Below, in pieces: positions 1 through 64,000 of a stretch of 64,000 nucleotides of DNA. A model generated the notes under the pieces. That model ran no database searches and was not told the DNA's origin. It saw nothing but the letters and a program-made list of their open reading frames with translations. The stretch comes from Rhododendron vialii (Eukaryota; Streptophyta; Magnoliopsida; Ericales; Ericaceae). The stretch lies in contig NC_080561.1 in NCBI RefSeq assembly GCF_030253575.1, positions 1,864,001-1,928,000 of the forward strand. Direction: 5' to 3'. How positions within the stretch are numbered: position 1 is the first letter of the stretch; each line of letters opens with the position of its first letter. The position numbers were made by a program, and so were the translations under genes.

Positions 1-33
1 TTATATGGTGGGAATTGAAAATAATTAGGTTAA

Positions 34-900
34 GTTCCGTACAACACATTGTGCTAAGGTAACGACAATCTATGGTATTGTTATAATATTTGTGATTATT
101 TTATTCAATATTTGGTATTTAATTTACGTATATATTTTGCTTCGGTATAACTATTATGGATTTTTTATGACATATTTTTATTTTGTTTTGGAATATATCA
201 ACACAAAAAAAATATATACGACAAGCTGTGGTAAGGTAACGCCATTTTATGATTTTATTATAATAATTATGGTTATATTATTTAATTATGGTATGGTATT
301 TTGCCGATTATAATTATTGTTAACTGAACAAGCTAATTGATTTTTTTTTATACGATATGTTGTGAATATGAAAATGTCAATTTATGGTGTTGTCATAACA
401 AATTTGGTTATATTACTGAATTTGTGGTATTTGAGACATGTCTTATTATGAAATATTTTAATCAATTTCCTTTGGTACGACACATTGTGGTAAGAAAACG
501 TCAATTTATGGTATTGTCATAATAATTGTGGTTTGATACATAATTTGTGGTATTTACATATGTTTTCTTTTGATACGACACGTTTTGGTAAGAAAATGAC
601 AATTTTAAATGTTGTCATAACAATTGTGGTCATTTTATAAAATTTGTGGTATTTTACAAATATTTTTGGCTTGAGTATAACAATTGTTGATTCTAGTACG
701 ACAATTTTTGATTTTGTTACGAAATAACATATGAGTCAAAGAATTTTTGGTACAACTCATTGTGGTAAGATCGATAATGCTTTTTATGGTGTTGTTATAA
801 CATTTATTTATGTGTAGCATTATTTAATTTTTGATATTATACGCATATATTTGGTTGGGATACAAGTATTATAGATTTTGGTACGAATAGTTATGGTTAC
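34..900. repeat. Degenerate AT-rich tandem repeat array
   Basis: At least six diverged copies of a module that begins ACGACACATTGTGGTAAG, continues with TTTATGGTRTTGTCATAA, and ends ATTTGTGGTATTT. Copies begin near 34, 217, 349, 476, 571 and 750, so spacing is about 95-183 bases. The short ORFs here are by-products of low GC and show no family resemblance. It may be a decayed satellite or minisatellite; the array probably continues left of the window. Confidence 0.6.
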
Positions 901-1070
901 ATAATAACAATATTTTTTAAGTATGAATAACCTGCTGTTCAACAGGTAAATTTTAAAGTACAAGTTGTAATTAGCATCATAAATATGCATTAGAAAATCA
1001 AAAATTGGCATAATGAAAATCACAAATTGTCGTAATTTAGACATACGGTATACCCTATGTACCATAGCTT

Positions 1071-3130
1071 TCTCCCTTCTTCTTTTCTGTTTTAATCAGT
1101 TGCCTTAAACTAGTTTATTCGCACCTGATTAGTGCCTCTGAAGTTAATTATTATTGGATGAGCAAACTTTCAATTGGTTTAAGGGGTTTTTTTCCGCTGG
1201 CGGACCTGTTCCGCTAAGGTTTTTATTTTTTATTGTAAGTACTCATTTCTCCGTTTTATGAGACATGCATGTCATTCTCTCATAACATATCACTTTTAAT
1301 TCAAAAAATGAGTACTTATTTCCCCTCGCAGAACGTGACAATTCCAACAACTTGAGAAAAGTAAGCTACTTAATTATTTGTTGTTAGGTTCTCTGCAAGG
1401 AGAAGGATTGTGGCGATAGGCCAGTAATCTCATGCTATTACGAGACAAGTCCTTCTCTCATAATACATCACTTTTAATTAAAAAAATAAGTATTTATTTC
1501 CCTCTGCGGAATAGGGTCTTTATAAGGGTCGATCGTTTTATTGTTGGTTGCTGTTTGGCATAGGGAAGGTTTTCGTAGTCAAAATTAGACAGTCGATTGA
1601 GCCAAGTGGCCTCTAGCTGTTCCTCTAGTAAGTTTTGAATGCTTCTTCAGGACTGGTAATTTATATTATCCCTTATTACTTTGGGGTGGACATTGGTATA
1701 ACAAGAGAAACTCTGGGTAATTAAGGTGTCGGTTGGGTTCACCATTAAAGAATACCATTATGTATTAGGAAGCTAGTTGTGCCGAGGTTTCGAACGTGAG
1801 ACCTTAGAAAAAAGCAAAATCTCTAAGTTGTAGGCATTCGTCACCAAGACAGCTCCTTGAGACCAGCTCGTACAGAATTTTGCTCCGATTATAATTAAGC
1901 TCCTAATAAATGCCCGATGAAATTGAACTCACAGAATTAGTAGAATAGCTTGCAACTCTGTAGCATAACTTGCCCGTGTGGACATAATTGCCAGCTATTT
2001 TTTTGTTTACATCCACCAACCTTTTTGAAGTACCATCACCATTATTTCCGTTTGACCAAAAAATAAATAAAAAAGAAAGAAGTACCGTCTCCATTCAACA
2101 GGATAGAAAAAAAATACTTGGCTTATGTTTTTTTTTTTTTTTTTTTTTTGTGTTTGACACAAAATTAACAAATAAGGAAACCTTCAACCTCGCAAGACTG
2201 TATATACCATTCGGTCAAATAGGCGGCCACATAAGTGGAGCCCGTTGGCGGACGGTGAGTTTATGGGCCCAAGATTAATCGAGATGTGCGTAAACTGGTT
2301 CGGACACTTGATTATCAAAAAAATATAGTAAGATATAAAGAATTGTGTCATCTCCGGTAATCGTTCCGGATAGTTGCTGAAGTCATCTCACAAGTGCTGG
2401 CTTCACAAAAATATATTTCTCGAGAAAATATCTCATGCATTGAGTTGCAATATTATAATTTACGCAAGTACTCTATTTTGTTATTTAAATTAATAAAATC
2501 CAAGTTGGTTGATAATTGGCTAGCGCCATGGAGACCAGACCACGCGTATGTTTTAATATTCCAACTACCACTAGTACGGTCGCACAATGTGGTCAACGAA
2601 TCAAATTCCCCAAAAGGATTCTCAAGCTGAAAAGGTAAAAATGTATTCATACCGACACTGTAGTAATTGATAATAGTAGCGCACTCTATAGGTCAGATAT
2701 CCCAATCCAACAATGGTAGAGATACAGCTAGATGTTCGGATGATGACGCAGATGCACGCGTTGCGGTGGAGGGGTCCGATGCATGTGAATTTCACAATTC
2801 TTTCTTGGAATTTGCATGATCGAACAGTTTAAAATCAAGACACGTCTGCGTTTGGATGTCTGCATCTCTAACCTGTACAAACATTTTATCTCTAGTCTCT
2901 AATGAAGAATTCTGTAACGGACAAAATGAGGAGCCACATAATGGGGAAGGATGATCAATTTTCCTTTAATTTGGTGATGAATAGTCCATTGAAGTCCCAA
3001 TGTACTATTCAATTTTGCATGAGTTTTGTGTCGTGAACAATTTTACTTTTAAAGAGATTTGCACCTTTTTCGTGAGTACAAATTGAGAAAGTGCTAAGAA
3101 AGGGGCTCGTATCATTTGACCCATTCATGT
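1071..3130. other. Intergenic, no gene recognised
   Basis: Apart from the MITE-like pieces at 1207-1515 I see no coding exon. A homopolymer T tract lies near 2131-2149. A segment near 2265-2335 (ATTAATCGAGATGTGCGTAAACTGG followed by an A-run, given here only in outline) has a diverged relative near 4325-4375, so both probably belong to one dispersed repeat of unknown type. Confidence 0.5.
1207..1515. mobile_element. Two adjacent MITE copies with AAGTACTTATTT-type ends
   Basis: Two neighbouring segments (about 1207-1345 and 1385-1515) share the core TCTCATAAYAYATCACTTTTAATT and end in AAATRAGTAYTTATTTCCC. In the first, AAGTACTCATTT near 1238 pairs with AAATGAGTACTT near 1308 as an inverted repeat. 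Related segments occur at about 39165-39300 and 54746-54980, so this is a dispersed non-autonomous family. The superfamily is unassigned because no clear target-site duplication was seen. Confidence 0.5.
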
Positions 3131-3149
3131 GACAAATGACTACATTTTC

Positions 3150-3335
3150 AAAAAAAAAAAAAAAACCTAAAACGTGTAGTCAAGGTAATTTTTTAATTTT
3201 TTTTGCACCGTTTAAAAAATCTTAATGAGATTTATCAAACAAGATTTATATTGGTAGAAAAAGTATTTGCGTAAACACATGATTTATGAGCTTGAAATTA
3301 CCTTCCTTTTCTAAAATTTTTTTTTTTTAGAAATT
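3150..3335. mobile_element. Dispersed MITE-like repeat, same family as 46430-46640
   Basis: A stretch with TTTTTTGCACCGTTTAAA, then an AATGAGATTTATCAAACAAGAT-like block and TATTTGCGTAAACACATGATT. Closely similar blocks occur at 46430-46640 and, in part, at 54746-54980. The copy at 46430-46640 sits in the promoter of one duplicated Harbinger-derived gene and is missing from its paralog, which supports mobility. Confidence 0.45.
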
Positions 3336-3339
3336 GGAA

Positions 3340-4380
3340 CACTACGCCCTAATTGTGGTCCTACTGCATGACCTAATGTAATTCGGGGCAATTTTGTCAT
3401 TCTACGGTGGAGTCAAACAAGAGGGGAAATGCAAGAGAGTCACTTCCTTGGACGTCAAATAATATTTCAGTTCGGCCTTCGTTCTTGTTTCCAATCCTCA
3501 TTCTCGTAAAATTTTAATAATTTAGAATGTTTCCAAGAAAAATTTCACACTCGTATAGTCATATTCGCGCTACCGTACTCACACTCACACACCTTCATGT
3601 GAGTGAGGTTACTTCCCTTCAAAAAAGGGTCTGTTTGGCATTGTAGGAAGGTAATGCGTGCCTTAGCTCCCAAGGTAGTTGACCGTCCGCGTTATGGACC
3701 CTCCGTATTTAATATTGAGTACGATATAGAGTCCCTACAGTAATAGAAGTATAGAAACGTTAATCTATTCTCTTTCCAGCCGCCAGTTCGGGTGTCCGAG
3801 TCAATTTACGTGACGCAATCCACTAGCGAAGCACCAATTAAAATTTGAATAAAATCCTGTACGGGTTGGCCTTAAAGGAGTTCATACTTGATAGCACATG
3901 AAATATTTGAAACTTGAAAACTTAAAAGGGATCAAACCCCTAAGATCGCCATACGGTTCAACTTAACTACATGCCGAACGAATTTTTTTTCCAGGTAGAC
4001 CCAAAAAAAAAAAAAAAAAACCAAGTGGAGGAAGAGGGACGAGGGTTATGTACTCACGGGGGCCCTCCTGAAGGACTATCACTCATGAGTTTCTATCGAC
4101 CCATCAAAGGGCCGCAGACAGCTAGCAGGCCCAGCAGGATGGAAAGGTACGAGGGATATGTACATTTTGTTGATCCCATTTTATAAGTATGTCATGAAAA
4201 AATTAGATCCGTCAGACCTTAATTAATTACACGCGAAACGTATTTGACTTATCATTGATCCTTAAAATTACATAAACAATAGGAGTCACTGGAGGGCTTA
4301 TTCAGTCATGAATTTTAAGGTCTCGAAATTAGTCAGGTGCGGATAAGTTGGCCCGAACATCCGATTATAAAAAAAAATTT
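3340..4380. other. Intergenic, no gene recognised
   Basis: No exon-like coding stretch. A small hairpin with CACTCACAC and GTGTGAGTG-like arms lies near 3575-3607, and an A-run lies at about 4003-4020. Part of the right end resembles the dispersed segment at 2265-2335. Confidence 0.45.
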
Positions 4381-4405
4381 AATATGTGCCTACTTGCCTT
4401 TTGTC

Positions 4406-4499
4406 CAATTAAAACTCGATATATCACTCCAAATCCATTGTAATTAAGAATACAATTAAAACTCGATATATCACTCCAAATCCATTGTAATTAAGAATA
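4406..4499. repeat. Exact 2 x 47-bp tandem duplication
   Basis: Positions 4406-4452 and 4453-4499 are identical, beginning CAATTAAAACTCGATATATC and ending TTAAGAATA. The complete identity points to a recent slippage event. It is non-coding and lies about 530 bp upstream of the NRPB6 start codon. Confidence 0.9.
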
Positions 4500-4659
4500 C
4501 AGTTTTTTTTTTTTTTTGATATGGTAAAAAAAAACGCAATTTAAAAATTAAGCCTTTCCATGGATAGAATCGAAATACCAAACATGCAATGAATAAAACA
4601 CATTTTTGGGACAAACAATTCATGCAGAGGAAGCAGCTCTTCTTCGTCGGTCGCTAAAC

Positions 4660-5029
4660 GGGACTAGACCTTTGAATTTTGTTATTCGGGGACTTTCATA
4701 CTAGTCTTCATATTAATCGGATCGGATATCATCGTCGCAAGATTGCTATAGACTTCTTGATACAAAATGAGGTTGATCCGACGTAACGAATACGGAGTAG
4801 TTATTTCGCGATAGTTGTATTCCGTAATCATTTTAATCGGTATCCAATCACAATTTTCATTTCATTTTCTTCTGCTCTGGGCTTTCCATTTGTCCTATGG
4901 GCTTAATAATTAGCCCATTTATTCTCAGGCAAATTAGGCTTTGGGCTTCCAGTTGCAGAAAAAAACGTGTTTTGCACAAGGAAGAAGGGAGAGAACGAGA
5001 GCGTACTCAGCACTCAGCAGTTGCAGAAG
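4660..5029 (+). promoter_or_regulatory. Promoter and leader of NRPB6 (repeat copy 1 of 3)
   Basis: Upstream DNA of the polymerase subunit gene. It carries TGGGCTTAATAATTAGCCCA, a palindrome with TGGGCY/GCCCA elements of the kind common in plant housekeeping promoters (site II/TCP-like, established knowledge), just before the leader. The block from about 4680 to 4970 recurs at 8930-9230, after the gene's own stop codon, and a shorter part recurs at about 9440-9560. The transcription start is not determined; no strong TATA box was seen. Confidence 0.5.
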
Positions 5030-8000
5030 ATGGCAGACGATGGGGACTTCGATATGGACGGAGGGTTCGTTTCTTCTCTCTTTCTCTCTCTCCTCCGTTC
5101 CCCTCTTCTTCTCTCTCTAGCTTTGGGTTGTGTGCTTTTCTCGTTGTTGTTTGTGGATTAGGGTTTAATCGCTTTCTATTGACTTGAACTACTGTTCCTA
5201 AGCTGTTTTCAAATTCTTGAGGGTTTCAATCGAGACTCTGGATTAGACCAAACATGTGGGCGTGTTTAGGTTAATTCACTCGGAAGGAAAACCCTTCGGA
5301 TAAAACATGGGTTTGGAGACCTATAGGCTATAACTTGTTAATTGCTTTGAGGTTGTGAGCCCCAGCAAGCCTTTATTTTACAAAGGCTGTAATTGCTGGG
5401 TTGGATTTTGATGATACGGTTACTGTCATGTGATTATTTATACTGAGGACGTTGATTTAAACACTCCAAATACTGTAGCCCTTGCATCAAAGTTGTATCC
5501 TTGTTTCTTATTGATGATGGAATCGGCATCTGTTTTGTTGGTTCTGTGAGTAGGTCTGAGAAAATCAGTGAGCTATCACCTGTGCTTGTCCAGTTTTTGA
5601 AAGTTCGAATGACTTTTTCACACTTTACGAAGGAATAGCTACGAATAAGTTCAGGGAATATGCTCGTGGCAACTAAATTTGATGCTCAATGGGTATCATT
5701 AAGCCCCATGGAGTTGTATCTAACATGGCGTCCTACGATGGTAAATTGGTTGACTGGTGCGTTGGTGACATTTTCCAGTCACTGAATTCTGATATTTGAG
5801 CAATTGAGAATTCCCTGACGAGTGCTATTTAGTGATGTTATTTGACTGACAATGTGCGTGTTGGGCTGCGCATGAGTGGTTTTCAACCATCTAATAATCT
5901 ATGTTGAGGTTTGTGCATTGGACTAGTAGTCGTTTGGTATTTGTATTTGTATTAGGTGTTGATTAGCTTTTCCTTTGTGTAGATACGAGGATGAGCCGCA
6001 AGAGCCTGAGCCCGACGTGAGAAATCTTTACTTGAGGTCCCTTCAATATATAGTGGGCCTTGCTTCCTGTATATGACTGATTTCAGGTATTTGTGGTTGT
6101 TGGATATTGACAGGAAGGGGCAGAAGAGGAAGCAGATAACGAGAACAATGAGGACACTGCTGATCCCCTTTTAGCTGAAACTGGCGAAAAAGGAGAGGAT
6201 GAACCAAAAGAACGAGCTCGGAAGACATCAAAATACATGACAAAGTATGAACGTGCAAGAATTTTGGGTACCCGTGCACTGCAAATCAGGTAAGATATTT
6301 GATGTTTAGGTTTAGAATCTTGTGGGATAAAAAAAAAAACTGAGTTATGATGTATTATATTTGACTTTCTGTGAGCAGCATGAATGCGCCTGTGATGGTT
6401 GAATTGGAAGGTGAAACTGATCCACTTGAGGTTAGCAGTGACCTTCTTTAACAGCATCGATGGATGCCTAGAATTACTTGTTTTTTTATTCTTCCACTGT
6501 AACAGCATCCGCATGCATGTAATACTTGATACCTTTTTCACGACATTAGAACATGGCATATAAAATAGTTAGCACAAGGTAATATATTTGAACTCTGTGT
6601 CTTTAGCTGGGCAAGTAATGTCTGTCAACTGGACAGAAAGAAAAGAGAGAACTTGAATTCCAAAGTTGACTCTTTTATTCATTAGGTGCCAGGAAGAAGT
6701 TAGTTAGCATCCTTTGTAAGTTTGCTCCCGGATTGCTTGCAAACCTGCTCACAACTCCCACTGCATGGGCAATATCCGTCCTTGTGCAAACCATCGCAGA
6801 CATTAAGAGCTACCAATGGCCGAGGCATAAGGAACCTTGGCCATATACTCCTTCTCAGGGATTAGTATATTAAGTTCACCGGTTCTTTTTTATTTTATTT
6901 ATATAGGTAATTCCTTTTGTTACTACTTACTAACTTACTAGTTGCTCAATAAGAGTTATATTCAATTTGCAGTTGCTGATGAATTCCAGGAACGTATTAC
7001 AACTACGTCTTTGTTTTCCATCATATCACCGATATCTTGTTATTATCTCGATTGTGCCAACTTTTTGCCCTTTGGATGCAAAATACATTGCTTGTTCTCA
7101 TTGGTGCTGCCCTTGATGGTCTATAATTATTGTGGATGGTGATGTGGCCATGGTGGGCCTTCTGGGAAGATTTTTTTCACTTTGCGTTGAGATGGATAGG
7201 AGTCACCGGTTGAGGTGAGACGAGAAGCAGTCTTAGTTGGTAGAGAGTGGATGGCAGTGTAGACTGCTGGGGAACTCTCACCAGAGATGGAGGAGGGTGT
7301 TGGGATCCTCTGCGTCATATTAAAAGTTATGCAAGAGGGTCTAAACGTGGGGGACAGTTCATGAATGGACAACCGACAGCGGACTCAGCACCCTTGTTTC
7401 ATTAACTCAGAGAATTCTGGCCTGCTTTTTGTGTGTGCATTTGACCTTTGGGTCGTTGCAATAATCTCTAAAATGGCAAGGTATAAATTGTCTGAAGAGA
7501 GGGGATGATGAAGCACCTTGACTAACCTCAACTCTATCCCCCAACCTAAATAACCACATGTAGGGATCCAGAGCGAGGCTCCTAGAACCTGCTCCCCATC
7601 TAGGCTGTTATGGAGAGTCAGAGTTCTCTTCCAGAGACCAATCATTTGGGATATGAGCCTAGGTGAACTGAGCAGATGTTTTGTGGGACCCGTCGTCTCG
7701 ATGAATAAATGTACCTTAGTTGGATGCAAGTGTGGCTTTGTGGGTCACCAGGGCATAGGGCGTGCTTTCCTTCACGGGGCTGACATATGACCTTAATGTT
7801 TTGACAGAAGTGGAGTGGTGATGATGAAGCGACGCTGTGTGGCATTTCCGTGTGTTCACACCTAACCTACCTTTTCTATCGGTTTGGTTTTACCTCTTAA
7901 TTCAACATTCGACCAGTACAGTTTATATTAGACTGTTGCATGGGTGTGGAAGATAGACCCATGTGACCCCAAATACCAAGGCTTTGGACCCTCCCCTGAA

Positions 8001-8908
8001 TCAAGAACTCAAAACGGTTTTTTCCCTTGTTTCAATAAGTGTTCAAACTTCGAAGTAGTGCTGCAATCTGCTGTTTATCTATGAGACATGTATTTATATT
8101 CTAGGTTGGTGTCGTTGGACTTCATCTATTCGTAACAAAAGAAAAAAATACGATTATACCTTGTCATTGCTTTTAGCTACAAGTATTGTGCACTTACACT
8201 AGCAGAAGGTTCCCACTAGTGTCGTATTTTTTTTTATTTTTGTTATCATTATCTGCCTGTGGCTTGTTTTTCTTCATAGTGTATTGAATATCATTTTTTG
8301 ATTTTTCTTCTTCCCCATCACTTTCTTCCAAAATATCGTGTTTTGCATATTTTGTTGTCTTAAGTGTTTAATGCACTGGAAACTATGGCATCAGCTTAGT
8401 TCTTTCTCTATATGTTCTATTCCGGTTGGTTCTCTTTCTCACCTTACTTTTCAGGAAAAAAAAATAAATTAAAAGAACACTTTACTAGTAGGTAGGCATC
8501 GTTCATGGCTCACATACAAGTAAATCATGCTTTACTTTAGCGTTCACCTGCTATGTTCATTAGCTTTCGGCTCCTTGTTCATCTGCCCTTTTAGATTGCA
8601 ATGAAGGAGCTACGAGAGCGGAAGATACCTTTCACCATTCGCCGCTACCTGCCTGATGGAAGGTAGAAATCCCCAGCTATTTATCATTTCCTTCTTTCTA
8701 AATTGATAACTATGCTGAAGAGAGTTCTTGTGTTTCAACCTTCAACCATCATTCCGAAAATGTTTTTTCTTAAACCTTTTCCTTTTCCTTTTCCTCTTCC
8801 TCTTAACAATACTCTGTCCATTTATGTGGTTTTTCCAGTTATGAAGATTGGGGAGTGGATGAACTAATTGTCGAGGATTCGTGGAAGAGGCAAGTTGGAG
8901 GTGATTAG
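5030..8908 (+). CDS. NRPB6A: DNA-directed RNA polymerase subunit 6 (Rpb6/omega family), six exons
   Basis: A small subunit shared by nuclear RNA polymerases; in Arabidopsis the family serves Pol II, IV and V and is expected in I and III. It stabilises assembly at the clamp base. Exons by eye: 5030-5064, 5983-6016, 6114-6289, 6379-6430, 8595-8662, 8839-8908. All junctions are GT-AG and the frame is kept throughout. The sum is 435 nt, or 144 residues, the length I recall for Arabidopsis NRPB6A. The product starts [17 protein letters not shown], has an acidic N-terminal tail to about residue 60, then the conserved core [20 protein letters not shown], then [17 protein letters not shown] and the terminal [11 protein letters not shown]. 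The start is the first ATG and matches the family N-terminus. It appears complete. The 2.16-kb fourth intron holds a retroelement scrap. The promoter block is repeated beyond the stop. Confidence 0.93.
6660..6880 (-). mobile_element. Short Copia fragment in NRPB6 intron 4
   Basis: On the minus strand this stretch carries a VPYASAIGS-like block and following residues that resemble the segment between reverse transcriptase and RNase H in plant Ty1/Copia polyproteins. The same block occurs in the larger Copia element of this window near 31980. It is a short, old and broken fossil with no LTR recognised. Confidence 0.55.
7127..8590. other. Remainder of NRPB6 intron 4
   Basis: Minus-strand open frames of 67-114 codons at 7127-7845 show no motif I recognise and no codon pattern that supports a gene. 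They may be decayed repeat sequence. The rest up to 8590 is T-rich intron sequence ending in a normal acceptor. Confidence 0.4.
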
Positions 8909-8929
8909 TCCAAAGTATGGGCTGGTGGT

Positions 8930-9240
8930 GTTGTGGTTCGTGGACTTTTATGCCAGTATTCATATTGATCGGATCGGATATCATCAGCACAAGATCGCTA
9001 TAGACTACTTGATACAAATGAGGTTGATCCAACGTAAAGAATATGGAGTAGTCATTTTGTGATAGTTGTAATTCCGTAATCATATCAATCAGTATCCCAT
9101 CACAATTTTCATTTCATTTTCTCCTGCTCTGGGCTTTTCATTTGTTAACGTTCACATTGTCCTATGGGCTTAATAATTAGCCCATTTATTCTCAGGCAAA
9201 TTAGGCTTTCCAGTTGCAGAAAGCCCAAAACCAAACCCAT
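8930..9240 (+). repeat. Second copy of the NRPB6 upstream block, after the gene
   Basis: It matches 4680-4970 almost throughout: ATCGGATCGGATATCATC, then GCTATAGACT, then AGGTTGATCC, and finally TGGGCTTAATAATTAGCCCA with TTATTCTCAGGCAAATTAGG. No NRPB6 coding sequence follows it. The direct repeats therefore flank the gene, as expected from an unequal exchange or a lost tandem gene copy. Confidence 0.85.
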
Positions 9241-9323
9241 GTTTTTAAGTTGTGCCAAGTCAATTTTGTAACATCCTAAGCCCAACTAAAAACAAGAAGA
9301 AATTAATAATAGTTCTTTTAGGG

Positions 9324-9437
9324 AAATGATTTTGCCACTCTTTTTTTTTATTGATGCCACTCTCTTGCAAGTATATTTTTAACGCAAAAATATACTTGCA
9401 GGAGAGTGGCGTTAACAAAAAAGGAAGGGGCAAAATC
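9324..9437. mobile_element. Short hairpin MITE
   Basis: An inverted repeat with GCCACTCTCTTGCAAGTATA pairing with TATACTTGCAGGAGAGTGGC around the loop TTTTTAACGCAAAAA. Outer parts GATTTTGCC and GGCAAAATC also pair. It separates the second and third copies of the promoter block. The superfamily is not determined. Confidence 0.6.
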
Positions 9438-9439
9438 GG

Positions 9440-9830
9440 CAGCTTTTTTATTTCATTTCCTTCTCCTCAGGGCTTTCCATTTCTCCACGTTCTTATTGGG
9501 CCCTACGGGCTTATTTAAAAATAAGCCCATCAATTCTCAAGCAAATTACAAGCTTTTTCAGAAATGTGTGGTGGGTTTGGTTTTTTGCAATAGGAAAGCA
9601 TACGCTTACTAAGCCACAATAAATATACGTTGGATAAAGGCGTTGTACATTACATGACGTGCCCCATTACATGACGTGCCCCAAGACCGCCAAATATGCC
9701 AAGTAAATTACAGGCTTTCAATAAATGAATGGTGGGTTTGGTTTTCTGCAACTGGAAAGCCTACATTTGATACTAAACCACAAAAATGTATTGTGGATAA
9801 GAGCGTTGGACACCACGTAAACCGCTAAAT
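9440..9830 (+). repeat. Third, partial NRPB6 upstream copy and a tandem repeat
   Basis: Sequence from about 9448 (TTTCATTTCCTTCTCCTC, then GGGCTTTCCATTT, then a GGGCTTATTT..AAATAAGCCCA palindrome and TTCTCAAGCAAATTAC) is a diverged copy of the NRPB6 upstream block. The next part is itself duplicated: AAGCAAATTACAAGCTTTTTC with GGTGGGTTTGGTTTT near 9537-9585 recurs at about 9702-9750. No coding sequence follows. Confidence 0.65.
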
Positions 9831-9897
9831 AATTTTTGCATATGAATAGGTGCCAAGTTGGAGTTGGCAACTTTTTTTTTTTTGGGTGCTATTCCAC

Positions 9898-10100
9898 CCG
9901 AAATGGGGATGCTGTCAAGCATCCCTTGCAAAGCGGGTGTAAAGTGATTAATCTGGCACTTCATCTCGACAATCTGACGGCTCGAATTTTAATCGAGCAG
10001 TGGACAATTTGAGATTTTATTCGCTACAAGCCCTTTATGCCGAATGAACAACTGGATGGACCACTTTGCTAGGGATGCTCGACAGCATCTCGTTTCCCTT
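9898..10100. mobile_element. MITE with GGGATGCTGTC terminal inverted repeats
   Basis: The left end, GGGATGCTGTCAAGCATCCC and on through TTGCAAAGCGG, pairs with the right end, CCACTTTGCTAGGGATGC and on through TCGACAGCATC. Each end is also a small palindrome. It lies about 200 bp upstream of the start codon of the next gene and so may touch its promoter. Confidence 0.6.
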
Positions 10101-10298
10101 GGCGACAACTGTGGTGAGGGCCCCCTTGGCATTTTCAAACTGGGGAATTGGCATATGTGAATCAAAGTCAATCCTTTGATTCTAATATTCTCCCCGACTC
10201 CCAGCGTTGAGACGTGAGAGAATGTTCTCTTTTTTCTCAATCTAAGATCAGAGCATATCTACCAAACAAAATCGAAACATCTCTACGAAGAAACTCCA

Positions 10299-12807
10299 AT
10301 GGCTGAATCCAACAAATCTCCAATGGCTGAATCCAAATCAGACCCATCAAACACCATCCCAGGTACGCCTTCTTACATTCCTTTTTTTCATACGTATATA
10401 CAAATCCATGTATATTTCTACATATATATTCCGTTTGTACCCATTTGACTCGTTTCTGATTTCCTGAACGAATCACTGATTTCATCTCTAGTAAATTGCG
10501 ATTTCCGTGGTTGATTCTTGTTTTCAAGAACCCTTTTGTGTTATTTGATCATCCCCCTGTTTGATACACAGAGAAAGAGAGATGATACTTTTCTTTGCGC
10601 TGTTATGTTTCAAAATCCCACCCCACATTTCCAAACAAATCATTTTTGAATTGCATACCCATTGTCACCTTTTCTCTGTTCTTGATCAAATCAGAGATTA
10701 CGAAATTACCCCAATCTTGCGGATTAGTACTTCCATCAAGAAAGCCCCCCTTTTTTTTTTTAACATCTTTTGCAAATTGCAATAGGAAGATGGGCAACAA
10801 GCAAGGGGAAAATGTGCTTGTGATACTGAGATTCGAACCCAAACACACGTAAATCACACTTAGAGGCTAGAGCAAGCACACCCTCGTGCCAAATGCCATG
10901 TTAAAGCCAAAATTTGACATCAAGAATGGCAAAACTTTATCTGCCCCGGTGCCAAATGCAATGTCAAATTTTGGCAATTGCCAAACTTGTCATATTACCT
11001 TCAAAGTGCAGGAAAGGTGGTTGCAAAGGGAGAAGAAATGTGGTTTTACCAAAATGGCATTGAACTGGTGGAGCAATCTTGCTATTTTTTTTTTTTTTTT
11101 GGCAAAATGACAACTTAGCTAGTCAAAATTTGCTTTTGCAATGCCATTTTTAGTACCAACAGGCGGACTTGCTCTTAGGAAGTGCCTAATCTTCCTCCTT
11201 TATCGCTCAGCCCCTTTTTGGGTCACCCCTCAAGTTTTTGTGTGTGACTTTGCTCTGTTGTTCGTGGTCACTATATATTACTAATTGATACTGTATATGT
11301 CTTCAAGTAGTATATGGATAGGCATATGATAATTTAGCTATGATGTGATAATACTGTCGAGTGTGGTTCCAGATAAAGATGTAAAAGCACCTAACATACT
11401 CCAAAGAACAAAGGAAGAGATTGAAGCAATTATGCACAATAAGAAATCACATCACCATCATAAGGAAAGTCATGGAATCCGCGACGACATTGACAAGGAT
11501 ACACCAATCAATGATGTCAAAGCTCCCAATGTTTTTGAAAGAGTACAGGAAGAGATGGAGGCTATTGTTCAAAGTATTCACCCAAAGAAAGAAGCTAAGA
11601 GTCATAATTCTCCTTCGCATGAAACAGAAAAAAGGTTTGGATCCTTGACTCAAAATTGAGAAGCATTTTGTGGGATCTGGGGGGGCTTTGATTGCTGATT
11701 GATTTGAGATAACTTGACCGCAGGGCTGGAACAATAAAGGCAGAATCAAAACCAGACAAACCAAATTTTGAACCTCACTCACCTGGTATTGTCTTTCAGT
11801 ACATCTTTGCAATGCTCATGTAGGCTCGGGAGAAATGCACTGGCATAACTCGTAACTTACATTGTGTGATAACAAGCAGTAGGATAAGCATAGCTAGAGT
11901 TCCCCCTGTAATTGTAGATGCTCCCATGGCAATAATATGATTTGGTTCAGGCATTTGCTCATATATGATCTCACTGGAGAAGAGCTTTTTGCACTGTTAC
12001 TGGTCCTGCTCCTTTCTTCATTTTGGTTTTTCAAGGTTTCGGAGACCCAGACACAAAAGCAATGAAAAGGTCGAAAACATCTACCATTTACATTGTTTAG
12101 ATTTAGCTGGGGAAATGGTTTTCAAACTCTGAAATCATCTTCTCTTTTTTCTCCTTAAATATTAGGGTTTTTTGCTTAACATACTCTTGGGAAAAGTTTA
12201 AGGAAGCAGTTCGCCAAGCAAGTTTTCAGTGTTTCTGAAAAATGAAAACAGAAACAAGAAACTAAAATGCTGCGAAAGAGGCCCATATTTTAACTGCAGT
12301 TGTGATGGTCCATGATTCATTGTCTCTCATATTGAGCAAATTAACTTGTAGTAGATACTTGAAAGAAACATTTGCATATAAATGTAACATTGGCTCGTCT
12401 TTCAGATTCTTGTTTGGAGCCTTTGAGGGTTCAAATCCAAGCCAAGGTTTCCCACTCACATTTTGGTTTCCGCAATTGCAGAACAGGATGTGAAGGCACC
12501 CAATCTGATAGAAAGAGCGAAGGAAGAACTTGAAGCAATTATGCACAAGCAGAAATCACCAAAGCACCATCACAAAGAAACTCATGGAAAGAGCGATGAC
12601 ATAAACGAAAACACTCCAATAAGTGAAATTAAAGGTCCAAATGTGTTTGAGAGAGCAAAAGAAGAAGTGGAGGCCCTTGTTCAAACCATTCATCCCAAGA
12701 AAGATTCCCACAATGTTGCTTCCTCACCAAAGAAGGATGGATTCCGGGCGTCCATTCGAAAAGGGTTGGAAAAAGTATGCTCTCCTCGGGGACACAAGAG
12801 AGAATGA
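10299..12807 (+). CDS. Small His-rich repeat protein with two alternative last exons
   Basis: I do not recognise a named function; it looks like an uncharacterised plant protein. Exon 1 (10299-10362) encodes MAESNKSPMAESKSDPSNTIP and ends in phase 1 at CAG|GTACG. Two downstream exons start with the same phase and alignable sequence: 11373-11659 (stop TGA) and 12482-12807 (stop TGA). Exon 1 joined to the first gives about 116 residues; joined to the second, about 129. Each exon holds two copies of a module DVKAPNxxxRxKEExEAIxx, separated by a His-rich, acidic linker (HHHHKESHG or KHHHKETHG). The second ends with a basic tail (RKGLEKVCSPRGHKRE). The AG|GT after 11634 is phase 2 and would not keep exon 3 in frame, so the two exons look mutually exclusive; a weaker phase-1 donor exists near 11573. 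The product is soluble, charged and probably helical. No signal peptide or membrane segment. Confidence 0.7.
10870..11178. mobile_element. MITE with TAGAGCAAG ends in intron 1 of the small gene
   Basis: Left end TAGAGCAAGCACACC and right end GGCGGACTTGCTCTTA form imperfect terminal inverted repeats. Inside are internal inverted pieces such as GCCAAATGC, GCAATGCCA and CAAAATTTG. A similar start (TTAGAGCAAGTCCACTC) occurs at 15060. The ends fit a common plant MITE type; the target-site duplication is unclear. Confidence 0.5.
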
Positions 12808-12859
12808 TGGTAACCTATTTTTCAGTGCGGATTGATTTTCCTCATTATCTTTGTAAGAA

Positions 12860-13973
12860 TGAAACTTGACGGGTCGAATCTAATATGATGATTCAAGAGA
12901 TGTAAAGTACTTGTTTTTCCGTTCATTGCTGGCTTTCTTTGTTCGTGTATATAACCAAAAAGATTCTAGTTTTTTGTTGTGAACGCGTGTATCAATAAGA
13001 AAATTGAGATGTCTTGCAGTATTTTATTACTGGCATTACTTCTGATGATCATCAGAACTCAAAGTACACAATCAACGGTCCATGATCAATCAATGCTAGC
13101 CCTGGTGGGTGGCATTGCTGGCATACTTGGATTAATGGTCATCTTACATATTTAACTCCATGATGAATCGAGTTTATCTTCTGAAAACTCGAGAATACCT
13201 ATCATTAAGTTCTATATATCAGCACTGCACATGTTCCTTTCACAGGCCTGCTGGATTCGGAATCCAAATTCTTGGATTCATATTTGATGATATTCTTTAA
13301 CTGCTAATCGATTTGAATCCTTTGAAGCAGACTCAGTTTGGCTCTTTGAAGCAGACTCAGTCCCATGATTAGCAGGAGGAGCAAATATATCTTTGTCCAT
13401 GGTAGGTAGACATCCAAAGTTATTGGCTTTCTTTGGACTGTTGATCAATTTGAATATAGATCCATAAGCTATTGGTATAATTGTTACCTAGTCCTTGGCA
13501 TACCCGGCTCTGATAGCATATTACACAGTCTGGATAGAATTCAATTTCAAAAGCTAGCTATTGAAATGAGGGTACCCTCATATTTGTATTCTTCATATTA
13601 CTTTGGTACCCAAGAGATGTAAGACTTCGCTGCACAATAATTTGGTGTACTGCTCAACTCAAGTTGTCCTCATACTTTTCTACTTCAAGTATTTTGCATT
13701 TGAAATATTCCCGGGACCCTCATGTCATGCGTCTCTTTCACATATTCGGTCAACAAAAACGTTTTACATGTATGAAAAATAATGGAGTACATATGTTTAC
13801 GGGCTGAAATTTAGATGAGCTTTGGTAAGTTCCCTTGGAGGCCTTTTTCCTTTTTTCCCCACTAACTGGTTAGTTTAATGGGCAAGTACTTGGATTTGTT
13901 TGCGCAATATTGAGAAATTTTACCAAATTGACCAACTTTTATTGGGAATCCTGATTCTATAATAATGAGATTG
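12860..13973. other. Intergenic, no gene recognised
   Basis: This is the 3' flank of the small gene followed by ordinary AT-rich spacer. No long open frame, conserved motif or clear terminal repeats were seen. Confidence 0.45.
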
Positions 13974-13976
13974 TTA

Positions 13977-15035
13977 GGCCATCCACAGTGGCATAATCAA
14001 AAGCAAATTAATTTTAAAGTTAACAATGTTGGGGTAAAAGATAGCTCACAATGAGATAATCAAACTTAACAACATTCTTAAAAATAATCAAATTTTGGGC
14101 TTTGGATAACCAAAACTAGCAACCTTTTTCAATAATCAAAATTTGTGGATATCAAACCACATAAGTTAACTAGTTCTAAAATTTATGTACACGTGTGTTT
14201 CAAATGGTATTTTCTTCGCGTGCTCTATATCTCATTTTCTTCGGCCACAAACTCTTTCTTTTTCTTTCCCTCCAAAAGTGAAGCTCATATCTTTCAATCA
14301 TTTACAATTCAACTCATTGTCACCGGATTAAGGTATTTCACTTTTTTTTCCGTTTTTTTTTTCGTTCCTCTCCTTGTGATTGAGTACATGAAGAACCTTG
14401 TATTCTTTTATAAATTCAAGAACACATCTGTTTTTTTTTTTTTTTTGAGTACATAATTTTTTTTCCAAATTCATAATATGAGGGAAGGAAGTCACTAATT
14501 TTTTCTCCAAAATTATGAGAGAAAATCGATATATTTTTGCCAAAAAAAACCGTAATGGAGGAAAGTAATCAATGGTGGAAAACATTTGTCGCCGCATTAA
14601 GGTATTTCACTTTTTTTTTTCCGTTTTTATTTTATTCTTTTGTCGTTCCTCTCCCTGTGGTTGAGTACATAAAAAATCTTATATTTTTTTACAAATTCAA
14701 GAACACGTCTGTTTTTTTTTTTTTTTGAGTACATGATTTTTTTTCCAAATTCATAATATTAGGGAAGGAAGTCACCAATTTTTTTCCCAAAATTAAAGGA
14801 GAAAATCGATATATTTTTGCCAAAAAAAATGTGTAATGGAGGGAAGTGATCAATGGTGAAAAACACAAGGGGAGAGAGAGTATAATTGTAGTGTATCCCT
14901 TATTTTAGTTATGGACTAGAAGTGACCATTGTGGACCTCAACATTGTTAAGCTTAGCAATCTCTTAAATGGATAATCAAAAGCTGATGTGTCAATTTTTG
15001 GTTATTCATTTTTGATTATGCCACTGTGGATGGCC
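13977..15035. mobile_element. Tourist-like (PIF/Harbinger) element, copy 1
   Basis: The ends are GGCCATCCACAGTGGCATAA and its complement TTATGCCACTGTGGATGGCC, flanked on both sides by TTA (13974-13976 and 15036-15038), the 3-bp target typical of PIF/Harbinger. It has no coding capacity. An internal segment starting AAGGTATTTCAC is tandemly duplicated (about 14331-14520 and 14600-14790). A second copy lies at 17996-18812. Confidence 0.85.
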
Positions 15036-15797
15036 TTAGAACCCCAGAAATCTATTATCTTAGAGCAAGTCCACTCATGAGCCATTTAGGTTGATAAATT
15101 TACATTGTATCGGTGCTGCATTTTTTGGTGTCACATTGACAACGACTTTAGATTTGTCAAATCGAACATATCGCCCAAGCTAAATAGCTCTGCATAAAAA
15201 ATTATATGGTTTAATTCAATGTTATGAATTTGAGATGATCTTAAAATGGCACCAGATTGATGCAACAATACTATATTTTTTAAACGTTTAACACCGTAGC
15301 AAGCCATAAAACGACTTTGACAACATCGTGCACTTGTTTTGAGACACATTTTATTTTTATCTCCGGATATTTTCTTGAGAAACTATTAGGAATACAAATG
15401 CCACATCACCCTCTTATCCAAAGACTGGGAAAAGAAGTTGCCCAGAAATGCAAAAACATCTATGCTATCACCTTCGCGGGGCCTTTGTGTTTCGTAAGGA
15501 CGATTCACGTCAGCTTACGCGCTTCAACTGATTTACTCTAACTTTTCAGTCCGATCACTGCTCTAGTTTTTTTTTATTTTTATCCTCCAGTGCTTCGTAG
15601 ACGTGTTTTGTGATCTCCGATGAGTGAAAGGGAAATCAGATCGGTTTCTCCTCCTTCCTTTGTTCTGCACTCATAAAATGAAAACATCGCCCACAAAAAC
15701 AATTATATCTGAAAAATGATGAGTTGTTAAAATTGTTTCCCCTTTAATAATGTTCTTACATCTTACTTACCAAAATAAAAATAAAAAATGAGTACTG

Positions 15798-16189
15798 CTA
15801 TGGGTACCGACGGTACCCATAGGGAAAATGCACCGACGGCCACCGGACGGCCGTCTCCGGTCACCGGACGGCCGATCCGAGCCGTCCAAAAATTTTAAAA
15901 AATAAAACCGAGTGGCCTTACGCGAGAATCAATGGCATCCGAGGTGTGTAGGGTACTTGATCCGAGCACCCATTTTTCGTGTATATTTGTATATACGTGT
16001 ATATACACGAAAAAGGGGTACTCGGATCAAGTACCCTACACACCTCGGATGCCATTGATTCTCGCGTAAGGCCACTCGGTTTTATTTTTTAAAATTTTTG
16101 GACGGCTCGGATCGGCCGTCCGGTGACCGGAGACGGCCGTCCGGTGGCCGTCGGTGCATTTTCCCTATGGGTACCGTCGGTACCAATAG
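15798..16189. mobile_element. Nearly perfect 392-bp foldback element
   Basis: The arms are about 190 bp each and almost identical, meeting near 15993 in a TATATACGTGTATATA centre. The outer ends are CTATGGGTACCGACGG, and nested small palindromes such as CGGACGGCCG run through the arms. Its GC-rich arms contrast with the AT-rich surroundings. The arm identity implies a recent origin or gene conversion. I see no coding sequence and no certain target-site duplication. Confidence 0.85.
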
Positions 16190-16199
16190 GATTTCTGAT

Positions 16200-17107
16200 A
16201 AAAAATTGTTCTTAAATATTGGCCAATCAAAATTTTAAAATAAACACAAGTCAAAGCTTTTAATTCAAGTGTGCGTACGGTTGCCTTGATAACTAGTAAT
16301 ATTAAAAGAGAGAAACTTATTCATAGAGACCTGTTCATGGAGCGGCACAACTTCAGCTGGTCCATTTGCACAATTGATGGCAGAGATTCGTTTTCAATTT
16401 TGACCGGTCATAATTAATTGTTACCGGTCATAATTGATTTTCAATCCGGACCGTCCGAAAACACTTGGACGCACACGATTAACCTCCGTAAAACCTTCTT
16501 TACAATAGTCGACAAATAAAATTTTGGAAAAATGACAGTCAATGATGTGTTTTGATAATTACTACCCGTCAAGGATATTTTGTTCATTAACAAATATTCT
16601 TAGTACGTGTATATTAATTATCAAAACATGTCCTAGGCTATTAAAAAAAACTAGTCATGTTTAGGTTCATTGAATTTTTCAAGAGAGAGAACGGCCATAT
16701 ATTGCTTCCAGGAAAGGAAAGGAAAGGAGAAAGAAACGCTTTGAAAATTAATTTCTGTTACCACGTCATTTCAACCGATATTTCATTTTCCTGTATTTCG
16801 TATCTTTCAATTTTTATCAAAGGTTGGCACTCATAAAAAGTTGAATTTTCAGATTTTATCTTGAATATTTTTTTAAAAATCGGGATAAAAATTATAATTT
16901 TTTATTTTTTATTCGTCTCGACGAGTTGAATCAATAAATTTAAAAAATTTGGCTCAAAATTAATAACAATAATAAATTAAATAAAAACAAAACAAGAAAA
17001 AAATACAAAAATCTCAGTTGAGCTTTCCCCTAATTTTTCCATCTAAAAAGACAGCTTATGCATTAGCTGTACTCATCGACGTCAACTCCTCCGGCATTCT
17101 CTCTCTC

Positions 17108-17139
<32 letters not shown>

Positions 17140-17990
17140 TTGACTTTTTTGTCCGTTGGTCGGGCTTTCTTGAGAGTCTTGTTTTTCGCTCTCTCCCTTC
17201 TTCTTGAGAGCTGCTATTCCCCCCTCCCCTGACACACACACCCCCCGGCCCCACCTCCCTTTTTCCGAAATTACCCCCGCCTCTCTCTCTCTCTCTTCCT
17301 TTTCTTTTTTTCTTTCTTTACAGTTTCTTTCCTTCTTTCTTTTTTTTCCTTTTCTTTCCATTCCGGTTTGATTTTTTTTTTTCATTTTTTTTCATTTTCT
17401 TTCTTTTTAGTTTGAATTTTTTTTCTCTTTAATAATAGGTTCAAGTCTAATTCTAGGCTTTGTAAAATAATTATGAAAAAAAAAAGTGTTTCAATTGATC
17501 ATGTTTATACGACTGTTTTATTTTTCTTTTTTTGTCCTTTATAGATTAAAAAATATAGTTACGAAAATAAGTGTTTCAATTTCCAAATATTTCATCCTAA
17601 ATGGTCGTAGTAAATTTTTTAATACACATATTTTTTAACTATGTTTTAATATATAAACGGTGTAAAAAATAAGTATTTCAATTTTCAATCCATGTTACTA
17701 ATCAAACTATTATTTCTTACATTTAAAAAATTTGTTCTTTCTTTCTTACACAATAGGTTCAAGTCTAATTCTAGATTTTTTAAAGTAATTGAGAGAGAGA
17801 AAAAAAGTGTTTCAATTGATCATGTTTATCCGACTATTTTTTTCTCCTTTATAGATTAAAAAATATAGTTACAAAAATAAGTGTTCCAATTTTCAATCCG
17901 TTTGAATCGGTGCAAAGTTGTTATTTTTCTGATCATTTCATCTTAAATGGTCGTAATAAATTTTTGGTTCCAAGGCCTTTCAATGGACAT
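16200..17990. other. AT-rich intergenic region with (CT)n tracts and a direct repeat
   Basis: No gene recognised. A (CT)n-rich stretch (17096-17303) resembles a plant 5' leader but no open exon follows in either direction. Sequence 17429-17620 (AATAGGTTCAAGTCTAATTC onward) is repeated at about 17749-17965, so the spacer carries an old tandem duplication of roughly 200 bp. Confidence 0.5.
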
Positions 17991-17995
17991 CCTAA

Positions 17996-18812
17996 GGACA
18001 TCTTAAATGGTCATAATCAAAAGCAAATTATTTTTAAAGTTAACAATATTGAGATAAAAGATGGCTCACAATGGTATAATCAAACTTAACAACATTCTTA
18101 GAAATAATCAAATTTTGGGTTTTGGATAACCAAAACTAGCAACATTTTTCAATAATCAAAATTTGTGGATCTCGCACCACATAAGTTAACTGGTTCTAAA
18201 ATTTATGTACACGCGTGTTTCAAATGGTATTTTCTTCTTATTTTCTTCGCCTTCTTTATATCTCATTTTCTTCCGCCACAAACTCTTTCTTTTTCTTTTC
18301 CTCCAAAAGTGAAGTTCATATTTTTCAATTATTTACAATTCAACTCATTGTCGCCGCATTAAGGTATTTCACGTTTTTTTTTATTCTTTTTTCGTTCTTC
18401 TCCCCTGTGGTTGAATACATAAAAAACCTTACATTTTTTTATAAATTCAAGAACACATCTGTTGTTTTTTTTTTTTGAGTACATTTTTTTTCCAAATTCA
18501 TAATATTAGGGAAGGAAGTCACCAATTTTTTTTCCAAAATTAAAGGAGAAAATCGATATATTTTTGCCAAAAAAAAAGTGTAATGGAGAGAAGTGATCAA
18601 TAGTGGAAAACACAAGAGGAGAGAGTGGAATTGTGGACTAGAAGTGACCATTGTGGTGATCAATAGTGTATATCCCTTATTTTAGTTATGGACTAGAAGT
18701 GACCATTGTGGACCTCAATATTGTTAAGCTTAGCAACCTCTTAAATGGATAATCAAAAGCTGATGTGTCAACTTTTAATTATTCATTTTTGATTATGCCA
18801 CTGTGGATGGCC
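17996..18812. mobile_element. Tourist-like (PIF/Harbinger) element, copy 2
   Basis: It is homologous to 13977-15035 across most of its length but lacks one internal duplicate. TAA lies on both sides (17993-17995 and 18813-18815). The right end, CCACTGTGGATGGCC, is conserved, whereas the left end (GGACATCTTAAATGG) is diverged. It lies about 0.85 kb upstream of the NPR1 start codon. Confidence 0.8.
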
Positions 18813-18900
18813 TAAGAGAGTCTTAGAACTAAAAAATAAGTCTTAAGGTGTTTTGTTGAAAGACCTTAAAAAGATATGAGTAATTAAATAAAGAAATAAA

Positions 18901-19240
18901 TTAAAATAATATGATCAGAATAAAAAAAATTTCACACCCGTTCAAACGCATTAAAAATTGAAGCACTTAATCTTTTAACCATATTTTTTAATATATATAA
19001 ACGGTCTAAAAAAATTAAGTGCTTAAATTTTCACTCCGTTTGAATCGGTGCAAAGATCTTGTCAATATAATCAGAATAACAAGATCTTTGCACCGATTCA
19101 AACGAAGCGAAAATTTGAGCACTTAATGTTTTTTTATACCGTTTATATATTAAAAAATATGGTTAAAAAATTAAGTACTTCAATTTTTAATGCGTTTGAA
19201 CGGGTGTGAAGATCTTTTTATTTTGATCATATTATTCTAA
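18901..19240. repeat. 340-bp foldback in the NPR1 upstream region
   Basis: Arms 18901-19060 and 19081-19240 pair closely around a 20-base loop (19061-19080). Matching pieces include CACACCCGTTCAAACGCATT with AATGCGTTTGAACGGGTGTG, and AAGATCTTG with CAAGATCTT. It ends about 420 bp before the NPR1 ATG. It could be a MITE without a visible target-site duplication, and a transcript through it would form a long hairpin. Confidence 0.8.
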
Positions 19241-19510
19241 AGAGACATAATCAAATTTTGTCTCTAAGGCTCTCATAATTACGTTTCTGCTCCATAGGAT
19301 TGCAAATTGATGGTGAGAATTTTTTTCAACCCAAACGTTACCGTTTTAGGGGCTAGCAGAGCCCAGGACCAATTAAAATTAAAATGGCGGAGAGAGGTAA
19401 TTAAAAGGGCTGAGGGAGGGTAAAAACGGAAAAAAGATGTAGGACCGGGAGGGGTGTGGTGTCAGGGGGGGTGGGAAAAGCAATTTACCTTCTTCAATCC
19501 CTCCTCCAAA

Positions 19511-19545
<35 letters not shown>

Positions 19546-19658
19546 CCAACTCCATGTCACCTCCTCTCTCTCCCCCTAACTTCCTCCAAACCCATCCCCT
19601 CTCCCCTTCCTCTTTCTTTCTCTAAAACCCTCTCTCTCTTTCTCCCCTCCCCACCCCA
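19241..19658 (+). promoter_or_regulatory. NPR1 proximal upstream region and (CT)n leader
   Basis: This is the space between the foldback and the ATG. The last 150 bases are a pyrimidine-rich leader with a (CT)n tract (about 19517-19540) and CCTCTCTC repeats. Diverged versions of this leader occur at about 38950-39102 and 57820-57945, next to the Harbinger-derived gene copies. No clear TATA box was chosen. Confidence 0.5.
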
Positions 19659-22600
19659 ATGGACACCGTTCTCACCCCGTTCTCCGATTCAAACGACATG
19701 GTCACCTCCGGCAGCAGCAGCATATCCTACGCCGCCCACACCGAATCCCTCCCCTCCTCCGAACCCGAAATCGTAGCCCTAAGGCACCTCTCCCGAAACC
19801 TCGACTCCATCCTCACCTCAGACTCCCCCTCCTTCTCCGACGCCAAAATCGCCGTCGCCGGCGGCCGCGAAATCCAAATCCACCGATGCATCCTATCGGC
19901 GCGGAGCCCGTTCTTCAAGAACATATTCTCCGGCAAGGAGCGAGGGGTGAAATTGGAACTCAAGGATTTGGCCAAGGACTTCGAGGTGAGCTTCGACGCT
20001 TTGGTTACCGTCCTGGTGTACTTGTACAGCGGGAAAGTGAGGTCGGCGCGGCCGGAAGGTGTTTGCGTTTGCGTCGATGATGAGTGCGACCACGTGGCGT
20101 GCCGGCCCGCTGTGGATTTCTTGGTGGAGGTGCTGTACGCTTCTTTTGTATTCGAGGTTACTGAATTGGTTGCTCTTTATCAGGTATATTAACCCTGTTC
20201 TACGAGAAAAATTTCAATGCAACGGTGCGTTATGAATAACTGTTGCATTGAAACTCTTTTTCCTGTTTTACTAGCTTATTTGTGTTTTCAATGGATTGTA
20301 ACTGTTCTATTAGCTGATTGGCTTGTGTTCGCTTGTTAAAAAGCTCGTTTGCGGTCGACGTGTTGCACAAACAAACCAAGATTTAACATCTTTTTGTCTC
20401 GAAGCTCGTTAAGCTAACAAACTATTGCTCCGCTGGTTTGACTTGTGATGTTATACTAAATTACTTGAGTTTTCAGTGGATTGTAACTGTTCTATTATTC
20501 TATTAGCTGATTGACTTGTGTTCGCTCGTTAAAAAACTCATTTGCATTTGGTGTGCGACCCAAACAAACTTTTAACCATCTTTTTGAATCTCGTTAAACT
20601 TTTGAACCAAGGTCCAACAAACTACTGACTTGTGATGTTAAGCTACTCAAGATTGGTTCGTGATCAACTCGATTGAAGCTCGTTTGAGATCGGTTGGTCG
20701 CGTAAAGAAGCCAAGCTCGAACATAGTTTTAAAGCTCTTTAAGTTTTTGAACCAAGCTTCAACAATCAATTGTTCTGCTCGTTCGGTTCTTTTATCAGCA
20801 CTAATTGGCTGTTTAATCATTGCATATTCTCATAGTTACTGATAATTGGCTTGAAAAGTGATGCATAAGACCAGCCTTGTACTCGAATTCGTCTTAGTTT
20901 GAGTACAAATTTAGTAAAAACTTCATTTAGTATTGAGCACTCCAATGAGGAAGTAGATTTAATCATCAATATGAGTAAAAGCTTCATTAAGCTTCATAAA
21001 TTATACGGCCACAGGCAAGCCTGGAATTGGTTGGTCTTTATCAGGTATTGAGTCCATTTTATTAGCTTCTTTTGGTTTTCAAAGGATTGGAACTGTTTTA
21101 TTAGTCGGTTGGCTGTTTGATAATTGTATGTTCTCATAGTTACTGGCAATAATGTTAGGGCTGCAAATAAGCCAAGCCGAGGTTTGAAGTGTTCGAGCTT
21201 GACTCATTCAAAACTAGTCTAGCTCAAGCTCGAGTCGAGCCAAAATAATCAAGATCGAGCTCGGTTGTTTAGTATCGATGTGTTTGAGCTCGGTTTGGTT
21301 AGTAATCGAGCCTCTACTAACGACCAGAGTTACAACTAACCTGAGCTTGAGCTCTAACGAGTTGAGCCTCAAGCAATTAACGAATAGCTTGATTCGTTTG
21401 GATCCCTAGTTACATTTAATTAGCTTGAAAAGTAATATATAAGAGCTGCACTTTACTCGAATTTTACTTTGAGAAGAAATTTAAGCAAAAGGCTCCATTT
21501 GATATCAAGCCCTCTGATTGGCAAGGCAAACCAAGATTAAAGATTTAATCATCGGTATGAGTAAAAGCTTCATTTAAGCTAAGAGTGTTAAATTATAAGG
21601 CCTGAGGCAAGTCTTGAAAATTTTGAGGAAAGAAAAGAGTCTTCCTTGAGTTGGGAAAAGAAAATGAGTAAAACTCAAGTTGATAAAATATTGAGAAAGG
21701 GAGTGGAGAGGGATATTGGAGATTCTCTTAACTCGTATTTAAGTTGGAGTCAGCATCATTGGTAGAATGGCTCAGGGTAAAGGGGAATTAGAAGAAGTTC
21801 AGAAGCTATGTTTCCTCCTTCCTGGCAATTCTCTGTTGCATGGCAGGGAAAAGGATCTGGTTAGAAGGTGTGATCCATTGGATGGCCGTCATGGAAGACT
21901 TGGAACAAAAGATAGGCTTGCCAAATGGGGAAACATCCATAATACCTATTGCGTGCTCTTTAATTGCATTCCCTTTTTCTGGATCGGGGTGGCAGAGCCT
22001 GTTAGAGCAATATGGGGTAATAAGGAGGCCTATGGATTTTGACCAGGTGCTGCAATGGGTGATCCAGAGGGGCAGCCATGAATCTGTTTTGAACTCTTTA
22101 ATAAAATTGGTCTTTTCTGTTTCTATTTACCACACTTGGGGGGAAAGAAATGCAAGGATTTACCAAGCCAAGAGTGAGGATAGGGATGTTGTGCTGAGGA
22201 GTACTAGAGGGGATGCCAGGGCTTGTCTAAGTGCCTGGAAAAATGTTGAAAACTCTACTGACTGGCCAGAGTTAGGAAGGTGTGCTCTGTTAAGTCTCCT
22301 TCTATTGCCTCAATTTTTAAATTGGTTTGAACTTTTCCTACCGTAGGAGAGTGTATAGGGCCTTTTTGTCTTGTGGCCTCTCTTGTAAATACGGGTGGCA
22401 TTCCCTTTATGCCTTTTTGTTAATAAAATTACTTATAAAAAAAGAAGAAGTTTAGTCTCTTGTTAGGACTGATTGTGCTTTGGTTTTGTTTTGTGCTGTT
22501 TTGGTTTTTTGATCTCAGTAGTGTTGCTGGTTTGTGATGTCTGTTTGTTTGGGGTTCAAGGCCATCCCCTTGCCTTATTTTTTGGCGTGGTTTCTATAAG

Positions 22601-25600
22601 AAATTACTTCCCAAAAAGGTTGGGATTCAGGGTTAACGCGAGAACTGGAGATGCCATCACAGTCTTGACGTAGTTTTCCAACCTATTAATTCACAATATA
22701 CTAAACCTCGCCAAATTGAGGATAATCACATACTGCTGTGTGACAAGCTGCTTCACCCTTATTTCCATGTAGTCACTAATGGTTCCTTAGTTTTGCTTGT
22801 GCAAGGTCAACTGAGCTCGAGAATGTCTGTATATCGTTGTGCGCACAATACTAAGCAATCTTTTGTGAAAGAGAGAAAGCACAGAGAAATATCATTGTGT
22901 TGTTTCAAGTTCTAATTAGTTTAACACACTTAAGCCATGTATTGTAACGCTTGCCATGTTACTACTACTAAAGAGTAACCTTGAACACGAAAATGATTTC
23001 TGGATTAATTGGTGAAGGATGTCATTTTCACCATGTGTCTACTTCGCTTGAATCTTGCAATTGTTAAAAAAACATATTCTACTTGTTTTTTGTGTGTGTG
23101 GTAGGTCTAAGTTCTAACGCCACATGAGTATGTAAATTCAAATGTATGATTTATCTCCATGTGTTATAGTATCTTTTGGACCTTTAATATGGGGAAGGGA
23201 GAATTATTGATCTTTAATTTTTGAAATATGCTTTGTGAACTGCAAGATGCTGGACTCTTATGGTTTTAGAGTCTTAGACTTATATTTGGGAGATTTATTT
23301 TGGGGAATGTTGAGCTGGCTTAAATACCTTCTTCACCATACCTTCCGTGACGATGTGGATGATGAAAGGAACAGATATTTTTCAGGTCTTGTTTTAAATT
23401 GTCTTTGAAGTAGCATACTGAATTTGGGGGTTGATGAAGTTAGAATGCGCAGCACAATAAAGTCCATCAGTATATTCAGAGGTGTCTAAGCTCTACCAGA
23501 GCTGGATGCTCTTTCTGTTAAAAGTTTGGATTGAGGCAAACCGGCGAAAGCAGACATGGGGCTTAGTTTTTGTAACTTAAGGTCATTGAAGAAACCATCA
23601 GACAACCTTGGATGGGCAAACCCCGGGTATACAAACCACACAGGATATCAACACTGTTTTTGCAGGAACCATGTGGAAATCATGCAAATTCACATGTGCC
23701 ATTGACACTAACTGATAGCCCAACAGAAAGATAGCATGTAGCTTAAGATATACTTATCCATAGCATTTGGACTCTCTTGTCATTTATGTATGGACCTTAC
23801 TGCTATTTATTTATACCACTCAGAATCCTAATTACCATGCAATTAGACAATTTGCGTTACTCATCTGTTGATATTTTCAACTTTTACATATATTATCAAA
23901 TCTGCATATGATAGATGTATTTGGATATGCACGGTGATATACCTGGTTGTTCTATCTACTTTCTGAACACTATGATGTGATAACTGTTGTGTTAGCTATA
24001 TATCAGAAACCATTATATGCTGAAGGAGATTGGCACAAGAGTCAGTTTGAGAAATCCAACTGTATCAGGATACGACTCATAGAGTGATCAGCTTCTATTA
24101 GAGAGTGCACACTGTCACTCGGTTCTTTTCTGAATTCATTGTGTGTTTCCTTGCAGAGGCACCTGTTGGATATTCTCGACAAGATTGCTGCAGATGACAT
24201 TTTGGTGGTTCTTTCTCTGGCAAATATTTGTGGTAAAGAATGTGACGGACTGCTTACCAGATGCATTGAGAATATAGTCAGGTCTGATGTCGATATCATA
24301 ACTCTTGATAGAACCTTGCCCGACCATATTGTCAAACGAATTGTTGATTCCCGCAAGGAACTTGGCTTCCATGGTCCTGAAAGCAGCGGTTTCCCTGATA
24401 AGCATGTGAAAAGAATACACAGGGCTCTGGATTCTGATGATGTAGAATTAGTCAGAATGCTTCTAAAAGAAGGGCATACTAGTATAGATGATGCATATGC
24501 CCTCCACTATGCTGTTGCATATTGTGATGCAAAGACCACAACGGAAATTCTTGACCTTGCAATCGCTGATGTTAACCACAGAAACTTAAGGGGTTACACT
24601 GTGCTTCACATCGCTGCTATACGAAAAGAGCCTAAGATTATAGTGTCTCTTCTAACAAAGGGAGCCGAACCAGCTGCTCTCACATCAGATGGTAGAAAAG
24701 CACTTAAGATTGCAAAGAGGCTCACAAGGGCTGCAGATTACTACAAGTCTACTGACCAAGGAAAAGCATCTCCCAAGGATCGGCTGTGCATAGAGATATT
24801 GGAGCAAGCTGAAAGAAGAGATCCATTGTTAGGAGAAGCTTCTGCTTCTCTTGCTAAGGCAGGCGATGATCTACGAATGAAGTTGTTGTACCTTGAAAAT
24901 AGAGGTAACTTATTCTTGTCTCTGAAGTACTCCTTTTCTGTTTCTATGTAAATAATACTCTTCAATCTTAGAACTTAAGACTCTTTTTTTACCTTATCTA
25001 TTATTTTCTATCTCAGCACATTTTTCCTTTTATTATGAGAAGCTCCTACCCCTTTCATTTCCATTTCCTGCACCTATATTTGCCACATTGCAAACTTATT
25101 CCGTACATTTACGATCTAAGAAGCACTAATACTTGAATATGAAATTTTTGGGAAAAAATAAATCAATTTTGTTGTTTCGTTTACAGACACTAAGATCTTA
25201 CTATGTAGTCCACTGTCCAGCTCCACAAAGCACACAGTAAGAAGTTACTGGACAATGGGCTGCATAGTAAGATACTAAGATCTTACTTAATAGGAAAATT
25301 GTTCCTCAGATTTTTATCCAGTGGGGTTTTGTTTTGAAGATCTCAGAAAGATGACCCCGAAAATGTGAACTTCAGTTTCTTTAGCATCATGCGATATACG
25401 TACTGTTTCTGGTTAAATCACTTAGGTAATCAATAATAATCAGCCAGTTTACTCCGATGATTGATTTGTTAAGTAATTGTTTGATTATTCTCAGTTGGAT
25501 TAGCGAAACTTCTCTTTCCCATGGAAGCAAAAGTGGCAATGGATATTGCTCAAGTGGATGGCACTTCTGAGTTTACACTGGCCAGTATCAACTCTAAGAA

Positions 25601-27025
25601 TATGGTTGGTGCCCAGAGGATAACCATGGACTTGAATGATGCACCTTTCAAGATCAAAGATGAACATCTCAATAGGATAAGGGCACTCTCCAAAACTGGT
25701 ATGGATACTTCATAATTATGTTTTTAGCCATTGATGGTCATATACACATATTGTTTATTAGAATTAGATTCTATATCCTAATACTGAATGAGGAAGAAGT
25801 TTTTCTTACATGGGGCATAAACTAATGACATGGGATTAGTTAACTTAATACTGGGAGATCCACATATTTTTTCCTATCCCAGTCGGATAAGGGTAGGTTT
25901 TGAGTATTAATATTGGTGGTTGGATGAATTTGTAAGATAATCTGAAGGTTGGCTTAGGTCTTGGGATTAATCCAAAGGCTAGGGAGGTGAGGTACAATGG
26001 TCTTCCATATGGGGGGGACTGTTTGCCCCAGTAGTACCAAACATATTTCAATCCCACACCCCTGGTTTGTTTAGCCAATGGGACTGGAGGACAACACCTT
26101 ACAAGGTGGACCCCCATTTGTTTTCTCCCAATCAAACAGGCCAAAATAGTGCTCAGTTGGAGAGTTTGATGTCCAAATGTGCAGTTGTATGTTAGAATCT
26201 AGAGAATGTTTCTCCAATAATTTGACTTTATGGATGCTATCAGACAAATATGGGAAAAGTTACTGGCACTGGCAGCCCAATTGTACCAAACAAGAACAAG
26301 ATATGTTGATCTCAGATACCCAATATGTGGTGTTCGGAGCAATTGGGTGGAAACTTTAGTGTCCCTGGAAAACCTGCTCAATTTGTGATAGTATGAGACA
26401 CATATTGTGCCTAGCTCCAGTGTTGATTGCTCCTGCGTTATTCAGCAACTTCATTGTGATATGATGGAAATATTTATTCATAAATGTGCACAGAAGTCAC
26501 GTACGCCTGTGTCATATGGGACCTGAAGAAAAAAAGTCTCTTTTAGATTTTGTTTTGAAATAGCATGTTTATCAGAATCTCATGACCGTCCACAATTTTT
26601 TTTTTTGATTGAGAAAACAAAATCAATTTTCATATGGTATAGTGCTTTTTTTGCTATCCAAACAAAACAAAGTTGTAATCCCATTGTGATTTGTCATCCT
26701 AACATTTGGGGAATTAAAGCGCCTTAGTTCGTGTTTAATATGAGCAGTGGAACTAGGGAAACGCTTCTTCCCTCGTTGTTCAGAAGTACTCAACAAGATG
26801 ATGGATGACGATGACTGGTCAGAACTGGCATACATACAGAACGAAACTCAAGAGGAGCGTCAACTGAAGAAGCGACGATACATGGAACTCCAAGATGTTA
26901 TTACCAAGGCATTCCACGAAGACAAAGAGGAGTTCAGTAAGTGTATCAACATACAGTCTTCATCGTCATCGACATCCATAGGAGGAGTTGGGAGGCCAAA
27001 TGGTAAACTCACTCTCAAGAAATAG
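19659..27025 (+). CDS. NPR1: NPR1-type BTB/ankyrin co-activator of salicylic-acid immunity, four exons
   Basis: A salicylic-acid receptor and transcriptional co-activator that works with TGA bZIP factors in systemic acquired resistance. Exons by eye: 19659-20183, 24157-24904, 25495-25698, 26748-27025; phases 0, 1, 1; GT-AG throughout; 1755 nt, 584 residues (Arabidopsis NPR1: 593). BTB/POZ spans about residues 60-190 with HRCILSARSPFF (Cys77), then a C2HC zinc site Cys138, Cys143, His145, Cys148. The residue aligned with the reported S-nitrosylation site Cys156 of Arabidopsis is Asp144. Ankyrin repeats span about 265-370 (DDVELVRMLLKEGHTSIDDA; NHRNLRGYTVLHIAA). The C-terminal SA-binding region follows; Arg424 in LENR should match Arg432 of Arabidopsis NPR1 (from memory). 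VELGKRFFPRCSEVL and the sequence after it are closer to NPR1 than to NPR3/4. The tail is Ser-rich and ends in LTLKK. It appears intact. Pieces of it are scattered to the right. Confidence 0.95.
20285..21640. repeat. Tandem repeats and a hAT-like insert in NPR1 intron 1
   Basis: GGATTGTAACTGTTCTATTA, followed by a GTGTTCGCTYGTTAAAAA block, appears at about 20291 and 20479, and in part at 21079. A second, longer duplication relates 20815-21040 to 21110-21640 (TTCTCATAGTTACTG; ATGAGTAAAAGCTTCATT). The second copy is split by 21158-21411, an insert with TAGGGCTGCAAAT at one end and GGATCCCTA at the other, rich in GAGCTCGA-like words. That composition resembles non-autonomous hAT elements, but I could not confirm an 8-bp target-site duplication. 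Confidence 0.6.
21790..22447 (+). mobile_element. 5'-truncated L1-type LINE tail in NPR1 intron 1
   Basis: The open frame from about 21840 to 22346 encodes residues resembling the C-terminal end of plant L1 ORF2 (LVFSVSIYHTWGERNARIYQ and a downstream DARACLSAWKNV block), the region after reverse transcriptase. It is followed by the characteristic 3' end CTTTTTGTTAATAAAATTAC and an A-rich tail at 22437-22443. AGAAGAAGTTYAG occurs near 21788 and again at 22443, a possible target-site duplication. No reverse transcriptase core remains, so the copy is dead. Confidence 0.7.
22450..24150. other. Remainder of NPR1 intron 1, nothing recognised
   Basis: AT-rich intron sequence with no exon-like frame. 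The acceptor at 24155-24156 (TTTCCTTGCAG) is well formed. Confidence 0.45.
25192..25276. mobile_element. Small hairpin (possible MITE) in NPR1 intron 2
   Basis: TAAGATCTTACTATGTAGTC followed by CACTGTCCAG pairs with CTGGACAATG followed by GGCTGCATAGTAAGATA. The length is about 85 bp. No target-site duplication was resolved. Confidence 0.5.
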
Positions 27026-27208
27026 ATGCTGATGGTTGATTTAGATGCATTTCTGCATCTTGTCCATTGTACCATAATTTTAACGTTCACCTCAATTTTC
27101 ATCTTTTGTTGTATTTAGAAAATGATTGTGGGGATTTGTTTTTCCCTTTTTCTTTATTCTTTTGAGGGATATTGGGATTTAGTCACTTCTATAGTGATAC
27201 TTGTATAT

Positions 27209-27583
27209 GAACTGTGCTACACACACAGCAATGCACAGATTTCGTTGTGGGGCCCACCACGGGTCCCACACAAATCATCCAAGCCGTTCATTAAATGTAA
27301 AACATTTTTTCAAAGGTCCCCGTAAAAAATAAGCTCAATTCAATACCTATAGATGCTTCATCCAACCATCTAACTTTTCATTCAGATTTTCGGATAATGA
27401 AAAGTTATACGATTGGATCGAATATCTATAGGTATCGGATTGAGATTATTTTTTACGGAAACTCTTGAAAAAATATTTTACATTTAATGAACGGCTCGGA
27501 TGATTTGTGTGGGACCCGTGGTGAGCCGCACAACAAAATCTGTGCACAATCTGTACACAGATTGTATGTGTGTAGACTTTCTG
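27209..27583. mobile_element. 375-bp MITE with 9-bp target duplication (Mutator-like)
   Basis: CTTGTATAT flanks it on both sides (27200-27208 and 27584-27592). The paralogous empty site at about 38865-38875 reads GATACTTGTATATATTGG without the insert. The terminal inverted repeats extend about 150 bp (CTACACACA at the tips, then GCACAGATTT, GTTGTG, CCCACACAAATCATCC, CCGTTCATTAAATG). A 9-bp duplication points to a Mutator-like origin. It inserted after the segmental duplication split. Confidence 0.88.
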
Positions 27584-28256
27584 CTTGTATATATTGGTGT
27601 GTCCGTAATACACCTACAAACAAAAGGGTCAATGTGTGTGCTTGTTTATACTGGACTTGATTTCAATGTCCATCTCCTTACTCCACTCTGTCGTCTTACT
27701 TCAATCAATCTCTCTCTCTCTCGTATTCATGACCTGCAGCATACATGTCGGAACTGGGTCTGCCGTGCGCCCTAAAACGGAGCCCATCTAGAGCCTTATT
27801 AGTTTCATTCAAATAGTTTATATTTTGTTCGACTTCTTAAATTTGTTGTCCAAACAAAAAAATAGTCGTTCATGACGTGGTTGTGGTGGAGTGGTACCTT
27901 TAAGAAAATCTTCTTAACGTGCAGTAAATAAGTGTTTATGCAATCGATCGTGACCGTTCAAAATATTTTTGAACAATCAAAATGCTAATGAAATTTTTTT
28001 GAAAAAGAGTTAATTGTGACCGATTATAATTGAAAATAAATTTCAGCCATTAATTATGCGAATAGACGATTGAAATTTGTTAGTTCTGTAAAGAAACTGT
28101 TTATAACACCTCCCCAAGGAAAACATTCTCGTTGCTGTCTTTTTTCTTCCTCCAAATTCAATTTCTTCTACTTCAGAGTCTCCTCCTCCTTGGGCATATT
28201 GGGGTTTCACGCTCCAATTCGAAACTCCATCTTCCAGTCTCAGAACCAACCCAAAA

Positions 28257-29849
28257 ATGAAAGTCTCGTCTCTTCCAAATCTAAACCGCGAAACCTCCTT
28301 CCCCAATTTCTTCACCTTATTCCAACACCCTGCAGACCCCGACGACAACGACACCACCGTCAACAAGCGCCCAAAAACAAACGGCACCGAACCCTCCGAA
28401 ACGTCGCCGTTCAAAGGGATCCTCTCCACATCCCTCTCGTCCGGTGAAATGAACGAGAATCACCACCGAATTGTCGGATATTTTCCCGATTGCGATCAGA
28501 TGGACTGGCCTCCAAGTCCAAATGGGCCCGACACCAACTTTTCCGTCGGGTCAAACCCGTTCGAAGACATCCTCTGCCCATTCAACTCGTTCGATACCGA
28601 AGCCTCCGCAGCGTCGCCGTTCAAAGACATCCTCTCCCAATTGAACTCGTCCGAAGCCTCCGAAGCAATGAACGAGATCGGATTTTTAGAGGGGACGAAT
28701 TCCGTTGGGTTGATCCGTCGTGAATCGGTCCAAACCCTACCGAACACGAGTTCCGTCGGGTCAAACTGGTATAGCGGCGACGGCAGCGCAACCAGTGGTA
28801 GTGTAGGACCAAACCCTACCCAGCTGTGGTGGTGGGACCAGAGCAGCCACCCGGATTTTCCAGAATCAGAATCCCGACGCACTTTCAAGATGAGCAAGTC
28901 GACGTTTGAGTTCATATGCAGCGAGCTCGACCCAGTCATCAACAAGGATATACCGGTCCGCCAGCGCGTCGCCGTCTGCATCTGGTGGTTGTCCACCGGG
29001 GATCCCCTGCGCCTGGTCTCCAACAGATTCGGGCTAGGCATCTCCACGTGCCGTAAAGCCGTGCTAGAAGTTTGTGAAGCTATCAGGAGTGTTTTGATGA
29101 GCAAGTTTTTGAAATGGCCTGATGAGGGGAAAATGACGGAGGTCAAAAGGGAATTCGAGCTGGTTTCCGGAATTCCAAACGTGGGTGGATCCATGTATAC
29201 TACACACGTGCCTATTACTAAGCCGGAGGTGAACGGACCGGCGTATTTCAATAAGAGGCTATCGGAGAGGAACTGGAAGACGTCTTATTCGACCACGGTA
29301 CAAGGCGTTGTTGATTCGAAGGGTGTGTTTACGGACGTTTGCATCGGGTGGCCGGGGTCTATGAGCGATGACAAGATTTTGGAGAAGTCTGCGCTTTCGC
29401 AGCGCGCAAGTCGCGGGCTTTTGAAGGATGTTTGGATCGTGGGGAACGGCGGGTACCCTTTGATGGATTGGGTGTTGGTGCCTTACACGAAGCAGGACAC
29501 GTGGCGGACTACGAGGGTGTTGAATGAGAAAGTTGGGGAGATCGAGAGGGTGGTGAAGGAGGCGTTTTCGCGGTTGAAAGGGAGGTGGAGTTGCTTGCAG
29601 AAGCTGACCGAGGTGAAGCCCCTGCACTTGCCTGTGGTTTTGGGTGCTTGTTGTGTGTTGCACAACATTTGTGAGATGAGGAATGAGGCAATGGATCCGA
29701 GCGAGACGAGTTTCCATCTCTTTGATGATGAGATTGTGGCGGAGGATGCTGTGAGGTCTCTTAACGCGCTGCGAGCTAGGGATCAGATTTCTGACCTCCT
29801 TGTTCGGTTGTGGGTTCTGTTGGAAATATACGGAATGTCGGGTAAATGA
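28257..29849 (+). CDS. Domesticated PIF/Harbinger-derived nuclease-like protein, copy A (ALP1-like)
   Basis: Single-exon 530-residue protein of the plant family that includes Arabidopsis At5g12010 and At4g29780, derived from PIF/Harbinger (HARBI1) transposases. The N-terminal 200 residues are low-complexity with repeats of a PFKDIL(S/C) motif. The conserved part starts near FKMSKSTFEFICSELDPVI and includes the helix-turn-helix-like QRVAVCIWWLSTGDPLRLVS, TTHVPI, VVDSKGVFTDVCIGWPGS, GNGGYPLMDWVLVPY, LKGRWSCLQKLTEV and LGACCVLHNICEMRNEAMDP. The second acidic residue of the DDE triad is Asn here (GNGGYPL, where active transposases have DxGY), as in copies C and D, so DNA cleavage is unlikely. A few residues before IPVRQRV present in copy D are missing, and the C-terminal end after RARDQI differs from D. 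No terminal repeats or Myb-like partner ORF accompany it. Probably a host gene; related ALP1 has been tied to Polycomb function (established for ALP1, inferred here). Confidence 0.85.
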   Translation: MKVSSLPNLNRETSFPNFFTLFQHPADPDDNDTTVNKRPKTNGTEPSETSPFKGILSTSLSSGEMNENHHRIVGYFPDCDQMDWPPSPNGPDTNFSVGSNPFEDILCPFNSFDTEASAASPFKDILSQLNSSEASEAMNEIGFLEGTNSVGLIRRESVQTLPNTSSVGSNWYSGDGSATSGSVGPNPTQLWWWDQSSHPDFPESESRRTFKMSKSTFEFICSELDPVINKDIPVRQRVAVCIWWLSTGDPLRLVSNRFGLGISTCRKAVLEVCEAIRSVLMSKFLKWPDEGKMTEVKREFELVSGIPNVGGSMYTTHVPITKPEVNGPAYFNKRLSERNWKTSYSTTVQGVVDSKGVFTDVCIGWPGSMSDDKILEKSALSQRASRGLLKDVWIVGNGGYPLMDWVLVPYTKQDTWRTTRVLNEKVGEIERVVKEAFSRLKGRWSCLQKLTEVKPLHLPVVLGACCVLHNICEMRNEAMDPSETSFHLFDDEIVAEDAVRSLNALRARDQISDLLVRLWVLLEIYGMSGK

Positions 29850-29997
29850 AATTGGAGCTACCGAAGGATCTTTCGAAGCAATCGTGCATATCTCAGGTTC
29901 GTTATATCTGGAAGCACCATAATCAATAGACGTATTGATGTGTGAATTCTGTAACTTTTGTAACCCCTTCCCATGATGGTGTGTTCATTCTCATAAC

Positions 29998-31290
29998 TGT
30001 TGGGAAACTGAATCCCCAAGACCCAGTAATGACGCGTACAGATTAGACAATAAAAATTGTAAAACCCTATAAAGCGGAATTAGGGTTCTACCTCAACTCT
30101 CTGCGACACGAACGCTGGTTGAACTTGTTATAGCACGTCTTGCTATAAACCACGAATACTGCTCGACCGTACCTTACGATTTTCTATCGTATTTCCTGCA
30201 CGTCTAGAGCACGAACCAAGTGTGGACTCTTTCGTGATCTATTTGCTCTCTCTAAGCCTGCCTCTATTTACTGAATAATAGAAAAACATCATCCTGACCT
30301 AGAGAGCATAACGTGTATATATAGGGCTACGATAGGGACCTAAGGAGTAATAAGTCTGGGCTCCCAGTGTAAATAAGAAAACTTAATCCCACCAGGATTC
30401 TATTTCTTATTTCACTAATTATAATTCACCCCACTACAGAATTATAATTGCACTCCCGTCCTTATCTCAATTATATTACGAGCTCCATGATATTAAATAC
30501 TCATTAATCTCCCCACGTTAAGATTACAGATACCCATTGATTAAAATAAATTACTAACAATCTCCCACTTAATCAACATCTTAACTTGAGATTATCCGCT
30601 TAACTTATTCGATATGTCGGATACAAATATCCACCTGCAGGGTTTGACATAATCGAAACTTATAAGCTTACTCAAGGGGTATCATCAATCCCTATCGGGA
30701 CGTGGATTCCATTAATAATTAATAGTTGTCATATACATAATGTTGCTACCCAATTCACCGAGACTATTGACCGTACAAAGATCTCACTCTTTAATGAATC
30801 AAAGTCAACAACATTAAATATATACTTCTAATAATTATCTTTGAATTAAGAGCATAAGTATTCATAATAACCATGAGATTCCAATTATCTTATAAAGTTA
30901 GTATAAAGACAATTACCTCAATACGGTCCCGTTCAATACACACAAAGTATACTAGCACAATGAGTTGGAATTAACACCATTCCCTGTAGTCAAGAAAAAC
31001 CTACTAAAATATTGTGCTACAGTCCTACCGATGGTGTGTCAAATTCCATCTAAGACTGTGAACCATAACTTATATTCCACAAGAACCGATGATCCAATCT
31101 TCTGTGTGTAAGCCGTACTCTACACACTGGATTATCTACTATGTAGAATAAAAGACACACATGCACAACATACAAAATTATCATGCAAATATTGCCCATA
31201 AAAGATTCTCATCAAAAATGGATAAAACTGATTAATAATTAAATATTAATCCATCATATAAAAACATAACTTTTACATAATCTCCTAACA
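29998..31290 (-). repeat. 3' LTR of the Copia element
   Basis: It begins TGTTGGGAAACTG and ends CTCCTAACA on the plus strand, so it has TG...CA termini. A TATA-like CTATATATAC on the minus strand lies at about 30316-30328. The polypurine tract abuts it at 31291-31305. Confidence 0.85.
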
Positions 31291-34200
31291 AACTCCCACT
31301 AAGACTCAAAACCATACTGCCATGCATCTCACTCCCATTCCTTCTACGTGACTGTCAAAAGTCTTAGCTGGTAAGCTCTTCGTAAAAGGATCTGCCAGGT
31401 TATTCGCTGATGCAATCTTGGTCACAGCAACATCACCTCTCTGTACGATCTCTCGAATCAGATGATACTTACGCTCAATGTGTTTGCCCTTCTTGTGAGT
31501 CCTTGGCTCCTTCGAATTAGCAACTGCACCGCTATTGTCACAATAGAGTGTAATGGCTGATTGCACTGAAGGGACCACTTCCAGATCCAACAAAAAGTTT
31601 CTAAGCCAAACAGCCTCCTTGGCTGCTTCAGAAGCTGCCACATACTCTGCCTCCATGGTAGAATCAGCAATGCAAGATTGTTTGATACTCCTCCAACTTA
31701 TAGCTCCACCTCCCAAGGTAAACACATATCCTGAGGTAGACTTTCTAGAATCCCTATCTGACATGAAGTCTGAGTCTGTGTACCCATGAGGTACCAGACT
31801 ATCTGACTGGAACACCAACATATGATCTCTAGTTCTTTTCAGATACTTGAGTATATGTTTCACTGCAGTCCAATGTTCTTGCCCTGGATTAGACTGAAAT
31901 CTGCTAACCATGCCAACGGCAAAGCAAATATTAGGTCTAGTACACAACATAGCATACATAAGGCTTCCTACTGCCGAGGCATAAGGAACTGCCTTCATTT
32001 TCTCCATCTCTTCAGGTGTTTTAGGACACTAATTCTTGGATAGATTGATTCCATGTCTAAAAGGGAGGAACCCTTTCTTGGAATCTTGCATGCTAAAACG
32101 GGCTAGAATGACATCGATATAAGTAGCTTGTGATAAGCCCAACATCCTATTCTTGCGATCTCGTATAAGCTTAATCCCTAGGATGTGACCAGCTTCTCCC
32201 AAGTCCTTCATTTCGAATTGGCCGGATAACCACACTTTCACTGAAGATAACACTCTCACATCGTTTCCGATGAGCAGGATATCATCGACATATAGTACTA
32301 AAAACATTACAACTTTTCCGTTGCGCTTCTTGTACACACATGACTCATCCGGACATTGATCAAAACCAAAAGACTTGATTGCTTGATCAAAACGAATGTT
32401 CCAAGATCTAGATGTCTGCTTAAGCCCATAAATAGACTTCTTAAGCTTGCACAACATGTGCTCCTAACCTTTTGCTATGAATCCATCTGGTTGCACCATA
32501 TAGATACACTCATCCAGATTTTCATTAAGGAACGCGGTCTTTACATCCATTTGCCAAATCTCGTAATCGAGATGAGCCGCAATGGATAAGAGAATCCGAA
32601 TGGACTTAAGCATGGCTACTGGCGAAAAAGTTTCCTCATAATCGATCCCTTCTTTCTGAGTATACCCTTTCGCAACAAGCTTAGCTTTGAAGGTATGCAC
32701 CTTCCCGTCCGCCCCTCTCTTCTTCTTATAGATCCACTTGCACCCAATGGGTTTAATCCCTTCAGGTGGTTCTATAAGATCCCAGACCCGATTAGAGTAC
32801 ATAGACTCCATCTCTGATTTCATAGCCTTTTGCCAAAGTTCCACATCTTCATCTTGAAGTGCCTCATTGTAGTTACAGGGTTCAGCATGTTGATCATCAG
32901 GGATCATTTCAAAAAACTCTCCCAACAACGTATACCGACTGGGTGGAACAGTAACCCTCCCACTACGACGAGGTACCAATGTGTCAATAGGTGCCTCTAC
33001 AAATATCTCTTGTGGCATTTCCTCCTGCACTATTGGTGGTAAAGAAGTTTCTGCCGGTCTCTCTCCTCTCAATTCTTCTAGAATAATTTTACTTCTGGGT
33101 TTGTGGTCTATCACATAGTCCTCTTCTAAGAACCGGGCATTAGTGCTAACAATGACCTTCTTATTCGCAGGACTATAAAACAGTCCACCTCTCGTTCCTC
33201 TAGGGTACCCCACAAACAAAGCAAACTTCTGTTCTCGATTCCAACTTATCTGCGTTCCCATTCAGCACATGTGCTGGACTACCCCAAACCCGAACATGCT
33301 GGAGACTAGGTTTGCGCCCAATCCATAGTTCTGTGGGTGTAGATGGTACTGACTTAGATGGTACCAAGTTAAGAATATACGCTGCTGTTTCTAGTGCATG
33401 TCCCCAAAACGAAATTGGTAAATCTGAATAACTCATCATTGATCTTACCATATCCATAAGAGTCCTATTCCTTCTCTCTGCTACACCATTTTGTTGTGGC
33501 ATACCTGGAGCTGACAATTGGGATGTAATCCCTTCAGCTGACAAGTAGTCCCTAAACTCTCCCAAGACGTATTCACCACCACGATCAGATCGTAGTCTTG
33601 AGACATTTACCCAAACGCTTTTCCGTTTCCGCCCTATACTCCCTGAATTTCTCAAAGCATTCGGACTTACGGTGCATCAAATAAATGCATCCATACCTTG
33701 AGTAATCGTCAATAAAAGTGACAAAGTACTCAAAATCACCTCTAGCTTGGATATTCATAGGCCCACACAAATCAGAGTGAACCAATTCTAACGGCTCTTT
33801 GGCTCTATATCCTTTTGCTGAAAAAGGCCTTTTGGTCATCTTACCTTCCAAACATGATTCACAGACTGGAAGTTCCTTAACTTCTAATGAACCTAAAGGT
33901 CCATCTTTAACCAGTCTAGAAATCTTATTCAGATTAATATGACCAAGATGTAAGTGCCAAAGATACGTTTGGTTCAATTTCGAAGGCTCTTTTCTCTTGC
34001 ATGGTAAATTATTAGTGTTATTCAATTCATGCAGTTGCACTGTAGGAAATATAGGATTTATAATGTAGAGATCATCCACCAATGAACCAGAACAGATAAA
34101 ACGTTTATTTAACTTAATAACCACAGAGTCACTAAAATAAACCAAATATCCATCCTTTATTAACTTAGAAACTGAAACCAAGTTTCTTCTAATAGTAGGA

Positions 34201-35262
34201 ACATAAAGACAATCTCTCAAAATTAAACTCCTATTACTACTAAAATTAAAAAAAATATTTCCTACTGCAACTGCTGCCACTCTCGTAGCATTTCCCATAT
34301 GTAGATAAATCTCTTCATCACTGAGTCTTCTGGTTTTCTGGAACCCCTGCAATGAATTGCAAACATGATTAGTGGCTCCCGTATCTACACACCAGGTACT
34401 GGTAGATAACACCGCTAAACATGATTCAACAACTAGTGAAAAAGATTTAACTTGTTTGTTCACTTTATTGAGAAAAACCGGACATTCCTTCTTCCAGTGT
34501 CCTTTCTGCTTGCAGTGAAAACAGTTGCCCGTAGGCTTTTTCACTCCACCTTGAGGCGCATAAACTGCCTCCACAACCTTTTTCTGAGACTTATTCTGCT
34601 TCTTCTTGCCTTTCGGCTTAGAAGTAGAAGCCTTCTCAGCCACTAGCACTGATGGTGGTTTCTTCGCAACCAAAAGACCCTCAGCTGCTTGGAGTTCCTT
34701 AAGAAGTTCCGCCAAAGATAAATGCATTTTGTTCATAGAATAAGTCAGGCGAAACTGCTTAAAACTCTCAGACTGCAGTGAGTTGAGAACGAAATCGATC
34801 TGGGTTTCCCCATCAATTTCAGCTCCAAGGATCTCTAGTTCATTAAGAAGAGCTATCATCTTTAGAACATGATCCCTAACCGGGGTCCCTTCAACATGGG
34901 TGATGCTCACCAATTCTTTCATAGCAACTAGTCTTGCTGCCGGATTCTGATCCCCAAACATTTCTTTGAGGTTCAGCATCATATCAGAAGCAGTTTCCAT
35001 AGCTTGATGCTGATGTTGCAATATATTCGACATAGAAGCCAAAATATAACACCGCGCCATCTCATCAGCCTTAACCCAATCTTTATAAGGCTTTGCTTCC
35101 TGTTCTGTGGCATTTTCTTCAGGTATAGGAGGGCACGCCGTAGTAAGCACATATTTGTGGCCCTCAGCAGTTAACACAATATTCAAGTTTCTTTTCCAGT
35201 CAACATAATTTGGTCCAGTAAGTTTATTTTCTTTGAGTTGAGTGCTTGTAACTTCTCCAAAT
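29998..35262 (-). mobile_element. Ty1/Copia LTR retrotransposon, broken, one LTR recognised
   Basis: It reads on the minus strand. The LTR at the left end is 29998-31290 (TG...CA, about 1.29 kb) with a polypurine tract GTGGGAG next to it. Parts from right to left: gag about 34600-35260, zinc knuckle about 34490-34530, protease with DTGATNH about 34370, integrase about 33250-34000, reverse transcriptase with YVDDILL about 32100-32800, RNase H about 31390-31800. The order protease, integrase, RT, RNase H is diagnostic of Copia. The other LTR is not found; host-like flank resumes by about 35283. It is broken, with several interruptions in the coding region. ATAAC at 29993-29997 and 35263-35267 might be a target duplication but is weak. 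Middle-aged by appearance; no LTR pair is available for dating. Confidence 0.9.
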
Positions 35263-35282
35263 ATAACTTATATTCATGTTTT

Positions 35283-36919
35283 CTCAATGGAGTGGGTATC
35301 ACGTAAATTTTTGTTTCTGCGTTGTTTGTCGTGTAACTCCACAAGTCCCCAACATTTTTTGTAAAATTGATTCTCTTCAATGATTTGTTGAGGTCTTGTT
35401 ATATGATAGTCATTGTACCTTTGCGGATTGTTTTTCATGTATTGTGAATTGATACAAATTGTTTTTCCCTCTATTGGATTGATGCATATTCTTTCTTATC
35501 TAGTCGAGCTCCAATTTGGATTATCAATTTGTAGAGTTATTTGTGTATAGAAGTGAACTTGTAAAGTAAAAGTAACAGTCCTGATAGACTGAAGAAGCAG
35601 AAATATGTACCATTTGGTTCCTTTATCCGTTTGTAAATCTCAAACAAGTCCACGATCCAAACACAACTTTAGTGATGTGATTTTCCTTTTGTATCTCGGT
35701 CATTAAAATTTACTTTGTGTAAGGTGTGTATTTTTTGTACAAACTTAAATTTCTTTTGAATTACGAAGTTTTGAAGACTGTGATTGTGTTGTTGGATGCT
35801 AATTGTTGAAACCAATTTGTAGCCAAATGAAGGCCAATGGATATGGCTACCAAACAGAGTTACCGGAAAAAAAGGTCGATGGATGTTCCATGCTAAAAAG
35901 TTCCGACGGGTTTCATTTGTGACCTATTTATTTGAGTTATTTTGGGTTCGGACAAATGAGTTGGAGATTCAGTACTCTTACGGAAATTTCAAACTGAGGT
36001 TGTTTCGGTTTTTGGACGAACAGTAATGCTACACCTACAACATGTTGACGTGGCAACTCTAGGGGACCCACTGATTAACCCAGCCAAATTTTTTTTTTGA
36101 AAACTCAAAAATCAAACAAACGCAGCAGAAAACCCTCCAGGTTGTACCAACCTAGCCACCATCCCACCACCGCCAACCACCACCACTGTCTTCTCCACTC
36201 CGGCAACCACTCCTAGGCCTCTGCCCTCTGACGACCACCACCACTGCACCGACACCGACGACGAGCTCGAACTTCGACCAAGGTCCGTCTTTCTCCCTCT
36301 CTTGATCAATCAATCTCTCTCGATCAAGCATTGCGGCCTCTCTCTCTCTCTTTTTCTCGCACACAGTTTTTGTATGAGCCCTAATCCCTATTTCAAGTGT
36401 TACTAAAACTATTGCTACTTGTGTCTTCTACGAACTCTTTTCCACTTTAGCTAATGTATATTATGAATTAGGAATTGAGGGTTGATAGTGTTCTAATTTT
36501 AGGACTTTCCCTCCTTCTTGATTTGTATTATGTTCTTTGATTTAGAGCTTTTTTAGTTTTCTCCATGTTAGAGAAATGGAGAAAATCAAGAGAGACCTTG
36601 GCAATGTGGCTTCGGAGGTGGGCGATTCGATTTTCGCAATTTGACCATGCTTCGGAGGAGCTTCGGTGGAGTTGGTCGCCAGAGGTGGTGATGGGGTCGG
36701 CTATAGCAGTGGCAGTGGTGAGTGATTTTCCTTTCTTGGACCTCTTTAAGTTTATAAATTGAGGGGACTCCAATTCAAGATTTTACTATTTTCACTTTTG
36801 ATTTTGTTCACCGATAACGATTTAGGGGAACTAATTTTGGATTGAACAATTTGGGTTTTGAGAGAGAGAGAGAGACGATTTGGGGGAAATAATTTTGGGT
36901 TGAACGATTTGGGTTTGGG

Positions 36920-36960
<41 letters not shown>

Positions 36961-36985
36961 TGTCTCTGCTGATAGCAAAATTTGA
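35283..36985. other. Duplicated flank, then spacer without a recognised gene
   Basis: From about 35283 to 36020 the sequence matches the downstream flank of copy C at 49205-49830 (for example GATGCTAATTGTTGAA and GGCCAATGGATATGGCTACC), so this is the continuation of the duplicated unit behind the Copia insertion. From 36020 to 36985 there is CCACC-rich sequence, short open frames on both strands without recognisable motifs, and a (GA)n tract at about 36920-36953. The GC-rich piece at 36120-36290 could be a captured or dead gene 5' end; I cannot support a call. Confidence 0.45.
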
Positions 36986-36989
36986 ATAT

Positions 36990-37290
36990 GCATACCAATG
37001 GGTACCAACGATCCCGTACAAAAAATCTGAACTGTTTAATATTTAAAAAAAGGAAAAACATAGTGGGTGTAGAAAAAAATTAGCTCAATCTAATCTTTTG
37101 ATTTTTGAAAAAAGAAAAGAAAAGGGAAGATTAGATGAAAAATGTAAAGATTGGATTTAACACATACATATATCGGATTGAGCTAATTTTCTACAATGTC
37201 CACTCGGTTTCTTTTTAAAATTAATTGAACAGCTAGAATTTTAAGTGCAGAATTCGTAGTGGACCCCACGTGACCGTCAGTACCCATTGG
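36990..37290. mobile_element. MITE-like inverted repeat
   Basis: ATACCAATGGGTACCAACG near 36993 pairs with GTCAGTACCCATTGGTACC near 37273. Inside, TTAGCTCAATCTAATC and GATTGAGCTAATTTT also pair. It lies immediately left of the NPR1-derived segmental duplicate. Confidence 0.55.
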
Positions 37291-37339
37291 TACCTACAAT
37301 AATTATGGGAGGGATCACAGTAACGAGGTTCTTGTGGAG

Positions 37340-38990
37340 CTTGGATACTTCACAATTATGTTTTTCGCCATTCATGAACATATACACATATTGTGTATTA
37401 GAATTAGATTCTGTGGAAAATTACAATACACATCCCTTATTTGATTGTGTATCATATGCACCATTCAAAATGTTATGAATTATAGAGAAAATGTTACGAA
37501 TCATATTGCTAAAAAATTACGAATCATATAAAGGTTACGAGATACAATAGTCTTCCACATGGGAGGACTGTTTGCCCCAGTAGTCCCAAACATAATCCAA
37601 TCCCACACCCCTTGTTTGTTTAGCCATTGAGCCAGGGGACAACACCTTACAAGGTGGACCCCATTTGTTTTCTCCAAATCAAAACAGGCCAAAATAGTGC
37701 TCAGTTGTAGAGTTTGATGTCCAAATGTGCAGTTGTATGTTACTACCTCCGTCCCAGAATGTTTGTCAGATCCGTAAAACGACAACTCAAAAATAATGCA
37801 CTTTTTTCAAAAAAAAATTCAAACTTTTTTCATAAATTAAAAGAACTCATCGATATTTAGTGAATTGTTAAAAAAAATTAAAATTTTCTTACAAAAAATA
37901 TATTATTTTTCCGTTTTCGTTTTGCAGATTAAACAAATATTATGAGATGTGGAGTAGAATCTAGAGAATGTTTCTCCAATAATTTGACTTTATGGATGCT
38001 ATCGGACAAATACGGGAAAAGTTACTGGCACTGGCAGCCCAATTGTACCAAACAAGAACAAGATATGTTGATCTCAGATACCCAATATGTGGTGTTCGGA
38101 GCAATTGGGTGGAAACTTTTAGCGTCCCTGGAAAACCTGCTCAATTTGCGATTGTATGAGACACATATTGTGCCTAGCATGTTTGTCAGAATTTGTTTTA
38201 GATTTTGTTTTGAAATAGCATGTTTGTCAGAATTTCATGACTGTCCACAATATTTTTTTTTTTGATTGAGAAAACAAAATCAAATTTCATATGGTATAGT
38301 GCTTTTTTGGCTATCCGAACAAAACAAAGTTGTAATCCCATTGTGATTTGTCATCCTAACATTTGGGGAATTAAAGCGCCTTAGTTTGTGTTTAATATGA
38401 GCAGTGGAACTGGGGAAACGCTTCTTTCCTCGTTGTTCAGAAGTGCTCAACAAGATGATGGATGACGATGACCGGTCAGAACTGGCATACATACAGAACG
38501 AAACTCAAAAAGAGCGTCAACTGAATAAGCGACAATACATGGAACTCCAAGATGTTATTACCAAGGCATTCCACGAAGACAAAGAGGAGTTCAGTAAGTG
38601 TATCAACATACAGTCTTCATCTTCATCGACATCCATAGGAGGGGTTGGGAGGCCGAATGGTAAACTCACTCTCAAAAAATAGATGCTGACGGTTGATTTA
38701 GATGCGGAAATGCATCTTGTCCATTGTGCCATAATTTTGATGTTCACCTCAATTTTAATCTTTTGTTTCATTTAGAAAATGATTGTGGGGAATTGTTTTC
38801 CCCTTTTTCTTTATTATTTTGAGGAATTGCGGGATATAATCACTTCTATAGTGATACTTGTATATATTGGTGTATCTTTAATACACCTACAAACAAAAGG
38901 GTCAATGTGTGTGCTTGTTATACAGGACTTGATCCTTCCTTCAATCTGTCGTCTTACTTCTCTCTCTCTCTCTCTCTCCATTGAACCTTC
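37340..38990 (+). pseudogene. Truncated NPR1 duplicate: last exon plus intron 3 and 3' flank
   Basis: Sequence from about 37340 (GGATACTTCAYAATTATGTTT) matches NPR1 from the end of exon 3 at about 25705 through intron 3, exon 4 and 1 kb of 3' flank. The exon-4 copy is 38405-38682. It keeps the acceptor and an open frame of 92 codons, with a few substitutions relative to NPR1 (for example DDDR for DDDW, LNKRQ for LKKRR). No BTB, ankyrin or exon-3 sequence precedes it, so it cannot encode a working NPR1. Part of intron 3 is missing and a Stowaway-like MITE is inserted. The paralogous space without the 27209-27583 MITE is visible here. Confidence 0.88.
37744..37954. mobile_element. Stowaway-like MITE, 211 bp
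   Basis: The left end CTACCTCCGTCCCAGAATG matches the Stowaway/mariner consensus. The right end is a diverged complement. TA flanks both sides (37742-37743 and 37955-37956), and the paralogous empty site in NPR1 intron 3 (about 26189-26200) reads GTATGTTAGAATCTAGAG. It inserted after the duplication. Confidence 0.85.
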
Positions 38991-39156
38991 TCTTCCTCCC
39001 CCTAATTTCCTCGAAACACATATATTTTTTCCCTCACATACCTTTCCCTCCCTCTTTCTCTAACTAAAATCCTCTCTCCACCCCCAAGGAAACTCCCAAA
39101 CCCTTTCTCAGAACCAGCTCATAGACCTAAGGCGTCTCTCCCAAAATCTCAACTCA
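38950..39156 (+). pseudogene. NPR1 5'-leader and exon-1 fragment
   Basis: A (CT)n leader with CCCCCTAATTTCCTCGAAAC is like the NPR1 leader at 19515-19640. It is followed by TCAGAACCAGCTCATAGACC, then TAAGGCGTCTCTCCCAAAATC (39103-39156). The latter is a diverged version of the NPR1 exon-1 segment encoding SEPEIVALRHLSRNLDS (about 19757-19808). It is short and non-functional. Confidence 0.7.
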
Positions 39157-39164
39157 GAGCCCGT

Positions 39165-39965
39165 CGTTAAAGTTTTTATTTTTTACAGCAAGTACTTATT
39201 TTTATTTTATAAAGCAGGTCACTCTCTCATAATATATTACCTCTAATTCAAGAGGATTGACCCAGATTTATTTTTCCGAACCGAACTTCCTGTATCTAAG
39301 AGCATCCGCACCAGTCTTACCAAATTTTGGACCAAATTAGAGAGGAAAAAGCTTCTTTATTATTTTAACTACTCATTTTTAAAATTCCTACTGCATCAAA
39401 CTCTCTGTATTAAAACTATCCCATTAAAAATATTAATTTCTTTATTAAAAAAAAGAAAAAGCAACGGAGTATTAAAAAAACAGCAGCTATCCCACCGCGC
39501 ACACACTCTCTCTCACTTTACTCTTTGTAAAAACCAGCAAACAAAAGTTTTTACAAAACCCAAACTGTACCAACACTGACCTCACCCACAAATTCCGACC
39601 AGTGGATCAAAGATGGCCTGTTGCCAGCGTCGACCGCAAGATCCAACCACAAATTCTGACAAGTCGATCAAAGAAGGTCCGTTGCCGGAGTCAAAGGTGT
39701 GTAGACCAAGCCCAAGCCGTCGGTGAAGGTTTGAACAAAGTTTGAATTGAAAACATTAATTAATGTTTAACCTGTGAACAGTTCCTCCTCTTCTTCCACG
39801 AGGGACTGTAGCAATGTTAGTTTGATGCCAAGCAGAGGCGAGGCTGATGCAAGACCATTTTCTTCCTTTGGCTGATTACTATAGTGCCAGATAAGAAGTG
39901 GCGACACTGATGTTAATGTGGATGTTCTAACACTTACGATCAACCATTGTGGGGTCTTAAAGGTG
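39165..39965. other. MITE remnants and spacer upstream of the fusion gene
   Basis: 39165-39300 resembles the MITE at 1207-1345 (AAGTACTTATTT; CACTCTCTCATAATATATTA). At 39299 AGAGCATCCGCACCAGTC begins another common MITE-type end. The rest to 39965 shows no recognised gene. ATCAACCATTGTGG near 39939 and the following T-run with GTTTGTTTCGGCAATGA are shared with the upstream regions of copies C and D, so the promoter of the Harbinger-derived gene is retained here. Confidence 0.5.
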
Positions 39966-40081
39966 TTTTTTTTTTTGTTTGTTTGTTTCGGCAATGACAG
40001 ACGGATTGGAAACTTTACTCTCTCTCTCTCTCTCTATGAAGGTGGGCATGCAATTTCGAAGTCGGTGGATTGGTAACTTTA

Positions 40082-40121
<40 letters not shown>

Positions 40122-40214
40122 TTCTGACTTCTCCTCCTCCTGGTTTCGTTTCACAATCCAATTCGAAACTCCCTCTTCCAGTCAGAAAAAGTATTTCGAA
40201 AACCAAACCCAAAA

Positions 40215-42730
40215 ATGAAAGTCTCGTCTCTTCCAAATCTCAACCGCGAAACTACCTCCTTTCCCAATTTCTTCACCTTATTCCAACACCCTGCAGACCA
40301 CCACCTCCACGACACCGCCCTTCAAATAGGTGAGCACAGCTGCGACACCGAAGCCTCCGAAACGTCGCCGTACAAAGCGATCCTCTCCCCATCCGTGTCG
40401 TTCGACCAAACGAACGAGATCGGATTTCCGGCGGGGACGAGTTCCGTCGGGATGTTCCGTAGTGAATCTGAACACAATGACCGCACCCGACCGAACTCGG
40501 TTTCTGTCGGGTCAAACCAATTTGGCGGTTCAGAATGGCCAAACCTACCCAGTTGTGGTGGGACCTGTGCAACCTCCCCGATTTCCCAGGAGACCATTGA
40601 GCAACCATTTAGTCCTCTATGCCCAACCAAACGAGCCTTTACCCAAATCCACACTTTTCAATTTCCAGAAATCAAAGAAACAACGATGACAAAAGCCGGC
40701 ACGAGCAAACGTTCCCGGAGCGAAACACCGGCACCTTTGCCACCTTTTTCTAAGGTACACTATTATGCTAGTCATTTGGTATTGTTTTCGTTTTCTTCGT
40801 TCTCATTTTTTGGTGTTTTCGAAAGCAAAAAGCACGAAAAGTTTTGAAATTGTTCGGTAAAGTTGTCAATTTTTTGAGTTTTATTTATTTATTAAAAAAA
40901 TTAAACGAAAAACAAGAAATGGTTTTTATTTATTTATTAAAAAATAAAAAATAAATTTGATGATCATAATAGTTTTTGTTTTTTTATCGAAAGTGTTTTC
41001 AAAACTTTGTAAACGAAAGGGTTTTATGTATTTTGTAAACAGTAACACAAACATATTTATGGTGCTTATTTCAAAAAATATCAGAAACAAAAACAAAAAA
41101 CTCGAAAGAAAATCTTTTCCAAACAGAGCCTTATCATTGTTTTGATGATTTCTATGTTTTTTTTTTTTTTTGGGAAATGAAAACGAGCTAAACTGGAATC
41201 GAAATTGATTAATGTCTTGGAGAATTGTGAAGTTGTAGATTTGTGGTTATAGGTTAGGAAAGAAAAGACTGGGGACAAAATCACAGCTCTCCAAGAACTG
41301 GTTTCCCCTTTCGGAAAGGTAATACAATTACTTCATACTACTTGCTTTCACAAAACTGAGCGATGATTTTCTTGATGAATTCTTGAAGTTAATCATATTA
41401 TACATATTAATCTATGTTTTTGTATCTTTCAGACTGATACAGTTTCAGTGCTCAGTGAAGCAATTGATTACATCAAGTTCCTCCACGAACAAGTTAATGT
41501 AAGTACCATTAGAACTTACCCAAAAAAAAAAATGTAAGTACCATTAGAATCACCTTAATATTTTGCAACCAAATTCACAAGAAGTTCATTCATTTCCAAA
41601 CGAAATAATAAAGGGAAGTGTTAAAATACCCACCTCTATTTTGATGTGTCGTATTGACTTTAAAGTCTCAATACTTATAAAAAAATTCATAAGATTTGCA
41701 TCGGCATCCATAACGATTGCACAAAATTACACAATATCAAGAATAAAGCGCATAACATAACGATGTTATGAATTAAACCTTGGTGTAATGAATTCAAAAT
41801 TGATGATGTGAATTTATATTAGAATCTTTGGAATTTTAACATAATTTAAGGCTTGCATCCAATTATGGACTGTGTATTGTTACTGTTGTAGTATGTACTT
41901 TTCTTTTCTTTTTTTTTGCTCGGCACTGTTGTAGTATGTACTTGGAAAATGTATCAATATAAACCATTTTTGATCGATGCTTTACTTGTTCGTTTTGATT
42001 AATTTCTCAGGTTTTAAGTATCCCATTCATGAAAAGGGGAGCTTCCATGCAACTCCAGCAGGTAGAAGTACTCTCTTTCTTCCTTCTGATGTGCATGGTA
42101 TTTGACTTCTGAAAACCTTGAAGCGAGTCGAGTGACCTTGAGTTGCATAAAATCAACACCTTCCAGATCATTTTGAGTTTTACATATATTTGGAAGAAAT
42201 GCTCCATACGTACCTTATATTTGGGGGTGTACAATATACACCCCTGATATATTGTATAGAAATTGGTAACATTTGGATATAAATTCGTAACATCAATCTT
42301 GAATTCATAACTTTTTTATAAGTTCATAACATCAACACAAAGTCACAGTATCAACTTTGAATACATAACATTTTGAGGTTACGAATTTTTATCTTGATGC
42401 TGAGAATTTTGACCTCAATGTTGTGAACTTCTTTGCAAATCTTATGAATTTCAATACCTTTTTTTTTTAATTGGATTTGTAATGTAGCACTTTTCTATAT
42501 TTGGAATCATTTACCTCTATAAAACAGACGAAGTGCTCCATAGTTTCCTAATTCTTTCGAAATTGGTCATAAAGCATCTTTTAATGCAGAATCCTGGCAA
42601 ATCAAAGGAAGATGAAGGACCGAAGCAAGATCTCAGAAGCAAAGGGCTGTGTTTGATGCCCTTTCCGAACTCCCAACCTACAGATTTAGAGGTATCAATA
42701 GAAGCCATCAACATTAGGACATGGGACTGA
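40215..42730 (+). CDS. Chimeric gene: Harbinger-derived N-terminus fused to a bHLH transcription factor
   Basis: Five exons by eye: 40215-40754, 41253-41318, 41433-41498, 42011-42061, 42590-42730. All junctions are phase 0 and GT-AG, giving 864 nt, 287 residues. The start and the first 125 or so residues (MKVSSLPNLNRETTSFPN to GSNQFGG) are a copy of the N-terminal low-complexity region of the ALP1-like genes at 28257 and 58338. The DDE region is absent. The same frame then runs into SKRSRSETPAPLPPF and, across the introns, KVRKEKTGDKITALQELVSP, TDTVSVLSEAIDYIKFLHEQ and EGPKQDLRSKGLCLMP. This is the bHLH domain and C-terminal signature of the plant subfamily of AtbHLH112/113/123-type factors, whose basic region lacks the usual E-box residues. 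The usual DFW...FG tail is replaced by VSIEAINIRTWD. Expression is unproven; a pseudogene or a separate downstream start is possible. Confidence 0.7.
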
Positions 42731-42736
42731 TTCGCA

Positions 42737-42900
42737 AACAGAGGAGTTCAGTAAGTGTATCAACATACCGTCTTCGTCTTCATCGAATCGTCCTGGGACC
42801 TCTCACATCTTTCTCAGAACCAGAAATCGTAGACCTAAGGCGCCTCTCCAAAAACCTCGACTCAATTTTCAACTTAGACTCCGGCTTTTTTTCCATTTGA
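42737..42900 (+). pseudogene. Two NPR1 fragments joined side by side
   Basis: 42737-42786 matches the NPR1 exon-4 piece GAGGAGTTCAGTAAGTGTAT onward (encoding EEFSKCINI and the Ser run). 42811-42900 matches the NPR1 exon-1 piece encoding SEPEIVxLRxLSxNLDSI, followed by a stop. In NPR1 these parts are about 7 kb apart and in the opposite order, so they were brought together by rearrangement right behind the bHLH stop codon. Confidence 0.8.
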
Positions 42901-43099
42901 ATCGTCCTGGGACATTGGTTGCGTAGACTAATGCTGAAATGTGGTTATGTTTCGAATTTGTTTTCCTCCCCGGATGCCACATTCTTAGTTTATTGGTTTC
43001 ACTTTCCAGGCTTATTTATTTTTCAGCTTTTTCTAGTTTCTTCTAGGTCCCAGCGACTCCTGTTCTGTTACAAATTCAAGTTGGTAGATCTACTTTTTG

Positions 43100-43385
43100 G
43101 ATGATGCTATGGTATTTCCTGTCATTTTGGAGACACCATAATTTTTGACATAACTTAACAATTATGATCATAATTAAAACTCATTACAAGCATAATAGAA
43201 TCCAAACAAGGCATAACCTTGGTTGGGTTTGGTTATGCCTTGATTGGTTTTTTTGGATATTTCTTGGTTATGTCTTATTTGAATCATGCTATGTTTGTAG
43301 TGGGTTTTGGTTGTACTCATAATGGTTTTGTTATGTCAAAAGTTACGGTGTCTCCAAAATGACTGGGGACACCGAAGTCATTCCC
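43100..43385. mobile_element. MITE with GTCATTTTGGAGACACC ends
   Basis: The left end GTCATTTTGGAGACACC followed by ATAATTTTTGACATAAC pairs with the right end GTTATGTCAAAAGTTACGG followed by TGTCTCCAAAATGAC, and pairing continues outward into GGTGTCCCC. Inside, GGCATAACC and GGTTATGCC also pair. The exact ends and target duplication are not resolved. Confidence 0.7.
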
Positions 43386-43497
43386 CTACTTTGATATTAG
43401 GAAAATCAAAACTCAAGTTTTTCATTGTGTACCTTTTGAGTAATTACTTTAGTTATTCCATGAAAGCAAAATTAATGGAAGCAAAACCTTAATTTAA

Positions 43498-44109
43498 GAG
43501 AATTGATAATGCTAACACTTTTTTTTGTTCCTGCCAAAATCTTTTTTATTCCCGTCAAAATTCAATGTTTATCTTTTATTGTATGACTTAATTGTCCTTC
43601 ATTACACTACTTGCTTAACGAAAATGCCCCTTAAAATCCCTAGGAGTATTTTAACTTCTTTTGGCATTTCCTCAAATCGATGGTATTGATTCCGAACACA
43701 AACCCATGTGGGAAATCAGCTCGGCTAATTGATTCTGAGTTCACAAACAGAAGAGGAATTAAGGAGAGAGAAAGAAAGAAAAAAAAAAAAACACTTACCC
43801 AAAAAAATTTAAGGAGAAAAAGATGGGAAATGATTGTCGTGATAAGGGGATTAATTCGGGGGAGAATTTCCAATCAAGGGAGCTTTTTGATGGGTTTTTC
43901 TTTGTGGAGTTTGGTAATCTATTTCTGGTATTCTCTAACAAAAAAAAGTTGAAGCTATGGAATGCCAAAAATAACGGTAAAATACTCGAGGGATTTTAAG
44001 GGGTATTTTCGTAAAGCAAGTGGTGTATTAGAGGGCAATTAAGTCATGCAATGAAAGATAAATATTGATTTTTGGCAGGAACAAAAATGGTTTTGACATT
44101 ATCAGTTCC
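43498..44109. mobile_element. 612-bp Mutator-like element with long TIRs and a unique centre
   Basis: The terminal inverted repeats are about 170 bp (GATAATGYYAAMAC, TTGTTCCTGCCAAAA, ATGACTTAATTG, AAAATCCC, TTTTGGCATTCC) and flank a centre of about 260 bp. TTAATTTAA (43489-43497) and CTAATTTAA (44110-44118) are a near-perfect 9-bp target duplication. The centre (about 43690-43930) has a different base composition and a short open frame, as in Pack-MULEs that carry captured host DNA, but I recognise no source gene. Confidence 0.75.
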
Positions 44110-44241
44110 CTAATTTAAAAGACATTACTAAAAAAATGGAATGAATCTCCAATAGTCATAGGAAATTAGATGAACACAATCCAACCGCTAAAAAATAGAC
44201 ATTTGATGTGGCTCGAGAACTAACCGTGGAAGCCCCAAAAG

Positions 44242-44736
44242 TAGGCCTGTCAATGGACCGGATCTAATCCGGATCCGATCCGAAAAATCCGATCCGGATC
44301 CGGATCCGATAAAGTCGATCCGATAATCCGAATCCGGTAATTCAATACGGATCCGGATCGGATCGGATTAAATCCGTTATCAATCCGAATCCGAACTTTA
44401 TTTTTAAAATTTTTTTAAATTTTTTTTAAAAATAGTAATTTTTTTTTTAAAAAAAAAAATGTTTAAGAAGTTGTATTTTTATTTTTTAATTTTTTTCGGA
44501 AAATATATATATTTTTTAAATTGTATTTTTTGAATTTTTTTTTTTTTTTGCTAAAATTTTTGAAGTAAAAAAAGTTTCCGGATCGGATTCGGATTTTCGG
44601 ATCGGATCCAGATTTTTCGGATTCGGATTTTTCGGATTCAGATCCGGATTACCACTATCGGATTTGAGTCTTATTGGATCCGAATCGAATTAGGTCTTAT
44701 CGGATCCGGATCGAATCCGGTCCATTGACAGGCCTA
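44242..44736. mobile_element. hAT-like element built of GGATCCGGAT repeats
   Basis: The ends TAGGCCTGTCAATGGACCGG and its complement are flanked by CCCAAAAG (44234-44241) and CTCAAAAG (44737-44744), an 8-bp duplication with one mismatch. The subterminal regions are dense in GATCCG/CGGATC words in opposite orientation, and the middle is almost pure A/T. No transposase. Such subterminal arrays are typical of hAT binding sites. Confidence 0.78.
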
Positions 44737-44744
44737 CTCAAAAG

Positions 44745-46420
44745 TAGTTCAATTCACACTGTCCCTTTCGCATGACAACTGGTAGCATCTTGACTTGGAA
44801 ATAATATGAAACTACTAGTATTACCATGAGGCCTGTTACGGTACGGAAAAGAAGAAATTAAATAGTCATCCTGTTTGATAGACTTATTTAATTGCTCATT
44901 CTATTAGATTTAAATACTTAAGTTGACATTCTAAATTTTAAATAATACCAAAAACACCCTCTACTAATATTGACCCCTATATTATTTTTTAATATTATAT
45001 AGATCATTTTGGGATTTACGCAGGACTAATCTTTTGAAATTACTAGACCATGATCCCGTCCTCATTCCGAAAATTCCTCATCATCTTATACCCACCTCAG
45101 GATTGAACATATCCATTACACCATATAATCAGGAAAAAAGCTCCGAGAAAAAAACCCAAACAATATCGTCGACAGTGAATAGATTGAGAAGAATGGCGAT
45201 CCGCCGGAGCACCCACCAACAATATCGTCCGCCGCCGTTGCTTGACAATCCATGCTCGCCGCCGGCCTGTCTCTCTCCTCCGCCTCGGACACCCACCTTC
45301 CTCTCTCACTCCTTCTCCTCTAGCCGCCATCGCTGCTCGACAATCCTTGCTCGCCGCCGGCCTGTCTCCCCAATTAATCCTTCTCCTCTAGTCGCCGTCG
45401 CCGCTACCGCGATTCCAGATTCAAGCTTAGAATGGCGATGTGCTTTACCCCACCTTTAACTCCGGCGTTCCATGCTCAGATCGATCCATTGCAGCGGAGA
45501 AGGGATACCGCCACAAAAGCGCTACCCACTCTCGTGTTCTCCTCTCGAGCAAGCTGAGTTTGAGATGCACCAAATTGATGCACTGTGGTTGAACATTGAT
45601 TTAGTACAATCAAAAAGAAGTAGGAATGTGGTGCGTACCTATATGATTTCTGTTTATTGTAGTTTCATCGGAACGATTTTATGATACGTGTTCATGATTA
45701 TGGTGATTTCACAAATTTTATCATAATTTCGGAATGTGTGTTTCAGTTTTTCCGAATTTTGTCATTATTTCGGTTTAGTGTAGTTTCGTGGGCACAATTT
45801 TACAATATATATTCATGATATTTTTTGTTTCATGGTGATTTCATAAATTTTGTCATGATTTTCAGTATGAGTGTTTCGATTTCTCCAAATTTTGTCATCA
45901 TTTTCGTAGGAACGATTTTATGATACATATTCATGACAAAATCATTGAGAATTTCAAGTAATATATCCTGAAAATTTATGGTAATATTTTTACGAATATA
46001 CGTTCTTGTTTATGAATATTCATTTTCAAGTTTGGTAGATGTTAGTTTTATTTTGAAAAGTTGTTTTTTGATTTTAGGTGAGAGAAAATTTGAGAGAGAA
46101 GATTATGAGAGAAAAAGAGAATGAGAGAAATTAGGAAAGATAAGGAGAGTGAAAAATTATAAAGATTAGGAGAGAGAAAGGGTATTTTAGGATTTATTTG
46201 AATTTGAGGATGGAAAGATAAGTTTTTAAACCCACTAGGATGAGGACTTAAGTATTTATATAGGAAAGGACCCCTATTTAAGTTCCCCTACAGAAAATTC
46301 GGTCCAGAAAAATATCGAAAAAAAAAATAAACGGTCCAGATTTTTCTAAACCGAGTTTCCTCCAATTCAACTTCTGACACTTTTGATTAACCATTGTTGT
46401 CATCCTAACTTTAGGCTCCC
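44745..46420. other. Spacer with a short GC-rich coding-like piece and tandem repeats
   Basis: 45180-45460 is GC-rich and repeats itself (GACAATCCWTGCTCGCCGCC followed by GGCCTGTCTC at 45243 and 45339). Its open frame 45034-45459 has no known motif; it may be the dead 5' end of a gene or captured DNA. 45655-45960 holds about two and a half copies of a repeat of roughly 120 bp (GGAACGATTTTATGATACRT; CACAAATTTTGTCAT; TGTTTCRRTTTYTCC). Nothing else was recognised. Confidence 0.45.
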
Positions 46421-46429
46421 TTCCACTTT

Positions 46430-46640
46430 CTTCAAAAAATTTCTTTTTCAAAAAAAAGTAATTTCAAACTCAAATAAGTATAATAAAAATGAAAAATAAT
46501 TTTTTGATTATTTTAGCACCATTTAAAAGATTTTAATAAGACTTATTAAACAAGATCTATATTGGTAAAAAAATTATTTGCGTAAATACATAATTTTTGA
46601 TCTTAAAATTATATTTTTTTTGAAAAAAGAAAGTTTACAT
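46430..46640. mobile_element. MITE in the promoter of copy C
   Basis: Terminal pieces TTTTTCAAAAAAAAGTAATT and AATTATATTTTTTTTGAAAAAAG pair. The core TTATTAAACAAGATCTATAT with TATTTGCGTAAATACATAAT is shared with 3150-3335. The corresponding upstream sequence of copy D (about 58000-58090) lacks it, so it inserted after the duplication. Confidence 0.55.
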
Positions 46641-46851
46641 AAAAGCTGGAATGGCCTAAGTTTCTTTTGTTTGTTTTCACAATGAAAGACTTTCAGAGTT
46701 TGGAGAGAAGAACGGTCCATAAAGGTGGGCAGTTTTGTGGAGGGAGTGGTGTAACCCCTCTCTCTCTGTCTGTTTCCTCCAATTCAACTTCTTCTGATTG
46801 TCTTCCTAGGGCTCTTACAGTCAGAAAGTATTTCGAAAACAAAACCCAAAA

Positions 46852-48214
46852 ATGAAAGCCTCGTCTCTTCCAAATCTCAACCGCGAAACCACCTCCTTCC
46901 CCATTTCTTCACCTTCATCCAAGACCCTGCAGATCGCGACGACACCACCCTCAACCTGCGCCCAAATAATGACCATGGCAACGACACCGAAGCCTCTGAA
47001 ACGTCGCCGTTCAATGACATCCTTTCCCATCCGTCTCGTTCGGTGAAATGAACGAGATCAGATTTTTCGCGGGAACGAATTCCGTTGGGTTGATCCGTGG
47101 TGAATCGGTCCAAACCCAACATAACACGAGTTCCGTCGGGTCAAACCAGTTTAGCGGCGGCTGCAGCAGCGCAACCAGTGGTAGTGTAGGACCAAACCCT
47201 GCCCAGCTGCGGTGGTGGGACAAGTGCGGCCACCCGGATTTTCCAGAGTCAGAATTCCGACGCGCTTTCAAGATGAGCAAGTCCACGTTCGAGTTCATAT
47301 GCAGCGATCTCGACCCGGTCATCAACAACAAGGACACCAAGCGCGTCGCGGTCTGCATCTGGTGGTTGGCCACAGGGGAGCTCCTGCGCCTGGTCTCCCA
47401 GAAATTCGGGCTAGGCATCTCCACGTGCCGTGAACTCGTACTTGAAGTTTGTGGGGCTATTTGGAGTGTTTTGATGAGCAAGTTTTTGAACTGGCCTGAT
47501 GAGGAGAAAATGACGAAGGTAAAATGGGAATTTGGGCTGATTTCCAGGATTCCAAACGTGGGTGGATCCATATATACTACGCACGTTCCTATTATTGAGC
47601 CGGAGGTGAACGCACCGGCTTATTTCAATAAGAGGCACACGGAGAGGAGCCAGAAGATGTCACATTCGATCACGGTACAAGGCGTTGTTGATTCGAAGGG
47701 GGTGTTCACGGACGTTTGTATCGTGTTTCCGGGGTCTATGAGTGATGACAAGATTTTGGAGAATTCGGCCATTTCGCAGTGGGCGAGTGGCGGGTTTTTG
47801 AAGGATGTTTGGATTGTGGGGAATTCTGGGTACCCGTTAATGGATTGGGTGTTGGTTCCTTATGCACATAAGCCTTTGATAGGGATTGGTCACGAGTTTA
47901 TCGAGAAAGCTGGGAAGATTCAGAGGGTGGCGAATGAGGCGTTTTTGCGGTTGAAAGGGAGGTGGAGTTGATTGCAGAAGAGGACCGAGGTGAAGCTCCA
48001 GGACTTGCCTGCGGTTGTTGGTGCTGCTTGTGTGTTGCACAACATTTGTGAGATGAGGAATGAGGCAATGGATCCGAGCGAGATGCGTTTCCATCTCTTT
48101 GATGATGAGATTGTGCCGGAGAATGCTGTGAGGTCTGTTGACGCGATGCGAGCTAGGGATCAGATTGCTCTCCGTTTGTTTAACCATAGATTTGCAGCCA
48201 CCGGTCTTCAATAA
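46852..48214 (+). pseudogene. PIF/Harbinger-derived ALP1-like pseudogene, copy C
   Basis: It is a copy of the gene at 28257 and 58338. It starts with ATG and MKASSLPNLNRETTSFP, then loses frame near 46898 where the N-terminal CCCCAATTTC of the other copies is CCCCATTTC. The conserved region is open from 47048 (MNEIRFFAGTNSVG) through FKMSKSTFEFICSDLDPVI, VVDSKGVFTDVCIVFPGS and GNSGYPLMDWVLVPY. A TGA then replaces the Cys codon in the RWSCLQK motif at about 47970. After it the frame goes on to VGAACVLHNICEMRNEAMDP and NHRFAATGLQ. The DNYTMLRLA-like stretch before the helix-turn-helix is shortened. The catalytic-site Asn is the same as in A and D. Probably not functional. Confidence 0.85.
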
Positions 48215-48297
48215 TGGAACTACTAGTAGTTTTTGTTTGGTCCCACCCCATTTGATTGCCTCATGGAACTTGAGGCCTTACCCTGACCCTTGAAAAA

Positions 48298-48435
48298 TTA
48301 TACTATGCCCCAGGGGCATAGTCATGTGGTGTCCCCAGGGCTTTCTGCACCACACATTTCAATGGCCCATACTGAAATGTGTGGTGCAGAAAGCCCCGGG
48401 CCACCATGTGGCTATGCCCCGGGGGCATGGAATAA
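48298..48435. repeat. 130-bp hairpin with nested GCCCC palindromes
   Basis: Arms of about 57 bp (48304-48361 and 48372-48430) pair almost fully: GGGCTTTCTGCACCACACAT with ATGTGTGGTGCAGAAAGCCC around an 11-base loop. Each end is its own mini-palindrome (TATGCCCCAGGGGCATA and TATGCCCCGGGGGCAT). It lies behind copy C and is absent behind copy D. Confidence 0.8.
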
Positions 48436-48485
48436 TCTCTCCTGACCCTTTAACTCCTTACCCTCACCCTTTAACTTCTCCAAAT

Positions 48486-49191
48486 CATAGTTCTGAATAC
48501 CGTTTCGGACAGGATACCGATTTTCCTACTAGTACGGTATGTACCGGTACCGGTCAGGTACCGGGTACCGTTTCAAATTTACCGCAACTACAATATATAT
48601 ATAATAATTGTATATAATTATAATTCAAAAAAATCCCCCATATCATACAATTCATCATAAAATATCTCTAGTTTCACATTGCTTAGTTACAAAACTCTTT
48701 TCCACTTTAAATGATTCTGCACACTAGTGAACTTGTGAATGAGAACCCAATAAGAGGTCTCGCGCGCTCGAGAAAATGTGCCGTGGCCGAAGGCAATTTG
48801 AAAAAATTGATTCGGAAACCAATTAACTGGGTGCGCGTCACGGGTTATTCGTGCGCAGGGGGGGTGCAAATCCGGGATCTAAGCCTCGCACACGTACTAT
48901 GGTTAAGCCCATGTTTTGCTAAAAATTTTAAAAACGTTTTTTTATTTTTTTGGGAAAAAAATACTGAAACGTTTTTTTTTTTTGTTTTTTTGGGACCAGA
49001 AAAAGAAAAACGTAGCGTAAAAAAAAAAAACTCTGCAAAATTTCGGCCGGAATTTCCGGTATCCCGATACCGGCCGGTATTTCCTGAAAAGTGACCGGTA
49101 TTGGGACCGGAACGAAATTGGGAGGTTAGGGTACCTGTTCTTCGTCAAAACGGTACGTACCGGCCGGTACGGAACGGTATCAATAACTATG
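48486..49191. mobile_element. hAT-like element, 706 bp, perfect 8-bp target duplication
   Basis: CTCCAAAT lies on both sides (48478-48485 and 49192-49199). Ends CATAGTTCTGAATACCG and CGGTATCAATAACTATG are inverted repeats. Subterminal ACCGGTACCGG/CCGGCCGGTA words occur in both orientations. No transposase frame. The 8-bp duplication and the structure indicate a non-autonomous hAT. Confidence 0.88.
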
Positions 49192-49199
49192 CTCCAAAT

Positions 49200-50040
49200 A
49201 TGATCTTATTTGTGTTTTCTCCGTGGGGTGGGTGTTGCAATCAAACCACGTACGTTTTTGTAATATTGATTCCTTTCCATGATTTGTTGAGTTCGTGTTA
49301 TATGATATTGTCATTGTAGATCATTTTTCACGTATGGTGAATCAAAACTCAATTGGGCCGTGGGGGAAGGGATTAGCAGTGAACAACATAAAATGAATTA
49401 CGGGGATAGCCCAAACAGATTTACGAGCGAAAACAATGTACTTGCGATTTAGGCATTCAAACGCTGGAAAATTGGGTAAAATGTAGTAGCAGAAAATATT
49501 TTACGGTCAAACAAACAAAGCCTAAATGTGTTGCTGGATGCTAATTGTTGAAGCCAATTTGTAACCAAATGAAGGCCAATGGATATGGCTACCAATCAGA
49601 GTTAACGAAAAGAAAGAAAAAAAAAAGGGAAATGGTCGATGGATGTTCCAAGCTAAAAAATCCCCACGGGTTTCATAGGATTCTTACAGACACAATCCCT
49701 ATAGAGGATCCGGATTCTCATTTGTGAGATATTTTGGTTTGAGTTATTTTGGGTTCGGACAAATGAGTTGGAGATTCGGCACTCTTACGGAAATTTCAAA
49801 CTCAAGTGGTTTTGGTCTTTGGACGAAATTCTTAGGTATTTTACTCTCTAGTGTTTGGTGTTTCTTGGTAAGTTCTCCCTCAGTTCCTTCCTTCGCTGTT
49901 TCTTTTTTTTGCTCAGTTCCACATGTTCTAAAAATATATAAGCAAATGCATTTCCAATTTTTTGTCTGAGAACAGATTGAAAATATATTTATACATGTAT
50001 AATATGTACTCATATCTTCTTATCCCAAGATTATAGTGAC
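49200..50040. other. Downstream flank of copy C, shared with 35283-36020
   Basis: It contains GGATGCTAATTGTTGAAG, GGCCAATGGATATGGCTACC and GGTTCGGACAAATGAGTTGG, which recur near 35795-35975. No gene recognised. From 50040 onward the sequence matches the downstream flank of copy D. Confidence 0.6.
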
Positions 50041-50104
50041 CGAAATGTAATCCTAATTTCACTCCAATGATCTGCCACTGGTAAACTTAACCTGTTACTC
50101 TGGT

Positions 50105-52550
50105 CATTAGCCATTTCCTTGACTAATTTGGACACACAAAACCAGTCCCAGTTAATTACCAGAGAATTTTGCTGGCAAATATATGCAGAACAAATCAACA
50201 CTTTGAAGTTCAAACCCCACTTGTAGAGAGCTGGACTGGAGAGGGCTTTGGGCTTGGCAAATGGGCTTAGCTTAGCTACGTACGACCCATACACCGCGTA
50301 CTTGGACAAAACCAGGTTACGATTGAGCTGATACACTATTTATGGGTTGGAGGCATGAAACTCGTGAGCCCAATCCCCATGGAAGTGCGGTTTCAAAACC
50401 TGGCGGTTAAACCAAACCAGTTTATACCGGGCTTGATTTCAATACGGGCTCTGCATTTGAGGTTACTTATATCAGAATTGGACGCATAATCAAATACTTG
50501 GCTGTGTTTGGATCCTATATTTCTCAGGTGGAAGAAAGGGAAACGGATATTATTGGAAACGAAAGACGAAAGACTCGTGCTCCGTCGTTGGACACATGAG
50601 AGGAGAATTCTAATACTTATATATTTGGAAAATAGATCAGTTTTTTTTTTTTTGGTTTAGTTTTCCCTAAGATAAATCCAGTGTATTAGTACTAACTAAA
50701 TCCTTTTCGCAAATCTGAGATTTTGACATAGTATTATCATAGATGGGTGCATTGGCGGAGCTATGTTGGGGTTCGGGGTGGCCCTGGCCCCCCGGATGCC
50801 CTCCGAGCTCTCGAGTCTTAAATTTTATTTTGTATATACGTGATTTTGATAATTATTCGTGTATAAATACATATAATCTTAATAATTTTTGTTTGATTTG
50901 ATAAAAAACGGTTATTTTACATTTTCATTTCTCAATCTGTTGAAGTTGCCTAAACAAAAAAAACAAAATAATTGGTATATTTTAACTGTATTAGGCTATA
51001 ATTATTTCAATGTACAAATGTAATGTATTAAAAAAATATGATATAATAAGTATACGTTCGGATAAAAAAATATATGTTTATTAATTTGACCCCCGTGTCA
51101 TAATCCTGGCTCTGCCACTAGATGGGTGTCATCCCAAGTTGTCCTTGGAAGAAAAAAAAAAAAAAAAACTACCTACTTGATTGCTTGCTTCCTTTATAGA
51201 ATTACGTAAGAGAGTAAAATATATATAAACTTATGCCTTTGATGTTTACACTGGGTTTAATTGTTTATAAAGGAATTTAATATTTGTGAGCTTTTTGTCC
51301 CAAAAGGATCAAATTAAAATATTTTATTGGTTTAACACCATTTTTCGATTGAAGTGTAAAAGTATGCGAAGACCGTATTAAACAAACAATAGTATCAGGC
51401 ATTATTGCTCTTTAGCATCATCCCCAACTTCATCATATTATTAATTATAATATGATATTTTCCTCAAAAGGAAAACCTCCACCTATATTCAGTCCCTAAA
51501 AATACAAGTACGTATAGAGATGGGAACTAACCCAAATGATGAAAAGCCAATATTAGAAGTTTTGATTGGTAGCTTCAGATAAAGACGGTAGTTTTGATTG
51601 GTAGCTTCAGTACAAAAGGGACGGCTTTAGGGGTGGGGACTAAATTGACACAAATTTTAAACGTTGGGGACGAAATTAATCACTTACTAATACTTTGGGG
51701 ACCAAAAAAGTAAATAAACTTTTGGTATAGGATGGTATTTTGAGAAATACGGAATACAATGCTGGAATACAATGCTGAGTGCCCCACTCTGTTGCCGGTA
51801 CGGTATTTAATTTGATCTCATGTGTGGAGAATTTGATTTCATGAAGGTTTTTGTTAACGGGGAAACAAAGAAAATAAAATATGATATAACTAATGCTTAT
51901 CTTTTTTCTTGTTCTTTTTTTATTACACAAGTTACTTGGAAAATTAAGAAGACATTTAATATTTTATGGGTCTCATATTGTTTGGTCATGTATGGGGATT
52001 TCGATGAGGATAAATATTTTTTTCCAAAATATAATATTGGACAAGTAATATGAGATGGAAGAGTATACGTGGAGGGGTATATGTTTTCCCAAACATTCAT
52101 TTTGAACTGGTGGTGGCTATTTATTTCCACAACAGCCAAAAACAAGTCATTACCACTAAGCTGCTTTAGATTAAGACATGTTTGGTGGAGATTAATAGCT
52201 ACTAATTACGCTTTAGATGTGTCCTTTATCATGAAAGTCAATAGCTAATCAATTTTGCACCTCGTCCATTGTTTCTTTTGGAAAGAAAAATCCAGAGCTG
52301 AAACCCTACTCGTACAAAAATAGCAAGGGACCATATTATAAGGGACACATGTTTGAACACCGATGGGATTTGTTTGAGCTTTCTTGGGAAAACACCTTTT
52401 CTAGCTTCACAAAACATAGTATGTTAATTAATTGATGAAAAGGGGCACGCTCTCTCCTCTTTCTCTAATCACATGGGGCAGCTCAAGTCAAGTGGCAACA
52501 GAATGAGTCGTAAATTCAGAAATTCTAAGTTTTAAATTTGACAATTTAAT
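50105..52550. repeat. 2.4-kb segmental duplicate, unit behind copy C
   Basis: It matches 59950-62525 with only scattered differences, including GGACACACAAAACCAGTCCC, GTACTTGGACAAAACCAGG and TGGGTCTCATATTG. Open frames here are mirrored in both copies without protein-level constraint, so I regard them as non-coding. The match ends at CAATTTAATTAA (52543-52554). Confidence 0.85.
50750..51119. mobile_element. MITE with GGCGGAGC/GCTCTGCC ends, in unit behind copy C
   Basis: AGATGGGTG flanks both sides (50741-50749 and 51120-51128). Ends are TTGGCGGAGCTATG and CCTGGCTCTGCCACT. The same insertion occurs at 60565-60939, so it predates the duplication. The 8-9-bp duplication allows hAT or Mutator origin. 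Confidence 0.75.
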
Positions 52551-52727
52551 TAAAGGCCAGGCCACAATAAAGAAAATTGCTTGTGAATCTCTTACTCCTA
52601 GCGTAAATGCTCTATCTTTGACTGGAGCGGAGAGAAAAATGATTGAGAAACGCGAAAATTAGCTATAAAACGCCCCTTATCATCGACAAAAAAAAAAAAT
52701 GGTAAGAAGCTATCCAGTTTGTCATAT

Positions 52728-54707
52728 TGTAGACACCCCATTCTGGACTATCCAGATAACGTTATTAGTCGATCTTTTATTCCCCCAATGATGATTATGG
52801 TCGAAAACAGTCTAAGGACGAGGGTGTGTTTGAGCTTTGAGCGTCCCTAACCTCTCTTAAACCCCTTTCAAACCCTTCAAACCAGAGCCAAATAGCCCCA
52901 ACAAATTCCAACTGGCATACGCCAGTGTATTGAACGCGTACGCCAGTTAGCTGCCACGTGTCAGTCATCGACCGTTGGCCCAGCTTTTACTGGCGCACGC
53001 CAGTTAATAGCGGCGCACGCCAGTCAAACCCAGTCAAATCAACTTTATTCAGCCACTTGGGCGAGACTTTTGTGCCACCCTGACGTCGGCTACAGCGTCC
53101 CTGATGATTACTCTCGGCAGAGACGTTCCCTCTCTCCTACACCCCCCATCAAGCCAAGTCCCATGCATTTAATGCATGGAAGACTCCCTTCCTCTTCCAA
53201 CCAGCCAAACAAGGCCTTGGTCCCAGACTGATCTCAGTCTCTCTTCCCTATAAATACCCCCCTTGCATTCATTTGCAAGGGGTTAGCATCATCAAGAAGC
53301 AAAAGCTCCCCTCTCCTCTCTTCTTGCTTTTTCTTCTTCTTCCATTGAAAGAGAAAGAAAAGAAGCCCACTTCCATATACCCCCACTGATATCCAGTTAC
53401 CACACAACATCCATTTTCAACCTTTAGGCCCTAAACCACCTTCAAACTTCAACACCCAAAAGGTATATCACCTTTGCATTCCTTTCTGTTTTCGGCCCCT
53501 GAGGGGAACCAGCAAGGCCCGGGCTAGTAAACAATACTAGTCTTGGCCTTGAACTGGTAAAATACAACAATCGTATGCGATGATACTTGACGCACGCCAG
53601 TTCCTACATGCCGTACGCCAGTAATGGCAGTACGAGCACAACCGGCGTGGGGATCATGGATCGTCATTTCTTTTGTTTTATCTTTCTGTCAATCACCCTT
53701 GCATGCTAAATAACCAGTTTACTATTTTCTGTATGTTTAGAACTGTTTAGATGTAGTAGTTACTGCTTATTCTTTGTCTGTTTAGAGGGCCTCTGGGATC
53801 CTTCTAGTCATGTTCCACAGCCCAGATGATTCAAAAGCCAAGCACTGGATTAGGGTCAAACGTGCGTACGGCAATCCATGACTGGCGTACGGCAGTTAAA
53901 ACTAGGATCCAGTGATCGGCCCTTGCATCTTAGTTTAATCTTGGCCCATTTTATATCTCCACACTGTTTTTGGGGTATCATGCTGCTTTTCTTGGCTTGA
54001 AGCCATCTCTCTTGTCTGTAAATGTATATGTTATGGTCTATTAAACTGCATGGTTTGTCCAGGGTGTGCGCTGGTCCTTTTCCAGAGCTCAGAGGGTTGC
54101 GAACAAAGACTGTGAAACTAGATAAGTAGAGTACGCCAGTCTTTCTGTGGCGTGCGCAAGTCGAACCAACATGCAGTGGCTCGACCAGTGCATGCTGGTA
54201 AAACTCGCTCATGCCCCTGCGGGGCAGCGTACTGCAATTTGTCCAGTTTGCTCAGTGCTTGTTCTCAATCTATATTTAGCATTGCAATCAAGCCATCCAT
54301 AAACATTTTGCCACATAAATCACAACTTGTTATAGTTTTAACCCCCCATTAACTGTTCCCCGCTCTAACTGGCTAAAAAATGATCAAATGAGAGAAAAAT
54401 GCAAATGTTTTATAAAATGCCCGAGTAGAGACCGATTTCCGGATTGGGCGAGAGGGGTGCCATAAAACCCTTCCCCTCTCGTAACATGGCTCCCAAACCT
54501 CAGATATCGAAGGTGACGACGGACTGGTCTACGCCTTTTCAAAATCAAACAAACGTGGCAAACGTTTTCGAGTTCGGTTCCTTGGATGTTTTCACTGCTA
54601 AAATCCGAGTGGCGACTCTGAATCGAGGCGTTTCGCCGCGCTTTTCCAAACACTAAAAGGGCCGCACCCAAATTTCACAAGCAAAATTTCCAGGGCGCAT
54701 GCCCACA
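52728..54707 (+). mobile_element. Solo LTR, 1980 bp, probably of a large Gypsy element
   Basis: It starts TGTAGACACCCC and ends GCATGCCCACA, with a perfect 5-bp target duplication CATAT (52723-52727 and 54708-54712). A TATA box CTATAAATA lies at 53248-53256, followed by a CT-rich leader, so the plus strand is the sense direction. The sequence carries at least nine near-copies of a CTGGCGTACGCCAG palindrome. The size and the TGTAGACACCCC start fit Tat/Ogre-type Gypsy LTRs, from memory. It is a fossil with no internal domain; solo LTRs arise by LTR-LTR recombination. Confidence 0.88.
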
Positions 54708-54745
54708 CATATGATGATTGATGAAGAAGTTGACAGGGATAAGAG

Positions 54746-54980
54746 CCCGTTCCAGAACACCTTCTTAAAAAATAAGTACTTATTTCACATTTTCAAACTC
54801 AAAAATAATATAAATGAAAAATAATTTTTCAATTTTTTTTGCACCGTATTAAAGATCTCAATGAGATCTTTCAAACAAGATCCATAATGTATATTTTTAT
54901 ATTTCAATAAGCTCATCATTTTTTAGTTTGAAATTGCCTTTTTAAAAAATAAGTACTTATTTCGCGTTTCGGAACGGGGC
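54746..54980. mobile_element. MITE with CCGTTCC..AAATAAGTACTTATTT ends
   Basis: The left end CCCGTTCCAGAACACC followed by AAAAAATAAGTACTTATTTC pairs with the right end AAAAAATAAGTACTTATTTC followed by GCGTTTCGGAACGGGG. The core TTTTGCACCG, then AATGAGATCTTTCAAACAAG, is shared with 3150-3335 and 46430-46640. TGATGATTGATGAAGAAGTTGA to its left (54711) recurs on its right (55023), so its insertion or a local duplication separated the two. Confidence 0.7.
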
Positions 54981-55194
54981 GAAATTGCCATACCTTTTTT
55001 TTTTCTCATTTCCTCTCCTCATGTGATGATTGATGAAAAAGTTGAAAAGGTCATCTCAACTTTTTGCCCAATTGAAGCCCCGTGTCCCTGCAGTGCCTGA
55101 AAATGGCTACAATTTGCGGCTACACAAAACTGTGCCCTTTTGGGCATGTTAAGGCAATCCTTTGAAAACAAACAATTAGTTGAGATCCCCCAAA

Positions 55195-55845
55195 TTGTCA
55201 ACATCGTCGTTTTGGGTAGGGACGGTTGTGTTGGACGTCTCGTGCGAATAATTTGGGTCGTTCAATAAATTTAAACTAATTGTTCGGGTGATAACGTAAA
55301 ACATCAATTCAATTAGAAGTAAATAATTTAATCTTTTAAATTTTTATTTAAGATTTAGGATCCTGCGACTGAATGAACTTTGAAATAAAGTAAAATAATT
55401 GTGTATCCTCTATCACCTTGATCTGAACCGCAGATATTATAGAACTTGTTGAGAAGAGCATTCATTAAAATTTTATTTTTATGGAACATCGATAAGTATA
55501 AATAGTTCATATTTTTTAAATAACCTTTGCCGTTCGATATCTACTAATGACCGATTAAGCTTATGGTTTAATTAATGCTCTTCTCAACAAACCGTACAAT
55601 ACCTGCAGTTCAAATCAAGGTGATAGAGGGCACACAATTGTTTAAATTTTTTTCAAAGTTCATTCAGTCTGTAGGATCCTAAATCTTGAATAAAAATTTA
55701 AAAGATTAAATCATTTAATTCTGATTGAGTTGATTTTTTTATGTAATCACCCAAACAATTAGTTTAAACTTATTAAACGGCAAAGATTATTTGCATGAGA
55801 CCCCGAAGTGAGTCCCACCAACCGTCTATACCGAAAACGATGAGA
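55195..55845. repeat. Large foldback with arms of about 280 bp
   Basis: The left arm (about 55195-55475) and right arm (about 55560-55845) are inverted copies: AACTAATTGTTYGGGTGAT with ATCACCCAAACAATTAGTT, ATCACCTTGATCTGAAC with GTTCAAATCAAGGTGAT, GAGAAGAGCATT with AATGCTCTTCTC. They are about 85% alike by eye. A further copy of the right arm, continuing into the inverse of the left flank, lies at 62525-62960. Confidence 0.75.
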
Positions 55846-55849
55846 ATAT

Positions 55850-57000
55850 CGAGATGCTTCAAGGGTTGAAGGAAGCTAGCTCTAACCTAGTTGTGATCAT
55901 CATAATGTTTGCCGATTGACAAAAAAAATAAAAAATAAAACCTCTATGAATCCCATACTACCGAAGTCCCCTAAAACTAAAAAGTCCACCGAAGTGCCTT
56001 AAAACTAACCAGTCCCTCCTACAAATTAATTTTAGATCATATTTTTTTTGCTCGGCAATTTTAGATCATATTGGAGTGTTATTAGAGAAAGAGCTCTGGT
56101 CAAAAGCAGAGAAATAAAAAAAAAAAAAGCTCAAAAAAGCGTGCCACTCACTAAGCAATCTTCCAATCTTGATGATGATGAAAGTATTAGAGGGCGATTA
56201 TACTCTTGCCCCTATCACATACAATTACCTGGAAAAAGAAAAAATGAATTAACATAAAAAAACGATTGTAAAACGATGGGCTGCAAATGCATAGCAGTAA
56301 TGCGAAACCAAAGTGATTTTGAAAGGTTAAACCCCAGAAGCCACTATTTCCTAGCACAACGCTTCAGATCTTAGAACCCCAACAAAAGATGAGAAAAAAA
56401 CTAATTTTCTACCGTGATCGAGTGCTTGTCCGTGAGTCTTAAAAATGAAATTGATTGCCAAAGTTGGAAAAGATGGTTATGAAATAGTCGGTTACAAAAA
56501 GGTCACCCAAAGCTAATAATGATGGGTAACTTCAGTTTTGGAAATGGTTTTCCAAGAGCCCAAAAAATCCCTTCGGTGAAGGAGCAGAAGAAGTTTAGCT
56601 TTACTGCTACTTAAGTTGATCTCAGACAAAGAGGCACTGAGGGTGTCCATAGAACAAAAAAAAAAGAAGGACACGGTTCTTCTATTCAAAGCAAAAAATC
56701 AATGAAGGTTGCACATGCATTGCCCTGTTGAAATGAGAAGTCTCTGTATGCCGCCTTCTTATTCAACTTCAACAAAGCAACAATTTCTAATTATTCAACA
56801 AAGCAACAAAACAACAATTTCATCCATGTAGCACAATCCTAAATCGAACACAGGAATTTCATTAAACATTTCTCACAGGCATTTCATCAAACACTTTGTA
56901 CACACACAAACTCAGGGCATGTGGTGAGAGTGTCGGAGATGCGGTCCCTTGTACTTTTAGCCCAATCCCTTATCTAATCTGGCCAATCCAACAACCCTTA
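55850..57000. other. Intergenic, no gene supported
   Basis: AT-rich sequence with small A-runs. On the minus strand near 56865-56915 a VFDEMPVRN-like stretch recalls a pentatricopeptide repeat motif, but a stop follows at once and no second repeat is visible. Confidence 0.4.
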
Positions 57001-57099
57001 CTGATTTTCATATCGAAAATTGCTTCCGAAATCGGTGAATTTGGTGTTGTTTGTTCAAACTTTTTTTATGTTTGAATCTTGCCGACTTCTTACACATGC

Positions 57100-57474
57100 A
57101 AATTGGTATATGTATGATGCATAGAATGGGTGAACCCATGGCTTGCTGCAACTGAGTACAACTTGTGGAGGAAAAGAAACAGTAGAAATTTTCTCCGTAA
57201 AAGGAAGACTGCCAATGTCTGTATACCACAGTGGAACTTGATGTCAGAGACTGCATTCTATCTTGCAAGGGGGTTCCTAGAAGTGATAATAGGTTGATTT
57301 GCATGGATTACATGTCTTTTCGAGAGAGATACCTCGTGGTGGTGCACTAGTGGTGGGAGTGGCTAGGGTCGGTGTGGGAGTAAGAGAGGGACGATCGAGA
57401 GAGTGAGGGAGGGGAGAGGAGGAGAAGAAGAGAGGAGGCGTTTGGGGGCTAAGGTTTCGTAGGAAGGGAAGCAA
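57100..57474 (-). CDS. Possible 5' exons of an unidentified minus-strand gene
   Basis: Not recognised. A minus-strand ATG at 57474 lies downstream of a (CT)n leader (minus-strand reading of the GA tract 57510-57544). It opens MLPFLRNLSPQTPPLFFSSS and runs, Pro/Ser/Thr-rich and poor in acids, to APPR, where GAG|GTATCT forms a donor near 57332. A minus-strand acceptor TTCTAG near 57287 would continue in matching phase to TPLQDRMQSLTSSSTVVYRH and CTQLQQAMGSP. The N-terminus could be an organelle transit peptide. No homologous family comes to mind and the 3' end is not found, so it may be a dead gene fragment. Confidence 0.3.
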
Positions 57475-57506
57475 TGGAAGGGGAGAAACCGTAGTGAGAG
57501 GCGTCT

Positions 57507-57549
<43 letters not shown>

Positions 57550-57709
57550 ATTATTATTATTTTTAAATATCTGGAACGTAATTTGAAACGTGAAAGGGAG
57601 AGACATGGTAGTTGTGTAATTTAAGTTAAAATTATGGACACTTAATCGGAAATAGAAGGATGCATCACGACCCTTGGATCAAATGAATCTCAGCAATTGA
57701 ATGTGTTTT

Positions 57710-57960
57710 ATTAGATAGATAAATTGATGTATCTTTAATACACCTACAAACAAAAGGGTCAATGTGTGTGCTTGTTATTATACAGGACTTGATCCTTCTT
57801 TCACTCTGTCGTCTTACTTCAATCTCTCTCTCTCTCCCTCCATTGAACCTTCTCTTCCTCCCACTAATTTCCTCGAAACCCATGCCTTTTTTCCCTCACA
57901 TAGCCTCGCCTTCCTCTTTATAACTCCCACACCTTTTCTCAGAACCAGCATGCAGACCCC
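57710..57960. repeat. Third copy of the NPR1-Harbinger spacer with an NPR1-like leader
   Basis: GTATCTTTAATACACCTACAA, CAAACAAAAGGGTCAATGTG and CTCTGTCGTCTTACTTCAATC match 27600-27715 and 38872-38960. The CT-rich stretch and TCTCAGAACCAGCATGCAG (about 57935) match the NPR1 leader/exon-1 fragment at 38950-39120. It marks the left edge of the duplicated unit that contains copy D. Confidence 0.75.
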
Positions 57961-58155
57961 GTGTTAAGGATCTTATAAATGAATGGTCAAGGTTCATTTT
58001 TCTGGACTGAGTTTCAGCCGACACTTTTAATTGTGATTAACCATTGTGGGCATCATAAAGTTTTTTTTTTGTTTGTTTCCGCAATGAAAGACTTTGAGAA
58101 TGTTTAATCCCTCTTCCAGTCGGAAAATACTACTGTATCGAAAACCAACCCAAAA

Positions 58156-58337
58156 ATGAAAGCCTCCTCTCTTCCAGATCTCAACCGCGAAACCACCTCC
58201 TTCCCCAATTTCTTCACCTTCATCCAATACCCTGCAGACCACCACCACCACGACACCGCCCTTCAAATAGATACAGCTGCGACACCGAAGCCTCCGAAAC
58301 GTCGCCGTACAAAGACATCCTCTCCCCGTTCGATGAA
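58156..58337 (+). repeat. Partial tandem copy of the copy D 5' coding end
   Basis: These 182 bases duplicate the first part of the gene that follows. They start with their own ATG (MKASSLPDLNRETTSFPN), but a 4-base loss after CAAATAGAT shifts the frame. The resulting 61-codon ORF ends in TGA that overlaps the real start as ATGA at 58338-58341. If transcribed, it would act as an upstream ORF. Confidence 0.75.
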
Positions 58338-59747
58338 ATGAAAGTATCCTCTCTTCCAAATCTCAACCGCGAAACCACCTCCTTCCCCAATTTCTTCACC
58401 TTCATCCAAGACCCTGCAGACCACCACCACCACGACACCGCCCTTCAAATAGATGAGCACAGCTGCGACACCGAAGCCTCCGAAACGTCGCCGTACGAAG
58501 GCATCCTCTCCCCGTTCGACTCGTTCGATAAAGTGAACGAGATCAGACTTTTCGCTGGGACGAGTTCCGTTGGGTTGATCCGTCGTGGATCGGTCCAAAA
58601 CCAACATAACACGAGTTCCGTCGGGTCAAATCAGTTTAGCGGCGGCGGCGGCAGCGCAACCAGTGGTAATGTAGGACCAAACCCTGCCCAGCTGCGGTGG
58701 TGGGACCAGTGCAGCCACCCGGATTTTCCAGAGTCAGAATTCCGACGCGCTTTCAAGATGAGAAAGTCCACGTTCGAGTTCATATGCAGCGAGCTCGACC
58801 CGGTCATCAACAACAAGGACTACACCATGCTCCGGTTAGCCATACCGCCGGAAATAATACTGGTCCGCCAGTGCGTCGCCGTGTGCATCTGGTGGTTGGC
58901 CACCGGGGAGCCCCTGCGCCTGGTCTCCCAGAAATTCGGGCTAGGCATCTCCACGTGCCGTGAACTCGTGCTAGAAGTTTGTGGGGCAATTAGGAGTGTT
59001 TTGATGAGCAAGTTTTTGAACTGGCCTGATGAGGAGAAAATGACGAAGGTAAAGAGGGAATTTGAGCTGATTTCCGGAATTCCAAACGTGGGTGGATCCA
59101 TCTATACTACGCACGTGCCTATTATTGAGCCGGAGGTGAACGCACCGGCTTATTTCAATAAGAGGCACACGGAGAGGAACCAGAAGATGTCAATCACGGT
59201 ACAAGGCGTTGTTGATTCGAGGGGGGTGTTTACTGACGTTTGTATCGGGTGGCCGGGGTCTATGAGTGATGACAAGATTTTGGAGAATTCGGTGCTTTCG
59301 CAGCGGGCGAGTCGCGGGCTTTTGAAGGATGTTTGGATTGTGGGGAATTCTGGGTACCCATTAATGGATTGGCTGTTGGTTCCTTGCACACATAAGCATT
59401 TGTCGTGTCATCAACACGTGTTTAACGAGAAAGTTGGGAAGGTTCAGAAAGGGGCGAAAAAGGCGTTTTCGCGGTTGAAAGGGAGGTGGAGTTGCTTGCA
59501 GAAGCTGACCGAGGTGCAGCTCCAGGACTTGCCTGCGGTTGTTGGTGCTGCTTGTGTGTTGCACAACATTTGTGAGATGAGGAATGAGGCAATGGATCCG
59601 GCGAAAACGAGTTTCCATCTCTTTGATGATGAGATTGTGCCGGAGGATGCTGTGAGGTCTGTTGACGCGATGCGTGCTAGGGATCAGATTGCTCACCATT
59701 TGTTCCATAATTTGTCTGTCACCGATCGTCTTTTGCGGAACTACTAG
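58338..59747 (+). CDS. Domesticated PIF/Harbinger-derived nuclease-like protein, copy D (ALP1-like)
   Basis: Intact single-exon gene of 469 residues, closest in the window to the At4g29780/At5g12010 type. The N-terminal 120 residues are low-complexity, starting MKVSSLPNLNRETTSFPN. The conserved part includes WWDQCSHPDFPESEFRRAFK, FEFICSELDPVI, TMLRLAIP, QCVAVCIWWLATGEPLRLVS, GIPNVGGSIYTTHVPI, YFNKRHTERNQK, VVDSRGVFTDVCIGWPGS, GNSGYPLMDWLLVP, LKGRWSCLQKLTEVQLQDLP, VGAACVLHNICEMRNEAMDP and the end HHLFHNLSVTDRLLRNY. The second catalytic acidic residue is replaced by Asn in GNSGYPL, so transposition activity is not expected; a chromatin or DNA-binding role is inferred from ALP1. It is preceded by a partial duplicate of its own 5' end whose ORF overlaps the start. 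The start is chosen because it matches the starts of copies A and B. Confidence 0.85.
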   Translation: MKVSSLPNLNRETTSFPNFFTFIQDPADHHHHDTALQIDEHSCDTEASETSPYEGILSPFDSFDKVNEIRLFAGTSSVGLIRRGSVQNQHNTSSVGSNQFSGGGGSATSGNVGPNPAQLRWWDQCSHPDFPESEFRRAFKMRKSTFEFICSELDPVINNKDYTMLRLAIPPEIILVRQCVAVCIWWLATGEPLRLVSQKFGLGISTCRELVLEVCGAIRSVLMSKFLNWPDEEKMTKVKREFELISGIPNVGGSIYTTHVPIIEPEVNAPAYFNKRHTERNQKMSITVQGVVDSRGVFTDVCIGWPGSMSDDKILENSVLSQRASRGLLKDVWIVGNSGYPLMDWLLVPCTHKHLSCHQHVFNEKVGKVQKGAKKAFSRLKGRWSCLQKLTEVQLQDLPAVVGAACVLHNICEMRNEAMDPAKTSFHLFDDEIVPEDAVRSVDAMRARDQIAHHLFHNLSVTDRLLRNY

Positions 59748-60564
59748 TGGTTTTTGTTGGGCCCACCCCATTTGATTGCCTCATGGAACTTGACGCTTTT
59801 TTTTTTTTTTTCATTTGTTAATCCTAATAATAATATGTGTGTCATGTGTTTGGACAGACTTTGTGCTTGGTGTTAAGAAAGTATAGTCTATGACGGAGTG
59901 TGTGCTGTGATAGAGGGATAGCGTAAGGCTGTAACAAAGAGATAGTAAGAGAAAGTTGGACACACAAAACCAGTCCCAGTTAATTACCAGAGAAAGTTGC
60001 TGGCAAATATATGCAGAACAAATCAACACTTTGAAGTTCAAACCCCACTTGTAGAGGGCTGGACTGGAGAGGGCTTTGGGCTCGGCAAATGGGCTTTAGC
60101 TACGTACGACCCATACACTGCGTACTTGGACAAAACCAGGTCACGATTGAGCTGATACACTATTTATGGGCTGGAGGCCTGGAACTCGTGAGCCCAATCC
60201 CCATGGAAGTGCGGTTTCAAAACCTGGCGGTTAAACCAAACCAGTTTTATACCGGGCTTGATTTCAATACGGGCTCTGCATTTGAGGTTACTTATATCAG
60301 AATTGGACGTATAATCGTACTTGGCTATGTTTGGATCCTATATTTCTCAGGTGGAAGAAAGGGAAAGGAATATTATGGAAAAAGAAAGGCGAAAGACTCG
60401 TGTTCCGTCGTTGGACACATGAAAAGAGAATTCTAATATATATTTGGAAAATAGATCAGTTTTTTTTGGGGTTAGTTTTCCCTAAGATAAATCCAGTGTA
60501 TTAGTACTAACTAGATCCTTTTCGCAAATCTGAGATTTTGACAGAGTCTTATCATAGATGGGTG

Positions 60565-60939
60565 CATTGGCGGAGCTATGTTGGGGCTCGGGGTGGCCCC
60601 GGACGCCCTCCGAGCTCTCGAGTTTTAAAATTTTATTTTGTATATACCTGATTTTGATAATTATTCGTGTATAGATACATATAATCTTAATAATTTTGAT
60701 TTGATTTGATAAAAAACGGTTATTTTTCATTCTCATTTCTCAATCTATTGAAGTTGCCTAAGCAAAAAAATAAAATAATTGGTATATTTTAACTTTATTA
60801 GGCTATAATTATTTCAATGTACAAATGTAATTTATTAAAAAAAATTTACGATATAATAATTATACGTTCTGATAAAAAATAATATATGTTTATTAATTCA
60901 GCGCCCTGGGTTGCAAATTCTGGCTCTGCTACTACCACT
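60565..60939. mobile_element. MITE with GGCGGAGC/GCTCTGCT ends, in unit behind copy D
   Basis: The same insertion as 50750-51119, with AGATGGGTG on both sides (60556-60564 and 60940-60948). A short CTACTACCA expansion is seen near its right end. Confidence 0.75.
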
Positions 60940-61219
60940 AGATGGGTGTCATCCCAAGTTGTCCTTGGAGCCAAAAAAAAAAAACTACCTACTTGATTGC
61001 TTGCTTCCTTTATAGAATTACGTAAGATAGTAAAGTATATATTATTATATTAACTTACGCCTTTGATGTTTACACTGGGTTTAATTGTTTATAAAGGAAT
61101 TTAATATTTGTGAGTTTTTTGTCCCAAAAGGATCAAATTAAAATATTTTATTGGTTTAGTACCATTTTTCGATTGAAGTGTAAAAGTACGCGAAGACCAA
61201 CACCGTATTAAACAAACAA

Positions 61220-61365
61220 GGAAAAATCTAAAATCAGTCCACTGGGCTGACAATAAGAAGTATGAATGTGTATTGAAAAGTGTAAAAAAAAATATAAAAA
61301 TATGTGTTTTTCTTATTCTCTTGTGTGCTTATTGTCAACCCACTGGACTGACAATAGAAAGACCG
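61220..61365. mobile_element. 146-bp MITE with 9-bp target duplication
   Basis: AACAAACAA flanks it (61211-61219 and 61366-61374). The paralogous empty site at 51384-51392 reads TATTAAACAAACAATAG. The ends contain CAGTCCACTGGGCTGACAATA, paired with its near-complement at the right. It inserted after the unit duplication; the 9-bp duplication suggests Mutator-like. Confidence 0.85.
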
Positions 61366-62524
61366 AACAAACAATAGTATCAGGCATTATTGCTCTTTAG
61401 CATCATCTCCAACTTCATCAGATTATTAATTATAATATCATATTTTCCTCAAAAGGAAAATCTCCACCTATATTCAGTCCCTAAAAATACAAGTACGTAC
61501 AGAGATGGGAACTAACCCAAATGATGAAAAGCCAATATTAGAAGTTTTGATTGGTAGCTTCAGATAAAGACGGTAGTTTTGATTGGTAGCTTCAGTACAA
61601 AAGGGATGACTTTAGGGGTGGGGACTAAATTGACACAAATTTTAAATGTTGCGGACGAAATTAATCACTTACTAATATTTTAGAGACCAAAAAAGTAAAT
61701 AAACTTTTGCAATAGGATGGTATTTTGAGCGATACGGAATACAATGCTGAGTGCCCCACTCTATTGCCGGTACGGTATTTTAATTTGGTCTCATGTGCGG
61801 AGAATTTGATTTCGTGAAGGTTTTTGTTAACGGGGAAACAAAGAAAAGAAAATATGATATAACTAATGCTTATCTTTTTTCTTTTTTTTTTTTTATTACA
61901 CAAGTTACTTGAAAAATTAAGAAGACATTTAATATTTTATGGGTCTCATATTGCTTGGTCATGTATGGAGATTTCGATGAGGATAAATATTTTTTTCCAA
62001 AATATAATATTGAACAAGTAATATGAGACGGAAGAGTATACGTGGAGGGGTATATGTTTTCCCAAACATTCATTTTGAACTGGTGGTGGCTATTTATCTC
62101 CACAACAGCCAACAACAGGTGAATACCACTAAGCTGCTATATATTAAGACATGTTTGGTGGAGATTAATAGCTATTACGCTTTAGATGTGTCCTTCATCA
62201 TGAAAGTCAATAGCTAATCAATTTTGCACCTTATCCATTGTTTCTTTTGGAAAGAAAAATTCAAAGCTGAAACCCTACTCGTACAAAAATAGCAAGGGAC
62301 CATTTTATTAGGGACACATGTTTGAACACTGATGGGATTTGTTTGAGCTTTCTTGGGAAAACACCTTTTTTAGCTTCACAAAACATAGTATGTTCATTAA
62401 TTGATGAAAAGCGACACGCTCTCTCCCTCCCTCCCTCTCTCTATCCACATGGGGTAGCTCAAGTCAAGTGGCAACAGAATGAGTAGTAAACCCAAAAATT
62501 CTGAGTTTGAAACTTACCAATTTA

Positions 62525-62960
62525 ATTAATGCTCTTTCCAACAAACCGTACGATATCTGTAGTTCAAATCAAGGTGATAGAGGGCACACAATTGTCTAAC
62601 TTTTTTTCAAAGTTCATTCAGTCTGTAGGATCATAAATCTTGAATAAAAATTTAAAAGATTAAATCATTTAATTCTGATTGAGTTGATTTTTTTATGTAA
62701 TCACCCAAACAATTAGTTTAAACTTATTAAACGGCAAGGATTATTTGCATGAGATCCCAAAGTGAGTCCCACACAACCGTTTATACGGAAGACGATGTTG
62801 TTAACAATACGGGGAATCTCAACTGGTGGTTTGTTTCTAAAGGAGAGATTGCCTTAACATGCCCAAAATGGCACAGTTTTGTGTAGCTGCAAATTGTAGC
62901 CATTTTCAGGCGCTGCAGGGACTCAGGGTCCGAAGTCAATTTTGAAAGGGGATGGTGGCT
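62525..62960. repeat. Inverted relative of the 55.0-55.85 kb foldback region
   Basis: 62525-62800 matches the right foldback arm (55567-55845). 62800-62940 then matches the complement of 55060-55215 (GATTGCCTTAACATGCCC, GGCACAGTTTTGTGTAG, TTGTAGCCATTTTCAGGC). Together they show either a longer ancestral palindrome or a flip of the segment. Confidence 0.7.
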
Positions 62961-62964
62961 GCAA

Positions 62965-64000
62965 AATTGGCTACAGGAACAAGGGGTTGGCCAAGTGATC
63001 TTGACCTGTGAGATTTAGCTGTTTATTTCATTTTAAGGTTTCAGGTTTGACTCTCCTTATCAATAATTCTTAGGACATCTCCACGCGTAAGCGTGTGAAA
63101 CGGTTATGAGAAATGCTGTAGGAAATAGTTCAAGATACGCGAAAATTGGCCCGAGATACCTTACATTACCCTTCATATCCTTGCTTCAACCAAGAATGGT
63201 GATTCATAAACACATACAATTTGACTTGTGCCTATTATTTTGAACCCACTTTTGACAATTCTAATCCAGTTTCACTTCAATTCAGTTCATTTACGGTACA
63301 TCTCTATACTTTGTAAATGGCGATATTCGTATATGTGAACACCCAAAGTTATTACGTATCATTTAGATAAGGTCCAAAAACCTTTCAAATCAAAAACTTT
63401 TAATGTGAATTTTAGGGGAACCCCTTTTTTGGTACTGAAAGTCTAAATTTGCAATCGGAACTCCATATTCATCGTTTTCCTCTCAGTATGGACAACCATA
63501 GCGATGAGTGATGACTGATGAGTGGTGAACACTTCCTAGGGAATAGTAGAAGGTAATCTTGTCATCATTTCTTAAAAATATATATTCCTCTTTTCAGTGC
63601 ATATATTATTAATTTATTTGTACAAAATTGGCGGTTACGCTTTTAAGTTGAAAAGTTTAGGGAGTGTAAAAAAGTAGAGGGGCTTAAAAATGATTGAAGC
63701 GCATGGAATGGAATGAAAATAAAAATTCAGGAAAGTATTCAGACAACTTTGACTTTACCTCCTTGTAAGATTCGATCTTATCATATCAAGTATTAATAAC
63801 AGGGATGATACGACCACCGCCATCTCTGACCGCGTGGGCCATCGCATGTCATGTCATGTGGGGTCTATTTCAAACTTTAAAGAAATACAGAAAATATTTA
63901 TAAATTTTAAATTAATTATTTATGGAGCTCCGTAAAAAATCAGCTTGAACAAATATCGATAGATATGTTTTCTGAATTCGTAGATGCGAAACTGTTAAAT
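62965..64000. other. Intergenic, no gene recognised
   Basis: Ordinary AT-rich spacer with short chance frames. No terminal repeats, exon-like frames or RNA genes were seen. Confidence 0.45.

Follow-up and report, generated by a model that had tools for sequence, protein, structure and literature searches.

According to the excerpted text of PMC4671723, ALP1 and ALP1-like genes are domesticated PIF/Harbinger transposases of land plants. Transposase-capture fusion genes join a host domain to transposase-derived gene sequence, and plant chimeric genes from captured fragments, as presented in the excerpt of PMC13317346, unite unrelated gene pieces and keep their introns. Both fusions of transposase-derived with host sequence and captured-fragment chimeras are known kinds. 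A fusion of an ALP1-like gene with a bHLH gene was found in none of the titles or abstract openings among the literature matches listed, a collection that covers few subscription-journal papers. We describe such a locus in a 64,000-nucleotide stretch of Rhododendron vialii DNA (hereafter, the window), where ALP1-like and bHLH pieces are joined within one reading frame and NPR sequence lies beside them. The leader and the first 110 codons match local ALP1-like copies bearing DDE_Tnp_4, but unlike the genes in the excerpt of PMC4671723 the fusion is devoid of the DDE part; the local copies possibly fall into a different ALP1-like clade. In contrast to transposase-capture fusions, the contribution here is the N-terminal region of a domesticated-type gene, without DDE and without a demonstrated transposase DNA-binding domain, and in contrast to the captured-fragment chimeras in the excerpt of PMC13317346, no element ends were found at the edges of the bHLH piece.

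The chimeric locus (40215-42730, forward strand) comprises five exons separated by four phase-0 GT-AG introns and reads through 287 codons without a stop, so that two unrelated gene sources share one open frame under splicing predicted from the sequence. This exon structure, already proposed in a preliminary description of the locus, was reproduced by translation of the predicted splicing. Introns of 498, 114, 512, and 528 nt have a GC content of 0.25-0.32, and the exons one of 0.38-0.52. Exon 1 was open in 2 of 5000 base shuffles (fraction 0.0004) and the bHLH part in none of 5000, a comparison that excludes random sequence as the source of the frame, says nothing on its use, and does not model descent from a gene. 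The chimeric locus with its fully open joint frame is real at the level of the DNA. Introns 3 and 4 also carry inverted AT-rich repeats (41683-41819 and 42277-42451), with a likeness of 71% in one block and 86% in another. Rfam returned no matches at gathering scores.

Table 1. Positions of the fusion gene parts and of adjoining NPR sequence within the window.
Feature	Position	Strand	Description
Partial NPR 3' part, upstream	37539..38865	+	Duplicate of 25989-27208; NPR1_like_C at 38401-38679
5' leader (putative 5' UTR)	40148..40214	+	Common to copies A, C, and D; blastn self-comparison, alignments
Exon 1, first part	40215..40544	+	110 codons, homology to ALP1-like N-terminus, ALP1 frame
Exon 1, middle	40545..40591	+	ALP1-derived DNA, WWDxCxxPDFP block, out of ALP1 frame (alignments)
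Exon 1, last part	40592..40754	+	Precedes HLH; ALP1 homology not found; in-frame internal ATG 40686
Exon 2	41253..41318	+	Short basic segment and helix 1 (VRKEKTGDKITALQELVSPFGK)
Exon 3	41433..41498	+	Helix 2 (TDTVSVLSEAIDYIKFLHEQVN)
Exon 4	42011..42061	+	Spliced-frame translation
Exon 5 and stop codon	42590..42730	+	Spliced-frame translation; encodes C-terminal tail
NPR last-exon fragment	42740..42786	+	47 nt, 95.7% to 38583-38629; right flank of bHLH piece
NPR first-exon fragment	42802..42894	+	84% to 19757-19826 over 70 nt

Besides the fusion copy (B), the window harbors ALP1-like copies at 28257 (A), 46852 (C), and 58156 and 58338 (D, whose 5' end is doubled and is referred to as D1 and D2). 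In blastn self-comparison, the N-terminus of the fusion aligns to copy D (58336-58642) with 82.9% identity over 316 columns, to copy C (46812-47157) with 78.3% over 360 columns, and to copy A with 79.5% over 273 columns (28204-28458) and 72.3% over 184 columns (28592-28766); a second alignment to copy D (58108-58327) has 88.9% identity over 225 columns. Over codons 1-20, copies B, D2, and A differ at third positions only. The leader match to copies C and D starts at 40170-40173, and copy D additionally matches sequence upstream of the fusion at 38862-39057 (90%, by its own upstream segment 57719-57919) and at 39938-40025 (74%). These blocks, spanning 72.3-88.9% identity, confirm the proposed N-terminal likeness to the local ALP1-like genes; the promoter-side match that had been ascribed to copies C and D holds for the leader and extends to copy A; chimerism and an ALP1-type leader are both supported by blastn and alignments. 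Pfam recognizes DDE_Tnp_4 at 103 bits in copy A, 70 bits in copy C, and 114 bits in copy D, with no match in the fusion, and tblastn with copies A and D found no DDE remnant in 40592-46811 at E values up to 1, in agreement with the loss of the DDE part noted in the preliminary description. The 5' end of copy D is doubled head to tail (58154-58519, 94.6% over 184 columns), copy C (46852-48211) is pseudogene-like, its N-terminus being frameshifted and its frame interrupted by a stop at 47969-47971, and the regions downstream of copies C and D (50125-52553 and 59953-62529) are 91-93% identical, constituting a segmental duplication.

The left junction, where ALP1-derived DNA ends, lies at ~40591. 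Alignments show that ALP1 homology extends past the last in-frame match up to this point, through the DNA of the WWDQCSHPDFP block, in which copy B carries a 1-nt deletion followed by one of 3 nt; the indels of copy B upstream of 40545 preserve the frame. As a consequence, the last 47 nt of ALP1-derived DNA are read outside the ALP1 frame as 15 shifted codons. The ALP1 frame of copy B would read KPTQLWWDLCNLPDFPGDH and then meet a stop (40598-40600) shortly after entering the bHLH piece, whereas the fused frame over the same stretch reads LPSCGGTCATSPISQ. Since the ALP1 frame ends just past the join and the shifted frame stays open, the joint open frame depends on the 1-nt deletion. What had been described as an in-frame fusion is hence one open frame, but the join is not clean and the frame is held only via this deletion. 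A 5-bp AGGAG present at both junctions was set aside, as two sequences of such lengths should, by hand estimate, have about one 5-mer in common.

The last part of exon 1 may be the native segment in front of a basic region ("pre-bHLH"), as in sequences of the plant family, and the bHLH part may likewise be of bHLH112 type (group X). Motif strings of the bHLH112 type had no match in the literature text. Pfam detects an HLH (PF00010) at residues 188-220 with 16.9 bits (E 0.0055), below the gathering cut-off of 20.7, and the best PDB matches are chains of SREBP-1a, MYC2, and SREBP-2 (E 0.05, 0.15, and 0.15), which are weak on their own; a fourth PDB match (E 0.83) is unrelated. Plant bHLH112-type proteins (group X in PMC5558667, AtbHLH112 in PMC8267941, AhbHLH112 in PMC8594184) would share the order seen here, with the HLH after a short basic segment; the fusion differs in having four introns against the six given for AhbHLH112 in the excerpt of PMC8594184, in a Thr for the usual Leu/Ile, and in its C-terminal tail. 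E/G-box binders make contacts via His/Lys-9, Glu-13, and Arg-17, and Ile-20 is among the conserved bHLH residues (PMC5558667, excerpt). In the ungapped MYC2 alignment, numbered as in that excerpt, Glu-13 is replaced by Ser and Arg-17 by Lys in the fusion, position 9 is Leu when the reported alignment is extended without gaps, and position 20 in helix 1 is Thr, where MYC2 has Leu and Leu/Ile is usual. The canonical contact residues are thus absent, and by the residue rule in the excerpt of PMC5558667 the predicted HLH is of non-E-box type; the fusion protein would therefore be able at most to dimerise via its HLH. Within the window, blastn with the bHLH piece (40592-42735) yielded only short AT-rich intron matches. 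Among pattern matches in collections that hold viral and prokaryotic contigs and no plants, a parental bHLH gene was confirmed in none of 5 viral and none of 50 prokaryotic cases, and over all patterns bHLH or ALP1 relatives amounted to 0/5 and 0/2 on viral and 0/17 and 0/50 on prokaryotic contigs; given what these collections contain, such negatives carry little weight.

On both sides, the bHLH piece is bordered by sequence of an NPR/ALP1 array. NPR remnants begin nine bases past the bHLH stop codon, and tblastn over 40592-46811 gave 42814-42894 (E 1e-6) for NPR exon 1 and 42741-42767 (E 0.014) for the C-terminus of NPR, with one more match at chance level; NPR-type sequence is also found upstream of ALP1-B (38196-38865 and 39069-39155). 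NPR1_like_C is a plant family, and by its NPR1-like gene the window is regarded as nuclear DNA of a plant. The NPR-like gene at 19626-27208 has BTB, ankyrin, and NPR1_like_C matches in its scanned exons, the partial second copy listed in Table 1 is 91-97% like it in matched blocks, and the fragments at 39069-39155 and 42740-42894 are as in a decayed tandem array. Other elements of the window include two MITE-like inverted repeats to the right of the fusion (43111-43373 and 43532-44098) and a copia-type retroelement on the reverse strand (31306-35267) with gag, zinc knuckle, and pre-integrase matches in 33588-35267, to which the frame 31309-32028, without a Pfam match at 0.01, was assigned by eye; two open frames (11333-11656 and 12427-12804) are alike, both with a DVKAPN-type motif and without a Pfam match at 0.01.

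With ALP1 sequence to its left and NPR sequence from 42740 to its right, the bHLH piece looks like an island within the array and is read as the incomer: most likely this piece landed in the array, and arrival of the array at a resident bHLH gene is the less likely order. The best explanation as a whole, to which we assign a probability of roughly 0.6, is that the chimeric locus arose when a bHLH piece joined ALP1-B in a decaying array. A plant bHLH gene piece of ~2.1 kb would have moved with its introns, whose retention argues against a passage via processed mRNA, into the decaying NPR/ALP1 tandem array and been joined at the DNA level to ALP1-like copy B by non-homologous rearrangement or break repair, replacing the DDE part of that copy and coming to lie between ALP1-B and NPR remnants. 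The preliminary description had favored the opposite route, in which a segmental duplication of the array landed upstream of or inside a resident bHLH gene. This would equally produce the left junction, but NPR fragments nine bases past the stop leave no resident bHLH flank at the right, and with array sequence on both flanks we consider this route improbable. Still less probable is capture of the piece by a Pack-MULE or Helitron. Such elements take gene pieces, some as expressed chimeric transcripts in the excerpt of PMC13317346, and the kept introns would fit, yet the left flank is array sequence and the nearer edges of the piece show no terminal inverted repeats of the kind that flank a Pack-MULE (comparing 40560-40700 with 42641-42780 gave a local score of 7, which 471 of 500 shuffles reached, the shuffle mean being 8.0), nor were Helitron end signatures seen by eye at the junctions. 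Tandem arrays are easily misassembled; however, the ALP1-derived part differs by 11-28% from the other window copies in the compared blocks and has indels of its own, which makes an assembly artefact very unlikely.

A gene formed by the entry of a bHLH piece into the array would rely on the leader and promoter of an ALP1-type gene; its transcript, if made, would encode 110 ALP1 codons, 15 frame-shifted codons of ALP1 DNA, and the bHLH-derived exons, giving a 287-aa protein without a transposase domain and capable at most of HLH dimerisation. Comparison of the ALP1-derived part, suggested earlier as a check of the fused portion, gave a weak and mixed signal: dN/dS is 0.44 for B-D2 (Fisher p 0.012 for synonymous versus nonsynonymous rates, on rounded counts), but 0.82 for B-A and 1.17 for D2-A over the same region. 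Across the 107 codons common to the three copies, copy B alone carries 11 synonymous and 24 nonsynonymous changes, which is near neutral. A neutral simulation of the B branch (parsimony ancestor, 111 codons, 14 synonymous and 25 nonsynonymous changes, 20000 runs) left no stop with a frequency of 0.37 and reached at least 14 synonymous changes with 0.063, and both together with 0.026. The signal is at best suggestive. The ALP1-derived part may be under some constraint, which would favor a working protein but could, at least partly, be older than the fusion. Among the DDE parts of copies A, C, and D, dN/dS is 0.48-0.62.

Whether the product is used can be weighed on these grounds. That the locus encodes a functional regulator, transcribed from the ALP1-type promoter into a 287-aa HLH protein that has a new N-terminus and modulates other bHLH factors, would accord with the intact frame and splice sites, the frame-keeping indels of copy B before 40545, the third-position differences in the first 20 codons, the B-D2 ratio, and the joint simulation value. 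Against it stand the B-A and D2-A ratios, the near-neutral B-only changes, the separate simulation values for synonymous count and for absence of stops, the sub-threshold HLH, the Thr in helix 1, and a constraint that may predate the fusion; we regard this as doubtful. A non-functional chimera, consisting of chance-joined gene fragments in a decaying array that mutation has yet to break, has about even odds. The decay of ALP1-C, the partial state of NPR copy B, the dN/dS among the DDE parts, and the weak selection signal all speak for it, whereas neutral DNA of great age is unlikely to keep 287 codons open and four introns intact, and shuffled sequences almost never stay open, though they do not model gene descent. 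Translation could also start at the internal ATG within the bHLH piece, leaving the ALP1-derived stretch as leader only: this ATG is in frame, seven codons upstream of KRSRSETPAPLPP, and the middle part of exon 1 has no ancestral protein frame, but ATG 40215 is common to the ALP1 copies in the same leader context and no stop separates it from 40686, and we rate this as rather improbable. On balance, a product that is little used or unused, for which the chances are about equal either way, is likelier than a full-length working regulator. The chimeric locus is most likely a by-product of array rearrangement with no established role. That it yields a working HLH partner protein is unlikely, and slightly more so is the specific form of a new plant regulator in which promoter and N-terminus of a domesticated Harbinger transposase gene were added to an HLH domain lacking E-box contacts, giving an HLH partner protein under ALP1-type control, with the frame-setting 1-nt deletion kept by selection.

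If not expressed, the locus would be one of many gene-fragment mosaics in plant genomes. If expressed, it would represent a datable gene birth by the joining of unrelated gene pieces inside a tandem array, in which one step, the single-base deletion opening the joint frame, would be visible.
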